A stretch of DNA of 64,000 nt from Lindgomyces ingoldianus (Eukaryota > Ascomycota > Dothideomycetes > Pleosporales > Lindgomycetaceae), in the NCBI RefSeq assembly GCF_010093535.1, contig NW_022985214.1, positions 284,245 through 348,244 on the forward strand, in the 5' to 3' direction. This document shows, piece after piece, positions 1-64,000 of this stretch. The first letter of the stretch is position 1; the number at the start of each line of letters is the position of its first letter. A program made the translations under genes and the position numbers. Under the pieces are notes generated by a model that was not told where the DNA came from, made no database searches, and worked only from the letters and a program-made list of their open reading frames with translations.

Positions 1-127
1 CAATGGACATGGGTGGATACTGGAAGTTGATGAGCGCACGGCCCCCCCTGCCAGCGAAAATCTCGCTAAGCCGCTGAATCAGCCATACAAATGTCGCCGT
101 AGATATACTATTGATACAGCCAGCCGT

Positions 128-151
128 CAAAAGTCTGGTTCGCCAAGCCAC
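128..151 (+). repeat. Left terminal inverted repeat of the mariner-type element
   Basis: Exact reverse complement of 7728-7751. The similarity extends a few bases outward with mismatches. Confidence 0.85.
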
Positions 152-202
152 CAACACCAAAACGCGCGATGCACGCGTCAATCAACTACCACCCACGCAA
201 CC

Positions 203-1039
203 ATGCAGCGCCGTTCTTTTGGCCAAGAGATAAGCGCAAATTGTTAGCGCAACGCTGAATTATCTATAAGAGCTTAGGATTTAATTATTTTAAAGTAGGA
301 GGCTAGCGCGGCTGCGGCAGAGTTAGCTAATGAATTTAGCTGCACAACAAAGTGCGTACGCGACACTGTTAATTAATACCTTAAAACAGGCACTAATTAA
401 TCGCGCCCTCGCTCTAGCCAGCCTTTAAAGCTCACGCGTAGGGACATTTAGCAGCTCTATTATTACGCTTAAAAAACTCTAAAGATTACGTATTTAAAAC
501 TTCTTTAAAAAGTAGGCCTTAATAGACGCATTTTAAAGACTATAGCATACTGCGCTTTAAGGCATAAGGGATTAAAGAAGTTTAGGTGTAAGAGAAGGCT
601 AAAGATAACTTACACAACTGCTGCACTGCGCTAGAGCTAGAAGAGAAAGTAGAGAGATTTTAATTTTTAAAGGCAGACTGTTTAGTTCTCTAATAAGTGC
701 TTAGTTTAGCTAGGTTCTAGCGCTAATCGCAAGTAGTGCTTCTAGTATCTGTACAAGAAATAGAGGCCTAAGATAATTAAGGAGCATTCTACAAGCAGGC
801 CTTGCTAGCAGATGGTGTAGGCGTCAATCTAGATTAATAAGAAGAGGCGCGTACAGAGGAGCCCACTTATTATTATAGAGAGAGACCCTAACGCACCACA
901 CAGAGGATACTCAGCGCGCAGCTATACTCAAGCGCTAGAGGGGGGTCTTCTGCGCAACTATTGTCGCGGGGATTAATTCCTGCAGGATAACGCTTAAATC
1001 CACACTGCTCTTTATACTTGTAATTAGATAGCTAAGCAT
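203..1039 (+). pseudogene. Tc1/mariner transposase, N-terminal and central part (broken)
   Basis: From the ATG at 203 one frame reads as a transposase interrupted by TAG and TAA codons, as expected when Gln and Trp codons are hit by C-to-T change. The N-terminal part resembles the helix-turn-helix region. Close to the break the residues QDNA-x-IHTAL (frame ending at 1039) match the second catalytic Asp motif of DD34E/DD34D transposases. The frame stops at the LTR insertion and resumes at 7352 (AKH-N-INVVNF...), so one original protein was split by the retrotransposon. It cannot encode a working enzyme. Family assignment rests on the catalytic motifs and the C-terminal half. Confidence 0.75.
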
Positions 1040-1336
1040 TGTAACGATTCTCATGAATCGTTCCATCTCGGGTCGCCCCGGAACCTATCCGAAGGGTCTC
1101 CGTATCGGCTCCGACCCTGACTCGACTCTGCCCGGCCCCCTGCTGTTACCCCTATTCCCTCATGTATTTAGTTGCACCTCGCCCCCGTAGCTAGCTCGGT
1201 AGTTTTCTGATATCCTACGTACAAGGCCTATAGGTGTCATTAGTATTCCCAGGTCTCTGAGTCCCCACGCACTCCCATATGCCTCTGAGTGGATTCATAC
1301 CGCATTCAGACCCATTGTCTTGCCTGCGCTATTACA
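1040..1336 (+). repeat. 5' LTR
   Basis: 297 bp. It differs from the 3' LTR at five positions, all transitions. It keeps many CCA/TCA/TGA/TGG trinucleotides, unlike the internal region. Confidence 0.93.
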
Positions 1337-1899
1337 TTATATTAGAAAACTTGCTTTTGCTAGTAACAGCCTTGTTACAATATCGCATTAATTGTTTGTT
1401 TAACTACGTCTAACTCTAAGAAGCGTCTAATTTAGTTTAGGTTACTGTTCTTACACACTGTTACATTAAATTATTTAGTTAGTACAGATAGGATCCTAGA
1501 GACCTCCTGTTAACTAAAGCCTTTAGGTTTAGAACTTCCTATCCCCTATAATTAGGATTGCCTTTAGAAAAGTTGCAAAGAGTGCGCTAAGGTAGAAACT
1601 TAAAGACTACTAATAACCTATTAAGATTAGGGACAACTACTAATGCCTAACCCTTAACTACTATTAGATCTTATTGTAAAGACTGCAACCTGTTCTAGCT
1701 ACAGCTAAGGCAAGATGCCTGCCTTTAGAACTAAACTACTACTAACCTTAACAGCTAAACCCCCTTTTATAGGACCTAAAGCTAAAAACCTACTAGATTT
1801 AGAGTTAAACTCTAGTAGCATAGCCCTTAAGAACTAAGTTGCTTAATTAAGGGCACAAATTAAACAGCTAACTAGATTAAAAACTGTTAGTTCTAATTA

Positions 1900-2900
1900 T
1901 CCCCTACTAACTACTAAATCACCCCTAATAATGCCTTAAATCACCCCTGCCACTCTAATAGCAAGAGACCTTTTAGGCACCCCTAAGCTCCTTTAAAGCT
2001 ACCTTACTAAATATACGCCTAAGATTAAGAACCTTACAGATAGCAAAGAACCTACATTTAAATAATAGCAAGCCTCTATTACAGACAGACTTAACATTAA
2101 TGCAGATTACTATTAGAGTAAGCGCGCACACATGGCGCTAGTATAGGGACACACTGCTGGTATCGCGAAGGAATACCTAGAGCCTAGATACCTAGCTAAA
2201 TTAGATCACTTTTAGTTTAGGAACGCAGAAGAAATAATTAAGCTTTTATAAACTTACTTTATTACTAGCAATAAAGAAACAGAGGCGCAACAGGCGTTTT
2301 AAACTCTAAGAATAGGCAAAGAAAAAGTGTTCTCTAACTTTAAAGCTTACTTTATTAGTGCTGCTGTTAAAGGGTCTATATTAAAGGCAGAATAGTTCTT
2401 CTACCTATAGAAAAAGATACTACTTAGCCTAAGAGTACTAAACTTAGGTTTTAAGCACACTTAGAAGAGCTTTTTTAAGACTATAGTAGCTTACCTAACA
2501 GCCTACAACATAGAAAGAAGGAATACCCCTGCTATTTTAGAGTAAACTGTTAATCTTACCTAACAGTCTACTGTTAAACCTAGTACAGATTAGTCTTAGA
2601 AGGTTTCTAGTAATACATCTAAGGCAGTATACTATTCTAGTGCACCCTAACCTACACCTCTGTTAGTACCCCAGTCCACATTAGTTACCTATAGACAATC
2701 CAGCTAGACACCTGCCCTAGAAAGACAGACAACTCCTAGCAACTGTTATAATTGTGGAAAACTAGGACATTTCGCCAGCAACTGCCCTATCCCTAGAGTA
2801 CAAGAAATAGAGGTGGAGCAGCAAGATTCTAAAGAAGAATTTGTAGACATAAATAATTTTAATCTAGATACCTCTTAGATAGGAAATAGTAATGCCTAGG
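1900..2900 (+). pseudogene. gag (capsid/nucleocapsid) relic of the LTR retrotransposon
   Basis: The clearest part is a CCHC zinc knuckle at about 2741-2788, NCYNCGKLGHFASNCP, giving C-x2-C-x4-H-x4-C, the nucleocapsid motif. Upstream a Gag-like helical frame is readable but broken by TAG and TAA at Gln/Trp positions. An acidic stretch follows the knuckle. The 5' limit is approximate because no intact start is visible. Confidence 0.75.
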
Positions 2901-2999
2901 GAAACTCTTTATTCTAGGCTTAAGTAAGTATAATCTATTAAACATTAATCTATTGCACTTGTTTAGAGGAAAACACTTCTAAGTCCCTACTGTTTTGTA

Positions 3000-5900
3000 T
3001 TTAAAAAGCATTAAAGTCTATTTAAATCTCTTAGTTAATACTAGCGCCTATAGTTTTCTATTTATTAACTTAACAACTGCTAAGTTATTATCTTAATGCC
3101 TCTATGTTTCTATCTAACGCTTACTATTTAAAGTTATAGTTAAGGGCTTTTAAGATTAGATCTGAGTCCCTGTCTACTAGTATATCTGCTTGCACATGCA
3201 AATTAATAGGAGAAGCATCTAAAACTGCCTCTTTGTTATTATAAACCTTAGCTCCTAGGATTGCATTATTAGCATTAAATAGTTATGTTGTTTTAAACTC
3301 TATCTAGATACAGAGAGGAATTAGATTATATAGCCTAGCAAATATCTGCCTACCTACAAACCTTTGCTGCCCTTGCTTATGCAATTAACCTAGCCTGCGC
3401 GCAACAAAGAAGTGGAGTTAGATATTAAACAACACAACGCACTATAGAAAAAGGACTAATTTTAGCAGTTATACAGCCTAACAATTTACTGCATTAAGGG
3501 TTTGCTAAGGCTACTAAAATTATACAGATCTTCTATTATCCACAGTCTAAAGACACTTAAATTGTCCTTCTGCCTATCTATTAAAAAGTCTAGAACAGGC
3601 CTAAAGGAGGTCTATTTAGCTACTATTACCTTAATTTTAGCAAATGCTTTTTATTTTAATATAAAAAGAAAAAAGAACAAGTTTTTTTTAACTTCTATCT
3701 ATAAAATTAAGCAGTTAATTAAAGACAAGTAAGCCTTACAGTTAGACGCTAAACGTGAAACTAAAGTATTAGTAAACCTCTAATTACTATCTAAATACTG
3801 TTAGTACTAAGATGTATTTAGCCACACCGCAGCTTACTAGCTACCAGTACATTGTCTATATAACCACAAGATTGTCCTTACAGAGCCTCTCCCCAACAGT
3901 TACAGTCTGTTGTACAAACAGAACCTTAAGGAGCTAGAGGCAACAAAGAAATACATTATAAATAATCTAAAATATAGCTTTATTAAGCAGAGTTAGAGCT
4001 CTTTTGCATCTTCTATCCTTTGTGTACAGAAACTAAATGGCAACTTATGTATCTGCGTTAATTACCGCAAACTTAACACTCTTACCTGCAAGGATGTGTA
4101 TCTAATACTGCGCATAGACAAACTCCTGTTAAGACCTACTAAGGCAGTAATCTTTACTAAGTTTAATATTCGCGTAGCTTTTAACAAGATTAGGATAGAT
4201 CTAAGCTCTAAAGAGTGTACTACCTTTTAGACATAATACAGAACCTATAAGTGTAAAGTCCTGCCTTTTAGATTATGTAATAGTCTAGCAACTTACTAGC
4301 GCTATATAAACAATATATTAATTAACTATTTAGATAATTTCTGCATTACCTATCTTAATAACATCCTTATCTACTCTAAAGACAAGGCAACTTATATCCT
4401 CTATGTTAAGAAAGTCTTAGAAAGGCTCTAGCAAGCAGAATTATAAGTAAAGATTAAGAAGAGCAAATTTTATGTTACTTAAATAAGGTATCTTAGCTAT
4501 ATACTCTTAAACAAAGGACTAGAGGTTAACCTAGAGAAAGTAGAGGTGCTACGCAACTGGCAGGCGCCTACTACTGTAACAGGTGTAAAATCCTTCCTAG
4601 GCTTTACTAGATTCTATTAGCAATTTGTTCTAGAATTCTCTTATGTAGCAAAACTAATTATTGCGCTTTAGAGCCCTACTACCTCTTTTATATAGACTTT
4701 AGAGTGTAACGTGGCTTTTAAAAAGCTAAAGTCTGTGCTACTAAGTATACCCACACTTTGCTATTTTAACTCTGCGTTGTAAACTAAAATTAAAACTAAC
4801 ACTTCTAATAGGGTAGTAGCAGGAGTCCTCTTTTAGGAACAAGCAGATGGAAATTAGTGCCCTGTATTGTTCTATAGCAAGGTCCTATCTAGTTTGGAGC
4901 TGAACTAGGAGATACATAATAAGGAGCTATTCGCAATTGTTACTGCGTTTAAATAATAGAGGGCTGAGCTTACATCTGTGGCAATAAGCACTCTAGTATA
5001 TACTAATTATTATTTATTAAAGTACTTTATAATAACAAAGGTGCTAAATGCTTGTTAGGTCTATTAGGCTAAAGAGTTAGCTTAGTATTGCTTCTAAATT
5101 AAGTACACCCCTAGCAAGAACAACGCTAGGGCAGACATTCTTAGTTATTGCAAACAAGACGTAGAAAATTTAAGAGCAGCTTAAACTAACAATAGGTTAA
5201 GGGTCCTACTAGGACTGCACTAACTGCACCCCTAAATTAACTCTAAACTAGCCTAGTACTACATTGCTTAAACAACAACTTAAGCAGCTATACTAAACAT
5301 TATAGAAGGACTAGACTAGGTTATGTCTCTAGATTTTTTAGAATTAATTAATGTATTACTTTAAGAGAATTAAGCCTCTTTTGCATAGAAGCAAGAACTC
5401 CTACCCTACTATTATTAGATAGGAAACAGACTACTCCTCTATGCTAACTGCTTATGTGTGCTAGCAGACTTGTTGCTGTGTACCTAACTTATCTAAGAAG
5501 TCTATAACTAAGTATCTTTAGCACATCCTAGTGCTACTAAGACTTATTAGTTACTAGCCTAAAAGTACTACTAGAAGGGTATAGAGGCTACTTGCAAATA
5601 ATATGTATAGAATTGCCTCCCCTGTTGTAAGGCTTATCTAAAACAGACTTAAACCCTAGGCTTTATCTACCCCCTGCTAATTTCTACTTAACTAATGCAG
5701 CACCTGTGCATTAACTTTAAGGAGTTCCCTAAAGACAAGTCTAGATATAATTAGATTATAGTTATAATTAATCACCTATCTAAATAAGCTATTTCTATCC
5801 CCTGCTATAAAACAATTAACACCTAGAGAATAGCTGCTTTATTTGTTTAATAAGTGTACTGTTTTAGCTACACACCTAAAACTATTATTTCTAATTAAGG

Positions 5901-6830
5901 ACCTTAGTTTGTATCTAGTTTCTAGTCTAAATTCTGTTAAATTCTAGGTGTAAAAGTTAAGCTCTCTACTGCTTATCACAAAAAAATAGATAGCTAAACA
6001 GAGATTATAAATAAGTATATTAATTAAAGACTAAGGCCTTTTATATTCTTTTACTAAGATAACTAGAGTTCCTTACTGCCCCTAATTAATTAGGCTTAGA
6101 TAACCTTGCCCTATATAATAATTAAAATGTCTCTGTATTAAGTCCTATACAGCTCTAAACTACGTTAAAGCTGGGACTGGAAACATTCTACAGAACCTAT
6201 CACGGCCACAGACAAGCTAAATTGTAAGGATGCCCTAGCATTAGCAACCCGCATGCATGCAGCCTAGGAGTTAGCCAAGACCTATATAGAAAAGGCCTAG
6301 GATTAGATGCGAACTGTAGTTAACTGCCACTGCTGGCTAGTTAACTAGGAGGTTAGCGACATAGTCTACCTAGACACTAAGAACCTTGCTGTCTAGAGAC
6401 CTAGCTAAAAACTATCTAAACAATAGGAAGGCCCCTTTAAGGTACTTAAACAAGTTAGAAACTTATACTGCCTAGAGCTACCTCTAGAGTTAAAGATACA
6501 TAACGTCTTTGCACTAAACATGCTCTGTAAAGACCCTTAGGATCTGCTCCTAGGACAAGAACTTCTAAAACCCCCTAGAATTGCTATTAATAGGGTAGAG
6601 GAGTAGGAAGTAGAGGAAATACTTGCTAGTAAGCTCTACTAGAAAACGCTTAAGTACTAGGTGAAATGGGTGGGACACAACCCTAATCTAGTCTAGTACA
6701 AGGCTTTAAATTTTATGGGTTCCCCCCACAAATTAAAAGCTTTCTACAATAAGCATCTAAATTAGCTAGGACCTTTAAGGGCCTTACGCAAGTAAATTAA
6801 GGCTTTTAAAGCTAGTGTAGAAGGCATAGA
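3000..6830 (+). pseudogene. pol relic: protease, RT, RNase H, integrase, chromodomain
   Basis: Domains readable through many stops: protease region near 3030; reverse transcriptase about 3950-4600, in which the catalytic YLDD reads YLNN at 4351-4362 (both Asp codons changed to Asn); RNase H about 4690-5080; integrase with an HHCC finger about 5490-5640 and core to about 6150; and a C-terminal chromodomain near 6655-6800 (VKWVGHNP). The chromodomain places it among chromoviruses. The stops are TAA and TAG with no TGA seen, consistent with a C-to-T process acting on YCA. Some frame shifts may also be present; I did not trace a single frame throughout. Confidence 0.85.
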
Positions 6831-7054
6831 TTACTTAGCAGACAATAAGGTATAAGAGTAAGGAGTGAATTTATAGTTATACATAAGGGTATTACAACTC
6901 TAAGGACACTGCTGGCAGTGCGAAGGAATACTTAGTAAGGACACCTAGCTAAATCAGACTAGTTTTGTTTTAAGGATGCAGAGGATATGACAGCGATACT
7001 TTGTACTATGACTACTACTGATAGGGACTATCAGTCTACAGAGGGGGGGGGTAG

Positions 7055-7351
7055 TGTAACGATTCTCATGAATCGTTCCATCTCGGGTCGCCCCGGAACC
7101 TATCCGAAGGGTCTCCGTATCGGCTCCGACCCTGACTCGACTCTGCCCGGCCCCCTGCTGTTACCCCTATTCCCTCATGTATTTAGTTGCACCTCGCCCC
7201 TGTAGCTAGCTCGGTAGTTTTCTGATATCCTACGTACAAGGCCTATAGGTGTCATTGGTATTCCCAGGTCTCTGAGTCCCCACGCACTCCCATATGCCTC
7301 TGAGTGGATTCATACCGCATTCGGACCCATTGTCTTGCCTGCGCCGTTACA
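7055..7351 (+). repeat. 3' LTR
   Basis: 297 bp, ends with GCCGTTACA. It is preceded by a run of nine G (polypurine tract) and followed by the AGCAT target duplication. Confidence 0.93.
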
Positions 7352-7625
7352 AGCATAACATTAATGTTGTTAACTTTCTACCCTACTTACTAGACCTTAA
7401 CCCTATTAAGCATATGTAGTGGCAGCTAAAAAGGACTCTACATAAGCAGCATTCTAAGCTTAACACTCTTAGATACTCTGCAGAGGAGTGGGAGAGGTTC
7501 TGCGCTGCGTTGAAGGAGGCATGGCGGCTTATCCCTAATTTATACATTAAAAAGCTTATTTACAGTATGCCTTAACGCCTACAGGCCGTGCGGCGCGCGC
7601 GTGGGTATTAGACTAAATACTAAGC
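7352..7625 (+). pseudogene. Tc1/mariner transposase, C-terminal part (broken)
   Basis: The frame continues from 1039 after the LTR element. It contains DLNPIKHMWWQLKRTLH, matching the conserved DLNPIE-x-xW block that carries the last catalytic residue. The catalytic Glu of NPIE reads as Lys here (GAG to AAG), a further inactivating change. The helical tail follows (EEWERFCAALKEAWRLIP). This half is much less stop-ridden than the Gypsy internal region. Confidence 0.8.
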
Positions 7626-7727
7626 ATATTGCGACGCTAGAAATCTCAAAATTGCATTAAATTACTATGTGGTTGACATACAATTGCAATGCAATGATGC
7701 TGGGTTGAATGCGTGGGGCTCCTGTTA

Positions 7728-7751
7728 GTGGCTTGGCGAACCAGACTTTTG
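7728..7751 (-). repeat. Right terminal inverted repeat of the mariner-type element
   Basis: Exact reverse complement of 128-151. It marks the right end of the split mariner-type transposon; Helitron-bearing sequence starts shortly after. Confidence 0.85.
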
Positions 7752-8140
7752 GCGTAGTACTGTAATCTCTATTATTCACTGTACATCTTGCCAAGCCTTT
7801 TCTCTTATTGGTTTAAAAAAGGGCCGGATTAATGTCTAATTGGCCTATAAAACTTTCCACCACTTTTGCAAATATTCTAGATTTTTAAGGCAAATAAATA
7901 TATTTTACTAGGTCTATTACTATATTCTAGGTGTTTTAATGCAATATTATAATGCTGTGTTCTGTTGTTGGTGGGCCAAAGTTTGCCCCTTTGTTACTGT
8001 TCACGGTTTTAAGGTGTCGCCAAGCCGGAATCGGTGTGTCGGCGTCTGTATTCCGGTACTGTCCCCTTTTCTCAGTTATATCTGTCCGATTCTGGCCAGA
8101 TATTTGTAGATATCTGCCGACACTGTTACTCGGGCTCAGT
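7752..8140. other. Leader between the mariner end and the Helitron gene
   Basis: No convincing gene. The first 200 bp are AT-rich and the rest is balanced. The Helitron 5' end (expected TC after a host A) should lie here, but I could not fix it. Confidence 0.4.
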
Positions 8141-11100
8141 ATGTCTTCCCAGCCTTACTGCAAGGAATGTCAAACCTATCGCCCATTGTCTGACTTTGCA
8201 ACTGACCGACGCGGTGCTCCGTATGAACATTGTCGGCGGCACGGGAGATTTGTTCGTCTATATCTCTATTCTTCCTTTGTTATTGCTAAATTGTCCTAGA
8301 GGAAACGACGCGCTTTTCAGGAAATTAATTCTAACCTACCAACACGAAGGGTACGGTACGACGCTCGCAAAGAACAATCTTCTCATCGCCGACAGATACA
8401 AACTGTATCTCCTACTCCTTCGCATCTAAATGTGTTCGATTCTGTCTTAATCGGTCGTATTCCTCCAACATCCACATCTGCTTCTCCTTCTATCTACTTA
8501 AACGTTAATCGGTTTACTCCAACTTCCACGCCTCCGTTTCCCTCTATCCGTCTAAACCCCCGACTTCAGTCGACTCCTCTGCCGTTTGCCGCGTCTCGAC
8601 ATACTCCGATTGCATCTGCTCCCCGGCCTTCTGTATTTCTTGAGCCTGATCCAATTAATACTGAAGAACCATGCCCAGCTGCATATATTACGGGTGTACT
8701 CCACCATTCGCCTATCGATCTCGGCCCAATGCGCGATCCTACTGCTATGTGTACAGAATGTGGTGCTTATCATTGGATTAATGAACGTTTGGCTAGGTCC
8801 ACCACCAGCCAGCCAAAATATGGGTTCTGCTGCCTCCAGGGGGATATCCATTTAGAGTCCTATCGGAACCCGCCAGTTATCATCCGGAGTTTGTTGGATG
8901 GTTCCCATGCGAAGAGTGCACATTTCCGCGATAATATTCGTACGTATAACGCTTCTCTGGCCTTTACTTCCGCCAACTACACCGCTACGGATCGCAACGT
9001 GCGTGGGAATGGCGTCAGGATATTTCAGATTATGGGGGAACTTTACCACTTACAGGGTCCATTGGAGCCTGCTCAGGGGGTTGCTGCTAGCTACGCGCAG
9101 TTATACTTCTATGACTCAGAGTTTGCCTTGAGTACTCGGCTGCAGCGCAACCAGAATTCAAACCTAGACCTGACCCTGTTACAGGAGCTCATGCATATGT
9201 TGGAGGCAGATGCCCGTAATCCATGGATTTCCATTTATAAAACTGCCCACGAAAGACTAAAGAGGGCTAGGCGTGATGGTCAGGATATTCAGATCATCAT
9301 GAACCCTCGATTGGAGCTCATCGTCGAGGCTGGTGCCGACCGACGACGGGAAAATCTGCCGGTTTCAAATGAGGTTGCTGGCTTAATTACAGAGGATTTT
9401 GATGAGAGTATGGGTCGCAGTCTAATTTTGCATCGTCGCGATAGTGACAACTCTACCCGATCCTACCCTCGAGTCTGTTCTTCTCATCCCGCCTATCAGC
9501 CTCTCCATTATGTCCTTATGTTTCCTGCCGGTCAGCCTGGATTCTCCTTTGGGCTTACGCTGCGCAATTCCAATGGAGTCCGGAAGAATCCCCATGTTAC
9601 TGATACCATGTTTCATCGATTCCATCTATTTCCTCGGAGGGGTTGCGACGTAGTACCCTTCGCCTATGGCCGATTGTTCCAACAGCAGATAATAGATTGC
9701 TGGGCACAGGTTGAACAGAGAGAGCTTCGTTGGGTCCGCAATAATCAGTCAAAACTCCGAGCGGATCTCTATCAGGGCATTAGTGATGCCCTACACCAGG
9801 ACGATTTCAACGCGCAATCTGTTGGTATTCGTACCGTACTCCCTTCAAGTCACATCGGCAGCAGTCGGTTTATATCTCAGTGTTACCAGGATTCTATGGC
9901 CATCGTCCGGAAGCTCGGACGCCCTTCTCTGTTTATCACGTTCACTGCGAATCCTAAGTGGCCTGAGATAATAGTGGAACTCAAACGGCCGCAGTGTGCT
10001 CCAGATCGGCCTGATATAATTGCTCGAATATTTAAGTTGCGGCTGGATTCCTTAATAGAGGATATTGAGTTACGGCAAGTGTTTGGTCGCTTTACTGGCA
10101 TTGTTTACACGATTGAGTATCAGAAGCGGGGACTTCCCCATGCCCACATCCTACTCTTTATGCACCCGGACGATAGAGATCGGCTCCTATTGCCTGATTT
10201 TATCGATCGTGTTATATGGGCCGAGCGTCCAACACGGTCCCAGGATCCTGATGGTATTCTGACCGATATTGTCATGAGGTCCATGGTACACGGTCCTTGC
10301 GGCGACTTAAATCCATCTGCTGGCTGCATGCAGGTGCTTCCTGGGTTAGAGCGGCCTTCTTGCCAAAAAAGATTTCCGAAGGATTTCGCTGCAGAAACTG
10401 TAGTAAAGGAGGATGGTTATCCAATTTATCGTCGGCGAGATGATGGCCAAGTCTGGACAGTTAAGTGTGGACGACGTGAAGTTGCGGTCAACAATCAGTG
10501 GATTGTTCCTTACAGTCCGTTCCTGTCTAGGCGATACAATGCGCATGTTAATGTGGAAGTCTGCGCATCCGTCAAGGCTATCAAATACATTCACAAGTAT
10601 ATATATAAGGGCACCGACCAGGTTACTGTTCGTATCCAGGATCAAGACGAGGTTACATCCTACCTACAGCGTCGGTATATCGGCCCTACTGAGGCAGCAT
10701 GGCGACTGTTCGGTTTTCCCGTACACAGGGAGTGGCCTCCGGTGGTTCGTCTGGCAATTCATCTGCCAGGAGGACATGTGGTATCCTTCCGAGATAATGA
10801 CGACGCGGATGCGGTACGCAGTCGTATGGAAGGCGCTCGGTCGACTCTAATGGCGTGGTTTCAGTACAATTCCCAGCACACTGACGGGCTGCATCTACTA
10901 TACCAGGACTTTCCTACGGATTACCGGTGGAATTCAGCCACGCGTGCTTGGACTCGGTATCGCAAAACTGCAATGTCCATTGGGCGTATGTATTTTTGTG
11001 GTCCGTCTGCAGGGGAGCGCTTTTATTTGCGAATGTTGTTAACCCGTATCCCTGGGGCAACTAGCTTTAGTAACCTGCGTACTGTGCAGGGTGAGCTTTA

Positions 11101-12922
11101 TCCGACGTTTAAAGACGCCTGTTCGGCTCATGGTTTATTGCGGGAGGACCGATCTTGGGATTATATCTTCCGAGAACTTCGACTTACGGCTACTGGCTCC
11201 TCATTACGACGAATATTCGTGCAGGCGCTGGTATTTGGTGACATACTTGATCCAGTAGCTATCTGGACGACGTTTCATGCTGACTTCTCGGATGATCTAC
11301 CTCCGCAAATGGCCTTCATCGATCCTCTTCCTACTGAATCTGAGCCGTTGCAAGATTACAGCCTGTGGATCCTGAACCAGATGCTCCTAGAGTCACACGG
11401 TAAAACGCTATCTCAATTTAGAATGCCGATGCCCTTGCATGATTGGATCCCTGTTACTGTTCCTTTCTTAGTACATGAGCAGATGTCATACGATAATATT
11501 GCTGAGTATACTGCTTTTACTGAGTCCTATGACCAATTAAATTGCGGTCAGAAATCGGCGTTTGATACTATTGAGTCTGCTGTGTGTTTGGATCCGAACA
11601 ACGCTCGGTTTTTTGTTCAGGGCCCTGGTGGTACTGGCAAAACCTTCCTCTATCGAACGTTATGTTCTCGATTTCGGTCTCGGCGTAAGATTGTTCTCTG
11701 CGTGGCTTCGTCTGGTATTGCAGCGCTACTTCTTCCGGGTGGCAGAACTGCGCACTCAAGGTTTAAGATACCTATCAAGATTACGGAGGATTCCTTCTGC
11801 ACGTTTGCCGCAAACTCCCCTACTTCCGAGCTGCTTCGTGAAACTAGCCTTATTATCTGGGATGAGGTTCCTATGCAGCACCGGTTGTGTTTTGAGGCTG
11901 TCGATCGAAGTTTCCGCGACGTACTACAGAGCGAACTGCCTTTTGGTGGCATTCCATTGGTATTTGGCGGCGATTTTTCGCAGATTCTGCCAGTTGTACC
12001 TAAGGGTGGCCGGGGTCAAACGGTGCAGGCATGCCTTCAACGGTCCCCCCTCTGGCGTCGTTTTACGGTTCTGACTTTGACTGAGAACATGAGAATGCAC
12101 GCTGGGGCTGCAAATCGGGCTTATGCAGACTGGATACTCTCCGTATCTAGGGATGAGCAGACGCACGTTGATCTGCTCCCTGGTGTCCAGGAGTTTGTCT
12201 CCACAAGTCGCTTTTATTCCCATGTGTATCCATTGGATATGCTGCGTGTATTTCCAGACCCTGCTGTTGCTGCGCGCTTCTTTCAACGGCGCTGTATCCT
12301 TGCGGTCCGCAACGAGGCAGTTACGGAGATTAATAATATCCTTCTTGGGCATTTCGAGGGTGACGTCCGGGAATTCATGTCTGCAGATGAGGTATATCGG
12401 ACAGAATCAGATGGCGTTGATCATCCCCCGGAGGATCTATTGCAGACGTTTAATCCGCCTGGTTTGCCTCCTGCTAGACTCTGTTTGAAGGTTGGGGTCC
12501 CGGTTATTTTACTTCGGAATCTAGATCCTGGGGAAGGTTTGTGCAATGGGACCCGATTGTTGGTTACTGCCCTGGGTCAACAAGGCGCGTTTGTGACCGG
12601 GAGGATCCTAGGGGGTGAATTCGACGGACAGACGAGAACTGTTGCTCGGATTAAATTAGTATCGGAGGATCACGACATCTTACCCTTTCCTATTGTACGC
12701 TATCAGATACCTATCCGGTTGTGTTTCGCAATGTCTATTAACAAATCACAGGGCCAATCTATGGAGATTGTAGGTGTGGACTTGAGGCATCCAGTCTTTA
12801 CGCATGGACAGCTTTATGTTGCGCTTTCTAGGGTTACAACCGTATCTGGCATATGTATTTTAAACCGGGCTGATTCGATAGGGCGTGTTGTTAATGTCGT
12901 GTACAAGGAGGTGTTGTTGTAA
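8141..12922 (+). CDS. Helitron RepHel transposase/helicase, apparently intact
   Basis: Rolling-circle replication initiator fused to a Pif1-family helicase, which mobilises Helitrons. The model is exon 8141-8251, intron 8252-8299 (48 nt, GTTCGT to TAG, branch-like GCTAAAT), exon 8300-12922, giving 1577 residues. The first exon adds an N-terminal Cys/His motif (C7-x2-C10, H30, C31). If the intron is wrong, an intact 1496-residue ORF still starts at 8432. Visible motifs: HUH nuclease motif H651-A-H653; the two-Tyr motif YIHKY at 800-804; Walker A GPGGTGKT at 1145-1152; Walker B IIWDE; GGDFSQILPVV; a C-terminal helicase motif around INKSQGQS; and LYVALSRV. There are no frameshifts or RIP-like stops across 4.6 kb, in sharp contrast to the neighbouring elements, so the copy may be recent and possibly active. 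Confidence 0.93.
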
Positions 12923-13128
12923 TCTACTTAGTCATGTGCCGTGTTTTGTGCACGTATCAGCGATGCCTGGGTCACAATCTGCCGCACTTAAGGCGTAATC
13001 TGGCCGATTCGGCTGGGCGCAATTTAAAAAGGGCTCCTTCCCGCTCTTCTCCTTTTCTTTTTTGTCCTGCTTCCTCTGCTCTTTCCTCTTTACAGCCTTT
13101 GTCCTTTGTCTTTAACGTTTGTTTTGCT

Positions 13129-13831
13129 ATGGGTATCACTCGCAAGCTGTCTGATGCGTCTACTCTCTGCCATGTTCCTGCCCGCAAGCGTCGTGCTACT
13201 AGCAAGCTATGGTCTGACCTTAGGAGGGATCCACGGGGTTGGTATCAGTGGGCCACCTATCAATTAGTTGCGCTCTACTTTAGTCTTACTGGTGAGAGAG
13301 TGCGGTCAGCAGACTATTCTTATATAAACGTATGTACTGTTACTCCTTCGGTTACCAAGCTAATAGTGTTAGGCATATAACGTCCCTCTGTCATCCACCC
13401 GTCCCCCGCCGTATATACTAGAACATCAGGGTCGTCCACTTGATTGGCCATTTGATGTTTCCGGTGGTTTTGTAAATTGGACGTGGTGGGGTTGTTATCG
13501 GGATATCAACCCCCAATATCTGCTTACTTTGTGGACATCTTTCTGGGGTCAGAACAACATAGTCCAGGAGTGGCCTCTCCGGGATGGTCCGCTTCGCGTT
13601 CCGACTTTATCCAGTACTGGATCTGACGTTCCTCCGTTCGAATTCGTCCACAATCGGCGTCTACTGAGGCTGATGTTTAAGGCTGATGGTATTAATTTCC
13701 CTTGGCATGTTCATATGGACAAGGTTGTGCCCCGTCATCGTCGGGCGCGGTCGGAGGAATTCTATAGTTCTGAACCTTCAAACGTTTGGACTCGGCCTCA
13801 TGCACATTGGGTTAGTGATTATATCTGCTAG
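13129..13831 (+). CDS. Unknown 219-residue protein downstream of RepHel
   Basis: Two exons: 13129-13329 and 13373-13831, with a 43-nt intron starting GTATGT and ending TTAG (GCTAAT branch). The join is in frame and gives 219 residues, while reading on through the intron meets stops. The start is the ATG of MGITRKLSDAS, following a pyrimidine-rich leader. The first part is basic (PARKRRATSKLW) and the second is rich in Trp and aromatics (NWTWWGCYRD, TLWTSFWGQNN). I recognise no domain. It lies 206 bp after the RepHel stop on the same strand and has the same non-RIP composition, so it may be Helitron cargo or an accessory gene. Confidence 0.6.
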
Positions 13832-13835
13832 AGTT
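13821..13835 (+). repeat. 15-bp direct repeat ATCTGCTAGAGTTTG, copy 1
   Basis: Overlaps the stop codon of the 219-residue gene. The second copy is at about 14290-14304, shortly after the stop of the next gene. Possibly a shared 3' end signal or a remnant of duplication. Confidence 0.5.
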
Positions 13836-13946
13836 TGGCTGTTTGCTTACTAGAAATCCTAGGCCTGTACGCTCTCCAGTTGTGATCTGTGTTGTCCTCC
13901 TGTAGCTAACCAGTATTCTGGTCCATCAGCTCGCTCACCCTCCCTC

Positions 13947-14270
13947 TTGCCTACGGATAATAATCTAGACTATAGGAGTATCTCACCTAAGATACGCTCT
14001 AAATCTGATAACACGTGCCCTATGTCTCCAAGCAAATATTTTGATCTAGAGACTGACGATGATTGTCAGATGGCGTGGGAAGAATATTGGGTTGTTACCC
14101 GAGTCAATAACGATACTGTTCGGTGGGAGAGGGAGGAAAAACGGGAGATACGACGTTTACAGCAGCAGAAACGTCGATTTACAGATTGGATAACCCGCTC
14201 GACTCGGACTGATATCCAGCATCTTATGGTTACGCGCGGGGATAGTTTGTACGATTATTATTTCACTTAA
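13947..14270 (+). CDS. Small basic coiled protein (107 aa), unknown
   Basis: Open reading frame MPTDNNLDYRSISPK... ending in DSLYDYYFT. It has an acidic patch (LETDDDCQMAWEEYW) followed by a charged helix (REEKREIRRLQQQKRR) that could be a coiled coil. It is on the same strand as RepHel and starts 115 bp after the previous stop. It could be a separate gene or a last exon of the upstream gene; a pyrimidine tract and a possible acceptor CTGTAG lie just before it. No family is recognised. Confidence 0.45.
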   Translation: MPTDNNLDYRSISPKIRSKSDNTCPMSPSKYFDLETDDDCQMAWEEYWVVTRVNNDTVRWEREEKREIRRLQQQKRRFTDWITRSTRTDIQHLMVTRGDSLYDYYFT

Positions 14271-14613
14271 TTCCATCCTCTATTAGTGTTAATCTGCTAG
14301 AGTTTGTAAGTCACTTTGCACTTATTTGTCTGAAGTCCTTCCATTCACTAACAGACCTAAGCCGCTATTGGCTCTATATCCGTCGCATTCGTTAAGGCCA
14401 AATATCATTATCAGTGGGTATCATACCGTCATCCGTTCGCTTTGCTAGGTGGCATCCTGTCAAAAGCCGCCTGCTATCCGGCATGCAGTCCCTGATTTTC
14501 CTGTATGAAATTTTTTTTTTTTTTGGGTATTTATAGGCCTGAGCGCCTTTTTGTAGTGTTGTGTGGTAATTGCCGTCGTATCAAAATCCATTGGATTAGG
14601 CTGGAGATTGCTG
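14271..14613. other. Non-coding gap with poly-T tract
   Basis: A convergent intergenic region between plus-strand genes and the minus-strand DUF3716 gene. It holds the second 15-bp repeat and a 15-T run near 14510. No ORF is supported. Confidence 0.5.
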
Positions 14614-16141
14614 TCATCCGAAGGAGTCATCTTCGTACTGCTTGCGTTTCCTGCTCTTAGTGTTGCTGCTAACTTTCCTGCCGTATTTCTGTATGTTGCT
14701 ACTAGAGTTCTTGACATTGCGGCCGGATTTCTTATATTTGCTGCTGGACTTCATGTTGCTCGACCGGATTTCGACCTCACTATCTGATTCCTCTGATTCT
14801 GATTGGTCCGAATCTGGCTCCGCTTCCAGCTGATTAGCCTGGGCAATCGACAGCAGAAGATCATGCTGTTCCCCGATCTTGCGACCGTATTTGCACAGCT
14901 GGCTGATGGAGTTCTCTATCTTGCCGACAGTATCAGTCATACCTGCCACTAGACTCTGCATAAGTCGGGAACGTCCGGCCATTGACATCTGATAGACATC
15001 AACAGTATGGTCGAGATTCATGCCAATATTGCTGCTGGAATTATGGTAGCTTGCGGCCGGAGTCGGGAGGGCTTGCTTCTGCTTCTGATGGTATTTTGGA
15101 GGCTCGAGTCCTTTGTCTAGGAGATCATTTCCAGAAATCTTGCGCTTCTTGGGTGTGGTGTCGATCGATCGCCGATTGCCACCAGATGCATATTCTATAT
15201 ACTGTTAGAGTCTGGTGGAGTCGGCCGTGTATCTAACGCTTACGGTTGCGGAACGAACACTTAGCCCCTTCACCTCCATAATGGCAGCATGCGCACGAAC
15301 CCTTGAGAAAGCCTTGAACAGTGACGCATATCGGGAATTTCCCACTGGATGCTGCGCATTGTTCACAAGGAATCTGCTCGGCCCCCACCATAAACGCCTG
15401 GATGGCCTCGGCGCTCTGCGATTTATCCACGTTCAGAGACACGGTGATGCCATTACCGTGCTTATCCACCCGCGGTCGAAGGTATACCGGCCGATTTCGT
15501 GGGAACTGGCGTAATTCACGGAATGCATTAGAGAATGTCTCCTTATTCCGAACGATCTGACCGTTTGCCACTAGGTCGGTCCAGTAGTCGTCCTGAATGA
15601 CCTTTTTGCCGTTGACCACGACAATCCTCTGTTTTTCGGACAGATTGTATTCAGATGAGGCCGTATTCTTGGATTTGCGGGGAGGATTGGTTTGAGCGGG
15701 CAGTGTGTAGCTAGATTCGGCGGGGGTTTGGCGTTGTGCAAAATCTCCTGGTAACTGCCATCCAAATTTAGGCGGGAAGAAACCCATCGGATTCTGTCTC
15801 CACATCGGGTTTTCTCCAGCTAATTGATGCAGCTTCTGGAATGCAAGAGCATACTCCAATCCTTGGTTCATGCTGGTATCTGGCCGATTTTGGTGGTTCT
15901 CCTGCGCTTTGCTGTTGTTGCCATTGCTACCTCCCTCGATATTCCCGCCTTCACTGTCGCCAGCTTCATTGTTGCTATCGCCTTCAGTAGTATTTCCTTC
16001 ATCCACATTATCATCGTTATCCTGCAGTTCTCTGTCGCCTAGACTGAACTGCAATAGGTGACTATTGCTCAGATGGTCATCGTTATCTACTACCTGGTTG
16101 TTGCGGACATTATCTGTGTTCATTTCGTCGGGATCGGCCAT
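14614..16141 (-). CDS. DUF3716-domain protein (492 aa)
   Basis: Two exons on the minus strand: 16141-15244 and 15194-14614. The 49-nt intron (15195-15243) has GTAAGC, a CTCTAAC branch and TATAG, and joining restores one frame. Residues 1-110 are acidic and Asn-rich (low complexity). The end of exon 1 carries a Cys cluster, CEQC followed by C and then CACCHYG and C, which I recognise as the fungal DUF3716 signature. Exon 2 has a nuclear-localisation-like PKKRKI, a helical middle and a Ser/Lys-rich tail. DUF3716 proteins often occur in multicopy near mobile DNA; the function is unknown. It converges on the Helitron genes and may be Helitron cargo. Confidence 0.8.
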
Positions 16142-16509
16142 CGGGGTTGCTGGTTTCGGAGGTTTCTTGCTGGTGAACCTGGTGCGCGCGGATTGGAGCG
16201 CTCAAAAACATTAGCATCTGGGACAATCCCACAGTATACGGCTGGATTGTCATCGGAAGTTGGTAGTTACTTTACCGGACTCGGCTTTTTCAGTTTCCTC
16301 ACTATCGAGATTGCTAAGGCTTGGGCGGAGAGCGTCGGGCCTGTTTGCTGTCTAATGTTAGTTGTATTTTATCATCTGCCAGCATTAGACCAGTTATATA
16401 TACTTACCCTCACTCATCATTGACACAGAGCCCTTCGTTGAAGTTTCATGGTTAAGTAAAGGAGTGAGAGAGGCGATTGGTGGACATATATTAGATGCTG
16501 GCCTGTGCG
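16142..16509. other. Upstream region of the DUF3716 gene
   Basis: No gene seen. It holds the presumed minus-strand promoter. A possible Helitron 3' end (CTGA followed by T) occurs at 16523-16527, next to the point where the MFS homology stops, but no convincing terminal hairpin supports it. Confidence 0.35.
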
Positions 16510-17105
16510 CTAAGCGAGACGCCTGATTATGTCATCCAAGCTTCCGAAAAGGAAGGCTAATACCTGCTCGTTATAGCACACGGTAGTGAGGATCAAACAA
16601 AATCCCCAAACTGTGACGATCGCAGAAGCAACACGCTCAATTGGGAAGCGCTGTGCGAGTATCATTGCAGGGTATGCGCCAACGATGAAACCAAGGTAGA
16701 AAATGGCAGCGGAGAAGGAGTAGCGATTCCCTTTGCTAAGTTGCAAATCCGTTCGTAGACCAAATAGAGCCTACACAAGCAAAATCAGTTTGCACTATGC
16801 AATAATGAAGGTTATTTTATTACCGCTTGAGAGAGCATGGCTTTATCGTAGTATTGCAGCCCATACGTCATGCATAACACCGGCATCAACCTGAGATCAA
16901 TCTTTCGACGTAGGTGTTTCTCCTCTTTTTCCGTCCAAGTTTGTTCACCGCTATATCCAACCAGAACCTTCAAGGCTTCGTCGGTATGCTTCGTGTCAAT
17001 AGTAAACTCTTTCACTTCCTCCGTGTCTGGGTTGGCGGTCTTAATGTCCTCCGACCTGATCTCGGCAGGCTTCACAATATCGGTCATGATCGTTAATGAA
17101 ACCAA
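16510..17105 (-). pseudogene. Truncated MFS permease (Dal5/allantoate-permease-like), N-terminal fragment
   Basis: Exon 17105-16824, a 53-nt intron (16771-16823; GTAATA...GTGTAG), then 16770-16510. The joined frame reads ...YGLQYYDKAMLSQA then ALFGLRTDLQLSKG, the start of the first membrane segment region of anion:cation symporters of the Dal5 type. It then covers two further hydrophobic segments (AAIFYLGFIVGAYPAMIL; VTVWGFCLILTTV). A full protein has about 500 residues and 12 segments; here homology ends near 16535 and the frame stops at 16510. The rest of the gene is not found nearby. It was probably cut by a rearrangement or by the mobile block to its left. Confidence 0.8.
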
Positions 17106-17538
17106 GACTCAAAATGATTATATTGATGCAGGAACTGTTCACACTCAGATCCAGATTGTTGGGGGGAGTATATGAGTTACCGGGCTGTCGGTTCACCCTA
17201 TGCACGGCAGTAAGATGGCCAATCATCATGGCCGCCGAGACCACCCTGGCGCACAGTCTGGGGAAGCGTGGAGATGGAAATGCCGGGGTTAGTATTTTAC
17301 GATACCAAATACGCTCTTTGTGAGCAAGCTCATACTCGTCGGACTGGGGAAGAACGTGGAGGCGAGGATGCCAATGACTTGGTCAATTGTTGTTCGTCTA
17401 ATCTAGGCCCAATGTAGAAAGCCGAGAGTTGTGCCGATGCCTAGTCTGAAGGAATCATGGCAAAGCAAACAGATGCCGTCTAGCACGTAGTATTGATTCA
17501 ATTCGTTGCATCTACAGGTTTCTTTTTCCAACGCCGTC
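17106..17538. other. Intergenic, no gene
   Basis: Upstream of the MFS fragment and downstream of the lactonase-like gene, both on the minus strand. Short overlapping ORFs here show no protein-like pattern. Confidence 0.5.
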
Positions 17539-18621
17539 TTAGACCAAGCCCTTCTCTTTCCAGTAAGCTTCAAGATCCCGGAAGAATGCCCACTTTAACG
17601 ACTTCCCCCAGCCTTGTTTTTTCCAGTCATTAAGACTCCTGGGGAAATGGTCTACCTTATTCCTGACAGTGGAATCATGAGCAATGATTACGAATACGTT
17701 CTCGTCGCAGTCAAGCTCTTGCAGATGGCGCATTGTTTCAGTTGCACGTGGAATGTCATGACCGAAGGTCATGTCGTAGAGCGTATCGGTAGGTTTCCGG
17801 TTCCGCGATTTTTGTAGCTCGACAAATGAGCTTCCAGGGCAGAAGGGTACGCTGCTGTGGAGATGGCAAGGGTGGGGAGAGATAGAGATTGGAACGGGAA
17901 GATGTGCAGATGGCCGAAATATTCCAGGGTAGTGGCAAATGTCGCCACCTAAAAGAACAAAGGTGTCGGGATTCATTGTAGTGCGGGCGAGGCCGCAAAG
18001 ATGCCCAATAGCATGGCCAGGGCTATCTAACAGATAGAAAGACCCGTCACCAAAGTAATCGAATGCAGGAAATCGCCCGACCTGCAAACTGTTCAGCCCA
18101 TGGAAGTAAATTTCCCGGAGCTTTCGATCTGCGTAGTCGCTCTCTCGGATTGGCGAATCCGGGTTTTTAGGGTAGCCAGGGAGCATTGCTTCCTTGAAGC
18201 CAGCTCCAACAATCAAATCAGTCGAAGCCGGGAACGATGAAGGGTCCCCAATGTGATCCCAATGCCAATGGCTCCAGATTACGGCTTCAACATCTCGACC
18301 ACTTACGCCACTCTCTTCAAGTATCTCAATTACATTCTTCGTTACATCGATGTCATATTCGGTGCTTGGTAAATAATCGACAATCATCTTGGAGTAGTTT
18401 TGGTAATCTCTCCGAATCCCGAGATCAAACACCAATTTTCGTCCAGATGGATGCTCCAATAGAAAGGAGAACGAAGGCGACGACTGGAATGTCTTGAGTC
18501 CAGGAACTGGTGGCGCCATAAACCTTTGAATCTGCGCCGGCCCAAAGTTGACCGGATTAATGAGCTTGACAAGCACTGACGCAGTCCCCGGAGGGATTTG
18601 GACGACTGGTTTTTGAGCCAT
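17539..18621 (-). CDS. Metallo-beta-lactamase-fold hydrolase (lactonase-like), 360 aa
   Basis: A single exon from the ATG at 18621. It carries the dinuclear zinc motif H118-x-H120-x-D122-H123 (SHWHWDHIGD), with further likely ligands H203 (DSPGHAIGH), D227 (LLGGDICH) and H315 (VIIAHDS). The length fits fungal proteins related to N-acyl-homoserine-lactone lactonases and similar ring-opening hydrolases; the true substrate is unknown. There is no signal peptide, so it is probably cytosolic. It is divergent from the SDR gene (494 bp between start codons) and next to a transporter fragment. This suggests a small uptake-and-catabolism or detoxification unit. Confidence 0.88.
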   Translation of the reverse strand: MAQKPVVQIPPGTASVLVKLINPVNFGPAQIQRFMAPPVPGLKTFQSSPSFSFLLEHPSGRKLVFDLGIRRDYQNYSKMIVDYLPSTEYDIDVTKNVIEILEESGVSGRDVEAVIWSHWHWDHIGDPSSFPASTDLIVGAGFKEAMLPGYPKNPDSPIRESDYADRKLREIYFHGLNSLQVGRFPAFDYFGDGSFYLLDSPGHAIGHLCGLARTTMNPDTFVLLGGDICHYPGIFRPSAHLPVPISISPHPCHLHSSVPFCPGSSFVELQKSRNRKPTDTLYDMTFGHDIPRATETMRHLQELDCDENVFVIIAHDSTVRNKVDHFPRSLNDWKKQGWGKSLKWAFFRDLEAYWKEKGLV

Positions 18622-19115
18622 GGAACCGACTTCGAGAAGAGTGCAATCGATGTATGTGCTGGCTAGGCGGACGATGCTCGGTGCTGACGCAGGAAGTACT
18701 TCGGACCGATAGGGTAGAGCGGAGATTCCATCTAACTACACGGGTCCGAGCCCAAAATGAGCGCTGATTCACATCAAGAAGGCATTTGCCACAGCCGCTG
18801 TTCGAATTATTCACGCTCAGACCCGGAATCACCACAGCAAGGTAATAGATGCCTTCCTAGAAGGAAACATTGGGCGGCTAAGATTGCTTGCCGACGGTTA
18901 TCCTGCTTCAGCCTACCGCGGATGAATGTAGCCGAAAACCCCACAGACTCGCTTTCGAACCTTACAGCACCCTGCTGTGGATCACTCTGTGTGAGTCACG
19001 GGAACGGCCTTCGTAGAATCCAGTATTCGTCTTGTGTCTTGTGCCTCTTCAAGAAGTTTGCTTCCCAGGTTCTATCAACACCAATCATCAGTTGTGGTCA
19101 AGATCTTTCACCCCC
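18622..19115. promoter_or_regulatory. Shared divergent promoter region
   Basis: A 494-bp gap between the start codons of the lactonase-like gene (minus) and the SDR gene (plus). It probably holds both promoters. I did not identify specific operators. Confidence 0.5.
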
Positions 19116-20184
19116 ATGCCTCCGCTCCCTCGCTACTCATTTACCGGTCCCGTCGACCACACCATTCTCCCTGACTGCACCAAGTTGAAAGGGAAATCAG
19201 TTGTAATAACAGGTGGCGCAAATGGTATGGGCGAATATTGTGTCCGGACTTTCGCCGCAGAAGGTGCTTTTGTGACCTTTGGAGACGTGAATCCACGCGG
19301 CCACGAAATCGCAAAGGAGCTCAACGCCAAACACGGGCGGGAATGTACTGCCTTCATCAAGGTGGACATTCAGGATTGGGGTCAGCAAAATGCGATGTTC
19401 GAGCTTGCAAAGCAGAAAACTGGATTCGTGGACGTGGTCATTGCGAATGCGGGGATTAGTCGCAGTTCAGGTGATAGTTTATGGAATTTAGATGACCCAA
19501 ACGGAGACCCTACGAAGCCGGAACTAAGAATTGTAGATGTGAATCTACGTGGTAATTTCTACACGTGGAAGATTGCCGTGCATTACTTTAGGAAACAGTC
19601 GGACACAGATGATCGAGATCGATGTTTTATTATCACCGGAAGTATGGTGGCGTGGATCGATTCACCGGTGAGTGTCGCTCCCCAAGCGCCCAAGGTACAG
19701 GGTCTCACTTCGTGGTCTTAGGGAAATTGGGAATATACAGCGACGAAGTACGGACTTCATGGCTTTATGAGAACGGCTAGACGATCGAGTTGGGAACAGG
19801 GTATCCGCATCAATTACGTCGCTCCATGTTGGATCAAAAGCGCGATAAGAACGGCAGAATACGAGAAATGGCTTGTAGATCGAGGCATTGAATTTGGAGA
19901 GCAGAAAGATGTAGCCTCCTGCATGATGAGGCTAGCTTGCGATCAAACTATTAATGGTAAGTGAGGGTCTGGTAACTCCTCGGAGTGTCTTTCTGACTCA
20001 TAGCCAACGGATAGGCCACTCTCTCATGATCGTCCCACGATCAGTTGCAAAGGAGGGGTACATGGACGTGGGCAAAGACGACTATGTAGAAGAAGGATAC
20101 TTTAAGAAAACGCAAGAGACTCAGCTGGTCATTATCGAGGATAAGTGGCTGGACGACTACAAAGTGAGAATATATAAAGAGTAG
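19116..20184 (+). CDS. Short-chain dehydrogenase/reductase (318 aa)
   Basis: NAD(P)-dependent oxidoreductase of the classical SDR type. Three exons: 19116-19667, 19722-19956 and 20015-20184. The introns are GTGAGT...TTAG (54 nt) and GTAAGT...GATAG (58 nt; a nearer CATAG acceptor would give a stop). Motifs: cofactor glycine motif TGGANGMG at 32-39; NAG at 111-113; catalytic Ser176 (TGSMVAW); and Y189-x3-K193 (YTATK), which only appears once exons 1 and 2 are joined. The start MPPLPRYSF was chosen because family similarity begins there. It resembles fungal 15-hydroxyprostaglandin-dehydrogenase-like SDRs; the substrate is unknown. The divergent hydrolase suggests a shared pathway. Confidence 0.87.
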
Positions 20185-20460
20185 CAGTGAGATAGCTGCT
20201 AATATCAGCACAGCCACAAGGACGAAGTCCCAAAAGAACAGAATTTAGATAAATGAAACGCTCAAAGCATCGCAGTGTATTGGGAATCCACATCTGTTCC
20301 AGTTAGAAGCTATAGACATCCATTGCAGAGTTTTGGTCCAGGGAAAGTTGTGTGACCATCCCAGACCAACGAATCCAATTCCTTGCTAGGGGTGATCAAG
20401 TTCCAAAATGGGTTGACATCGTGCTTCGTGCAAAGACACTATCATTGCATTTATCAGGGC
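20185..20460. other. Convergent intergenic gap
   Basis: Lies between the 3' ends of the SDR and F-box genes. No feature seen. Confidence 0.5.
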
Positions 20461-21954
20461 TCAATCCTCATACACCTCCTGATCCTCAGTCTGCAGTACC
20501 AGAGTAACGCCAACTTTCGCGAATTGTAGAGTGAGGCCAGGGGCAAAGAGGTCGTAGGGGCAAGAAACTCGAACCTCGGTCAGATTTGGAAGGTACTTGT
20601 GGCGGTTTCCAGTAAGTTCCCAGAGTGCCACAGCGGCGTCGATTCGGTAGTGGGTTACGCAGGGAGCTGTAGGCTTTGTAAGGATGGCTAGAGATTCAAG
20701 TGACGGTGGAAGCACTTCCGACATCCGCATTGGGAAGAATACGTCGGGAAACTCGAGGAGAGGTCGCGATGGCGCAAGAAGGCTCGTTTCGCACAGCACC
20801 AAAGAACGTAGAGTCTTAAAATCTCGCAAATTTCCCAAGGGCATAAGAGGGAAATCGGAGTCGCGAAAACGAACGTTACGCGTGTCTAGTTGAAGATGCT
20901 CCAAGGAGTCCTTGTGTTTCCGGAGAGCGGCGTAGAGGTCAGACAACTGAAACCTCTGGCTATTGAGGTATGCCCAGTGAACGGTGAGATGCTTCAAGTT
21001 GTCGCAGACAGATACGAGACTAATTATCTCCTCGAGGTCCAAAATACACTCTGACACGTTGATGGTGTTGAGGCTTTCACATTTACCCACTAACGGGGTA
21101 ACGTCGTCGGGTGTAACCACTCCACTCGCTGAGAACTGCTTCAAGGATGGAAGAGAGGCCAACGCATTCGTAATATGCCGAAATCGACTAGATTCTTCGC
21201 CCATGCCATAGTCGTTCGTGTTCAGCTGAAGACACAAAGTTTCAAGCTTAAGGAGTCCATGTGCTGTAATCTGAGGAGCTCCATTATTTTTCCAGAGTAG
21301 AGGTTTCCAGAGTGAGATGTCAGAAGCTTCCATGCTAACGACGGAGATGTGCTTGATATTTGGGGAGGACTCAATAAGTCGTCCAAGTTTGAAGAAATAC
21401 TCTTTCACCATCTCCTCAGCGCCATAGAATTCTAGGTCATCATAAAGGCTGTTCCCAATATAGTCACTAAACCGATTCTCGACATATTGGAGGTAGCCTG
21501 CAAAGTGTGGTCGGCTGGCGATTGCCGCACTGAATTGACGAAGTCGCTGCAGCCCATTCCAGGTGGTTATCCCTGGGAAAGAGGAGTATAGGACGGGCTC
21601 TGAGATTCTTTTCAGCGCCCTTGAAGTAAGCGAAAGCGCATGCAAGGTTTTTTGTCGTTGATGATTCTCGCATTGCCTTGATCGCTCGCAGGGTTTGCAT
21701 TTGAAGGCCTGAGCTTGAGTCTCGAAGGCTCGAATACCATTAAAATTGATAATGACTTGCGATAGCAGTTCTTCTGGTAGATCCATGAGCGAGGTTTTCC
21801 GGTATCTCGGAGCCATTCTTGGCAGGAGATCACATTGAAAGAAGGGCGCCTGCTCGATTGTGGATACCGGGTCTAGGAGACAGATCTCTCGGTCTTCGCG
21901 ATCCGTTCCGGCCATAAGGTCCATCAAGAAAGTCTCCTGGTGTTCACCAGCCAT
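20461..21954 (-). CDS. F-box protein with LRR-like C-terminal region (497 aa)
   Basis: A single exon. An F-box-like segment starts near residue 55 (TSLMDLPEELLSQVI), interrupted by a short Cys-containing loop (CKPCERSRQCENH), then LHALSLTSRALKRISEPVLYSSF, which is typical of fungal F-box proteins. The rest has leucine-rich periodicity (LPSLKQFSASG; LNTINVSECIL; LKHLTVHWAYL; LRSLVLCETSL), suggesting a solenoid substrate-recognition region. The likely role is an SCF ubiquitin ligase adaptor; the target is unknown. Start at MAGEHQETF; the longer N-terminus before the F-box is low in recognisable features. Confidence 0.82.
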   Translation of the reverse strand: MAGEHQETFLMDLMAGTDREDREICLLDPVSTIEQAPFFQCDLLPRMAPRYRKTSLMDLPEELLSQVIINFNGIRAFETQAQAFKCKPCERSRQCENHQRQKTLHALSLTSRALKRISEPVLYSSFPGITTWNGLQRLRQFSAAIASRPHFAGYLQYVENRFSDYIGNSLYDDLEFYGAEEMVKEYFFKLGRLIESSPNIKHISVVSMEASDISLWKPLLWKNNGAPQITAHGLLKLETLCLQLNTNDYGMGEESSRFRHITNALASLPSLKQFSASGVVTPDDVTPLVGKCESLNTINVSECILDLEEIISLVSVCDNLKHLTVHWAYLNSQRFQLSDLYAALRKHKDSLEHLQLDTRNVRFRDSDFPLMPLGNLRDFKTLRSLVLCETSLLAPSRPLLEFPDVFFPMRMSEVLPPSLESLAILTKPTAPCVTHYRIDAAVALWELTGNRHKYLPNLTEVRVSCPYDLFAPGLTLQFAKVGVTLVLQTEDQEVYED

Positions 21955-22214
21955 TTTGGGCGGGTTAGCGATGGTGAGGGTGTAGAGGGGCGGTGCTTGT
22001 TGGAGAGGCCGGGTCTACGAAGTCCGAAGCCCGCCATGGAATTCGCCACACTTGCTTTTCGTATTAGAGCGAAACAGGATTAGCGCTAAACTTCTTGAAT
22101 CCTCTCCGGAAACCGAATGTCAACAACTAAAATAACGATCGCATGAATAACATGGCTAGATTCATTATCATACACAGTAGGCGTGACTACGAAACGGCAG
22201 GTAGTCAACCCCCA
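21955..22214. other. Intergenic gap
   Basis: Upstream of the F-box gene and downstream of the carbonic anhydrase gene. No feature is supported. Confidence 0.5.
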
Positions 22215-22768
22215 CTAAACGACCCTCCTAACCTTCCCTGTCTCAACCTCATAAACCCACCCGCTTACGCTCACGCCTTTCTCAACAGCCTTACTCTTCA
22301 ACCACTCCACATCCTCCTTAACCTTCCCTTCTAAATCCCCAAACGTTAAAAAATCCAAGTCCTCCACCTCCTCCGCCGCCTTCTCCCCCTTACTTTCCTT
22401 CACCAACTTCCTCGCCGTTGCATTATCAAACGTTAGCATCCCGCAACCCGTGTGCTTGATGATGAGGACTTGGGTTGTTCCGAGCAGTTGCTGGGAGATG
22501 ACGAGATCCCGAAATGCGGCGCGCGCGGAGGCACCGGCATTGCGGATGATGTGGGCCGAGCCGAGGGGGATGGAAAAAGCGGCGGCTGGGTCGATGCGGG
22601 CGTCCATGCAGGTTACTTGGGTGGGGCTTAGGAGAGAGATGAGAGAGAAGGGGGAAGGGAGAATTTACGGATTGCGTATTTCTGAGACGGAGGGAGAGCA
22701 AGATCTCCTTGTGTGAAAGTTGCGGCGTAGGCATTGTTTCCTTCGACTAAGCGCTGTTCGATGGACAT
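22215..22768 (-). CDS. Beta-class carbonic anhydrase (166 aa)
   Basis: Interconverts CO2 and bicarbonate. Exon 22768-22669, a 53-nt intron (22616-22668; GTAAAT...CCAAG), exon 22615-22215. The join yields YAILTCMDARIDP, restoring the first zinc motif. Ligands: C36 and D38 (with R40 completing C-x-D-x-R), then H88 and C91 in HTGCG. It is a short form, about the size of the compact beta-CA group found in fungi. There is no obvious targeting peptide. A 17-bp tandem repeat sits about 100 bp upstream of the start codon. The short N-terminal exon (33 residues) is typical of such fungal genes. Confidence 0.88.
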
Positions 22769-22864
22769 GGTGAGTTGTTGAGTGAATTACTAGGGTATCT
22801 TAGTGCTAGTGTTCAGACGGGATTAAGTGTCCCAGTAATCATCCTTATATACAAGTGAGCATGG

Positions 22865-22910
22865 ATGCGAAGCCCGAAGGAATGCAAAGCCCGCATGAAT
22901 GCAAAGCCCC
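22865..22910 (-). repeat. 17-bp period tandem repeat in the carbonic anhydrase promoter
   Basis: Three units at 22865, 22882 and 22899, each starting ATGCRAAGCCC, exactly 17 bp apart. They lie about 100-140 bp before the start codon at 22768, so they could be regulator binding sites. Confidence 0.6.
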
Positions 22911-24362
22911 CATAACGGCAAGAGCGGCATTGATACCCACCGGCAACTAATCAATGGAGAAAGGACTCAGGGGGCGTAATGATGCATCAGCGCCAGTAAA
23001 TTACGCCATTTATACCAAGCCCAAAATCGGCGAAGTCAAACATCACAAAGTGCCATCTCTCATTTCATCCAACCATGTGGAGAGCACGTCACAATCAATG
23101 CCATGCTGTAACCCGAAAACCATTGATCACAAAGCTCCAACGCAAACCCTTGGGAGTCACGTGATGCCACTCCATTCTCCACCCCGCATCTGTAGCTATC
23201 CGCCGCGTCTGATTTCACCCCCATCTTTTTGCATGGATTTCTTTCATGTTGTTCCGCCCCTTAAATGGGGTTCGCATATGTTGACGTCATGCCTCCACAC
23301 CTCAAATTAGACTCAGCAACCTAATTTCAACGTCAGCTATCACACGCGTCATTGCTTCTCCGTTTCTAGCTTTTTACCTATCTTATTACCTAATTTAGCC
23401 AATTCCTGGGTCTCTCATTTGTACCTATTCTTGATCCCTTGTGTAGTAAGCGGGAAAAGTGTATAGGGGTGATGGAGGACGCACTAAAATAGGGAGTGAC
23501 GGCCTCCCGAGGATTTCTATATTTTGTTTCTTTTAATTCCTTACCTTGAGGGGTGAATTGAGAGGGAGGATAGGTGGTGGCGCAAGTCTTGGGGCAAAGC
23601 GAAAATAATAGAAGGAGATATTCACCTCGGAACTCATTCAGGCTTAGCGTTGGGGAAAGGGGGAGAAGAAATGGAACACCGACATCGTTCATAGCCTCCG
23701 CGGTCTGTTTTCGGGGCAGAAAGTCGGGTCTTGAATGCTTGTCAGGCTGGGACAGCAAGCAGTGAGGGTGCTGACATCTTTCTTCTGCTGCCCAATATCA
23801 CAACACTCTGAGAATGTCTCTGCACACGTCTGTTAGTTCCCAATTGGTCTGGAGGCAGTGTGCAAGAGCATGACAGTAAGTTAGTGACTCTTCCGCTTCC
23901 CCCCACTCCCCCATCTAACATCAATCACCCTTGCTGCATTCTTACTCCCATTATTCTTTCGTCCATATTTCTAAGATAGTACCGCACTATTACACATCTA
24001 CCGCCTGGTTTAACACCTTCTAGATTCTAGTAACCCTCCTTTACCCTCTGTCTTGTTCCTATACCCCCTCAAGTGAATACTTGATCTATTATCAGAACAG
24101 AAAGCACCTTTACTTTCCTTACCAGTTACACTTACCACTTCTTCCCCATCCCAAGATCTGTCGAATATGCTGCACGATTCTCTCTTGCAAACCTCATTAT
24201 ACTAAACAGACAGCTAACAGCCTGCGCCTAAACCTGTCCCTGCAAACGACTATTTAAACCTTCTTGCTTACTCAGTACTGCTCACTCCTCCTTCTCCTCC
24301 TCCTCCTCCTCCTCCTCCTCACCACTACAACCATCGCCACTGACTACTCTCACACCGTAGCA
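22911..24362. other. Long intergenic region with pyrimidine-rich leader
   Basis: About 1.4 kb without a supported gene. The last 400 bp before the coiled-coil gene are C/T-rich, and a CTC trinucleotide repeat at about 24287-24320 is likely in the 5' untranslated leader. Confidence 0.5.
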
Positions 24363-25864
24363 ATGGCCGGCCAGCAACCTCCACCTGAGCTATCCGCCGC
24401 TACAATCCCTCTCCCCGAGTCCAAAGAGGGGACCCCGGAGCCCCCTTCTTCTCCCCCCTCAGCGTGTCTCACCAATGGCAACATCTCTCTCCGAGCCCAC
24501 CTACGACCTCCCATCACGCGAAGTGCTGATCTCCTGGTATCCAAGGTCCCTAACCCTCTCTCACTTCCCCACAACCTAGCATACTAAACATCCATCATAG
24601 TGGTCCACACACCCATCCATCATAGCCGCAACCGCACGCCCCCAAACCTACAATCCCTCCTCCTTCTCCTCGCGCATCCCGGCCCGCGGTCCAACAAACG
24701 CCCTCCCTCCACCGAACCATAGCGACCAAAATCAGAATCACGATGGCTATTGCTACAGCAACGGCAATCGCGAGCAATATAACAACGACCGCCTTACCCA
24801 GCGCGATCGCGACCGCGACGAACTCACCTCCCTACGCACCACGGTAGCCAAACTGCAACAAAACCTCTCCACCATGCGGCGCCAGAACACCTCCATCCGT
24901 GCCACCATCGAATCAGAAGTTCAAAAAGCCTCCGACGAAGCCCTGTCCGACCTCCTATCCTCCCTACTACACCAGCGCACGTCTTTCAACAAAACCCTCG
25001 CCTCGCACCACAAATCCGTCATCGATCTCGCCCACCGAGAAGCCCGCTGCTACCAACTAGAAATCTTTCTCGCAGAGGGAGTCAAGCTTCTTTGGCACGA
25101 CCTGGAATGTCACGGTATACGGAAGACCTCGGAGCTTGAACTGGCAGCCGCGAGGAAGGAAGGCGAAGCCGACGCGCTCGCAAAATACCAGCGTGCGGGG
25201 AACAACATCACAGCGCGGGTCCGGGACCTCGAACTCCGCGAAGAAGCTCTTTCAAGCCGCGAAGCGCACCTGAGCGTCCGCGTCCACTCTGCCGTCGAAG
25301 CCTCGCTGCGGTCCTCCTTAGAAGCATCCATCACGGCGCAAATCTCTGAAGCGGAATTTGCCCGGGGTTTCGCGGCAGGGAAAGGGGTCGGGCGATCTGA
25401 AGCAGTGGAAGAAGCAGTGGCAGTGGGGTTTGATCAAGGGTATAAGGAGGCGAGGTTGACACAAGAGATGTTGACGGCATTGAAGAAGGGCCAGATTGCG
25501 GGGAATTCGGAGGAATTGGATTTTTTGGTGAATCCGGGACATCCGCAGAACCCGTTTAATCGGGGGTTGAGGATTGGAGGGCGGGAGAGGGATGATGGTG
25601 GGCTGGACCAGGGGCTGGAGGTGACTTTAAGGTGAGTGCCAAAGAGACAGAGGGGAGACATATTTGGAGAATGAGTACTAATGCATGGGTGATAGAAAGC
25701 CGCCGGTTTATGAGACGGTATATAGCCAAATTATGAATTCGGGTAAGAACGAGGAACATGAGATGAAGCTGAGACAACACGTACCCGCTTCTGATGGGGA
25801 GGAAGAGAAGATTGAAGATGCAGACAGCAAAGGAACAACGGGTAATTTGATCGATTTGGATTAG
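24363..25864 (+). CDS. Coiled-coil protein of unknown function (457 aa)
   Basis: Three exons: 24363-24536, 24601-25631 and 25696-25864. Intron 1 is 64 nt (GTATCC...TACTAAA...CATAG); intron 2 is 64 nt (GTGAGT...GTACTAATG...GATAG). All joins keep frame. The N-terminus is Pro/Ser-rich and low complexity (PPPELSAATIPLPE), followed by an Asn/Asp/Arg-rich linker. The middle is strongly helical and likely coiled coil (DRDELTSLRTTVAKLQQNLS; VRDLELREEALSSREAHLSV). The C-terminal tail is acidic and ends NLIDLD. I recognise no catalytic domain; a structural or scaffold role is only a guess. Start at MAGQQPPPEL, the first ATG after the CTC repeat that leads into exon 1. Confidence 0.75.
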
Positions 25865-26322
25865 GGAAGAGATTCAGGAAACACCCACGAAGGGGACAAA
25901 TCACGCTCAGGGATGTGAGGTGAAAAGTGAAGTTTTGAATTCCAGACTGGTTTGTCCACCCCTTTTCGTATATATTTGTTTATACCCCTTTTTCATCCTC
26001 CTTTCATATTCATCCCTATAACTGTGTAAGCAACAGAGGCCTTTTCACGATATCAGGGTAGGATATTCACCCTGCTATATTTTCTGAGCAGGCTTTTCGG
26101 ACTAGACTTCATTACATAATACTAGCAATCTAAAACTGTATCCCTAGCTAAACTCACATGCCACAATTCCTCCATCCTGGATCGGAAAATAGCAGGGCCG
26201 TGACGATTCCATTAAGAATATCATCCCACCAGGGTATCTTCACTATCCCCTATCCGAATCCATCCATCAATCTTAATCAATAGACATATCATACAACAAA
26301 GATAATAACAACTGGAGACTGG
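25865..26322. other. Convergent intergenic gap
   Basis: Lies between the coiled-coil gene and pex3, which end toward each other. No gene seen. Confidence 0.5.
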
Positions 26323-28066
26323 TTACACCTTTTTCACGTCCTCTTTCGCCAAAGCTTTTCCCCACGCAGACTCAAAACCACTGTCCGCGCCTGCAAAACT
26401 CGTCCTCACACTTCCGACCTGGCTCTCCAATCCCGTGCCTGCAAAACTCGTCCTGACGCTTCCTACCTGGCTATCCCATCCCGCCGCCGTCATAGGTCTA
26501 CTTGCACCTCCTGCTTCAGTTGATCCACCATCCGGAGTCTCGAATTCAAAATTGCTGCTATACACCACAGCAGCGAAAGCCTCGAGGTCGCGGACTTGCT
26601 CAATAGCAGCAAGGTATTCGTTATTCGCACCACTGCCGATGCTATGCGCCTGTCTGCAGAAGACAGCAAGGCTATTCGCAACCTTCGCTTTAGCATCCGC
26701 ACCAACAATCTCTTGAATGCGCGCCGGGGAAGCGGACGTGGGTGGGATCTTGTACGACAGCTGGGAGATTTTAGTGTCGATGAGGTGGGAGAAGGCCGAG
26801 TCGAGGAGAAGCGTGAGGACGTGGGTGAACGATGGAGAGTCGATAAGATCTGAGGTTTCATCGATGAGGCGGCGGAGAGATGGAGAGGCGGGGGCGCTGG
26901 AGGCATTTGTCATGCCTGATTCCTGGAGGACGTAGTCCTCCTGGTCTTGTGAAGGCAGGAGATAGCGGAGCCATTTGCAACTTCTATGTTGAGTTAGGGA
27001 AGGCGGTGTGGGGCAGCGGAAGGTTACTGACCTCCTTTCCTCCTCAGTCGCCCCCTCAATCTTCTTCCGCACCTCTAGAGTAAGCTCTGACAACTTTTCC
27101 AGGGTAATCTCTTCCCTCGGATTCACACTTCCAAACACTTCCTTCACGGCAGCTGTAACCTTGTGCATCAACTCAATACACCCCCGATGCAGCAGCCACC
27201 AGCTCAGCGAGAGATATCGTCGATTTGTCTCGAAGTCATTGCCGTATGCGTGCTCGAAGTTGTCGTCATCGTGGTTCTCCAGGCTTATCTTGGACTCCTG
27301 CGTGGGTGGGGAGGCGAGTGACACAACGCTGGCGAGATAATTCCGCCTCCCGAGAAGGTTAAGCTGTATCCTCGTGAGGAGCGTAAGCAGGGACAATGTA
27401 TATAGTAAAGTGAATGCTCTCGAGATAGCTACTTAGGTTAGCTCTAGTACGTCATTAGGTAATTAGGGACCGTACAGCTGATCTTCATCTCGTTCCACAG
27501 CTGCGCCTTCGATTTCTTCGGCTTCGGCGACGGCTGAGGCGTTGGCTGAGGCGTGGCTTCGGCACCACCCTCAGAGCTCTCGGCTTGTCCCTCCATCTGG
27601 CTGGCATGGACGTAGCTCTCGCTTTGGAAGCTGGTCAAGCTCTTGCCATCGTCATCCGTCACACTCGGCGGGGCGGAAGACGCTATCTCCGACGGCCCCA
27701 CGCTCCTGGCCAGTCTCTCCGCCTTGTGCTTCTGCAATTCGTCGAGTATCTGCTCCACGGGGATGGCGTCCAAGATATTCTCGGTCGCGGTGGGGAGGAT
27801 GGCGAGGACGGTGAATGTACAGTCTTCCTGGTTCTGTTCGAAGCGTCGACGAAGACTTTGTAATGTGTTAGCCACATATCAAAGTAGGCAATTGGGCTTT
27901 CTACACACTTCTCCTTCGCTATCCGCTCGTCGCTCATCCGCTGTCGTGCCTCTGACACTTTCCCCAGCACATACTGACCCGCCAGATAGCCCGCGCCCAG
28001 GACGCCCGCCCCGATGGCAAAATTGGTGCGATTCCGCCGTAACCACCTGCGGGTCGAAGTTATCAT
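26323..28066 (-). CDS. pex3: Peroxin-3, peroxisomal membrane biogenesis factor (531 aa)
   Basis: Docks Pex19 and inserts peroxisomal membrane proteins. Four exons on the minus strand: 28066-27909, 27855-27476, 27428-27032 and 26983-26323; the introns of 53, 47 and 48 nt have CTAAC-type branch points. The N-terminus MITSTRRWLRRNRTNFAIGA leads into a hydrophobic segment (AIGAGVLGAGYLAGQYVLG), the basic-plus-membrane anchor typical of Pex3. Then follow RRRFEQNQEDCTFTV, LLTLLTRIQLNLLGRRNY and WLRYLLPSQDQEDYVL, all conserved fungal Pex3 blocks. The first splice (KE-N-LRRRF) and second (KIS-S-ISRAF) restore family sequence. Oddity: the C-terminal tail has a duplicated SQVGSVRTSFAG. Confidence 0.92.
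26389..26472 (-). repeat. Internal 12-residue duplication in the pex3 C-terminus
   Basis: SQVGSVRTSFAG occurs twice, separated by TGLE, at the protein's C-terminal tail. The DNA copies (26437-26472 and 26389-26424) differ at several bases, so it is not a very recent slippage. Confidence 0.8.
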
Positions 28067-30977
28067 TGCAGGAGAAGCAGAACAATGAAGCCGAAGTTTC
28101 AATTCAGAGAAGAACAAAGGGGGGTTTACAGACGTAGGACGGGAGGCTGGTGAGGTGTACGTTTGCCAAGACTTCCGCGAAGGCGCGTTGGGCGGAGCCG
28201 AGGCAAATCCAATACCACCAGGCGCTAGCCGCATGTAGACGCACTACCCAAACCACACTTTCACCGTTGTGATCATTAATCTTCAGAAAGCACTCCGAAG
28301 CCGCCGTTCCATTAGTCAAACACAATCAGAAGGTTGACAAGCACCGAGCGACTGCCGATAAGTGAGGCATCTTCTACTTCATGTCACGTGTCATCACCAT
28401 TTCACGTTCTCTAACCAGTAACAAACACCAAGTGCAATGCGACACTCTATCTCGCGTCCAAAGGCGCAGATCAATCACGGGTATATGGTATGCCCATTCA
28501 GAATCACTTCTCTCCTCAGGTGAAAAGCCTTCGAGGCTACATCCAGTGTAGGAAAGAGATACCCATAAATCATAAGAGGTTAGGAGGTGAACGTATAATA
28601 ATTACTCAAACTAAATGAAACAACCGTATAGTATGTTTTTTCTCTTTTCTGAAATAGAAAAACCAATGCCTAGGCCCTCTAGCAACAAACCCAAGGAAGA
28701 AAACGTATAGTGTTGGAACGGAGACGTAGATTTGTTGTTGCTGATTTTGAATCGTATGATGAAACCGAATATCGTATGGTCATATGAATCGTTCAAGAAC
28801 GCGTCGTATCGATTGACGAGATGGAAATTGGTGTAGGGATACTGGTAGGGGTTTGTGCAATCGAAGTGGCGCAACTGTTAGGCGGGGATGGAGAGCTCGA
28901 AGGCGGGGAAGGTCTGTAAACATGTATTGTCAGTGTATGTTCCATCAGTGCACAATGGCCAGTCATTCCAAATGGTCCCCAGGCAGTCGGCGATATTGGC
29001 AAACAACAAAATCAGACTGACTATAAAAGAAACTAGGCATCGTATCCTAGCGAAAAGAGCTGTAAGGTCAGGCGGAAAGTGGATCCAGCAAACAGAGGGT
29101 CACAAATTGGTAGCTTCTAATGGCTTGGTGGCTGTCTTACTCAAACCTATCCACGGACATGTAAAGGCCAGTAAGGCCAGTAACCAAAGAATAACGCCAA
29201 AGGTAAAGACCGAATACGTTCGAAAATGTTTGGAATATGGTAATGTTGATTGTAATATGCTGCAGATATGAATCCTGCACTCCAAGTAGAGTATTTCAAG
29301 GAAGCGCCGAAAGATGACCGAAATCGATGAAATCGTCCCACTTGGATGCCGATAGGAAATGCTGGTAAGGAAAAAGACCCCGCGAAAACCCCCGACTGCT
29401 AAGCAATTCTTTGATAAATAAGAAATGTCCTGAGGCATAACATTTCCCTTTCCATGTTCTGATCCAGGCCTTGGGTTGGCCGGCGGGATTATCGTAATGA
29501 TTGGAGACGTCTGCAGTTTCGAGGATGAGCCAATCCCTGAGTCTAGTATGGTTCCACGCCCCCTGGGCACATTCCACTTCCCCCAGCAACCACCTCAACC
29601 ATGGTCATTCCATCAAGGATCCGTCAGTAGTCCTCAAGGTAACGTAGTCTGATATCAATGGCTAGTCAAGCTTGGTCCAGTTCCACGGCATTAAGATGCG
29701 ACGAGTTCAGTATCTTGGGTAGTTCCAGAGAGTAGATCAAAGGGCCAAATAACCTTGGCCAATTGGGCTGGCGAAGAATTTGCTCGGAATGGTCTGTATC
29801 TATTGCAGGAGATCCATATGAAAGTGGCCATGGATAGGTTTAAGGGATATAAGCATAGGGATTCGGCTATGTGACATGTTGGGCCCTCGGCATCGTACAA
29901 TATCAAGTGCTGGGGTATCACCACAGAGACGGTGACCTTTAATTAGCACGATTGCTCCATGCAACCATCGACAGAATCGAGCCGGGCCATTTCCATATGT
30001 GAGTGGGCAGTCGAGAAGTTGAGTTCCATCGTTGTTGGCCAGGAGAACCGGTAAAGATAGAGAAAAGAATGAAGTAGAAACCTCCACAAAGTATCCCTGT
30101 AAAGCAGCCCAGATTTTGGTGGAACCGTTGATCAATCCAGGCATCGGAACGTATTCAGATCGACGCTACCTTAGACCTTCTGGATGGACCCATTGTGGCT
30201 TTATCGTAGTTAAGGAACGGTCCGGGCTTGAAGACCGTCCCACACGGATAGAAAATGGCCAGACTTTGCTTAGTCTCCAGGGGCTAGTTCCACAAAACCC
30301 AAGGTTAGTCGATACAGGGACTATGGGAAAGAGATTCTGGGGATATGAAGGTAGGAAGAAGTGTAATAATGTGTGTGCAGCAAAGAAGCTGTTGAAGTTG
30401 GTATAATAGTGTGGAGGGAGAGGAAGGGCAGGAGCGGCATGAATAATTTAAAATCCTTACCCACCTAGCTAGAATACATACTGTCGGTTCGTTCCGCTAG
30501 TTCTTGTTGAGGGCTAAAATTAGACCTCTGGGAGTGTTTGCTGAGAACCCTCTTCATAAAGGGACGATAGCCGATAGCCCGAGGATGTTGTATAACTATA
30601 GCCTTATAGCAGGAGCTTCATCCATGTAAATGTGTTCTAAAGGCACTATTGCCGGTAGAAAGGCTGCACTGATCAAAAGACGGGTTCTGGGTTAGGGTGG
30701 AAGGCCAATTATCTTAATCAAACAGATCCCATACAGATGTGAGCATGAACAGCTAACGGGCAGAAGTGGAACGGTATGGAACGCCTAGCGGGCCACGGCA
30801 CAGGCTCCTGAGGATTTATGCTCTCGAGATCCTGGCATGTATGCCTAAGGTCCACAGACACACAGGGAAATTCACAGGTATTATACTCCATGTAGCTCCT
30901 TTTTGTTGAGTTTCGAGATCCTGTGGGACTGGTATCCTAGCTGGGACCGGCATTTTCCAGACGAGGGTCGGGACAGT
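28067..30977. other. 2.9-kb gene-poor stretch, possible decayed gene on the minus strand
   Basis: No intact gene. Minus-strand frames at 29800-30144 and 29296-29598 look protein-like (for example NGPARFCRWLHGAIVLIKGH; QPKAWIRTWKGKCYASGHFL) but are separated by stops and frame changes. They could be exons of one decayed gene. I do not recognise the family. Confidence 0.3.
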
Positions 30978-32243
30978 TTATCTATCAGGATTCAAGTATT
31001 GGGAATCCAGGTGAGAAGGCATATACATCATTGGGTCCAGGGTTTGGTGAAGAGAGGGTGGAGAATGCGGTCTAGTCACACTAGAGCCATCTTGAAGGTA
31101 TATGGAATCATAATAATCCTGGTTGCTGGGATATGGCCATCTCGAATCTTCATCTCCAGGTATTGGAGTTTCAAACGGCTCCGATGTCGGTTGATTGGGT
31201 ACGTACATTGGTTTCTGTTTGTCAGGCACATTATATGCCCCATCGACCCCCCCAGGTCCGCCAGTAAACGGATCGCCCGAGGAAGGGGTTACCACCAAGG
31301 CATCACTGAGATTATGCGGGGCGACTCCCGGACACGTATCAGGTCGCGGTTTGTCTAGAGCTCGATTGAGGCAGTCTGCTGTTTCCTCAAGTTTGAGCGC
31401 CTTCTTCGGCCCCAACTTGCACTGAGTGAGTCCCTTATATTTCCTGCGGAAGTGGTAAGTAAAACCTGACATATCACAACCACCCAACATACCTCTTCAT
31501 GCCCGGCTTCGGGGTACATGTTCCATATGATTGGTTTGCCGAATCTTCGAAGTGGGTGCACTGAGACTCATCAGACCAAAACTCGATAGTCACAATGGGT
31601 CTTGAATGGGGTATATAAGTACTCTTCCTTTCGATTGCTTGCACCTTGGGCATGCTCCTCTCTTGCGCGTTTCTGCATACGCGCGGCGCTCCTCAAGAGT
31701 CATTTTCTTCCTCGTTTTTGGTTGGACTGTAGTACCATCGTAGGCACTAAACACGATGGTTTGGCCCGACGATGTCTGTGTTGGCGGGGGTAGCGGTCCG
31801 GAGCCGACGTCCTGATTTTGGTTGGATTGAGGAAGATCCCCAGGCTGTGATTCTTGATGGGGGCTTGCTGCAGATGAGGTGCCACTACGGGGTGATGCAC
31901 TCCCTGGTCCGCTTTCGTTCCCAAGAGCATCAAAGAAGTCAGTTGAAAAACTCTTAGGACTGGTGAGGTTTTCGCTCTCGACGTTAACTGTTCCGCCTGC
32001 TCGCTGCCTTTCCTTCATCTTCATATCCTGGAGTTCAGCTTCCAGAAATTCGATAACAGCCTTGTGCTTGCGCTGTTTATGATCAGTTATTGATGGGTAA
32101 GCATTCTTCAACTTCTCCCAAAAAATATCTGAACCAATATCAAGAGTGAAGGTAAGTCCAGTCCAGGGAGTTTGTTCATTCGTGGAGGTCGGGTAACGTT
32201 TAACAAATTGTAAGATCGGTTGGTTTCCAGTTTCTAGGGCCAT
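30978..32243 (-). CDS. Cys-motif protein, possible fungal regulator (384 aa)
   Basis: Three exons: 32243-31623, 31560-31493 and 31443-30978; introns of 62 nt (GTACTT...CTCAG) and 49 nt (GTATGT...CGCAG). Joining rebuilds a Cys motif across all three exons: C-x2-C-x6-C (CPRCKQSKGRC), then single Cys after 13 and 15 residues (YGTC; LTQC). It is preceded by a basic helix (KKMTLEERRAYAETRKRGA). The first half of a Zn2Cys6 finger is matched but the second C-x2-C is not, so it is a variant or a different zinc-binding family. The N-terminus has a globular-looking part (TPWTGLTFTLDIGSDIFW) and a Ser/Gln/Pro-rich linker. A DNA-binding role is inferred from the motif only. Confidence 0.72.
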
Positions 32244-34285
32244 GCTGAAGTCACTAGTGAAGTCCAGACAGTACAGACCAAGGTTTCATGCTGAGCAGGG
32301 ATAGGGGGCTTTGGCGGGGATGAGAACTGGAGGATCTATTAGTCGCGTGAGCACTGGCTACCAGTCTACAAGAGGGAGATCACTACTGCTTTAGTGCATG
32401 AAAGTGAATGGGGGCGGACATGATACATTTCAGAGTGGTAACATAATTCGTCGATCAAATTTGAGAGAGAAATCAGGTAAAAATCGAGTCCTGGAGTAGA
32501 AAGCGCTTACAGTTTTCAAGTTCGGCGGCTAGAAGGGGCAAGTGGGCTTCGCCGCAAGGCTGGAGTGAGGGGAGGGAATAGCGAAGAGCAACCGGGATAA
32601 AGGGCATGAACGAGAAATGTGCTCGAGAAATGTGCTTGAGAAATACAGCGCCGTCCATTCATGGACAGAGCCTCCAGGCTCCAAGGCCACGGCATAAGCA
32701 TGCAGGATGTAGGGAAAGCGGATGCCGAAGAGCTTTCGGGGTCCTAAGTTGGCTAATCATCGACTTCACCGCAATGACAGTTCCACATCGGGTTCCCTGG
32801 ATACGATAATCGGTGTCGATTCTAAGGGTAAACTCGCGAAGTCTGACGCTAAATCCTGGATGATTGGCGAAGAAAATATTCGACCGCAACGTGGATTCCC
32901 CGCGGACCAGAAGCCGAAGAAACCCATGCAGAAGGCGCAGCGAGGTTGAAGAGCCATCGACACTTTGACTCGGTAAGTAAAATGTGGCGCAATTGATTGG
33001 CTCCGCGGAATACTACCTTGGGCCGCGTTGGGCCTTACTACCTAAGGGTTGGGCATATATGCAGCAAATTCTGTCAATAAGAGGCCTCGAATGCCAGTGG
33101 AGATATAAGACGCAGTCGTGTCTCAGGCGTTCTAGTGTGTTTTGTCCCGTCTGAAGGACATGACATGAAGTTTTATCCTCACGATGCCAGCATCGAACAT
33201 GGACACCGGGCATGGTGGGGGTAAAAAGGAAATGGCGGAGATGTTGGATGCATGATCGAATCTGAGAGCACCAGTTGGAGAAGTCCGGGTGACAGCTGAC
33301 AGTGCAGATGAGAAGCAAAAGGATGGTGGGTGTTATTCGAAAACCCTTTGACGGGTGGGGGTGGAACCCAAGGCACTATACCCAATCTGGACTATCTATT
33401 CCGGTCACCAAAAAAGGTAGGAGCGAATTACGCAACTGTCAAACTCGGCTTCCCTCCACCGACATGCAATTCTGTTTCCAACACAGCCACGCCAAGACTA
33501 GGCTAGAAATGCTCTTTACCGTGCAGAGTAGGGCTCTTGGCGCACGAGAAGGGTCAATCGTCAGGTCATTTTGTGAAGGAAACATCAACACCAAGAACCA
33601 ATCACGTGTAAGCAAGTCTAAGCCGACGAGATGTCTCCTGATAAGGTAAGGGGAAGCATTCATATAATCATATCACCTCTTCCTCTCTTTGATCATTGTT
33701 CTTTTACCTTTTCTTCCGTTTCTTGCTTGAAGTCTGTTTCCATCGTCGCATGTCCTTTGATCTTCTGGCACTTGCAACACCACAATGGACAAAATTCCCC
33801 ATGACACGCCGTCAATTAGGCAGATAACTCCGATCACCATTCAAAGGCCCCAGAACTTCAACGACCATATCGTATGCTACATGCGGCTATGGGACTTAGA
33901 TTACGCATCCTTATCCTAGCGTTTAATAGGCTTCGCTAACAGAAGAACGTGCGCCATCTTTGGGTAAATGCTCTCTGTTCTGATTGAAATGACGCCAACG
34001 AGAAGAACATAGACTGAACTTAGATGGGGAAGTTCTACTCTCGCGCAGACAAGGTTCTGATCCGGCTAAAGTAGGACTGTGGGGGCAATGCGGACTGTGA
34101 TTTGGCCTTAGTATACCTGGGGCAGTGAATTGGGTCGAGTTCGCATCGTAGAGAAGGCCTAGGATTCTTAACATGAAGAGAATTGAGACAAACTCAACCG
34201 AACACCTGGGCCGCTTTTGAGCTGGTTGGAAAAGACCTCATTCTGAAGATATAAAGGACACTCTCGGCCACGCAAACAGCCTTTT
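32244..34285. other. Intergenic, no gene supported
   Basis: Two kilobases of ordinary composition. Many short ORFs overlap on both strands, none with recognisable motifs or splice-consistent joins. Confidence 0.45.
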
Positions 34286-34780
34286 CGAAGAGCATTCGTT
34301 GCAGGTTCTCGCAAGGCTATTCTAGCGACTATACTAGAGATGGGCATGGTTCATACAGAGGTGTCTCTCTCAAGGCATGCCTTAGTTCTCACGGGGCCTC
34401 AGAGCTGCCGTGGTTTAGTCTCATTGATTCATCTCGGTTGTGGCATGAGATTCATAGAGTTAGCATACTCCTAGATTGAGAACTAGAGATTCAGAAACTG
34501 TATTCGGAATTTTTTATGAGTTATGTGCGGCATTGTATTTACTCATCTCACATATGACAGCTTCAAGCAATATTACATCTTCTATCAGCTTCTAAATTTC
34601 GCTCAGACGTAATTGGCCTCCCATCCGAAAGACAAAATCTATGGCCTGTTGAGTTTAATGCCTCGCGAGAGAGCGATCAAGGTATACTACGGGTGAACCC
34701 CAGCTCGAGTCTACCGATTTTGTTCTGTTCGAGCCGCGGTGCAGCCCTAGTCTCTCCTTGAGTGACTTTCAAAGAAATCC
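34286..34780 (+). pseudogene. HET-domain (heterokaryon incompatibility) gene relic
   Basis: Fragments in different plus-strand frames match the HET domain. One is WFIQ followed, after an apparent one-base loss, by SRHALVL and GASELPWFSLIDS; the other is ASHPKDKIYGLLSLM near 34620-34665, matching the conserved A-x-D-P-R-D-K-I-Y-A-L-L-G block. A TGA follows soon after (near 34696). Frameshifts and stops show it is dead. HET proteins trigger cell death on non-self fusion and are common near unstable fungal regions. Limits are approximate. Confidence 0.6.
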
Positions 34781-36200
34781 GAATGCTGAGACTCTGGAGC
34801 CTTTGTCATCGTAGGTTCCAGATCTTAGATTCATTTATTAGCGGTATACAATCATGTTGAAAGAGGACCAGGAGGCCTACAAGGCCGCGGATGGGGATCC
34901 ACCGAATAACGCGGATACAGGCGGCATGGGCCGACAACCAAAAGCTCACAATGAAAGACGCATGACTTTCCAACATTAGACGAGATGGTCGAACGCACAC
35001 TTGCCGAAACATTCATCCGCACCACCACGCTGGGCGCCAGCACCGCCGGGTCACGAAGCGTATCTACCTCCAGGACGAGGAGCAACAGAAGACCTCGCAG
35101 AGAGGTATTCAATCTAGGGTGCTGGATGCATAATGACCGCAGATGGATCTCGACGTGACGCTCGGTACGAGACGCATTATCCTACTACCTAACAGAGTGG
35201 GAGAAACACCGCTAATAGGCGCCTTGGAGCCTGCAAAGAGCTAGGGGGGCTTTGTCAGAACTAGGGCTGTAAATTCTCCAGGAGCAATTCAAGAGAAGTA
35301 CGGGCACCACAAGTGTCTTTGTATGTAACAGCAATTCTATTGGTATTGGGAGAAAGGAGCTTTGGGAGAGGGATCTCGTGTGTATGCTTCTGGAATCAGA
35401 AGTGCCAATCGTGTTATGGCCTTAGGGAGTCCACCTCACGGTCGTTGGGGTTTGCTATGTTATTTGGACAGTTGTTTCAGGAAGCGTGGGAAGGCAAGCG
35501 GGAGTTTAAGTGTTGTAGGCTTAAGTGACTGAAGCTAGATGCTAGATTTCACGAATAACTATTGCACAGGCTGAATCTGAAGTCAGCCGCAGTTCTGACC
35601 ATCAGCGAGAGGAGCCAACCGAAATCCACTTCCATCAGAAATTCCGTGAAGTAATATTGGGTGAGAATTATAGCGGAGTGTCCGAGGGTGAAGTTTATTT
35701 TGTAGGCGATTGTAGAACTATGAGCGCTGTGGCAGTGGTGTTCCATCGAGAATGGCTAGAAGAAAAGGTCAGGGCTATCAGTCAGACATTGGCATGTTCC
35801 TCCTATGTAACTATGACTCACCATTCATTAGAAACTCCCATTTAGCATTGCCCTATCTTCCAAAGCCAAGGTTGAAAGTTCGTCAAATCCAGCAAAGACA
35901 AGCGTGCATAGCCCAACAATAAGTAGTACATGATGTTCTCTACGGGTGAGACTAACCTCACCAAAGTTCATTTCTGCTTTCGAACCTAAGCATTCAAGGG
36001 TTTAAAACTGAGCAGTGACTAAGTAACCTGAGCTTGTGACTGTGCAAACCTGAGCAAGCCAAGTATTGGCTCAGATCCGGGACAACCTGCGTCCCAGGCT
36101 CGGGCCACTCCCTTGTTCAGTGGCCCAGCTCTTGACGTGTGGCATAGATTCTGGTACCAAGTGGCCCATATCTAGACCCTTAAACTCGTCTATACTTTCC
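34781..36200. other. Gene-poor stretch
   Basis: No supported gene. It could hold further eroded parts of the HET gene, but I find no clear motif. Confidence 0.4.
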
Positions 36201-36361
36201 CACCATTGAAACTCTCGTCTCGGACAACATTTCTGGCTCGATTGAGGTTCCCGTGGCTGCGTCGGCTTTCCTGACCACCATATTTACTCCTCTGTTTGAA
36301 GCTCCTATCACCAATGAAATTCTCGTCTCGAACAATATTCTTCACTCAATTAAAGTTCCCA
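36201..36361 (+). repeat. Imperfect 53-bp direct repeat, 108-bp spacing
   Basis: 36201-36252 (CACCATTGAAACTCTCGTCT...) recurs at 36309-36361 (CACCAATGAAATTCTCGTCT...) with about a dozen differences. Both copies end near a GTTCCC motif. The repeat lies at the border of the RIP-mutated transposon cluster. Confidence 0.6.
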
Positions 36362-36439
36362 TCAGAATTATTGTAGCTCTACTAATATACGTCTAAACTA
36401 GGTTAGATTTGAATAGGTAATAGAGACAGTCTCTAGCTA

Positions 36440-36670
36440 ACGTACACTACAGGCCAGTTGCTTGCACACCTAAGTTGCTTACTTTTACTAAGACCCTACT
36501 AAACTACTCTTTCTACATTAATGCATTCCTAATAACACTACTTAGACATGCTAAAATAATATTAGATACAGCTTATACTTTAAGCTTTTAAATAAAATAT
36601 AACACTTTTAAAGTAATACTTTATAGCTATATATAAAGTCTTTTAAAAAAATAATAAATAACTAATATAC
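36440..36670 (+). mobile_element. Pogo/Fot1-like family B, 5' fragment
   Basis: Begins ACGTACACTACAGG after TA, matching the 5' end of family B (compare 40879 onward). It stops where a family A copy starts at 36673. Confidence 0.65.
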
Positions 36671-37417
36671 TAACGTACCTAACAGGTTAGCCAGCTACAC
36701 AGGTTAGCCAGCTACTTTTGCTAAGCCCCTACTACACTCTACCTATCTACATAATGCCTTAACAACAACACTAGATTAAATCTTCTAAAGAATGTTAGAT
36801 ATAGCTTACTTTTTAAGCTTTTAAATAAGACTTAAAACTCTTCTTATAACATGCTATAGCTATTTATAATGTCTTTTATATAACACTAAGTAATTAACGC
36901 GCTAGACAGCCTTTAAAAGTAGAATGCTAGCCTAAATTAAAAAATCTAACTAAGCTTAAAAAAAAAGTAGTTTTTAAGTACATACTTAAGCTTATTACAC
37001 GCAGATTTTCTTTTAAGCTTATAGCTATAGCTAATATAGCTAATTTCTTGCGCGTAGAGTGTAATCTAGGCTAGGTTAGCTTAAACTAGCCTAGTATGTA
37101 AGTTAAGCACTACTTTAAGTTTATAATAAAGTTTAATTATAAGTATAATTATAAAAAAGCGCTTTATAAAAATCTAAAAGTTATTTAAAGCTAGTTTTAC
37201 TTAGTAGCTAATATAAAAGCTAAGTACAGTATCTAAAATAAAGACATGTATAACTTTAATAAGTTAAGCTTTATAATAGGCTAAATATTAACTAAAGTAG
37301 TTATTATAGCTTTAAAAAAATAAAGATAGCTAAAAGTAATATAGTAAAGTAATAAAAAGTAGATAATAGTTATTTAAAGTATTAATATAATAAAGTAAGC
37401 TATTTTACTTTTTATTA

Positions 37418-38517
37418 ACGTACTTCACGGGCGAGTTGCTTACACACCTGAGTCGCTTACTCTTGCCAAGACCCTACTAAACTACCCTTCCTACACTAAT
37501 ACATTCCCCACAACACTACTTAGACGCGCTAAAAGAATGTTAGATACAGCTTACACTCTAAGCTTTTAAATAAGACATAAAACTCTTAAAAAAATATGCT
37601 GTAGCTATATATAAGGTTTTATAAAAAATAATAAATAACTATAGCACTAGACAACCTTTATAAGCTAATTCTACAGCTAAATTATAGAAGCTAGGCAATA
37701 AAAAGAAGCAGGTAATTATTAAGACTATACTTAAGCTATATGCGTAAGGAATTTCCCCTTAGATAGCATTTATAGCTAATATAGCTAATTCTTTGCGCGC
37801 TAAGCGTAATCTAGGCTATGTTTACATAAACTAGCCTAGTACATTTATAAAGCGTTATTTAGAGCTTAAAGTAACATTTAAGCGTAAGTACAACTATAAA
37901 AGAGCTCTTTATAAGAGTTCTAAAGTAATTTAGGGCAGGTTTAGCCTTATAGAGAATATTAAAGCTAAGTATAGCATCTAGGATAATAACACGTACAACT
38001 TTAGTAAGACAGGGTTTATAATTAGCTAAATATCTCTTAACTATACTTGCGCTTAAACCTTTACTTTAAGCTCTAAATAACGCTTTACAAATGTACTAGG
38101 CTAGTTTATGTAAACATAGCCTAGATTATGCTTAGCGCGCAAAAAATTAGCTATATTAGCTATAAATGCTATCTAAGGGGAGATTTCTTGCGCATATAGC
38201 TTAAGTATAGTCTTAACAATTACCTGCTTCTTTTTATTACCTAGCCTTTATAATTTAGCTGTAGAATTAGCTTATAAAGGTTGTCTAGTGCTATAGTTAT
38301 TTATTGTCTTTTATAAAACTTTGCACATAGTTATAGCACATTTCTTTAAGAGTTTTATGTCTTGTTTAAAAGCTTAAAGTGTAAGCTATATCTAACATTC
38401 TTTTAGCGCGTCTAAGTAGTGTTGTGGGGAATGCATTAGTGTAGGAAGGGTAGTTTAGTAGGGTCTTAGCAAAAGTAAGTAACTTAGGTGTGTAAGCAAC
38501 TTGCCTGTGAAGTACGT
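37418..38517. mobile_element. 1.1-kb foldback (inverted duplication of a family B 5' end)
   Basis: Two arms of about 480 bp (37418 to about 37905, and about 38045 to 38517) are near-perfect reverse complements around a spacer of about 140 bp. Both outer ends read ACGTACTTCAC inward and are flanked by TA (37416-37417, 38518-38519). The uninterrupted site is seen in copy 2 near 39470. It is a non-autonomous foldback or head-to-head derivative of a family B element. It has no coding capacity. Confidence 0.78.
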
Positions 38518-38732
38518 TATTTTTAAAAGCTACTATTACTTCTTTACTTAGTATAAAAAAAATCTACTTTAAAACTAAGTTATTATAGTCTTTAAGAACA
38601 GCTAGATAATAAATAAGCTTAGGCTGTAGTAGTTAAAGCACTTTAATAAGCATATAAAAAAAAAGTTATAAGCACTTATTAGCTTTTTATTATTAATAGC
38701 TATAAAAGCTATAACTTACTTAATTTTTAGTA

Positions 38733-40569
38733 ACGTACCTAACAGGTTATCCGGCTACACAGGTTGGCCAGCTACTTTTGCTAAGCCTCTACCACACTCT
38801 ACCTATCTACATAATGCCTTAACAACAACACTAGATTAAATCTTCTAAAAAACGTTAGATACAGCTTACTCTTTAGGCTTTTAAACAAAACTTAAAACTC
38901 TTCTTATAACACACTATAGCTATCTATAATGTCTCTTACACAACACTAAGTAATTAACGCGCTAGACAGCCTTTAGAAGCAGAATGCTAGCCTAAATTAA
39001 GAAATCTAACTAAGCTTAAAAAAAAAGTAGTTGTTAAGTACATACTTAAGCTTATTACGCGCAGATTTCCCTTTAGGCTTACAGCTATAGCTAATATAGC
39101 TAATTTATTACGCGCAGAGTGTAATCTAGGCTAGGTTAGCTTAAACTAGCCTAGTATGTAGGTTAAGCACTGCTCTAAGTTTATAATAAAGTTTAATTAT
39201 AAGTATAATTATAAAAAAGCACTTTATAAGGATCTAGAGCTAGTTTTACTTAGTAGCTAACATAAAAGCTAAGTATAGTATTTAAAATAAAAACACATAT
39301 AACTTTAACAAGTTAGGCTTTATAATAGGCTAGATATTAACTAGAGCAGTTATTACAGCTTTAAAAAAATAAAGACAGCTAAAGGCAATATAGTAAAGTA
39401 ATAAAAAGTAAATAATAGTTATCTAAGGCATTAACATAATAAAGTAGGCTATTCTACTCTTTATTATTTTTAAGGGCTGCTATTACCTCTCTGCCTAGTA
39501 TAAAAAGGAGAATCTGCCTTAGAACTAGGTTATTACAGTCTCTAAGAACAGCTAGATAATAAATAAGCTTAGGCTGCAGTAGTTAAAGCACTTTAATAAG
39601 CATATAAAGAGAAAAGTTATAAGCACTTATTAGCTCTTTATTATTAACAGCTATAAGAGCTATAACTTACTTAATTTTTAGCAGTACTATAAAAAGAATA
39701 AAATTATTACTATTTATATACCTCTACACTTATTACACCTCTTACAGCCTTTTAATATAGGTTGTTTTACCCCTCTAAAGAAAGTGTATAGGCGCTAAGC
39801 TAAAGATCTTATATGTAACTAAATTACTTATATTATAAAACTTAAGTTTCTACTATGCTTTATACGCGCTTATAATGCAGTAATTACTTCTAGTAATATC
39901 TAAAGAGGGTTTTAAGGCGCTAGTTTAGTTCTATTTAACCTAGAATAGGTTAAAATAGCTTTTAACATTTAGTTATATACTCTATTACTACTACTACCTA
40001 TTAATAATAAGCCCTAGTAGTTGTAAACTCTAAGTAATACCTTTAAATTTAAGTTGCAATTAATGCTTGTAAAAGTAAGAATTTAAAGGCATGTAAATAG
40101 CTTACTAATGTCTATAGTAAAAGCCTTTAAAAAGGTTTTAAAAGAGGCATTAATTATTATGCATAAGCTAGTGTTAGCGTAAAAGAAGATTATAAAGCTT
40201 TAAGCAGCAAATAAGGCTGCCACGCAACATAGATTGCATAAAAGAAAGCAGATTTAGGCAAAAAAGACCTTAATAGTTAAGGATAAGGCTTGTTTAACTG
40301 CTCTAAAGGAGTTTAGAGCGCGTAGTAATAGGAAGAAGCTAAAGACGTAGGTGCGCGCTAAAAGAGGTAAGCTAAGTTAAAAGCAATGTAGGCAGTGTAA
40401 TTAGACTAGGCATAACTTGCGTATGTGTAAGAAAGTAGTAAAAGTAGACTCTAAATAATATCTTATGTTGTATTACTTTATACAGGGCTAAAGTAGGCAG
40501 TTTCGCGCCAGAATGGGGTGGTTTTGGTGGGGGCTTGGCAAAAGTGGCCGGCCAACCCGTTAGGTACGT
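38733..40569 (+). mobile_element. Pogo/Fot1-like family A copy 2, full length (1837 bp), degraded
   Basis: Left end ACGTACCTAACAGG and right end CGTTAGGTACGT are inverted. TA flanks both (38731-38732, 40570-40571). A transposase of the DDE_1 (pogo/Fot1) type was encoded on the plus strand. Its C-terminal zinc knuckle survives at about 40385-40428 (C-x2-C-x4-H-x4-C, read through one stop), after a basic Lys/Arg-rich stretch. Stops at Gln/Trp codons make it non-functional. Confidence 0.82.
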
Positions 40570-40878
40570 TAGTACTATAAAAAAAATAAAATTATTACTA
40601 TTTACATGCTTTTACACTTATTAAACCTTTTATAGCCTTTTAATGTAGGTTGTTTTACCTTTTTTAAAAAAGTGTATAAGTGCTAAGCTAAAGATTTTAT
40701 GTATAACTAGATTACTTATATTATAAAACTTAAGTTCTTACTATGCTTTATACACACTTATAATGCAGTAATTACTTTTAGTAATATTTAAAAAGAGTTT
40801 TAAGGCACTAGTTTAGTCTTATTTAACTTAAAATAAGTTAAAATAGCTTTTAACATCTAGTTATATACTTTATTACTA

Positions 40879-42742
40879 ATGTACTTTATAGGCGAGTTGC
40901 TTACACACCTAAGTTGCTTACTTTTACTAAGACCTTGCTACACTACTTTTTTTACACTAATGCATTTCTAACAACACTACTTAAATATGTTAAAGGAATA
41001 TTAGATGTAGCTTACACTTTAGGCTTTTAAATAAAATATAATACTTTTTAACTAACATGCTATAGCTATTTATAAGGTCTTTTAAAAAATAATAAGTAAC
41101 TAACACACTAAATAACTTTTCTAAGCTAATTATATAGCTAACTTATAAAAGCTAAATAATAACAAGAAGTAAGTAATTATTTAGCACATACTTAAGCTAG
41201 ATGTGTAAGAATTTCCCCCCTAGCTAGCAGCTATAGCTAATATAGCTAATTCTTTGCGCACTAAGTATAATATAAGCTATATTAGCATAAACTAGCTTAA
41301 TATGTTTATTAAGTGTTACCTAAAGCTTAAAGTAAAGTTTAAGTGTAAGTATAACTATAAAAAAGCTTTTTATAAAAATTTTATAGTAATTTAAAGCTAG
41401 TTTAACCTTATAAAAAATATTAAAGCTAAGTATAGCATTTAAGATAATAACATGTACAACTTTAATAAAATAAAGTTTATAATAGGCTAAATATCTACTA
41501 AAGCAGTTATTATAGGTTTAGAGAGATAAAGACAGCTAAAAGTAGTCTAGCTAGGTAACTAGAAGTAGATAATAGCTATCTAGAGCATTAATGCTAAAAA
41601 GTAGGCTATTCTACTTTTTATTATCTTTTAAAGTAGCAACTACTTTTTAAACTAGTATAAAAAAAAATCTACTTTAGAATTAAGTTATTATAATTTTTAA
41701 GCGCAGCTAGACTACTAATTAGCTTAGTTTAGACTAGTTAAAGCACTTTAACATATATATAAAAAAGTGTACTATTAGCAGCTACTATCTGCTAGTTATT
41801 AATAGCTATAAAAGCTATAACTTACTTTATTTTTAGTAATACTATAAAGATAATAAGATTATTACTATTTATATACTTTTTTACTTATTACACTTTTTAT
41901 AGCTACTTAATGTAGGTTGTTTTACTTCTTTAAAAAAAGTGTATAAGCGCTAAGCTAAAAACCTTATATGTAACTAAATTACTTATATTATAAAAATAAA
42001 GTTTTTACTATGCTTTAAAGTAGCTTATAATGCTATAATTACTTTTAGTAATATTTAAAAAAAGTTTTAAGGCGCTAAATTAGTTCCTTTTAACTTATAA
42101 TAAGTTATAATAAGCCTTAATATAAAGTTACACACTTTATTACTACTACTACCTATATATAACAAGCCTTAGTAGTTGTAAACTCTAAGTAATACTTTAA
42201 AACTTAAGTTATAATTAATGCTTATAAAAATAAAAATTTAAAAGCATATAAATAGTTTACTAACTTTTATAGTTAAAGTGTTTAAAAAAGTCTTAAAAAG
42301 GGCAGTAATAATTATATATAAACTAGTGTTAGTGTAATAGAAAATTACTAAGCTTTAAGCAGCTAATAAGGCTACTATATAACATAAATTATATAAAAGA
42401 AAGTAGATTAAAGTAGAAAAGACTTTAATAATTTAAAAAAGCCTATGCTTAACATCTTTAAAGAAGTTTAGGGCGCGCAGTAACAAAAAGAAGGTAAAGA
42501 AGCAGGTGTAAGCTAAAGTAGGTAAGCTATCCTAAAGGCGCTGCAGATAGTGCAATTAGACTAGGCATAACACATAAACATGTAAGCAAGAAGTAGAAGT
42601 AGTATCTAAATAATATTCTAGGCTGTACTGTACTATATAGTGCCAGAGCAGGTTGTTATGGGCTATAATAGAGTTTGTTAGGGTGGGGTCTTAGCAAAAG
42701 TAAGCAACTCAGGTGTGTGAGCGACTCGCCCATGAAGTACGT
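40879..42742 (+). mobile_element. Pogo/Fot1-like family B, full length (1864 bp), degraded
   Basis: The left end is a mutated ACGTACTTCA...GGCGAG motif. The right end CTCGCCCATGAAGTACGT is its inverse, and TA flanks both. Internal sequence is homologous to family A, including the C-terminal zinc knuckle near 42541-42586. It is inserted into family A copy 1. The transposase frame is destroyed by TAA/TAG. Confidence 0.8.
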
Positions 42743-42744
42743 TA

Positions 42745-42836
42745 TAACTATAGCTATAAAAAAGCTTTTTATAAAAATTTAAAAGTAATTTAAAGCTAGT
42801 TTAGCCTTATAAAAAAATATTAAAGCTAAGTATAGT
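42745..42836 (+). mobile_element. Family B internal fragment
   Basis: A short stretch matching about 41352-41440 of the full family B copy. Left over from an older disrupted element. Confidence 0.55.
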
Positions 42837-43378
42837 AAGAAATATTCTGCAATCACTTTTAAAACCTGCAATTAGTGCAATTGCAGGCAGGTATATAGTC
42901 TTGCCCTGCTAAAACTAGTCTAGATCATATTTGCGCAGCCGGTATTTACTGTCCGTTGTGGATGAATCTCAACGCCATGTCCGAGACGAGGAATCCAATC
43001 AAGGGAGATATCAATGGCGTTTGTTTGCGTTGTATTAAAGAGGACGGTGAATGGGAAGGACGTAAGAAATACTTGCATACGTAGGAAATGATAACTATGT
43101 TTGATGCGAAAGCGGGCGAGGTGAGGAGCCACAACAGCTGTAAACTCTCTTGAAACTTAGCGCCTCATCGCGCCATAAGTAACAACGACCTACACCTCCG
43201 TTCATCATTGCCGCTAAACAAAAGAAACTCCTCTTGACAGTGGGAGAGACGTTGAATCTTTCGAAGAATAGTGTTAGAGAGCGCGTGGTTGCTACTGGTC
43301 TTGCCCGCGATATCGCACGTGCCATGGGTTCCAGAGCCAGACTTTGCCATAATAAGTTAGCGCTCAGAAATGACAGCG
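42837..43378. other. Non-repeat spacer, no gene
   Basis: Ordinary composition between two mobile blocks. It contains several short ORFs but no recognisable domain. It is the left insertion flank of the 10.3-kb element. Confidence 0.45.
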
Positions 43379-43386
43379 GTCTGGGT
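43379..43386 (+). repeat. 8-bp target site duplication, left
   Basis: GTCTGGGT, identical to 53731-53738, each directly abutting the terminal inverted repeat. Confidence 0.85.
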
Positions 43387-43407
43387 TTATCTCAGCTAGC
43401 TCAGCCG
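43387..43407 (+). repeat. Left 21-bp terminal inverted repeat
   Basis: Exact reverse complement of 53710-53730. It contains the internal palindrome AGCTAGCT. Confidence 0.87.
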
Positions 43408-43420
43408 ATTGGGGAGAGAA

Positions 43421-43493
43421 GGGGCGAAGCCCCGACAGGGGCAGAGCCCCTGATACCCTTGCTAGTCAACATAAACCCATGCTAGTCGCGCCG
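43421..43493. repeat. Three GC-rich mini-hairpins just inside the left end
   Basis: GGGGCGAAGCCCC (43421-43433), GGGGCAGAGCCCC (43439-43451) and GCGCCGGTGGCGC (about 43479-43491) each form 5-bp stems with 3-nt loops. They lie within 110 bp of the left terminus and keep high GC while the interior is AT-rich. They are candidate transposase binding sites. No matching set was seen at the right end. Confidence 0.6.
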
Positions 43494-44399
43494 GTGGCGC
43501 TCACGCTATCTTTCTGGCTAATAAGGATGCTAGATTTAGCTTCTCTCCCTAGCTGTCTAAGGGACTTTAGTAATTAATTATATAAACAACTAATTTTAGT
43601 GCTTACTTTTTATATAAAGATGCATTATATTAATATTTACGCATTTTTTTTTTTTTTTTAAACATCTCTAAACTTTAGGCTAATAGCTACACAACTTTTT
43701 ACTATTATTTATTAAATTGTTACGCGTTTTGCACGTTGTTTACTGTACAAAATAGCTAATAAGTCTACTAGTCCTACCCTGCGTCTGCGCTAGCGTCTAC
43801 AACCCTCTTATCTTCCTCTAGCAAATAAGCTACTACCTTTTTTATTATTACTTTTATTATTACCTTTTTTTATGTTCTTTTTACTTTTATTTATAGTTAC
43901 TACTAAGCCTTAGGCTTTAGTTTTAATAACTTATCTCTTTATAACTTTATAAGTAGCAGGTGTGTTTACTTAGCGCGTCTAGTTATTTATACTTATTTAC
44001 ACTCTAAAATTAAAAAAACTAAAGCAGGTTCTAGCGTTAATAAATAAGCTACAGATACTAATAGGTAAATTTATTAAGTTATATTTGTAAAACCTACTGT
44101 TATTAAGGGCTCTACTACTTAGTAGACATAAAATAATTCTTTAATTAGCACTAAAACAGCTAAATATTTATGTAGTGTTAAGTAAAAATAATAAGGCTAC
44201 TAGTGTTTTTAGTTTTATTACATTTATAAAAGAACTTAATAGTTTTATTAAGTAAAAGTTTTTTAACTAGTATAATACAGCCTTTAGGCTAGATAAGGTT
44301 AATTTTACTAAGTTAAAGTTAATTATAGCTAATTAAGCTCTAAATTAGAGCAGGTTTATTAAAAAACTTTTGTAAAATAAGTAAAGTACTTAAGGTAGT

Positions 44400-46547
44400 T
44401 ATAGTAAAGCTAAAAGTTTATAAAATAGTAAGGTGTATTTAATTACTTCTATTATCTTACATTACTAGGCCTAGAAGAGATGCAACTACTTTACCTGCCT
44501 ACTAAGTCTATATTTACATAGTAGTAGTACAAAACAGTGTGTTATAAAGATGTTGTTAGGCTTAAGTGTTTATAACTTATATAAGATTATAAACTAGAAG
44601 GTTAATAAAATAGCAGACTATATAAAAAGCTTATAAGTTATAATATTATGTTATATAGCTTATATCTTACTTAATGCTAGGCTACTAGGTCTTACGCATA
44701 ATTCTTAGTTAATAATTATGTATAATAATTATAACTTTACTAACTAGACTTATAACTACACTATAAGCATTGCAACAGCTATCTAGTAGAACTTAATAAT
44801 AGCACTTATTATAAGATGTCTATAGATCTCTAAGGATAGTTTAACCTAGTCTATGTTTAATCTTAGTATAGCATTGCAGCCTAATTAGATCTATATAGCG
44901 CCTAGCATAATTTAGGACTATATAAGCAAGCAAATTACATTGTGCTATATGTTACACGCTATAGCTGCTATCTACAGTGCTGCTGTATTAAGGGTCTTTA
45001 TTAGCTTAGAAGACTAGTTGCTGTTAATGCTAGCTATTAAAGTTCTACTATGTAAAGAACCTAGCTAGGTAAATTATTTAAAAGTAATATTTTTTAATAA
45101 AAGTGTTATTAATAAGACTTATAAAGTGCATAATAATATTTAGCTTTAGTAGTTAAATATTTCTGTAAATCTAAAAAAGCTAAGCTTTAAAACACAGCTA
45201 TAAATAGTATAGAGTAACTAGAAAACTGCTAAGTTTATACACAGTTTTAAGAAAAAGCAGCGCAGCGCGTCCTAGCTATATAACAAAAGGGATTAGATAA
45301 TTAAACTGCTTATGTATTTTTATATCTTTTAGGCACTTACTTACATAATTATTTATATGCACTTTAATACGCCTAAAGGTACAGACTTTTTTAGTAATCT
45401 TTTATATAATATTATGCGCTTAAACTGTGCTAGTATTAATTAGGGTAATGTTAAGTATTATATAGCTGTGCTGCTAATATATCTAAGCTAGAGCGCCTAA
45501 ATAGTTATGTTGTTTTACTAGAAAATAGGTAACAGTAGATATCTCTAAGGCTAGGTGCTAGATATCTATGCAGCAGATGTCTAGTAATACTAGTAAGGTT
45601 TTTATAATAAGGCTATTAGTTAGCTTTTACCTAACTAGTACATTAAGTTGCTTAAGCAGATATATAAAAAGGTCTTTGCACTTACTATGTAAAAGGGCTA
45701 TAATAATTCTAAAGGCAACTAGATAATAATATATTAGTTTTTTTAAAAAATTAAAATATTTTTTACTTTATAGCATGTAGTTAAGTTTAGTAATATTAAA
45801 ATTATTTATTACTTAATTAATTTATTAGCTGTATTCTTCTTTAGATCTAGTTAGAAGCGCTATAGTACTAAGCTGCTACACCTCTGCTAGTTAGTCTTAA
45901 ATAGGGTGTTAACTCTAACACTTTAGCAGTTTATACTTGCCTCTAGGTTAGTTAACATACACAGAAAGCTAAACACTTTTTAAGTAGTTAATATTATGCT
46001 TAAGCTTATAAACTATGTGTATAAGCTTAACATGCAGCACTTTAAAAATAAGACTTATAATGTAAACTTTACTTTTAGTTGTCTTACACTATCTTACTAG
46101 TTTTATATGCAACTCTGTGCGCTAATAGAGGGCGCCTTTAAAAAGAAGAGTAAGAATAAGTATACACAGCGCAACATTAAGCTAGAGACATTTGCCCTTG
46201 CTATTTATCTGCTAAGTTATAGGCGCTGTAAGCGCTTAACTAGTTAGATTAACTAAGAGCTCCCCTAGCCTATTATAAGCTCTAATATTATTGCTAGTAG
46301 TATTAAGTTGTTAACATTAAAAGTTATAGACTTTAATGTTAGTAATGTTATATCTAGTAATTATATACTAGCACTAGATGTAACTAATCTAGCAAGCATT
46401 AGCATAGAGAAGTTATGTTATATTAATATAATAAAATTTACAGAAATAGTTAAAGGCATAACTTATAGTAACTCTAAGAGTTTAGTTAACAATTTAATTA
46501 ATAGTAATTTTAATAAAGGTCTTAACAAAGCCTTTAAAGATAAATAA
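44400..46547 (+). pseudogene. DUF6589-domain protein relic
   Basis: One plus-strand frame stays readable over about 2 kb through TAG/TAA stops. Blocks matching what I know of fungal DUF6589 include a VQ-S/G-x-QKTA-FIxSxKKxQR region near 45200-45270 followed by a YxxRDxxI segment; TxFNTPKGTDF-like near 45365; the SxKRYSTKLLHLC and FILASRLVNIHRK segments near 45850-45965; and NIMLKLINYVYK followed by a FTFSCL segment. An uninterrupted last 79 codons ends at 46547. DUF6589 proteins are abundant, transposon-like families in fungi of unknown function. In this element it is the candidate transposase, by position only. The start is not identified. Confidence 0.75.
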
Positions 46548-49500
46548 AGTAATTATATATTTATATTTTATATATACTTATAGTAAGCACTTCTGTGATG
46601 TATAATAGTGTTATAAAGCACTATTTACTTAGTGCAGCTAATTAGACGCTGTGCGCTATTAGTTGCTTACTAGTTTTAACAACTGCGCAGTGTTAGGTAC
46701 ATAACTGCTCTCTAGCCTCTTTGTATTAGCTTGTACGCCCTTATCTAACCTACAGCCTATCTACATATTACATGTATTAAGACAAATTCCTAGCTATAGA
46801 TTACCTAGTTACTAGTATATTATTATAGTTTTACGCGCTTACTATTTCTAAAAGTTTTTTAATTATAATAATGCCTATTAGTTTAATAGTTTTAAAAAGT
46901 TTATAAAAATGCTTATATTTTACTTAAATAATTTAAAGATGTAGTAGTAATAGATAAAGTTATATAAAGGCTTAACTATGTTAGAGTAAAACTTAGTTAA
47001 AAATTAAAAAAGCTAAGGCTATTCTAATTATAGTAATGTTATATTACTGCGCGTTTTAATTATTATAAACTATTTACTTATATTTACTACCTGCTGTTTA
47101 ATGTAGTTTAACTCTATAACACTAATTAATTAATTACATGCAATATATATTTACTTTAGTAAGACTTTTTTTTCTTTTTATTTACTGCTGCTACCTAGCC
47201 TGCTTATTATTAATTTAATGCTTTATAATTACTTATATATATTATATCTTACTTATTTTTACTTACTTTTACCTTTAAATTAGGTAATTTTTAGTTATAA
47301 TTAGTAAAAAATAATTAAAAGGTTATAATTTTTTATGCTAGTTAAACACTAGTGCTTTTTATATCCTTTTAAATAATCTTATAATGTGTACTTTTACTGC
47401 TAGGCAGAAACTCTAGTCTAGTTAAGTGCTTTTGCTACTAAGGTAAAAGCTAGAGTATATATAAGCCTTTTTTTTTTAGTTAAACTCTTTTTAATTATTT
47501 TTAACTTTTTTACTTTAATTAGCTAAGTTTCTTCTACTTTTTTAATTTAAGCTGTACTAAACACTGTATAGTTACTTTATCCTCTACCTTACCCTGTAGG
47601 TGCTTGTCTACCTTTATTAACTAGCTAAGTCTCCTCTCTGTCTATGCGTTAGGCTGTCTTAAGCACTCTATAGTAACATAGTTCTACTCTTTCTTTCTTT
47701 ATTACTTTTCTTAATTAGCTAAACTATCTTTTTGCGCGCTTTTAAACTCTTTTTTTTTACTTAACTATGTCTTTAAACTTTTTCTTACTATACTTTTTCT
47801 TAATTAACTATATTTACTTTCTAACTATTACTTATTGCCTCCCTGCCCTTTTTTAAATAGTTACATGTGTTAGATTTAGTTACTAGTATTATATATTAAT
47901 AAGTGTATCTAATCTTTTTATATTTTTAGACTAACTATAATATAACTTTAGGCTATAACTATTCTAGATTAAGTTTTTTTTTTTTTTATTTATAGTTATG
48001 TATCTTATTATTATACTTTATATGCTTATTTTTTTTTCTTTTCTTTTATTGTTCCTGTTTCCTTCCTAGACGCTAGACCTAGACGCTGGACCTGGACCTA
48101 GACCTAGACCTAGACCTGGACCTAGACCTAGACCTGGCTACCTTAGACAACAATTAGCAACAATTAGCAGGCACAAAGTTAAAACAGAGTTCTAGAAAGT
48201 CTAGTGCGTACTAGTTAGAAGAGACTGCATGTGTGCTAGTGTGTACTAGCAATTAGGCAACTAGGCACATATAATGTTTGCTACATTGCTTTAGCAATGC
48301 TGTATTAGTAGGTAATTAGAGAGTAATTAAAGGGTAATTAAAGAGCTATTAAAAGGTAATTAAAAAGTAATTAAAAAGCATTTAAAACATTTATAATAAT
48401 TAGTTTATCTAATTATAATAATTAGTTTACTAATTATTTAGCTAGGTCCCTTCTAAACCTAGTTTATTAGTAGGCACTAAAGAAAAAATAATTTAAATAA
48501 TTTTACTATAAAACTACTATCTAGCTTAGTTTATTTAGTTTTTATTTAGATTATTCTTAATAGTGCCTAAGGTTGTAAGGCTAAGGGCTAGGTTTAGGCT
48601 CTTCTATAGCTAGGTAGTGTCTATTAATAAGTTCTTTTAGTTGTATAATGTAAACATTCCTTAGTAGAGCACTATAGTAGGGGCATCCTTATAGTCCTAG
48701 AAAGATTCTAAGCAGACAGCAAAGCATTATATGCTAAAGGCTATATTATGTAGAACTATCTCTCTTAGTTAACTAGCTTTTTAGAGTCTAGAAAGTCCTA
48801 CGCTTATATAAAATAGCTTAAAAGGTGCTTATTAGTTTAGATAGCTATTACTATCTAGCTAAAAAGTATACATAGTCTATATTATTTAATCCTTTTACTT
48901 AATTAGCTAAATAAAGCAGATTTAACACAAAAATAATTTAATATAAGTGTGTTTATTATATAGAAAAGTGTTTATAGTGTGTTTATATAAGCAGCTAAGC
49001 GCTAATAGGTCTAGCGCGTAGATATAGCACATATTTTTAAAAAAACTACTTAATTAAGAAATTATATTTATACTTAGCATACTTTATTTTAACTTTATTA
49101 TTAACAACACTTGCTGCAGCTACCTATATACCCTTCTTTAAAAACAATAATAATAATTGCTTATAGGTTGCCCTACCTAGGCTTCTACATAATACGCTAA
49201 AGATATATAAACACATAATATATACCTATAACTATGCTAAGTTTCTTTATTAAATTTTTTTAGCTACTTTTAAATTTAATATTTATCTTACTAAAACTTT
49301 TTACTAAACTTTCTCTTTATACCTACTATCTCTACTTAGAACTATAGCTAGCTTTAGATCTGCTACTAAGTTTATCTTTAAGCTTAACTTACCTTACAAC
49401 ACACTTGCCTAGCATAATAATATAAAGATGTAGGCCTAGCAGCCTTCTTCTATTTTATAAGTCTTCTGTAATGTGCTTTCTGTCTGTAAAAAGATGTTTA

Positions 49501-51400
49501 GTTAATAAAGTGTTTTTTTTAAAGTTAAGAATAAAGCTTGTTTATTACATCTCTTTTTCTAGCTACACTGTGCACAAAACCTAACACCTTAAACGCACGC
49601 ACCCTACACTATAGGCAACCCCTTTAGGGAACCCTCTTATACAAAACAAGAGAATGCGCTAGGGCAGCTATAAAAACAACAATAATAATTACCTATAAGC
49701 GCTACTTTGTCTGCTCTAGCGTACAGCGCTCTAGGAAACTAGTTTAAATAAGTAAAGCTATTACTAACACTTTACACCTAAACTATAGTAAGAATAAGCA
49801 TAGTTAGTTTAGTATTTTAAAAAAGACTGCTTACACTTTTATTAATATATCTCTAAGCTTTGCGTAGTTAGAGTTAATAATATGTTTTAATAACACTTTT
49901 AACTATCTAACTACAGCTTATCTGCATTATAATAAATGCGCACACTACCTATATTAGCTGCCCTGTTATCTAATAAGTGCCTTTAACACTTGCGTGTTAA
50001 TCTGCTTAGAAATACTGCACTAGCTACTAAATTAGTGTGTAACACATTTATATTATATAATAAGCTCTAATAAACTGTAGTAATTAGAGTATAAGAAGTT
50101 CTTAACTATCTTAGTGTATGTAGCATAGAGGACTAGCGCACAGCCTATTTGCCTCTGCAACCTAGCTTAGAAGTGTATAAGCTAATAGTAATTTTATCTA
50201 ATGTAATAAAAAGTAATAAGACTATTTTAGGCAGTAACAGGTAGTAACTACTACTAGTTAGTGTGTGTAGGACCTAGGCTAGCATAGGGCTCCCTATAAT
50301 TATAGCTGCGTGTTGCCTGTCCCTTAGCAACATATACAACTCTACACCTAGTAAGTATAGTACGCTAAACGCAGCAGAGGCTGCTACAAATAAACTATTT
50401 AGACTAGAAAGGTGTGCTATAACTATAAAAAAACTGCCTTAATAACTAGAAATATTACTAAGTAAAAAATTATTTTATAAAAAAAAGTTATTATTAAATA
50501 GTAACTCTAGTACTATAGTTAACACTATAGACTTAAATAACACATTAATTATAACTAGTTTAAGGGGTAGACTATATTACTCTAACTAGTTCTGTTGCTA
50601 GTAATATCTATGTTATGTAGCCTACATAGCTAGACTGTTATCTTGTATATAACTACCTAATAAGGCCCTAGTAGCATTGTGTATACCTAGCAACCTAGAG
50701 ACATTGCCTGTTCTAAGGAGCGTGTTATTTTTGTAAAACTTGCTTTATACTATAAGCATAATATACTTAAACTTACTTTTAATAAATGCTAGATGCAACT
50801 CTATAAACTTCTAGTCTAATAGTAGATAATTCTGTACACTACTAGTGCTATACCTACTAGACTTAATAAGCACTGTAACTTTATTACTCTTAATATTCTT
50901 TTATTTAGTAATAAGCCTTACTAGCTTTTATTAGTTTAAGTATAAAAAAAACACTAAAAATAAAAGTAAAACTAAAATATTATTTTTAAACACACTATAG
51001 ACCTTTAGAAAGTACTAAAAAGTAGATGCCTAACATATCTTTTAAATATGCTGTAATATAAGGCTAGCTTTACTTTTTAGCATTAGCGCAGTTTTTTTAG
51101 CAGGCAGAGGTAAAGCGCTTTAATATAGCATAAGTGCTAGATTATAACTTATGTAATAAGCAACCTTTTCTAGAAAAAGTTACTGTGTTAATTATATAAA
51201 TAAGTTATTTTAAAAATACTAAAGTAAGTGCTTATAATAACACTTAGAGTTAATTAGGTTTTACTACTTAGGCTTAATGCTAGCTTATTAGTTTAGCTAT
51301 TTATTTATCTAATTAAAAGGTCTACCTTTATATCTATTATACTAAAATGTAACTACATAATTCTATAAATTAGCTAAAGTGCTTTTAACCCTCTCTTTTG
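46548..51400. other. AT-rich interior of the 10.3-kb element, no readable gene
   Basis: Saturated with TA-rich mutations. It may include C-terminal parts of the helicase or further genes, but I could not follow a frame. It contains the hexamer array at 48065-48137. Confidence 0.4.
48065..48137 (+). repeat. Hexamer minisatellite (GACCTG/GACCTA)
   Basis: About eleven units of GACCTR, with a few imperfect GACGCT units at the start. The mixture of CCTGG and CCTAG junctions looks like partial RIP of an original GACCTG array. Confidence 0.75.
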
Positions 51401-51499
51401 CAGCCTCTAATTTAGGTTTATTATGTAGGGGTGTAGACCTAGGCAGAGGTGTTACAGCAGGAGTAACAGGCGTCTAACTACTACTAGCAGATGCCTAAT

Positions 51500-52950
51500 C
51501 TAGCAACGTTATAGTTATTGTCTGCCTTAATATAAAAGGCTTTATCTTATAATAATTTTTTACTTTTATAAGTTACTTTTTTTTTATTTTTTACTTTACC
51601 TAGCTGCTAGCCTGTCTATTACTTGCATTTAAATTAGTGCTAAGATAGTTAAATGTATAAAAAAAAATAAATAATATAGCAACTATAGTCTTACTATAAC
51701 TACACACACTATAACTAAACTACTATATTAGATTACTTATATCCTAAGTAATTAAAATGTTTTATTAGTATACCTGCTTAATTCTAGAGATATCTATACT
51801 TATTCTAAGCGCAGTTGTACAGATAACAATCTAGATAAAGGCATTAGCGCCTTTAAAATTTTAATATATCTCTTACTAGTCTGCGTCTGCAACCTAACTA
51901 GTATACGCCTAGACTACCTTCTTAGCATTTGCTATAGAGTAGTGTCTATCTAACACAAGACAAGATTAAAGGAGCTCTGTAAAGTTAGTAATATAGGTGC
52001 AACTATTAATAAACACACACGTCTTTAAAATAAGCTTTAGGTTGCTAGGAGAACTAGTAGTACTAAACTTATAATTAATAATATATAAGAGCTAAGTATA
52101 TGTGCTTTTACTATAATTATTAATTAAAATAATAGCGTACGCAATCTTAGGGCAATCTACGCACATCCTAATTACCTCTAGGCTGCCTATTAGATTATTA
52201 CCTATCCCTAGACCCTCTGGCCTAAAGCTACTAAAACAGCGTACTGCCTTTTCTGTCTGCTTGTTAAATGTAGCAGTACAAGTAAAAAACATTATGTTAA
52301 GAGATAAACACTACTAAAGCTTATAAAACTATAAATACTTTTTCTAGAAATTTTTTTACTATTATATAACATAGCACTTGTCTAATACTACTAACTTAAC
52401 CTAAGTATAAAATATAGTGTTAGTAAATAGCTATTAGAACGCTAGTAATATAGCCTACTTTAGACCTAGTAAAATATAAGTGTATAGAAGCTACTAGATT
52501 TTTTAAAATATTTTTAAGTTAGCATTTTTTATTTATTTAGTAACTAGATATAAACGCGCTTTAGAATACTAGCAGATTACTTTAAACTACTTATTTTTTA
52601 GCTTTAATAGTAGTATAATCTAAAGCATAATGTTGCCTATAAATATAGAATATATATGTAAAATAATGCTTTTTTTAAAGCTAGTGTAGGCTACAAGGAT
52701 TATATCCCTAAGGCTATATATAAGCTAATAGATAGCGCGCACCTGCTACTTATATAGCTCCTTACTGCCTAATAACTTCTGCATAGCCTAAGTAAGTAAT
52801 AGCGTTTAATACTAGATATTACACTTTATAAAACACTTATATACTAAATCTTATAAAGTATTAGCACTTAAAGTATAATAAGCTTTAATATAAAAAAGCA
52901 TTACACTAGCTAGTCTGTATACTTAATTTAGCGCTGCATAGTCCTTATTT
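51500..52950 (-). pseudogene. RecQ-like superfamily 2 helicase relic
   Basis: Read on the minus strand. A degraded motif I (PT-x4-KS) lies near 52690. A DECH box is changed to DKCY (VLDKCYV) near 52380. A motif III-like TATF block sits in an uninterrupted 66-codon stretch ending at 52092. Then follow a FINS block, a region ending VVxAYTS, and ICTTALRISIDISRIKQVY near 51760-51820, matching the motif V region of RecQ helicases. All stops are TAA/TAG. The order and wording resemble fungal RecQ helicases, including telomere-linked ones. In intact form it would be a DNA unwinding enzyme of the element; here it is dead. Confidence 0.8.
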
Positions 52951-53334
52951 AGCACTAAATAAGTAGTCTCTTCTAAGTAGACAGCTAGAAGACTTAGCGC
53001 AAGCTGTACTTGTGCTAGCCTCCTACCTAAACTCTAATTCCCTGCGCGCTAACCTAGCCCTCTAGTCTGCATAGTAGCTACTACAGCAAATAATTAGCAG
53101 TACACATTAAAAGGTGCGTAAATAAACACATAGATAATATATAAAAAAATATTTATAATATTTAGTGTCTAAACTGCTTACTGCGTAAGCGTTAGTACTA
53201 TTTTGCTTACTGTAATAGAACTATACGCATAGGACAAAATTAGCAGATCTAGAAGCTAGAGGTAGTTTACAATAGTAAAAATAAATAGCGCCTAAAATAT
53301 AAGTGCCTTGCAATACATAAGCATAGATAATAAG

Positions 53335-53346
53335 AGGGGGGGGGGG
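53335..53346 (+). repeat. G homopolymer run
   Basis: An uninterrupted run of about eleven G in otherwise AT-rich sequence, near the right end of the 10.3-kb element. Confidence 0.7.
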
Positions 53347-53709
53347 TTTAAAGTAACACATAAAATTAGTTGTAGAAAAGGTTATATTACGCGCGCAGAT
53401 AGATTTAAATTACCCTAGACATTATTAGATCTTATTTAAAATATGCTTATAATGTTCTTACTAGAGTTTTGCACATTATATTAACTTTTAAAGTCTATGT
53501 ATAATATACCTATTATACTATCTAAAATTACGTCTTTATTCTTAAGTAGTTAAAATTAGTTATGTACACAAAAAATCACTAAAGTCCTTTAGACAGCTAA
53601 TAAGAGAAAACATTAGTTGCAGGGGTTTAAAACTACTAACCCTAGGTTATACTCTGTTAGGAGTAGCAGTATGCATGGTGGTATGTGCGTTGTCGGTTCT
53701 CTCATCAGC

Positions 53710-53730
53710 CGGCTGAGCTAGCTGAGATAA
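53710..53730 (-). repeat. Right 21-bp terminal inverted repeat
   Basis: Exact reverse complement of 43387-43407. Confidence 0.87.
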
Positions 53731-53738
53731 GTCTGGGT
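53731..53738 (+). repeat. 8-bp target site duplication, right
   Basis: GTCTGGGT, identical to 43379-43386. Confidence 0.85.
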
Positions 53739-55880
53739 CAGCCCCACTCCGGGAACTAAATCAGGGCACTCCGGCACGTGCGCGGCACATCCTCAACAAC
53801 GTTATCTCTTTTTGAAAATCTCAACGCCTCTCGCACAAGGTCAGTGCCGGTTCGGGTCGGCCGTCCTCCCTGCTAGCGGTGGCAAGATCATGTACCACCG
53901 AAGTACCTGTTACAGCTATATTCCGCTAATAAATAAGCTTCTAGAACATACCATTACGTTTCGGCAAAAGGGTAGCCAAAAGTACCGTATGCTCGAATGA
54001 GAGACCTATACCAAGATGCTTTCTAATTTTATAAGAAGATTAGACTAAGAAAATAGCATTCCTTTTTACCGGAGATGTTAACACAAAGCGACTATAATAC
54101 TAAAACGCATGCTTATTACGCTATACTACGGTTACACTTAACTAAATATATCTTATTCTACAAAGGGAAAGTGAATTATGTCGAGCAGCAGCTGCGCATA
54201 CCAGTCTGCGAGCATTTCTTGCGATACCAGCCGCGAACGATGGTCTTCTCGGAGTACCATCGCTTTTACGGCTACAGCAGCTCCACCGCCTTCTTCACCT
54301 GCCCATCTGCATAGTATGCTCGTGCGGGCTCGTGAAGCGACGCCAGTCGGGATCGGTGCTCTTCTGCGAGCAACTTCTCCTTCACTGCCACCACATGCTC
54401 CAGCAGCTCCCCCAGCTTCGGACTCAAGTCCCCAATCCTAGAATTATTGCCAATGGCACTACATGATCGTATCGGAGTCCGCTACCGACTCCGATAACCG
54501 TCATCGAAGACTACAGCTACTGCTCTGCGATTGTGAATCAATCCCGTCGGGTTGACAACCCCCTGTGACGGCGTACCCCGAGTCTTCAGAATTGAAAGAT
54601 CAACATCATGGGCCTTTCAACCCTGGATCATAAACTATACGCAAACGGACACATGGGCGGACAGCATCACTTCTGGGACAGCGCTTGCTGGATACGAAAA
54701 TGAACAGCCAGACTGCAGGATAGCTCCGAACTCCGTGCTGCTATGCGACAAAGTCAATTCAGCATACACATGGTGGCTGTCCTCACATGGATCACAAACC
54801 CCACCACCGGTCGAAGCATCGACGACCGCCACACCAACGGGATCTGTCATTGAGACATTGGCGGCGCCCGACTGCATACAATTCGTGCCGGTTCCAGCCC
54901 ATGCGAAACCGACCTGTGCAAATGGAAATCGCTGACAAAGAGCTGTAGTACTGGCCACCCTTAGCACTGAGCGGGTCAGAATTCTACAATTCCAACTGGA
55001 CTACTCCAAGTACAATGCCCACCATCCCCGGAAAGCCGAACACTGCCGTGGTGTCTGGCATGACCCTCACAAGCCCAACTGTCTACCACTTCATCAAGAC
55101 CGTCAACGTGTATACGATAGCGGGAACGAATAGGAAGGCCGACGGTGGAGCCATTCGCCAGAGCGCTATCTGGCAATTATCTAGAACTCTCTCTACCGGC
55201 AAGGCCGTCCTTACCGACAAGCAATTGGAAACCGATATCTTAAGCGTTATATATGTCGGGCCGAAACATCCACACTGAGGGGCTACGTTTTCATGCAACA
55301 AAGATTTCCGCGTCAATGACATCTTCACCATGCGCTCTCAGCGCTATTCTTTGGCAGTCTTGAAAACAAAGGGATCTCGACTATCATTCAAAACGAGGTT
55401 ACGCATCAATTCGCGCTCCCAATTACAGATATTATTACTCAAAACAAAAGCTTTCAGGGAATACAAGTAGACCAGGACGTATACGAGGGATGTTTATCCG
55501 AGCAATTCTCCGCTGGCTGTGATGAACATGGTTCCAACTTTCATGCGATCGTTACTGGGCCGGGTGGGCCAACGGCGCGGCCAACGCAGATCTCTACGGC
55601 TGCACTGTGCAAGCCATGATTAGTCACAAAAACTGATGGTTATTAGTTACCTGTGAACTCTCATTTTTAGTCACATGTGCGATAATCATGTGATCAGTCC
55701 GGTCGGTGTTACTTTTCGCCGAAAGTCCGCGCCTTGTTGTAGACTGAAGACTGAGGTGTCATACAACACCTTTCTCTGAGATTATACCTTCATCCCGCAG
55801 GCTACCACGCTTGATCCTGACGAGCTTTGAGATCCTCATTGGCAGTCAAGCCTTGTTAACACACCACCATCACACCACAT
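53739..55880 (+). pseudogene. Decayed gene remnants, possibly a secreted fungal protein
   Basis: Plus-strand frames near 54552-54935 and 55015-55278 look protein-like and Thr/Ser-rich (for example MPTIPGKPNTAVVSGM; TSPTVYHFIKTVNVYT). They are broken by frame changes and stops with no convincing splice sites. I do not recognise the family. The region lies directly right of the 8-bp duplication and is not RIP-mutated. Confidence 0.3.
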
Positions 55881-55891
55881 CGCGCTAGACC

Positions 55892-56545
55892 ATGACTACT
55901 CCACCTGTTTATCCGCGGCCTCAATTCTGGCCGCTCTCGAAAGAATTTATCACTGCCCTTCGTCATTCGGATACAAGCCGCTTCGAAGCTGCAGCCGTAT
56001 TACTCGATCAGGGTGCCGACGTAAACGGGTTGTATGAAGCGTCGCGTCCTCGTCGCCCTATGGGTCCCAAGGTATCACGCGAACAAGTCACAGCACTATA
56101 CGATGCCGCAAACCGAGCTGACTACGACGCTGTTCAATTCCTTCTCGACAAAGGCGCTGATGTCAGAGCAAGAAACCGCACCGGCATGTCTCTTGCCTTC
56201 GGACTCTTTCCATTTCGTAATGCCATTGACACTCTTTGCGGACTAGATGCGATGAGGACGAGTAAAGATCAGAAGATCGTGCTCTTGGCTGAGGAGAAAT
56301 TTGGTCCAGAAACAGACGAAGATTTTATTAGGAGGCGCGATGCATTTGACACCCTTGACGGGTACTATCCATATAACTCCACGACACTGTTCAAGCCCAA
56401 GATCAAGAAAGTCATCCCCGGAGAACAGAAGAGAAGTGTAGCAAAAAAGCGGTCTCGACCTGCAGAAAAGAATGTTGGTGTTTTAACTGGCAAGCAGAAG
56501 CGTTATGGACTGCGAAAACGGGATCTAGATGTTTCATATGTCTGA
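55892..56545 (+). CDS. Ankyrin-repeat protein (217 aa)
   Basis: Single-exon ORF. Two ankyrin-type units are visible: EAAAVLLDQGADVNGLY (about residues 32-48) and TALYDAANRADYDAVQFLLDK followed by GADVRARNRTG (about 68-98), with the usual A-x2-LL-x2-GAD-V pattern. The second half is not ankyrin-like and ends in a basic Lys/Arg-rich tail (KKRSRPAEKN; QKRYGLRKRD) that could be nuclear targeting. It is short for an ankyrin protein and may be a fragment of a larger gene, but the frame is intact with a pyrimidine-rich leader upstream. Function unknown; probably protein-protein interaction. Confidence 0.65.
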   Translation: MTTPPVYPRPQFWPLSKEFITALRHSDTSRFEAAAVLLDQGADVNGLYEASRPRRPMGPKVSREQVTALYDAANRADYDAVQFLLDKGADVRARNRTGMSLAFGLFPFRNAIDTLCGLDAMRTSKDQKIVLLAEEKFGPETDEDFIRRRDAFDTLDGYYPYNSTTLFKPKIKKVIPGEQKRSVAKKRSRPAEKNVGVLTGKQKRYGLRKRDLDVSYV

Positions 56546-56889
56546 AGGGGTCGACTCTGTTAGCTTTTGCACATGGCTTTTACGGAGTTCGAAAGGATCA
56601 AGCAATCAGGAAGTCTTGATTATATCCATTCATATGCGGACCAATTACCACAATCTAGAAAGATGTTCACCGAAGTGCACGCGCATCCCACATCAAAAGC
56701 TCTCGAAGATCTCTATCCTTTCCGCAAAACATAAACCGCCCACTTAGTCTCAGAACCGAGCAAGTGCAGCCTTGCTATAATTGAAAGAAGGATGGCCCAC
56801 CTGGACCTAGCAAGCGGTTGCCGTTTGCGTCCAACCCCCCCGGGCTGTGGACGTCCATCCTCGACCAGAAGCATTCCCATCCTTACAGT
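56546..56889. other. Intergenic gap
   Basis: No gene supported between the ankyrin gene and the minus-strand pseudogene. Confidence 0.45.
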
Positions 56890-57321
56890 CTAGCCGTTCA
56901 ACTGAAAGTTGGGATCGTATTTGAACAGTGTGCGGCCGCTTGGTATACTCCAAGCCCGCGTGTGATCCTCGCCCTCCCGGGCCGGAAAGTAGAGATACTC
57001 AGGTTGCCAATTAACTTGACTTTGATGATTAGTCTGCATTGCCTGATCCACAGCGGCTCGGAATCTTCTAAGGCCGTTTGGATGCTGATGCTGGCCTTGG
57101 TTGACCACGTAAATCTCCACACCATTGACAATGTGAAGATTGTACTCTTCGGGGTGCACGATAAATGCGAGACCGTTTTGTAGCCGAGCTCCATGGTTGT
57201 TTAGACCCTCTTGAAACGCGGTATTGCGACGTCGTTCATTTGGAGGAGCTCATTCCATAAAAGGCTGCGGAAACCCATTCAAGATGAAATTTTCTATGTA
57301 TGCTTTAGGTAGCGCAGTCAT
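56890..57321 (-). pseudogene. Small unknown gene with one in-frame TGA
   Basis: The frame starts MTALPKAYIENFILNG at 57321 and runs 143 codons to a stop at 56890, with a single TGA at codon 24. TGA may replace TGG (Trp) or CGA (Arg). Downstream the sequence is protein-like (FIVHPEEYNLHIVNGVEIYV; WQPEYLYFPAREGEDHTR). It is either a young pseudogene or a shorter protein starting later. An intron removing the TGA is not evident. I recognise no family. Confidence 0.4.
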
Positions 57322-57506
57322 CAGGATCGGCCGTTTTCTACGGCGTTAACAAAACCCGGTGTCCTGTAACCAAGTTAGCACTCATAATTATACTAGAAAG
57401 AACATCAACTTCCATACGTAGGCCATGTATACTCCGCCTGTTGGGTTCGCTAGGTAGGCGTTTTTACTATGACTATCATACTGCAGCCTACTAGCCCTAT
57501 TGATCC

Positions 57507-57719
57507 CTAAGCAAAAGAAGCAAGCTGGTTATTAGCGTCCAGCTGCTGGAAAAGTGAGGTAGGTATTGCGTATGGTTGATACTCGACGTAGTTCTGGTTT
57601 GGTGTTCGTTTGCGGAGTTTAATGTCGACGTATTGATTGGGATCATCCTCGTCCCATATCATGTCCACGTTGGGGGAAAGCCATGCACGGTCGGGTCGGG
57701 CATCCTGTTCATAATCCAC
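57507..57719 (-). CDS. Small acidic ORF (70 aa), unknown
   Basis: MDYEQDARPDRAWLSPNVDM... ends QQLDANNQLASFA. Composition (Asn, Gln, Tyr, Asp) resembles the neighbouring pseudogene at 56890-57321, so both may derive from one gene or family. No domain recognised. Confidence 0.35.
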   Translation of the reverse strand: MDYEQDARPDRAWLSPNVDMIWDEDDPNQYVDIKLRKRTPNQNYVEYQPYAIPTSLFQQLDANNQLASFA

Positions 57720-58229
57720 GTCCCAAGCTGAGTTTGAGCCATGCGACGGAGATCATTCAGGCCTCCAAAAGCTGGAAGTGGAGCACGCTTCTCTTACTTA
57801 GCTTAAGTATTCTTGTGTGTACCTTTTAGTGTAGTAGAGAAAGTTGTATAGTATTAATTTAGCAGGCATGGCGCCTATCTTATTGCAGTTTTAGTGCCGC
57901 GGCCGCTAATTCTAGATAAGTGCTCTAGAGGCTTTAGCAGCGCGTTTAGTGCTTCTAGCATAGCGTTAGAAGCTTATAATAACAAGTAAGAAGCGTAAAC
58001 AATAGACATTAAGGCACTCTTATAATAATAATACTAGTAGGTTAACGTGCTAAAACGTATAGTAAAACAATAACATGTTTAACAAGCAAGCTAGACATAC
58101 AAGCAAGCTAGACAGCTCTACTACACGTTGTGTAGCAACACCTTTTAATTCTTATAGTTTAACAATACCTAATTTTAACTAACTTAAACTTAAAGATAGA
58201 CTTTTTTAAAAGATTTTAACTTTAATATA
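57720..58229. other. AT-rich repeat-like sequence, unassigned
   Basis: TA-rich sequence starting near 57780, probably another degraded element. Contains a GCGGCCGC palindrome at about 57899-57906. No gene. Confidence 0.4.
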
Positions 58230-58609
58230 ACGTACCTAACAGGTTGGCCGGCCACACAGGTTAGCCAGCCACTTTTGCCAAGCCCCTACTAAACTCTACC
58301 TATCTACATAATGCCTTAACAACAACACTAGATTAAATCTTCTAAAAAATGTTAGATACAGCTTGCTCTTTAGGCTCTTAAATAAGACTTAAAACTCTTC
58401 TTATAACACGCTACAGCTATCTATAATGTCTCTTACACAACACTAAGCAATTAACGCGCTAGACAGCCTTTATAAGCAGAATGCTAGCCTAAATTAAGGA
58501 ATCTAACTAAGCTTAAAAAAAAAGTAGTTGTTAAGTACATACTTAGGCTTATTACACGCAGATTTCCTCTTAGGCTTATAGCTGTAGCTAATATAGCTAA
58601 TTCCTTGCC
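58230..58609 (+). mobile_element. Pogo/Fot1-like family A, 5' fragment
   Basis: Starts ACGTACCTAACAGGTTGGCC after TA and follows copies at 36673 and 38733 for about 380 bp. It is then interrupted by the Gypsy LTR at 58610. Confidence 0.72.
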
Positions 58610-58884
58610 TGTGATGACAAGCACTGTCTCTACTACCGTATAGAGCTGGGGAAGCAAGGCAGAGTAGGTCGGCTCTATTTCAGCTACACTAAGATAGGGA
58701 GGAGAAAGGGAGCTTTAAGGGCAGCTCTATAGAAGAAGTGCTCACAGCGCTAAGGCGCTAGTAAGAACGCTAGCGCTAAGCAAACTAATAGCGTTGCGCT
58801 AGTTACACCCCCTATATCCTAATTAGCTGCACAGGCAGCTTATTATGTGACGCGCAACAGAGCTCTCTGCGTAGGACTGTTACA
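58610..58884 (-). repeat. LTR (3' LTR of the minus-strand Gypsy element)
   Basis: 275 bp, TG...CA ends, GC-richer than the adjoining interior. Its partner is outside the window. Confidence 0.65.
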
Positions 58885-58889
58885 TTACC

Positions 58890-61800
58890 CCCTTCTAAGG
58901 CAGTCTTATCTTTAAGACTAGGTAGTTTAGCGCTTTTATGTTAGTTTTTAAACTAGTTAAGACCTTAGTGTAAGTTAATTATTAACTTTTATAAGTTTTA
59001 TATCTTTACTTTTTTTATACACTTATAACTAGGTGTCTAGTTGCGCTAGTAGACTAGGCTTAGTAAAATATGCTTAGTAGAAGTCTCTTACCTTATGCAG
59101 AGCTCTAAAAAATCTGTTAGCATTATACTAAGTAAAGTTAGAATTATAGCCTACCTATAAGGCTTAGTATTAGAAACGCCTGCAGTAGACGCAACTATTT
59201 AGAATATTCTAAACCTGCTACTTAGAGTAACTATTAACTTTAATTAGCTTCTCTAGAGGCTTAACTTAACCTAGCAGCATTATAGGTGCTGCCTACTGTA
59301 GGTAGTCTACATAGAAGATGTTATGCATTCTTATATATAGGGGGAGCTTAAGCTAGTACAAATAACCTTTTATGCCTATAATTAGATAAGGCCTATACAT
59401 CTGCTAGTTAAGCTTCTAGCTAGGGCGCCCTATAGTAAAGCTTTTAAAAGTTATGTATACTTTATTACTTACTATAAAGTTAGGCTTACACTACTTTTTA
59501 TTTACTTAAGCTGCTTACTACTTTTAGGCTTAAGTAATGCTTTTTTTTATAATCTTAATTACTTATTATATAGTGTTATAGTAAAGCTTAGCATAGCTTT
59601 AAGCCTTTTTATATAAAATCTGCTCTAGCGCAGTTAGTAAGTGTTTTATACGTGCCTTTTAGTCTTAGTAGTGTGTTAGATAATAGCTAAACTTAATTTT
59701 AAATAGTAATAACTTTATTATCTTATATAGTAAAGATGCTTAAGCCTAGTCTATATAAGGCAGCAGGTCTAACTAGTTGTCTTAAAAGTAATTAATAAAT
59801 AGACATAGTTGCTAGTTAATATACTAATTTAGCACTTTTATGTTGCTGTTAGTTTAAAGGTAGTAGGGCATAAAAAGCTTTTATTTAACACTAGTAAAGC
59901 AGTAAAGCTTATTTATAAATATAAAAGTAAACTATAGTTTATAGTTAAAGATAATTAATTAAAGGGGTTTATAAACACACTAGATATAGTAATAGTATAG
60001 GTCTGCAGCCCCTACAGCAGTAATAGTCTTATAGCATAGTAGTAAGAAGTAGCGCTTGCTTAAACAGTCTACTATAATAAACATGTTATTATAGCTAGCT
60101 TAATTAAGTAGGAATAACTTAAAATTTATAAAAATATTTTACTATACTTACTTAAGTATTAGTAGTAGCTTAAGAAGCTCTAAAGTCTTATTTTAAAAAA
60201 TATAGCTCTACTAATAGGCCTTATAAGTGCTAATATAAGTCTTAATGTTCTAGCTTATGCTTAGTTAGTAGTACTACTTGCGTAGCAGCTTAGTTATTTT
60301 TCTAGTTCTAGAATGTGCAGTAAGTTATATTATATAAATAGTGTAAATAAAGTAGGTTTTTAAGAACTAGATAGCTAGAACTATAAGCTTCTCTTTTTTT
60401 AGTAGTAGGCTTTTAGCGTTAAGCTTTTATTATAAGCTAAGATCTTATACTTTATTATAGTAGTATTATAAGCTTTTATAATTCTAATTAGTATCTAAGA
60501 TTTAATTAATAAGCTTATATAGTTAATTTATTAGTAGCAGCTTTATAAACTTTTTATTTAGTAAAAAAGTGCTTTATAAAGTAGCATGTAATTAAGTAAT
60601 AAAACTAACACTAATCTACTTTTAGCTTAAAAAAAAGTGTGTATAAGCAGCTTTATTTTTTTTTTATGTCTTAAGCTTCTTTTACTTCCTTAATAGCATA
60701 TCTATAATAACATTAGCAGTGCCTAGGCAGTAGGTTAGTGTAAGGTTAAAGTCTACTATTAGTATAGCTTATTATATCTAGTAAAGAGTAAGCTTATGTT
60801 TAATAGCAAAGTACTTAAAAGCTTAGTAGTTAGTAATTACTATAAATAGTTTATCTTATTATAAGCTTATTAGCTGCGCTTATTACTTTTATAGGCTTTA
60901 AATAACTATAAGCATTTTTTTATTATATATATTATAGTTTATCTGCAGCAGGCTTATAGTCTTAGAGTAGAACGCTATAAAGCGCTAGATGCTATTGTCT
61001 TGCAGCTGTAATAGTACTTTTATAACAACTCTATTACTTATATTAGTCTTTATATGTGTCTTATAATTTAGTAAGTAGTGTGTAAAAATGTTATCTAATA
61101 GTATAAAGTTTTTAGCGCGCTTAAATATAGCTAACTTATGCTTTTTTTAAAAATGCTAGGCGCTATGCTTAAGTAGCTTTATAAGCAGCTATATAATGTA
61201 ACTATAGTTTTTAAGAAAGGCGTAGTAGAAGTTATAAAACTCTAGAAATAACTATAGGCTTTTAATTAAAGTTAGTATAGGCTAGTCTTAGACAGTAGCT
61301 ACCTTAGTAAAGTCCTTATAAATTTTATCTATGCTAATAATAAAACTTAAAAATTTTATTTTAGTAACTATAAATTTACTCTTTTTAAGGTTAATCTATA
61401 GGCTAGTATTTTATAGACAACATAAGACCTTAGTAATATATGCCTTATGCTATAAAAAGTTGTCTAAGTAGATTAAAATATTATTAAGGTAAGCTATATA
61501 AAAGTTATTAAGTAAGCTATATAAAACTTAATTAATATATTACTAAAAAGTTATAAAGCTATTATAAAGTCTAAAAAGCAGCATATAATACTTATAGTTA
61601 CTATAGTATGTTTAAAAAGTAGTTAGGTCCTTAACTTTTTTAGTAAGCTAAATATAATAAAACACCTATTATATATTAAGCTTAGTAAAGACCTTAGCTA
61701 TAGCTAGCTACATAAGTGTTTTTTAGATTAGAAGTATTAAGTAAGCATTTTTTTTTTATAATTATATTAAGCTTATAATAGTTTATATAAAACTTTTACT

Positions 61801-64000
61801 TTTTTTTTAGCTTTTTAGTAAATAAGACTAGAGAAGCGTAGCTAGCGTTGCTGTGCGTAATAAATCCGCGTTGCAGGTAGTTGTCTAGATAGTCCTTAAC
61901 TAGCCTAAGCTGCTCTAGAGACATGCTATATAGTAGGCTACTTAATAAGGTGTTCTTTACTATTAGCTTAATATTATAGTTAACGCTAGGTTAGTGCAGC
62001 AGCAGTTTATTTAAGTCTTTTTTTAAAAAGTAAGCTAGTGTAGCTTTAGTATACATAAAGAATAGTAACTTTTTAAGCATTAGCTATTAAAGCTTATTTT
62101 TAAGATTAACTATTATAGGTGCTTAGTAGTCCTTAATTAGTTAATTAACTTTATAGACACTAATATATCTAATTATAACATCTTTACACCTTATGTGTAG
62201 CATAAACATAGTAGCGTTAATTACATTTACCTTTAGCTCTACCTTAGTAAGTGCTTTTTTAGATATAGCTAGTTAATGTTAGCGCGCTTAATTAGTGCTA
62301 AAAGGTATTAGTTAAGAATTAAGTTACTTTTTTATTTTTTTTAAGTTTTACTACTAATTATGCTTTTAAGTTAATTAAAGTTAGTATTAATTAATTTTTA
62401 ATATTTTTATAAACTTATTTTATTAGTTAGTGTCTACTTAATAAGATTAGTTAATCTATAAAAATGTGCTATATATAAAAATAATAATATTATACTTATA
62501 GTCCTATGTCTAATTATTATTTAGCTACTAAATTAATTATTTCTTATAGTTAATTTAAACACTAGCTTTTTTAAAAACTTTATAGCCTATAATTAAGTTA
62601 TAATAGCTTATGTTATAAAGGATAAAAAGTGTAGGTAGCTAGTAGCTATTAATTACTAGATTTATATAGAAGTACTTGTCTACTTATTTATTTAGTTAAT
62701 TATTATATTTTATAATAAAAATAGACTTAATGCTAAGCATCTTAGGCTATAAGTGCTTCTAAATTATCTGTAGGTGTTGTAGGTAGATTAGATTATAGCT
62801 GCTAGCCTTTATATTAATAAGACTATTTAAGCGTACAGTAATCTCTCTAGTAAAGACATAGTAAGGCAGCATAAAAAGCTTACTGCTAAATAGTAGCTTA
62901 CATAGCTTCTGTGCTAGCACTTTGTTTATTAACTTTAGAAAAAAGACTTTTTTTAAAGTAAGTTTTTTTTTAATTTACTGTTTTTACTAGAGCTTATAGC
63001 GTCTAGCTTCTGCGCTGCTTCTATAGCTTTACTCTTAGCGCAGGCGTAAGAGCAGTTATAACTTATATATTTTAGCTAATAGTATAAGTAGCAGGTTATA
63101 GCATCCTTTATTAAAGCTGCCTGTGCTTAGAGTGTTACTAAAGTTATTAAAGTAGCAGTAGTAGCAGTAGGTTAAAGAACATTTTAACGTGTAAGCTTCT
63201 CTTAACTTTTCTACATACATTATGCGCTTAACTCTGTAGTAGACCTCTGCAGTAAGAAGAATATCTAGTAAGCTTACTTTATATAATTAAAAAAGCTAAC
63301 TATTAAGTTATTATAGTAAGTTTTTATATATACTTAAAGCTAACTTAATAAGGTGTTATAAATCTTATTTTTTTACTGCTTAAGCAGCAGCTTAGCTTTA
63401 TTTATAAAGTATATAAACTAAGCCTTAAAGTTTTTAAAATTTTAAAATAGCTTTATTTTAAGCTAGTAAAGCTTAGTTTTAGCTTTTATTTACTAGTTAG
63501 TATTTTTAAAGCTTTTTTTTAAAAAGCTTATAATATTCTTAGTTATTACTAGCTTACTTTACTACTTTTAAGCTTTAAAGTAAAGAACTAGTTAACTTAG
63601 CACTTAACTACTTACTTTACTTTTAGTATAGTGTACTTAAGTGTTTTTTTTTTATAAAGTTACTAATTATAGGTATAAAGTAGTCTATGTTATAAAGTAG
63701 CTTACTTATTAGAAAGTCTTTTTAGTAATTAAATTTAACATTATTTTTACTTATAAACTTAGGCAGATTCTCTGCTTTAGCTAATAGTTTTAGCCTAGCT
63801 TTCTAGCTTATAGTACTAATATAAAAAAGGTTAAGTATTCTTAGTGTAGCTAAGTTAAATTATAGTTACTTTTTTAGTGTAGTTAGCATAGGTGTGCCTT
63901 TTAGCGCTTAATAAGCTTTATTTAAGAGAAATAATTAATTATATATTAGTATAGTAGTAGCTTTAAATCTTTTAACTTTATCTTTATAATTAGCTAAGTG
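58890..64000 (-). pseudogene. Gypsy pol relic, minus strand
   Basis: Only the reverse transcriptase core near 61470-61495 is firmly recognised; both catalytic Asp codons are Asn. Surrounding sequence is expected to hold integrase (toward 59 kb), then protease and gag (toward 64 kb and beyond), but those were not traced in detail. Confidence 0.6.

Follow-up and report, generated by a model that had tools for sequence, protein, structure and literature searches.

A RIP-mutated two-gene TIR transposon of Lindgomyces ingoldianus with DUF6589 as probable transposase and a RecQ-like helicase as partner

Background

Is the 10.3-kb segment that lies between inverted repeats in contig NW_022985214.1 of Lindgomyces ingoldianus a mobile element, which of its two gene relics would move it, and is the combination of a DUF6589 protein with a RecQ-like helicase new among transposons? 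These questions were addressed in a stretch of 64,000 nucleotides (the window) and by a search for copies across the host genome, which comprises 68.4 Mb in 99 contigs.

Results

Boundaries and gene content of the element

The 8-mer GTCTGGGT stands directly outside both ends of the segment as a perfect target-site duplication (TSD), and the 21-mer TTATCTCAGCTAGCTCAGCCG begins both element ends, pointing inwards, as perfect TIRs. The TIR pair was ranked first among 32 inverted pairs in a repeat search. The sequence-only reading had claimed 21-bp perfect TIRs, an 8-bp TSD and a unit of 10,344 bp, and all of these were found at the coordinates it gave. Its two gene relics on opposite strands are likewise present and are convergent (Table 1).

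Table 1. Positions of the element and its parts in the window
Feature	Positions	Strand	Size or basis
Left TSD, GTCTGGGT	43379-43386		8 bp
Whole transposon copy, RIP-mutated, GC 0.286	43387-53730		10,344 bp
Left TIR	43387-43407	+	21 bp perfect, 34 bp at 88%
DUF6589 relic, probable DDE transposase	43749-46577	+	tblastn with P0001/P0002; PF20231 profile
Middle stretch without a recognised gene	46578-49843		sister-family comparison; Pfam six-frame scan of the C33 copy
RecQ-like SF2 helicase relic, convergent with DUF6589	about 49844-52967	-	RecQ-type core defined on the C33 copy
Right TIR	53710-53730	-	21 bp perfect
Right TSD, GTCTGGGT	53731-53738		8 bp

Copies in the genome

With up to three mismatches allowed, the TIR 21-mer was found at 197 places in the genome and its reversed control at one, so its recurrence is not due to chance. 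The exact 21-mer occurs at no fewer than 39 places, 22 of which could be paired by hand into 11 elements. There are thus at least 11 full-length copies, the window copy included, with spans of 10,296-10,542 bp. A further exact TIR pair on C16, 43.7 kb long, contains insertions, and the window element aligns to it in successive blocks. At one locus (L033, C7:1644168-1647188) two related elements are arranged almost head to tail, with about 70 bp between the right end of the one and the left end of the other. The same TIR in two IMG/VR contigs was regarded as a chance match; these contigs are phage-like with a GC content of 0.50, and neither DUF6589 nor the helicase was matched in them.

Target duplications and empty sites

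In 22 of the 23 elements whose flanks were compared the TSD is exactly 8 bp long; the sole exception is a 28-kb element on C11 with a TSD of 7 bp. The 23 elements comprise ten of the window family (the window copy, those on C8, C17, C22, C30, C33, C34 and C16 and two on C28, with C36 and C55 left out), six longer ones and seven short ones of 1.2-1.6 kb with a sister TIR type. No clear base preference or consensus was seen among the 22 8-mers. When the flanks of the C33 copy are joined they match an uninterrupted paralogous site on C16 (81% over 159 bp, 39 of them left of the joint), in which the 8-mer is present once. Other empty-site matches were weak; the window's own empty site has a partial match on C60 (72%), and the apparent empty site of the C22 copy was distrusted because it sits in a minisatellite.

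Mutational state of the window copy

Over 10,343 aligned positions within the element, TSDs excluded, the window and C33 copies differ by 1,496 transitions and a single transversion. The window carries T or A in 1,477 of these transitions, and its GC content is 0.286 against 0.428 in the C33 copy. A difference made up almost wholly of transitions is the mark of RIP, and the window copy is dead. On this evidence the window and C33 copies had nearly the same sequence until they were mutated, suggesting that the element spread recently and was then hit by RIP. In the window, none of the three presumed catalytic residues (codons at approximately 44724, 45216 and 46002) is still an acid. With these and many other codons changed, no functional protein can come from this copy. 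Many stops are likewise present in the C33 copy.

DUF6589

The PF20231 (DUF6589) profile matches the plus strand of the window at 45738-46154 (C53:329982-330398) with 28.9 bits, the cut-off being 27. Alignment to a relative covers 44028-46577 in the window itself, while the left limit at about 43749 is carried over from the C33 copy. The profile is above its cut-off in six of the 11 full-length copies among those listed, and the DUF6589 end is seen at the DNA level in four more (C8, C28a, C30 and C34). In Pfam, with E values up to 5 allowed and filters that drop most matches above 0.1, the proteins P0002 and P0003 matched PF20231 only.

AlphaFold models of two DUF6589 homologues have an RNase H-like fold with an all-helical insertion. 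The nearest solved structures are Hermes (hAT) and the P element; for the RNase H core with its helical insertion, Foldseek taken alone is weak. Compared by sequence, P0002 had no match among the solved structures at E values up to 10. An alignment of 47 homologues, with secondary structure compared, has D-D-E columns in which the acid is found in 30 of 30, 44 of 46 and 47 of 47 rows with letters. From the RNase H-like fold, the nearness to Hermes and the P element and the near-invariant D-D-E columns, DUF6589 is very probably the transposase, a role that the sequence-only reading had suggested and that the DDE RNase H-like fold of both models bears out.

The relatives of DUF6589 that were found are fungal. 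A fold search of BFVD gave nothing at E 0.001, and pattern matches in the viral_contigs and genome_contigs sets were in no case upheld by tblastn.

The helicase and its pairing with DUF6589

The RecQ type of the helicase was established on the less mutated C33 copy, from which the limits of the core in the window (approximately 51759-52781) are also taken. The C33 protein (P0004) matches the RecQ models NF008279 (E 9.5e-6), TIGR00614 (E 3.7e-5) and another (E 2.4e-4), as well as the E. coli RecQ structure 1oyw (E 2.1e-4). The bit scores fall well short of the family cut-offs, as mutation of the copy would lead one to expect, and Pfam Helicase_C reached 20.8 against a cut-off of 23.5. A homologue search with the mutated helicase reading found none.

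In the genome P0004 matches 42 places, which include all 11 listed full-length copies, its own among them, and divergent elements, most at 31-45% identity. A helicase place lies within 20 kb of 22 of the 32 DUF6589 places, and 21 of these pairs are convergent, six of them being copies of the window's own family. The chance expectation within 20 kb is about 0.6 by a rough uniform estimate that ignores the gathering of repeats in blocks. The remaining 11 DUF6589 places are without a convergent helicase partner.

The sequence-only reading had asked whether less mutated copies keep both genes. Among the listed full-length copies the helicase is present in 11 of 11 and the DUF6589 end in 10 of 11, C36 being left out. 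Two separate nested insertions are rejected as the source of the gene pair, since in all 11 the helicase lies between the ends of a single TIR pair and the sister family is laid out alike. The helicase is very probably a stable partner of DUF6589.

The middle stretch, the sister family and the short copies

The sister family (for example G000:C1:1229079-1239534, 10.4 kb) has TIRs ending CAGACG and the same gene layout. Between the genes, two short stretches of the window at about 47073-47267 and 48824-48868 (approximately 3787-3981 and 5538-5582 in the C33 copy) are conserved with the middle of one sister-family element (L084), and no longer conserved stretch was found in that comparison. A six-frame Pfam scan covering 9,800 bp in the C33 copy gave no further domain between the two genes; a weak nucleocapsid match was below the cut-off and was taken as chance. 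No TET/JBP domain was found in the Pfam scan of this mutated copy.

The seven elements of 1.2-1.6 kb have sister-family ends and 8-bp TSDs, match larger elements at their ends and are too short for the genes. Two of them (L066 and L068) are 99.3% identical. The short copies are best read as deletion derivatives that were moved in trans.

Surroundings of the element

Along the window, gene blocks of normal GC content alternate with RIP-like ones. Positions 1-7000 and 58000-64000 are AT-rich with high TpA/ApT, and the AT-rich RIP block at 36301-43300, which adjoins the element, is made of high-copy repeats. One stretch of about 1.87 kb in it (approximately 40877-42745) has at least dozens of copies, most at 90-94% among the matches listed. 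GC-normal sequence holds a DUF3716 protein (15236-16201, minus strand), the Peroxin-3 gene (26326-27432, minus strand) and, at 8300-12919 on the plus strand, an open frame of 1540 amino acids without stops that is of the Helitron type (Helitron_like_N, PIF1 and Pif1_2B).

Discussion

The element is read as a two-gene TIR transposon killed by RIP, with DUF6589 as a DDE transposase of the fold group of Hermes, P and RAG and the helicase as an accessory protein; we give this reading a probability of roughly 0.86. The DUF6589 protein would recognise ends beginning TTATCTCAG, excise the element and join it to new DNA with a stagger of 8 bp. Cleavage would be carried out by the three D-D-E acids. 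Hermes is known to leave hairpins on the flanks when it excises, and the same may hold here. The probable task of the helicase is to unwind DNA, either at the ends or in the course of strand transfer and gap repair, and short copies whose ends are of the same kind but which lack room for the genes may be mobilised in trans.

AcademH, within the Academ superfamily, was reportedly defined by Kojima in 2020. According to the accessible parts of the sources cited in this comparison, Academ carries a RecQ helicase (PMC3627910), fungal Academ copies carry PF00270/recQ_fam (PMC6416283), AcademH occurs in Ascomycota, Basidiomycota and Mucoromycota (PMC10799480), and KolobokH, described from fungi only, combines a DDE transposase with a RecQ helicase (PMC9587614). 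Because of these reports on Academ and KolobokH, a transposon with a transposase and a RecQ helicase is of a known kind. The sequence-only reading had proposed a new class and knew of no described element with this pair; neither statement finds support in the comparison.

KolobokH shares with the present element the RecQ helicase beside a DDE transposase. In the parts of the sources consulted, Kolobok has 4-bp TTAA TSDs and 5'-RR..YY-3' termini, and KolobokH has its helicase downstream of the transposase. Here, in contrast, the TSD is 8 bp and is not TTAA, the termini are TT..AA and the helicase is on the opposite strand. Kolobok was ruled out on the TSD and the termini.

The odds are slightly in favour of the element being a member of AcademH, with DUF6589 as the Pfam name of the AcademH transposase, and this would be compatible with the mechanism proposed above. 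Like AcademH, the element is a fungal DNA transposon in which a helicase accompanies a DDD/E transposase, here a probable one; the helicase reported in Academ is of the RecQ type, and the fungal records cited above point the same way. The TSD does not agree: as far as the available text of PMC10045372 goes, it is 9 or 10 bp in AcademH and 3-4 bp in AcademX, whereas all but one of the 23 elements here have 8 bp. Within the literature searched, a TSD of 8 bp in place of one of 9-10 bp is new. The element resembles AcademH in the way it works; because its TSD is not of the 9-10-bp type and the comparison covers features of the element rather than transposase sequences, it is not filed as AcademH.

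The opposite reading, that DUF6589 is not AcademH but a transposase lineage of its own, with a fold of the hAT/P/RAG group and TSDs of 8 bp, which has retained its convergent RecQ helicase through divergent families, so that the fungal family is in truth a two-gene superfamily, is put forward tentatively, and we would not bet on it.

That the helicase is a captured passenger with no part in movement is improbable. The short copies with 8-bp TSDs have spread without room for either gene, so neither need be present on the moving copy itself, and about a third of the DUF6589 places (11 of 32) have no convergent helicase, which would both suit a passenger. The same convergent pair recurs, on the other hand, in divergent families with helicase identities down to 31%, and a single TIR pair encloses the helicase in every one of the 11 listed full-length copies.

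An 8-bp TSD is also typical of hAT and P elements, and the nearest solved folds to DUF6589, an RNase H core with a helical insertion, are those of Hermes and the P element; to our knowledge no RecQ partner has been described for hAT, P or KDZ elements. That this is an ordinary member of hAT, P or KDZ (Zisupton type), with its TSD and fold taken from that superfamily, is very unlikely, even though Zisupton too has 8-bp TSDs in the accessible text of PMC12730594, as P0002 and P0003 matched DUF6589 alone in Pfam under the thresholds given above, with no hAT, P or KDZ match, and a RecQ partner is present; a remote sequence relation to the hAT or KDZ transposases may still exist.

The preferred reading remains that of a DUF6589 transposase with an accessory helicase. 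The useful novelty is the probable function: a link of DUF6589/PF20231 to a transposase was not found in the literature searched. If the reading is true, a Pfam family without a function is a transposase, and its members should be treated as mobile DNA when genomes are masked and left out of host gene counts. The stable pair would then raise the question of what part a RecQ helicase plays in cut-and-paste transposition, and whether it bears on the length of the TSD, which is 8 bp in this element and differs from those of AcademH and AcademX.
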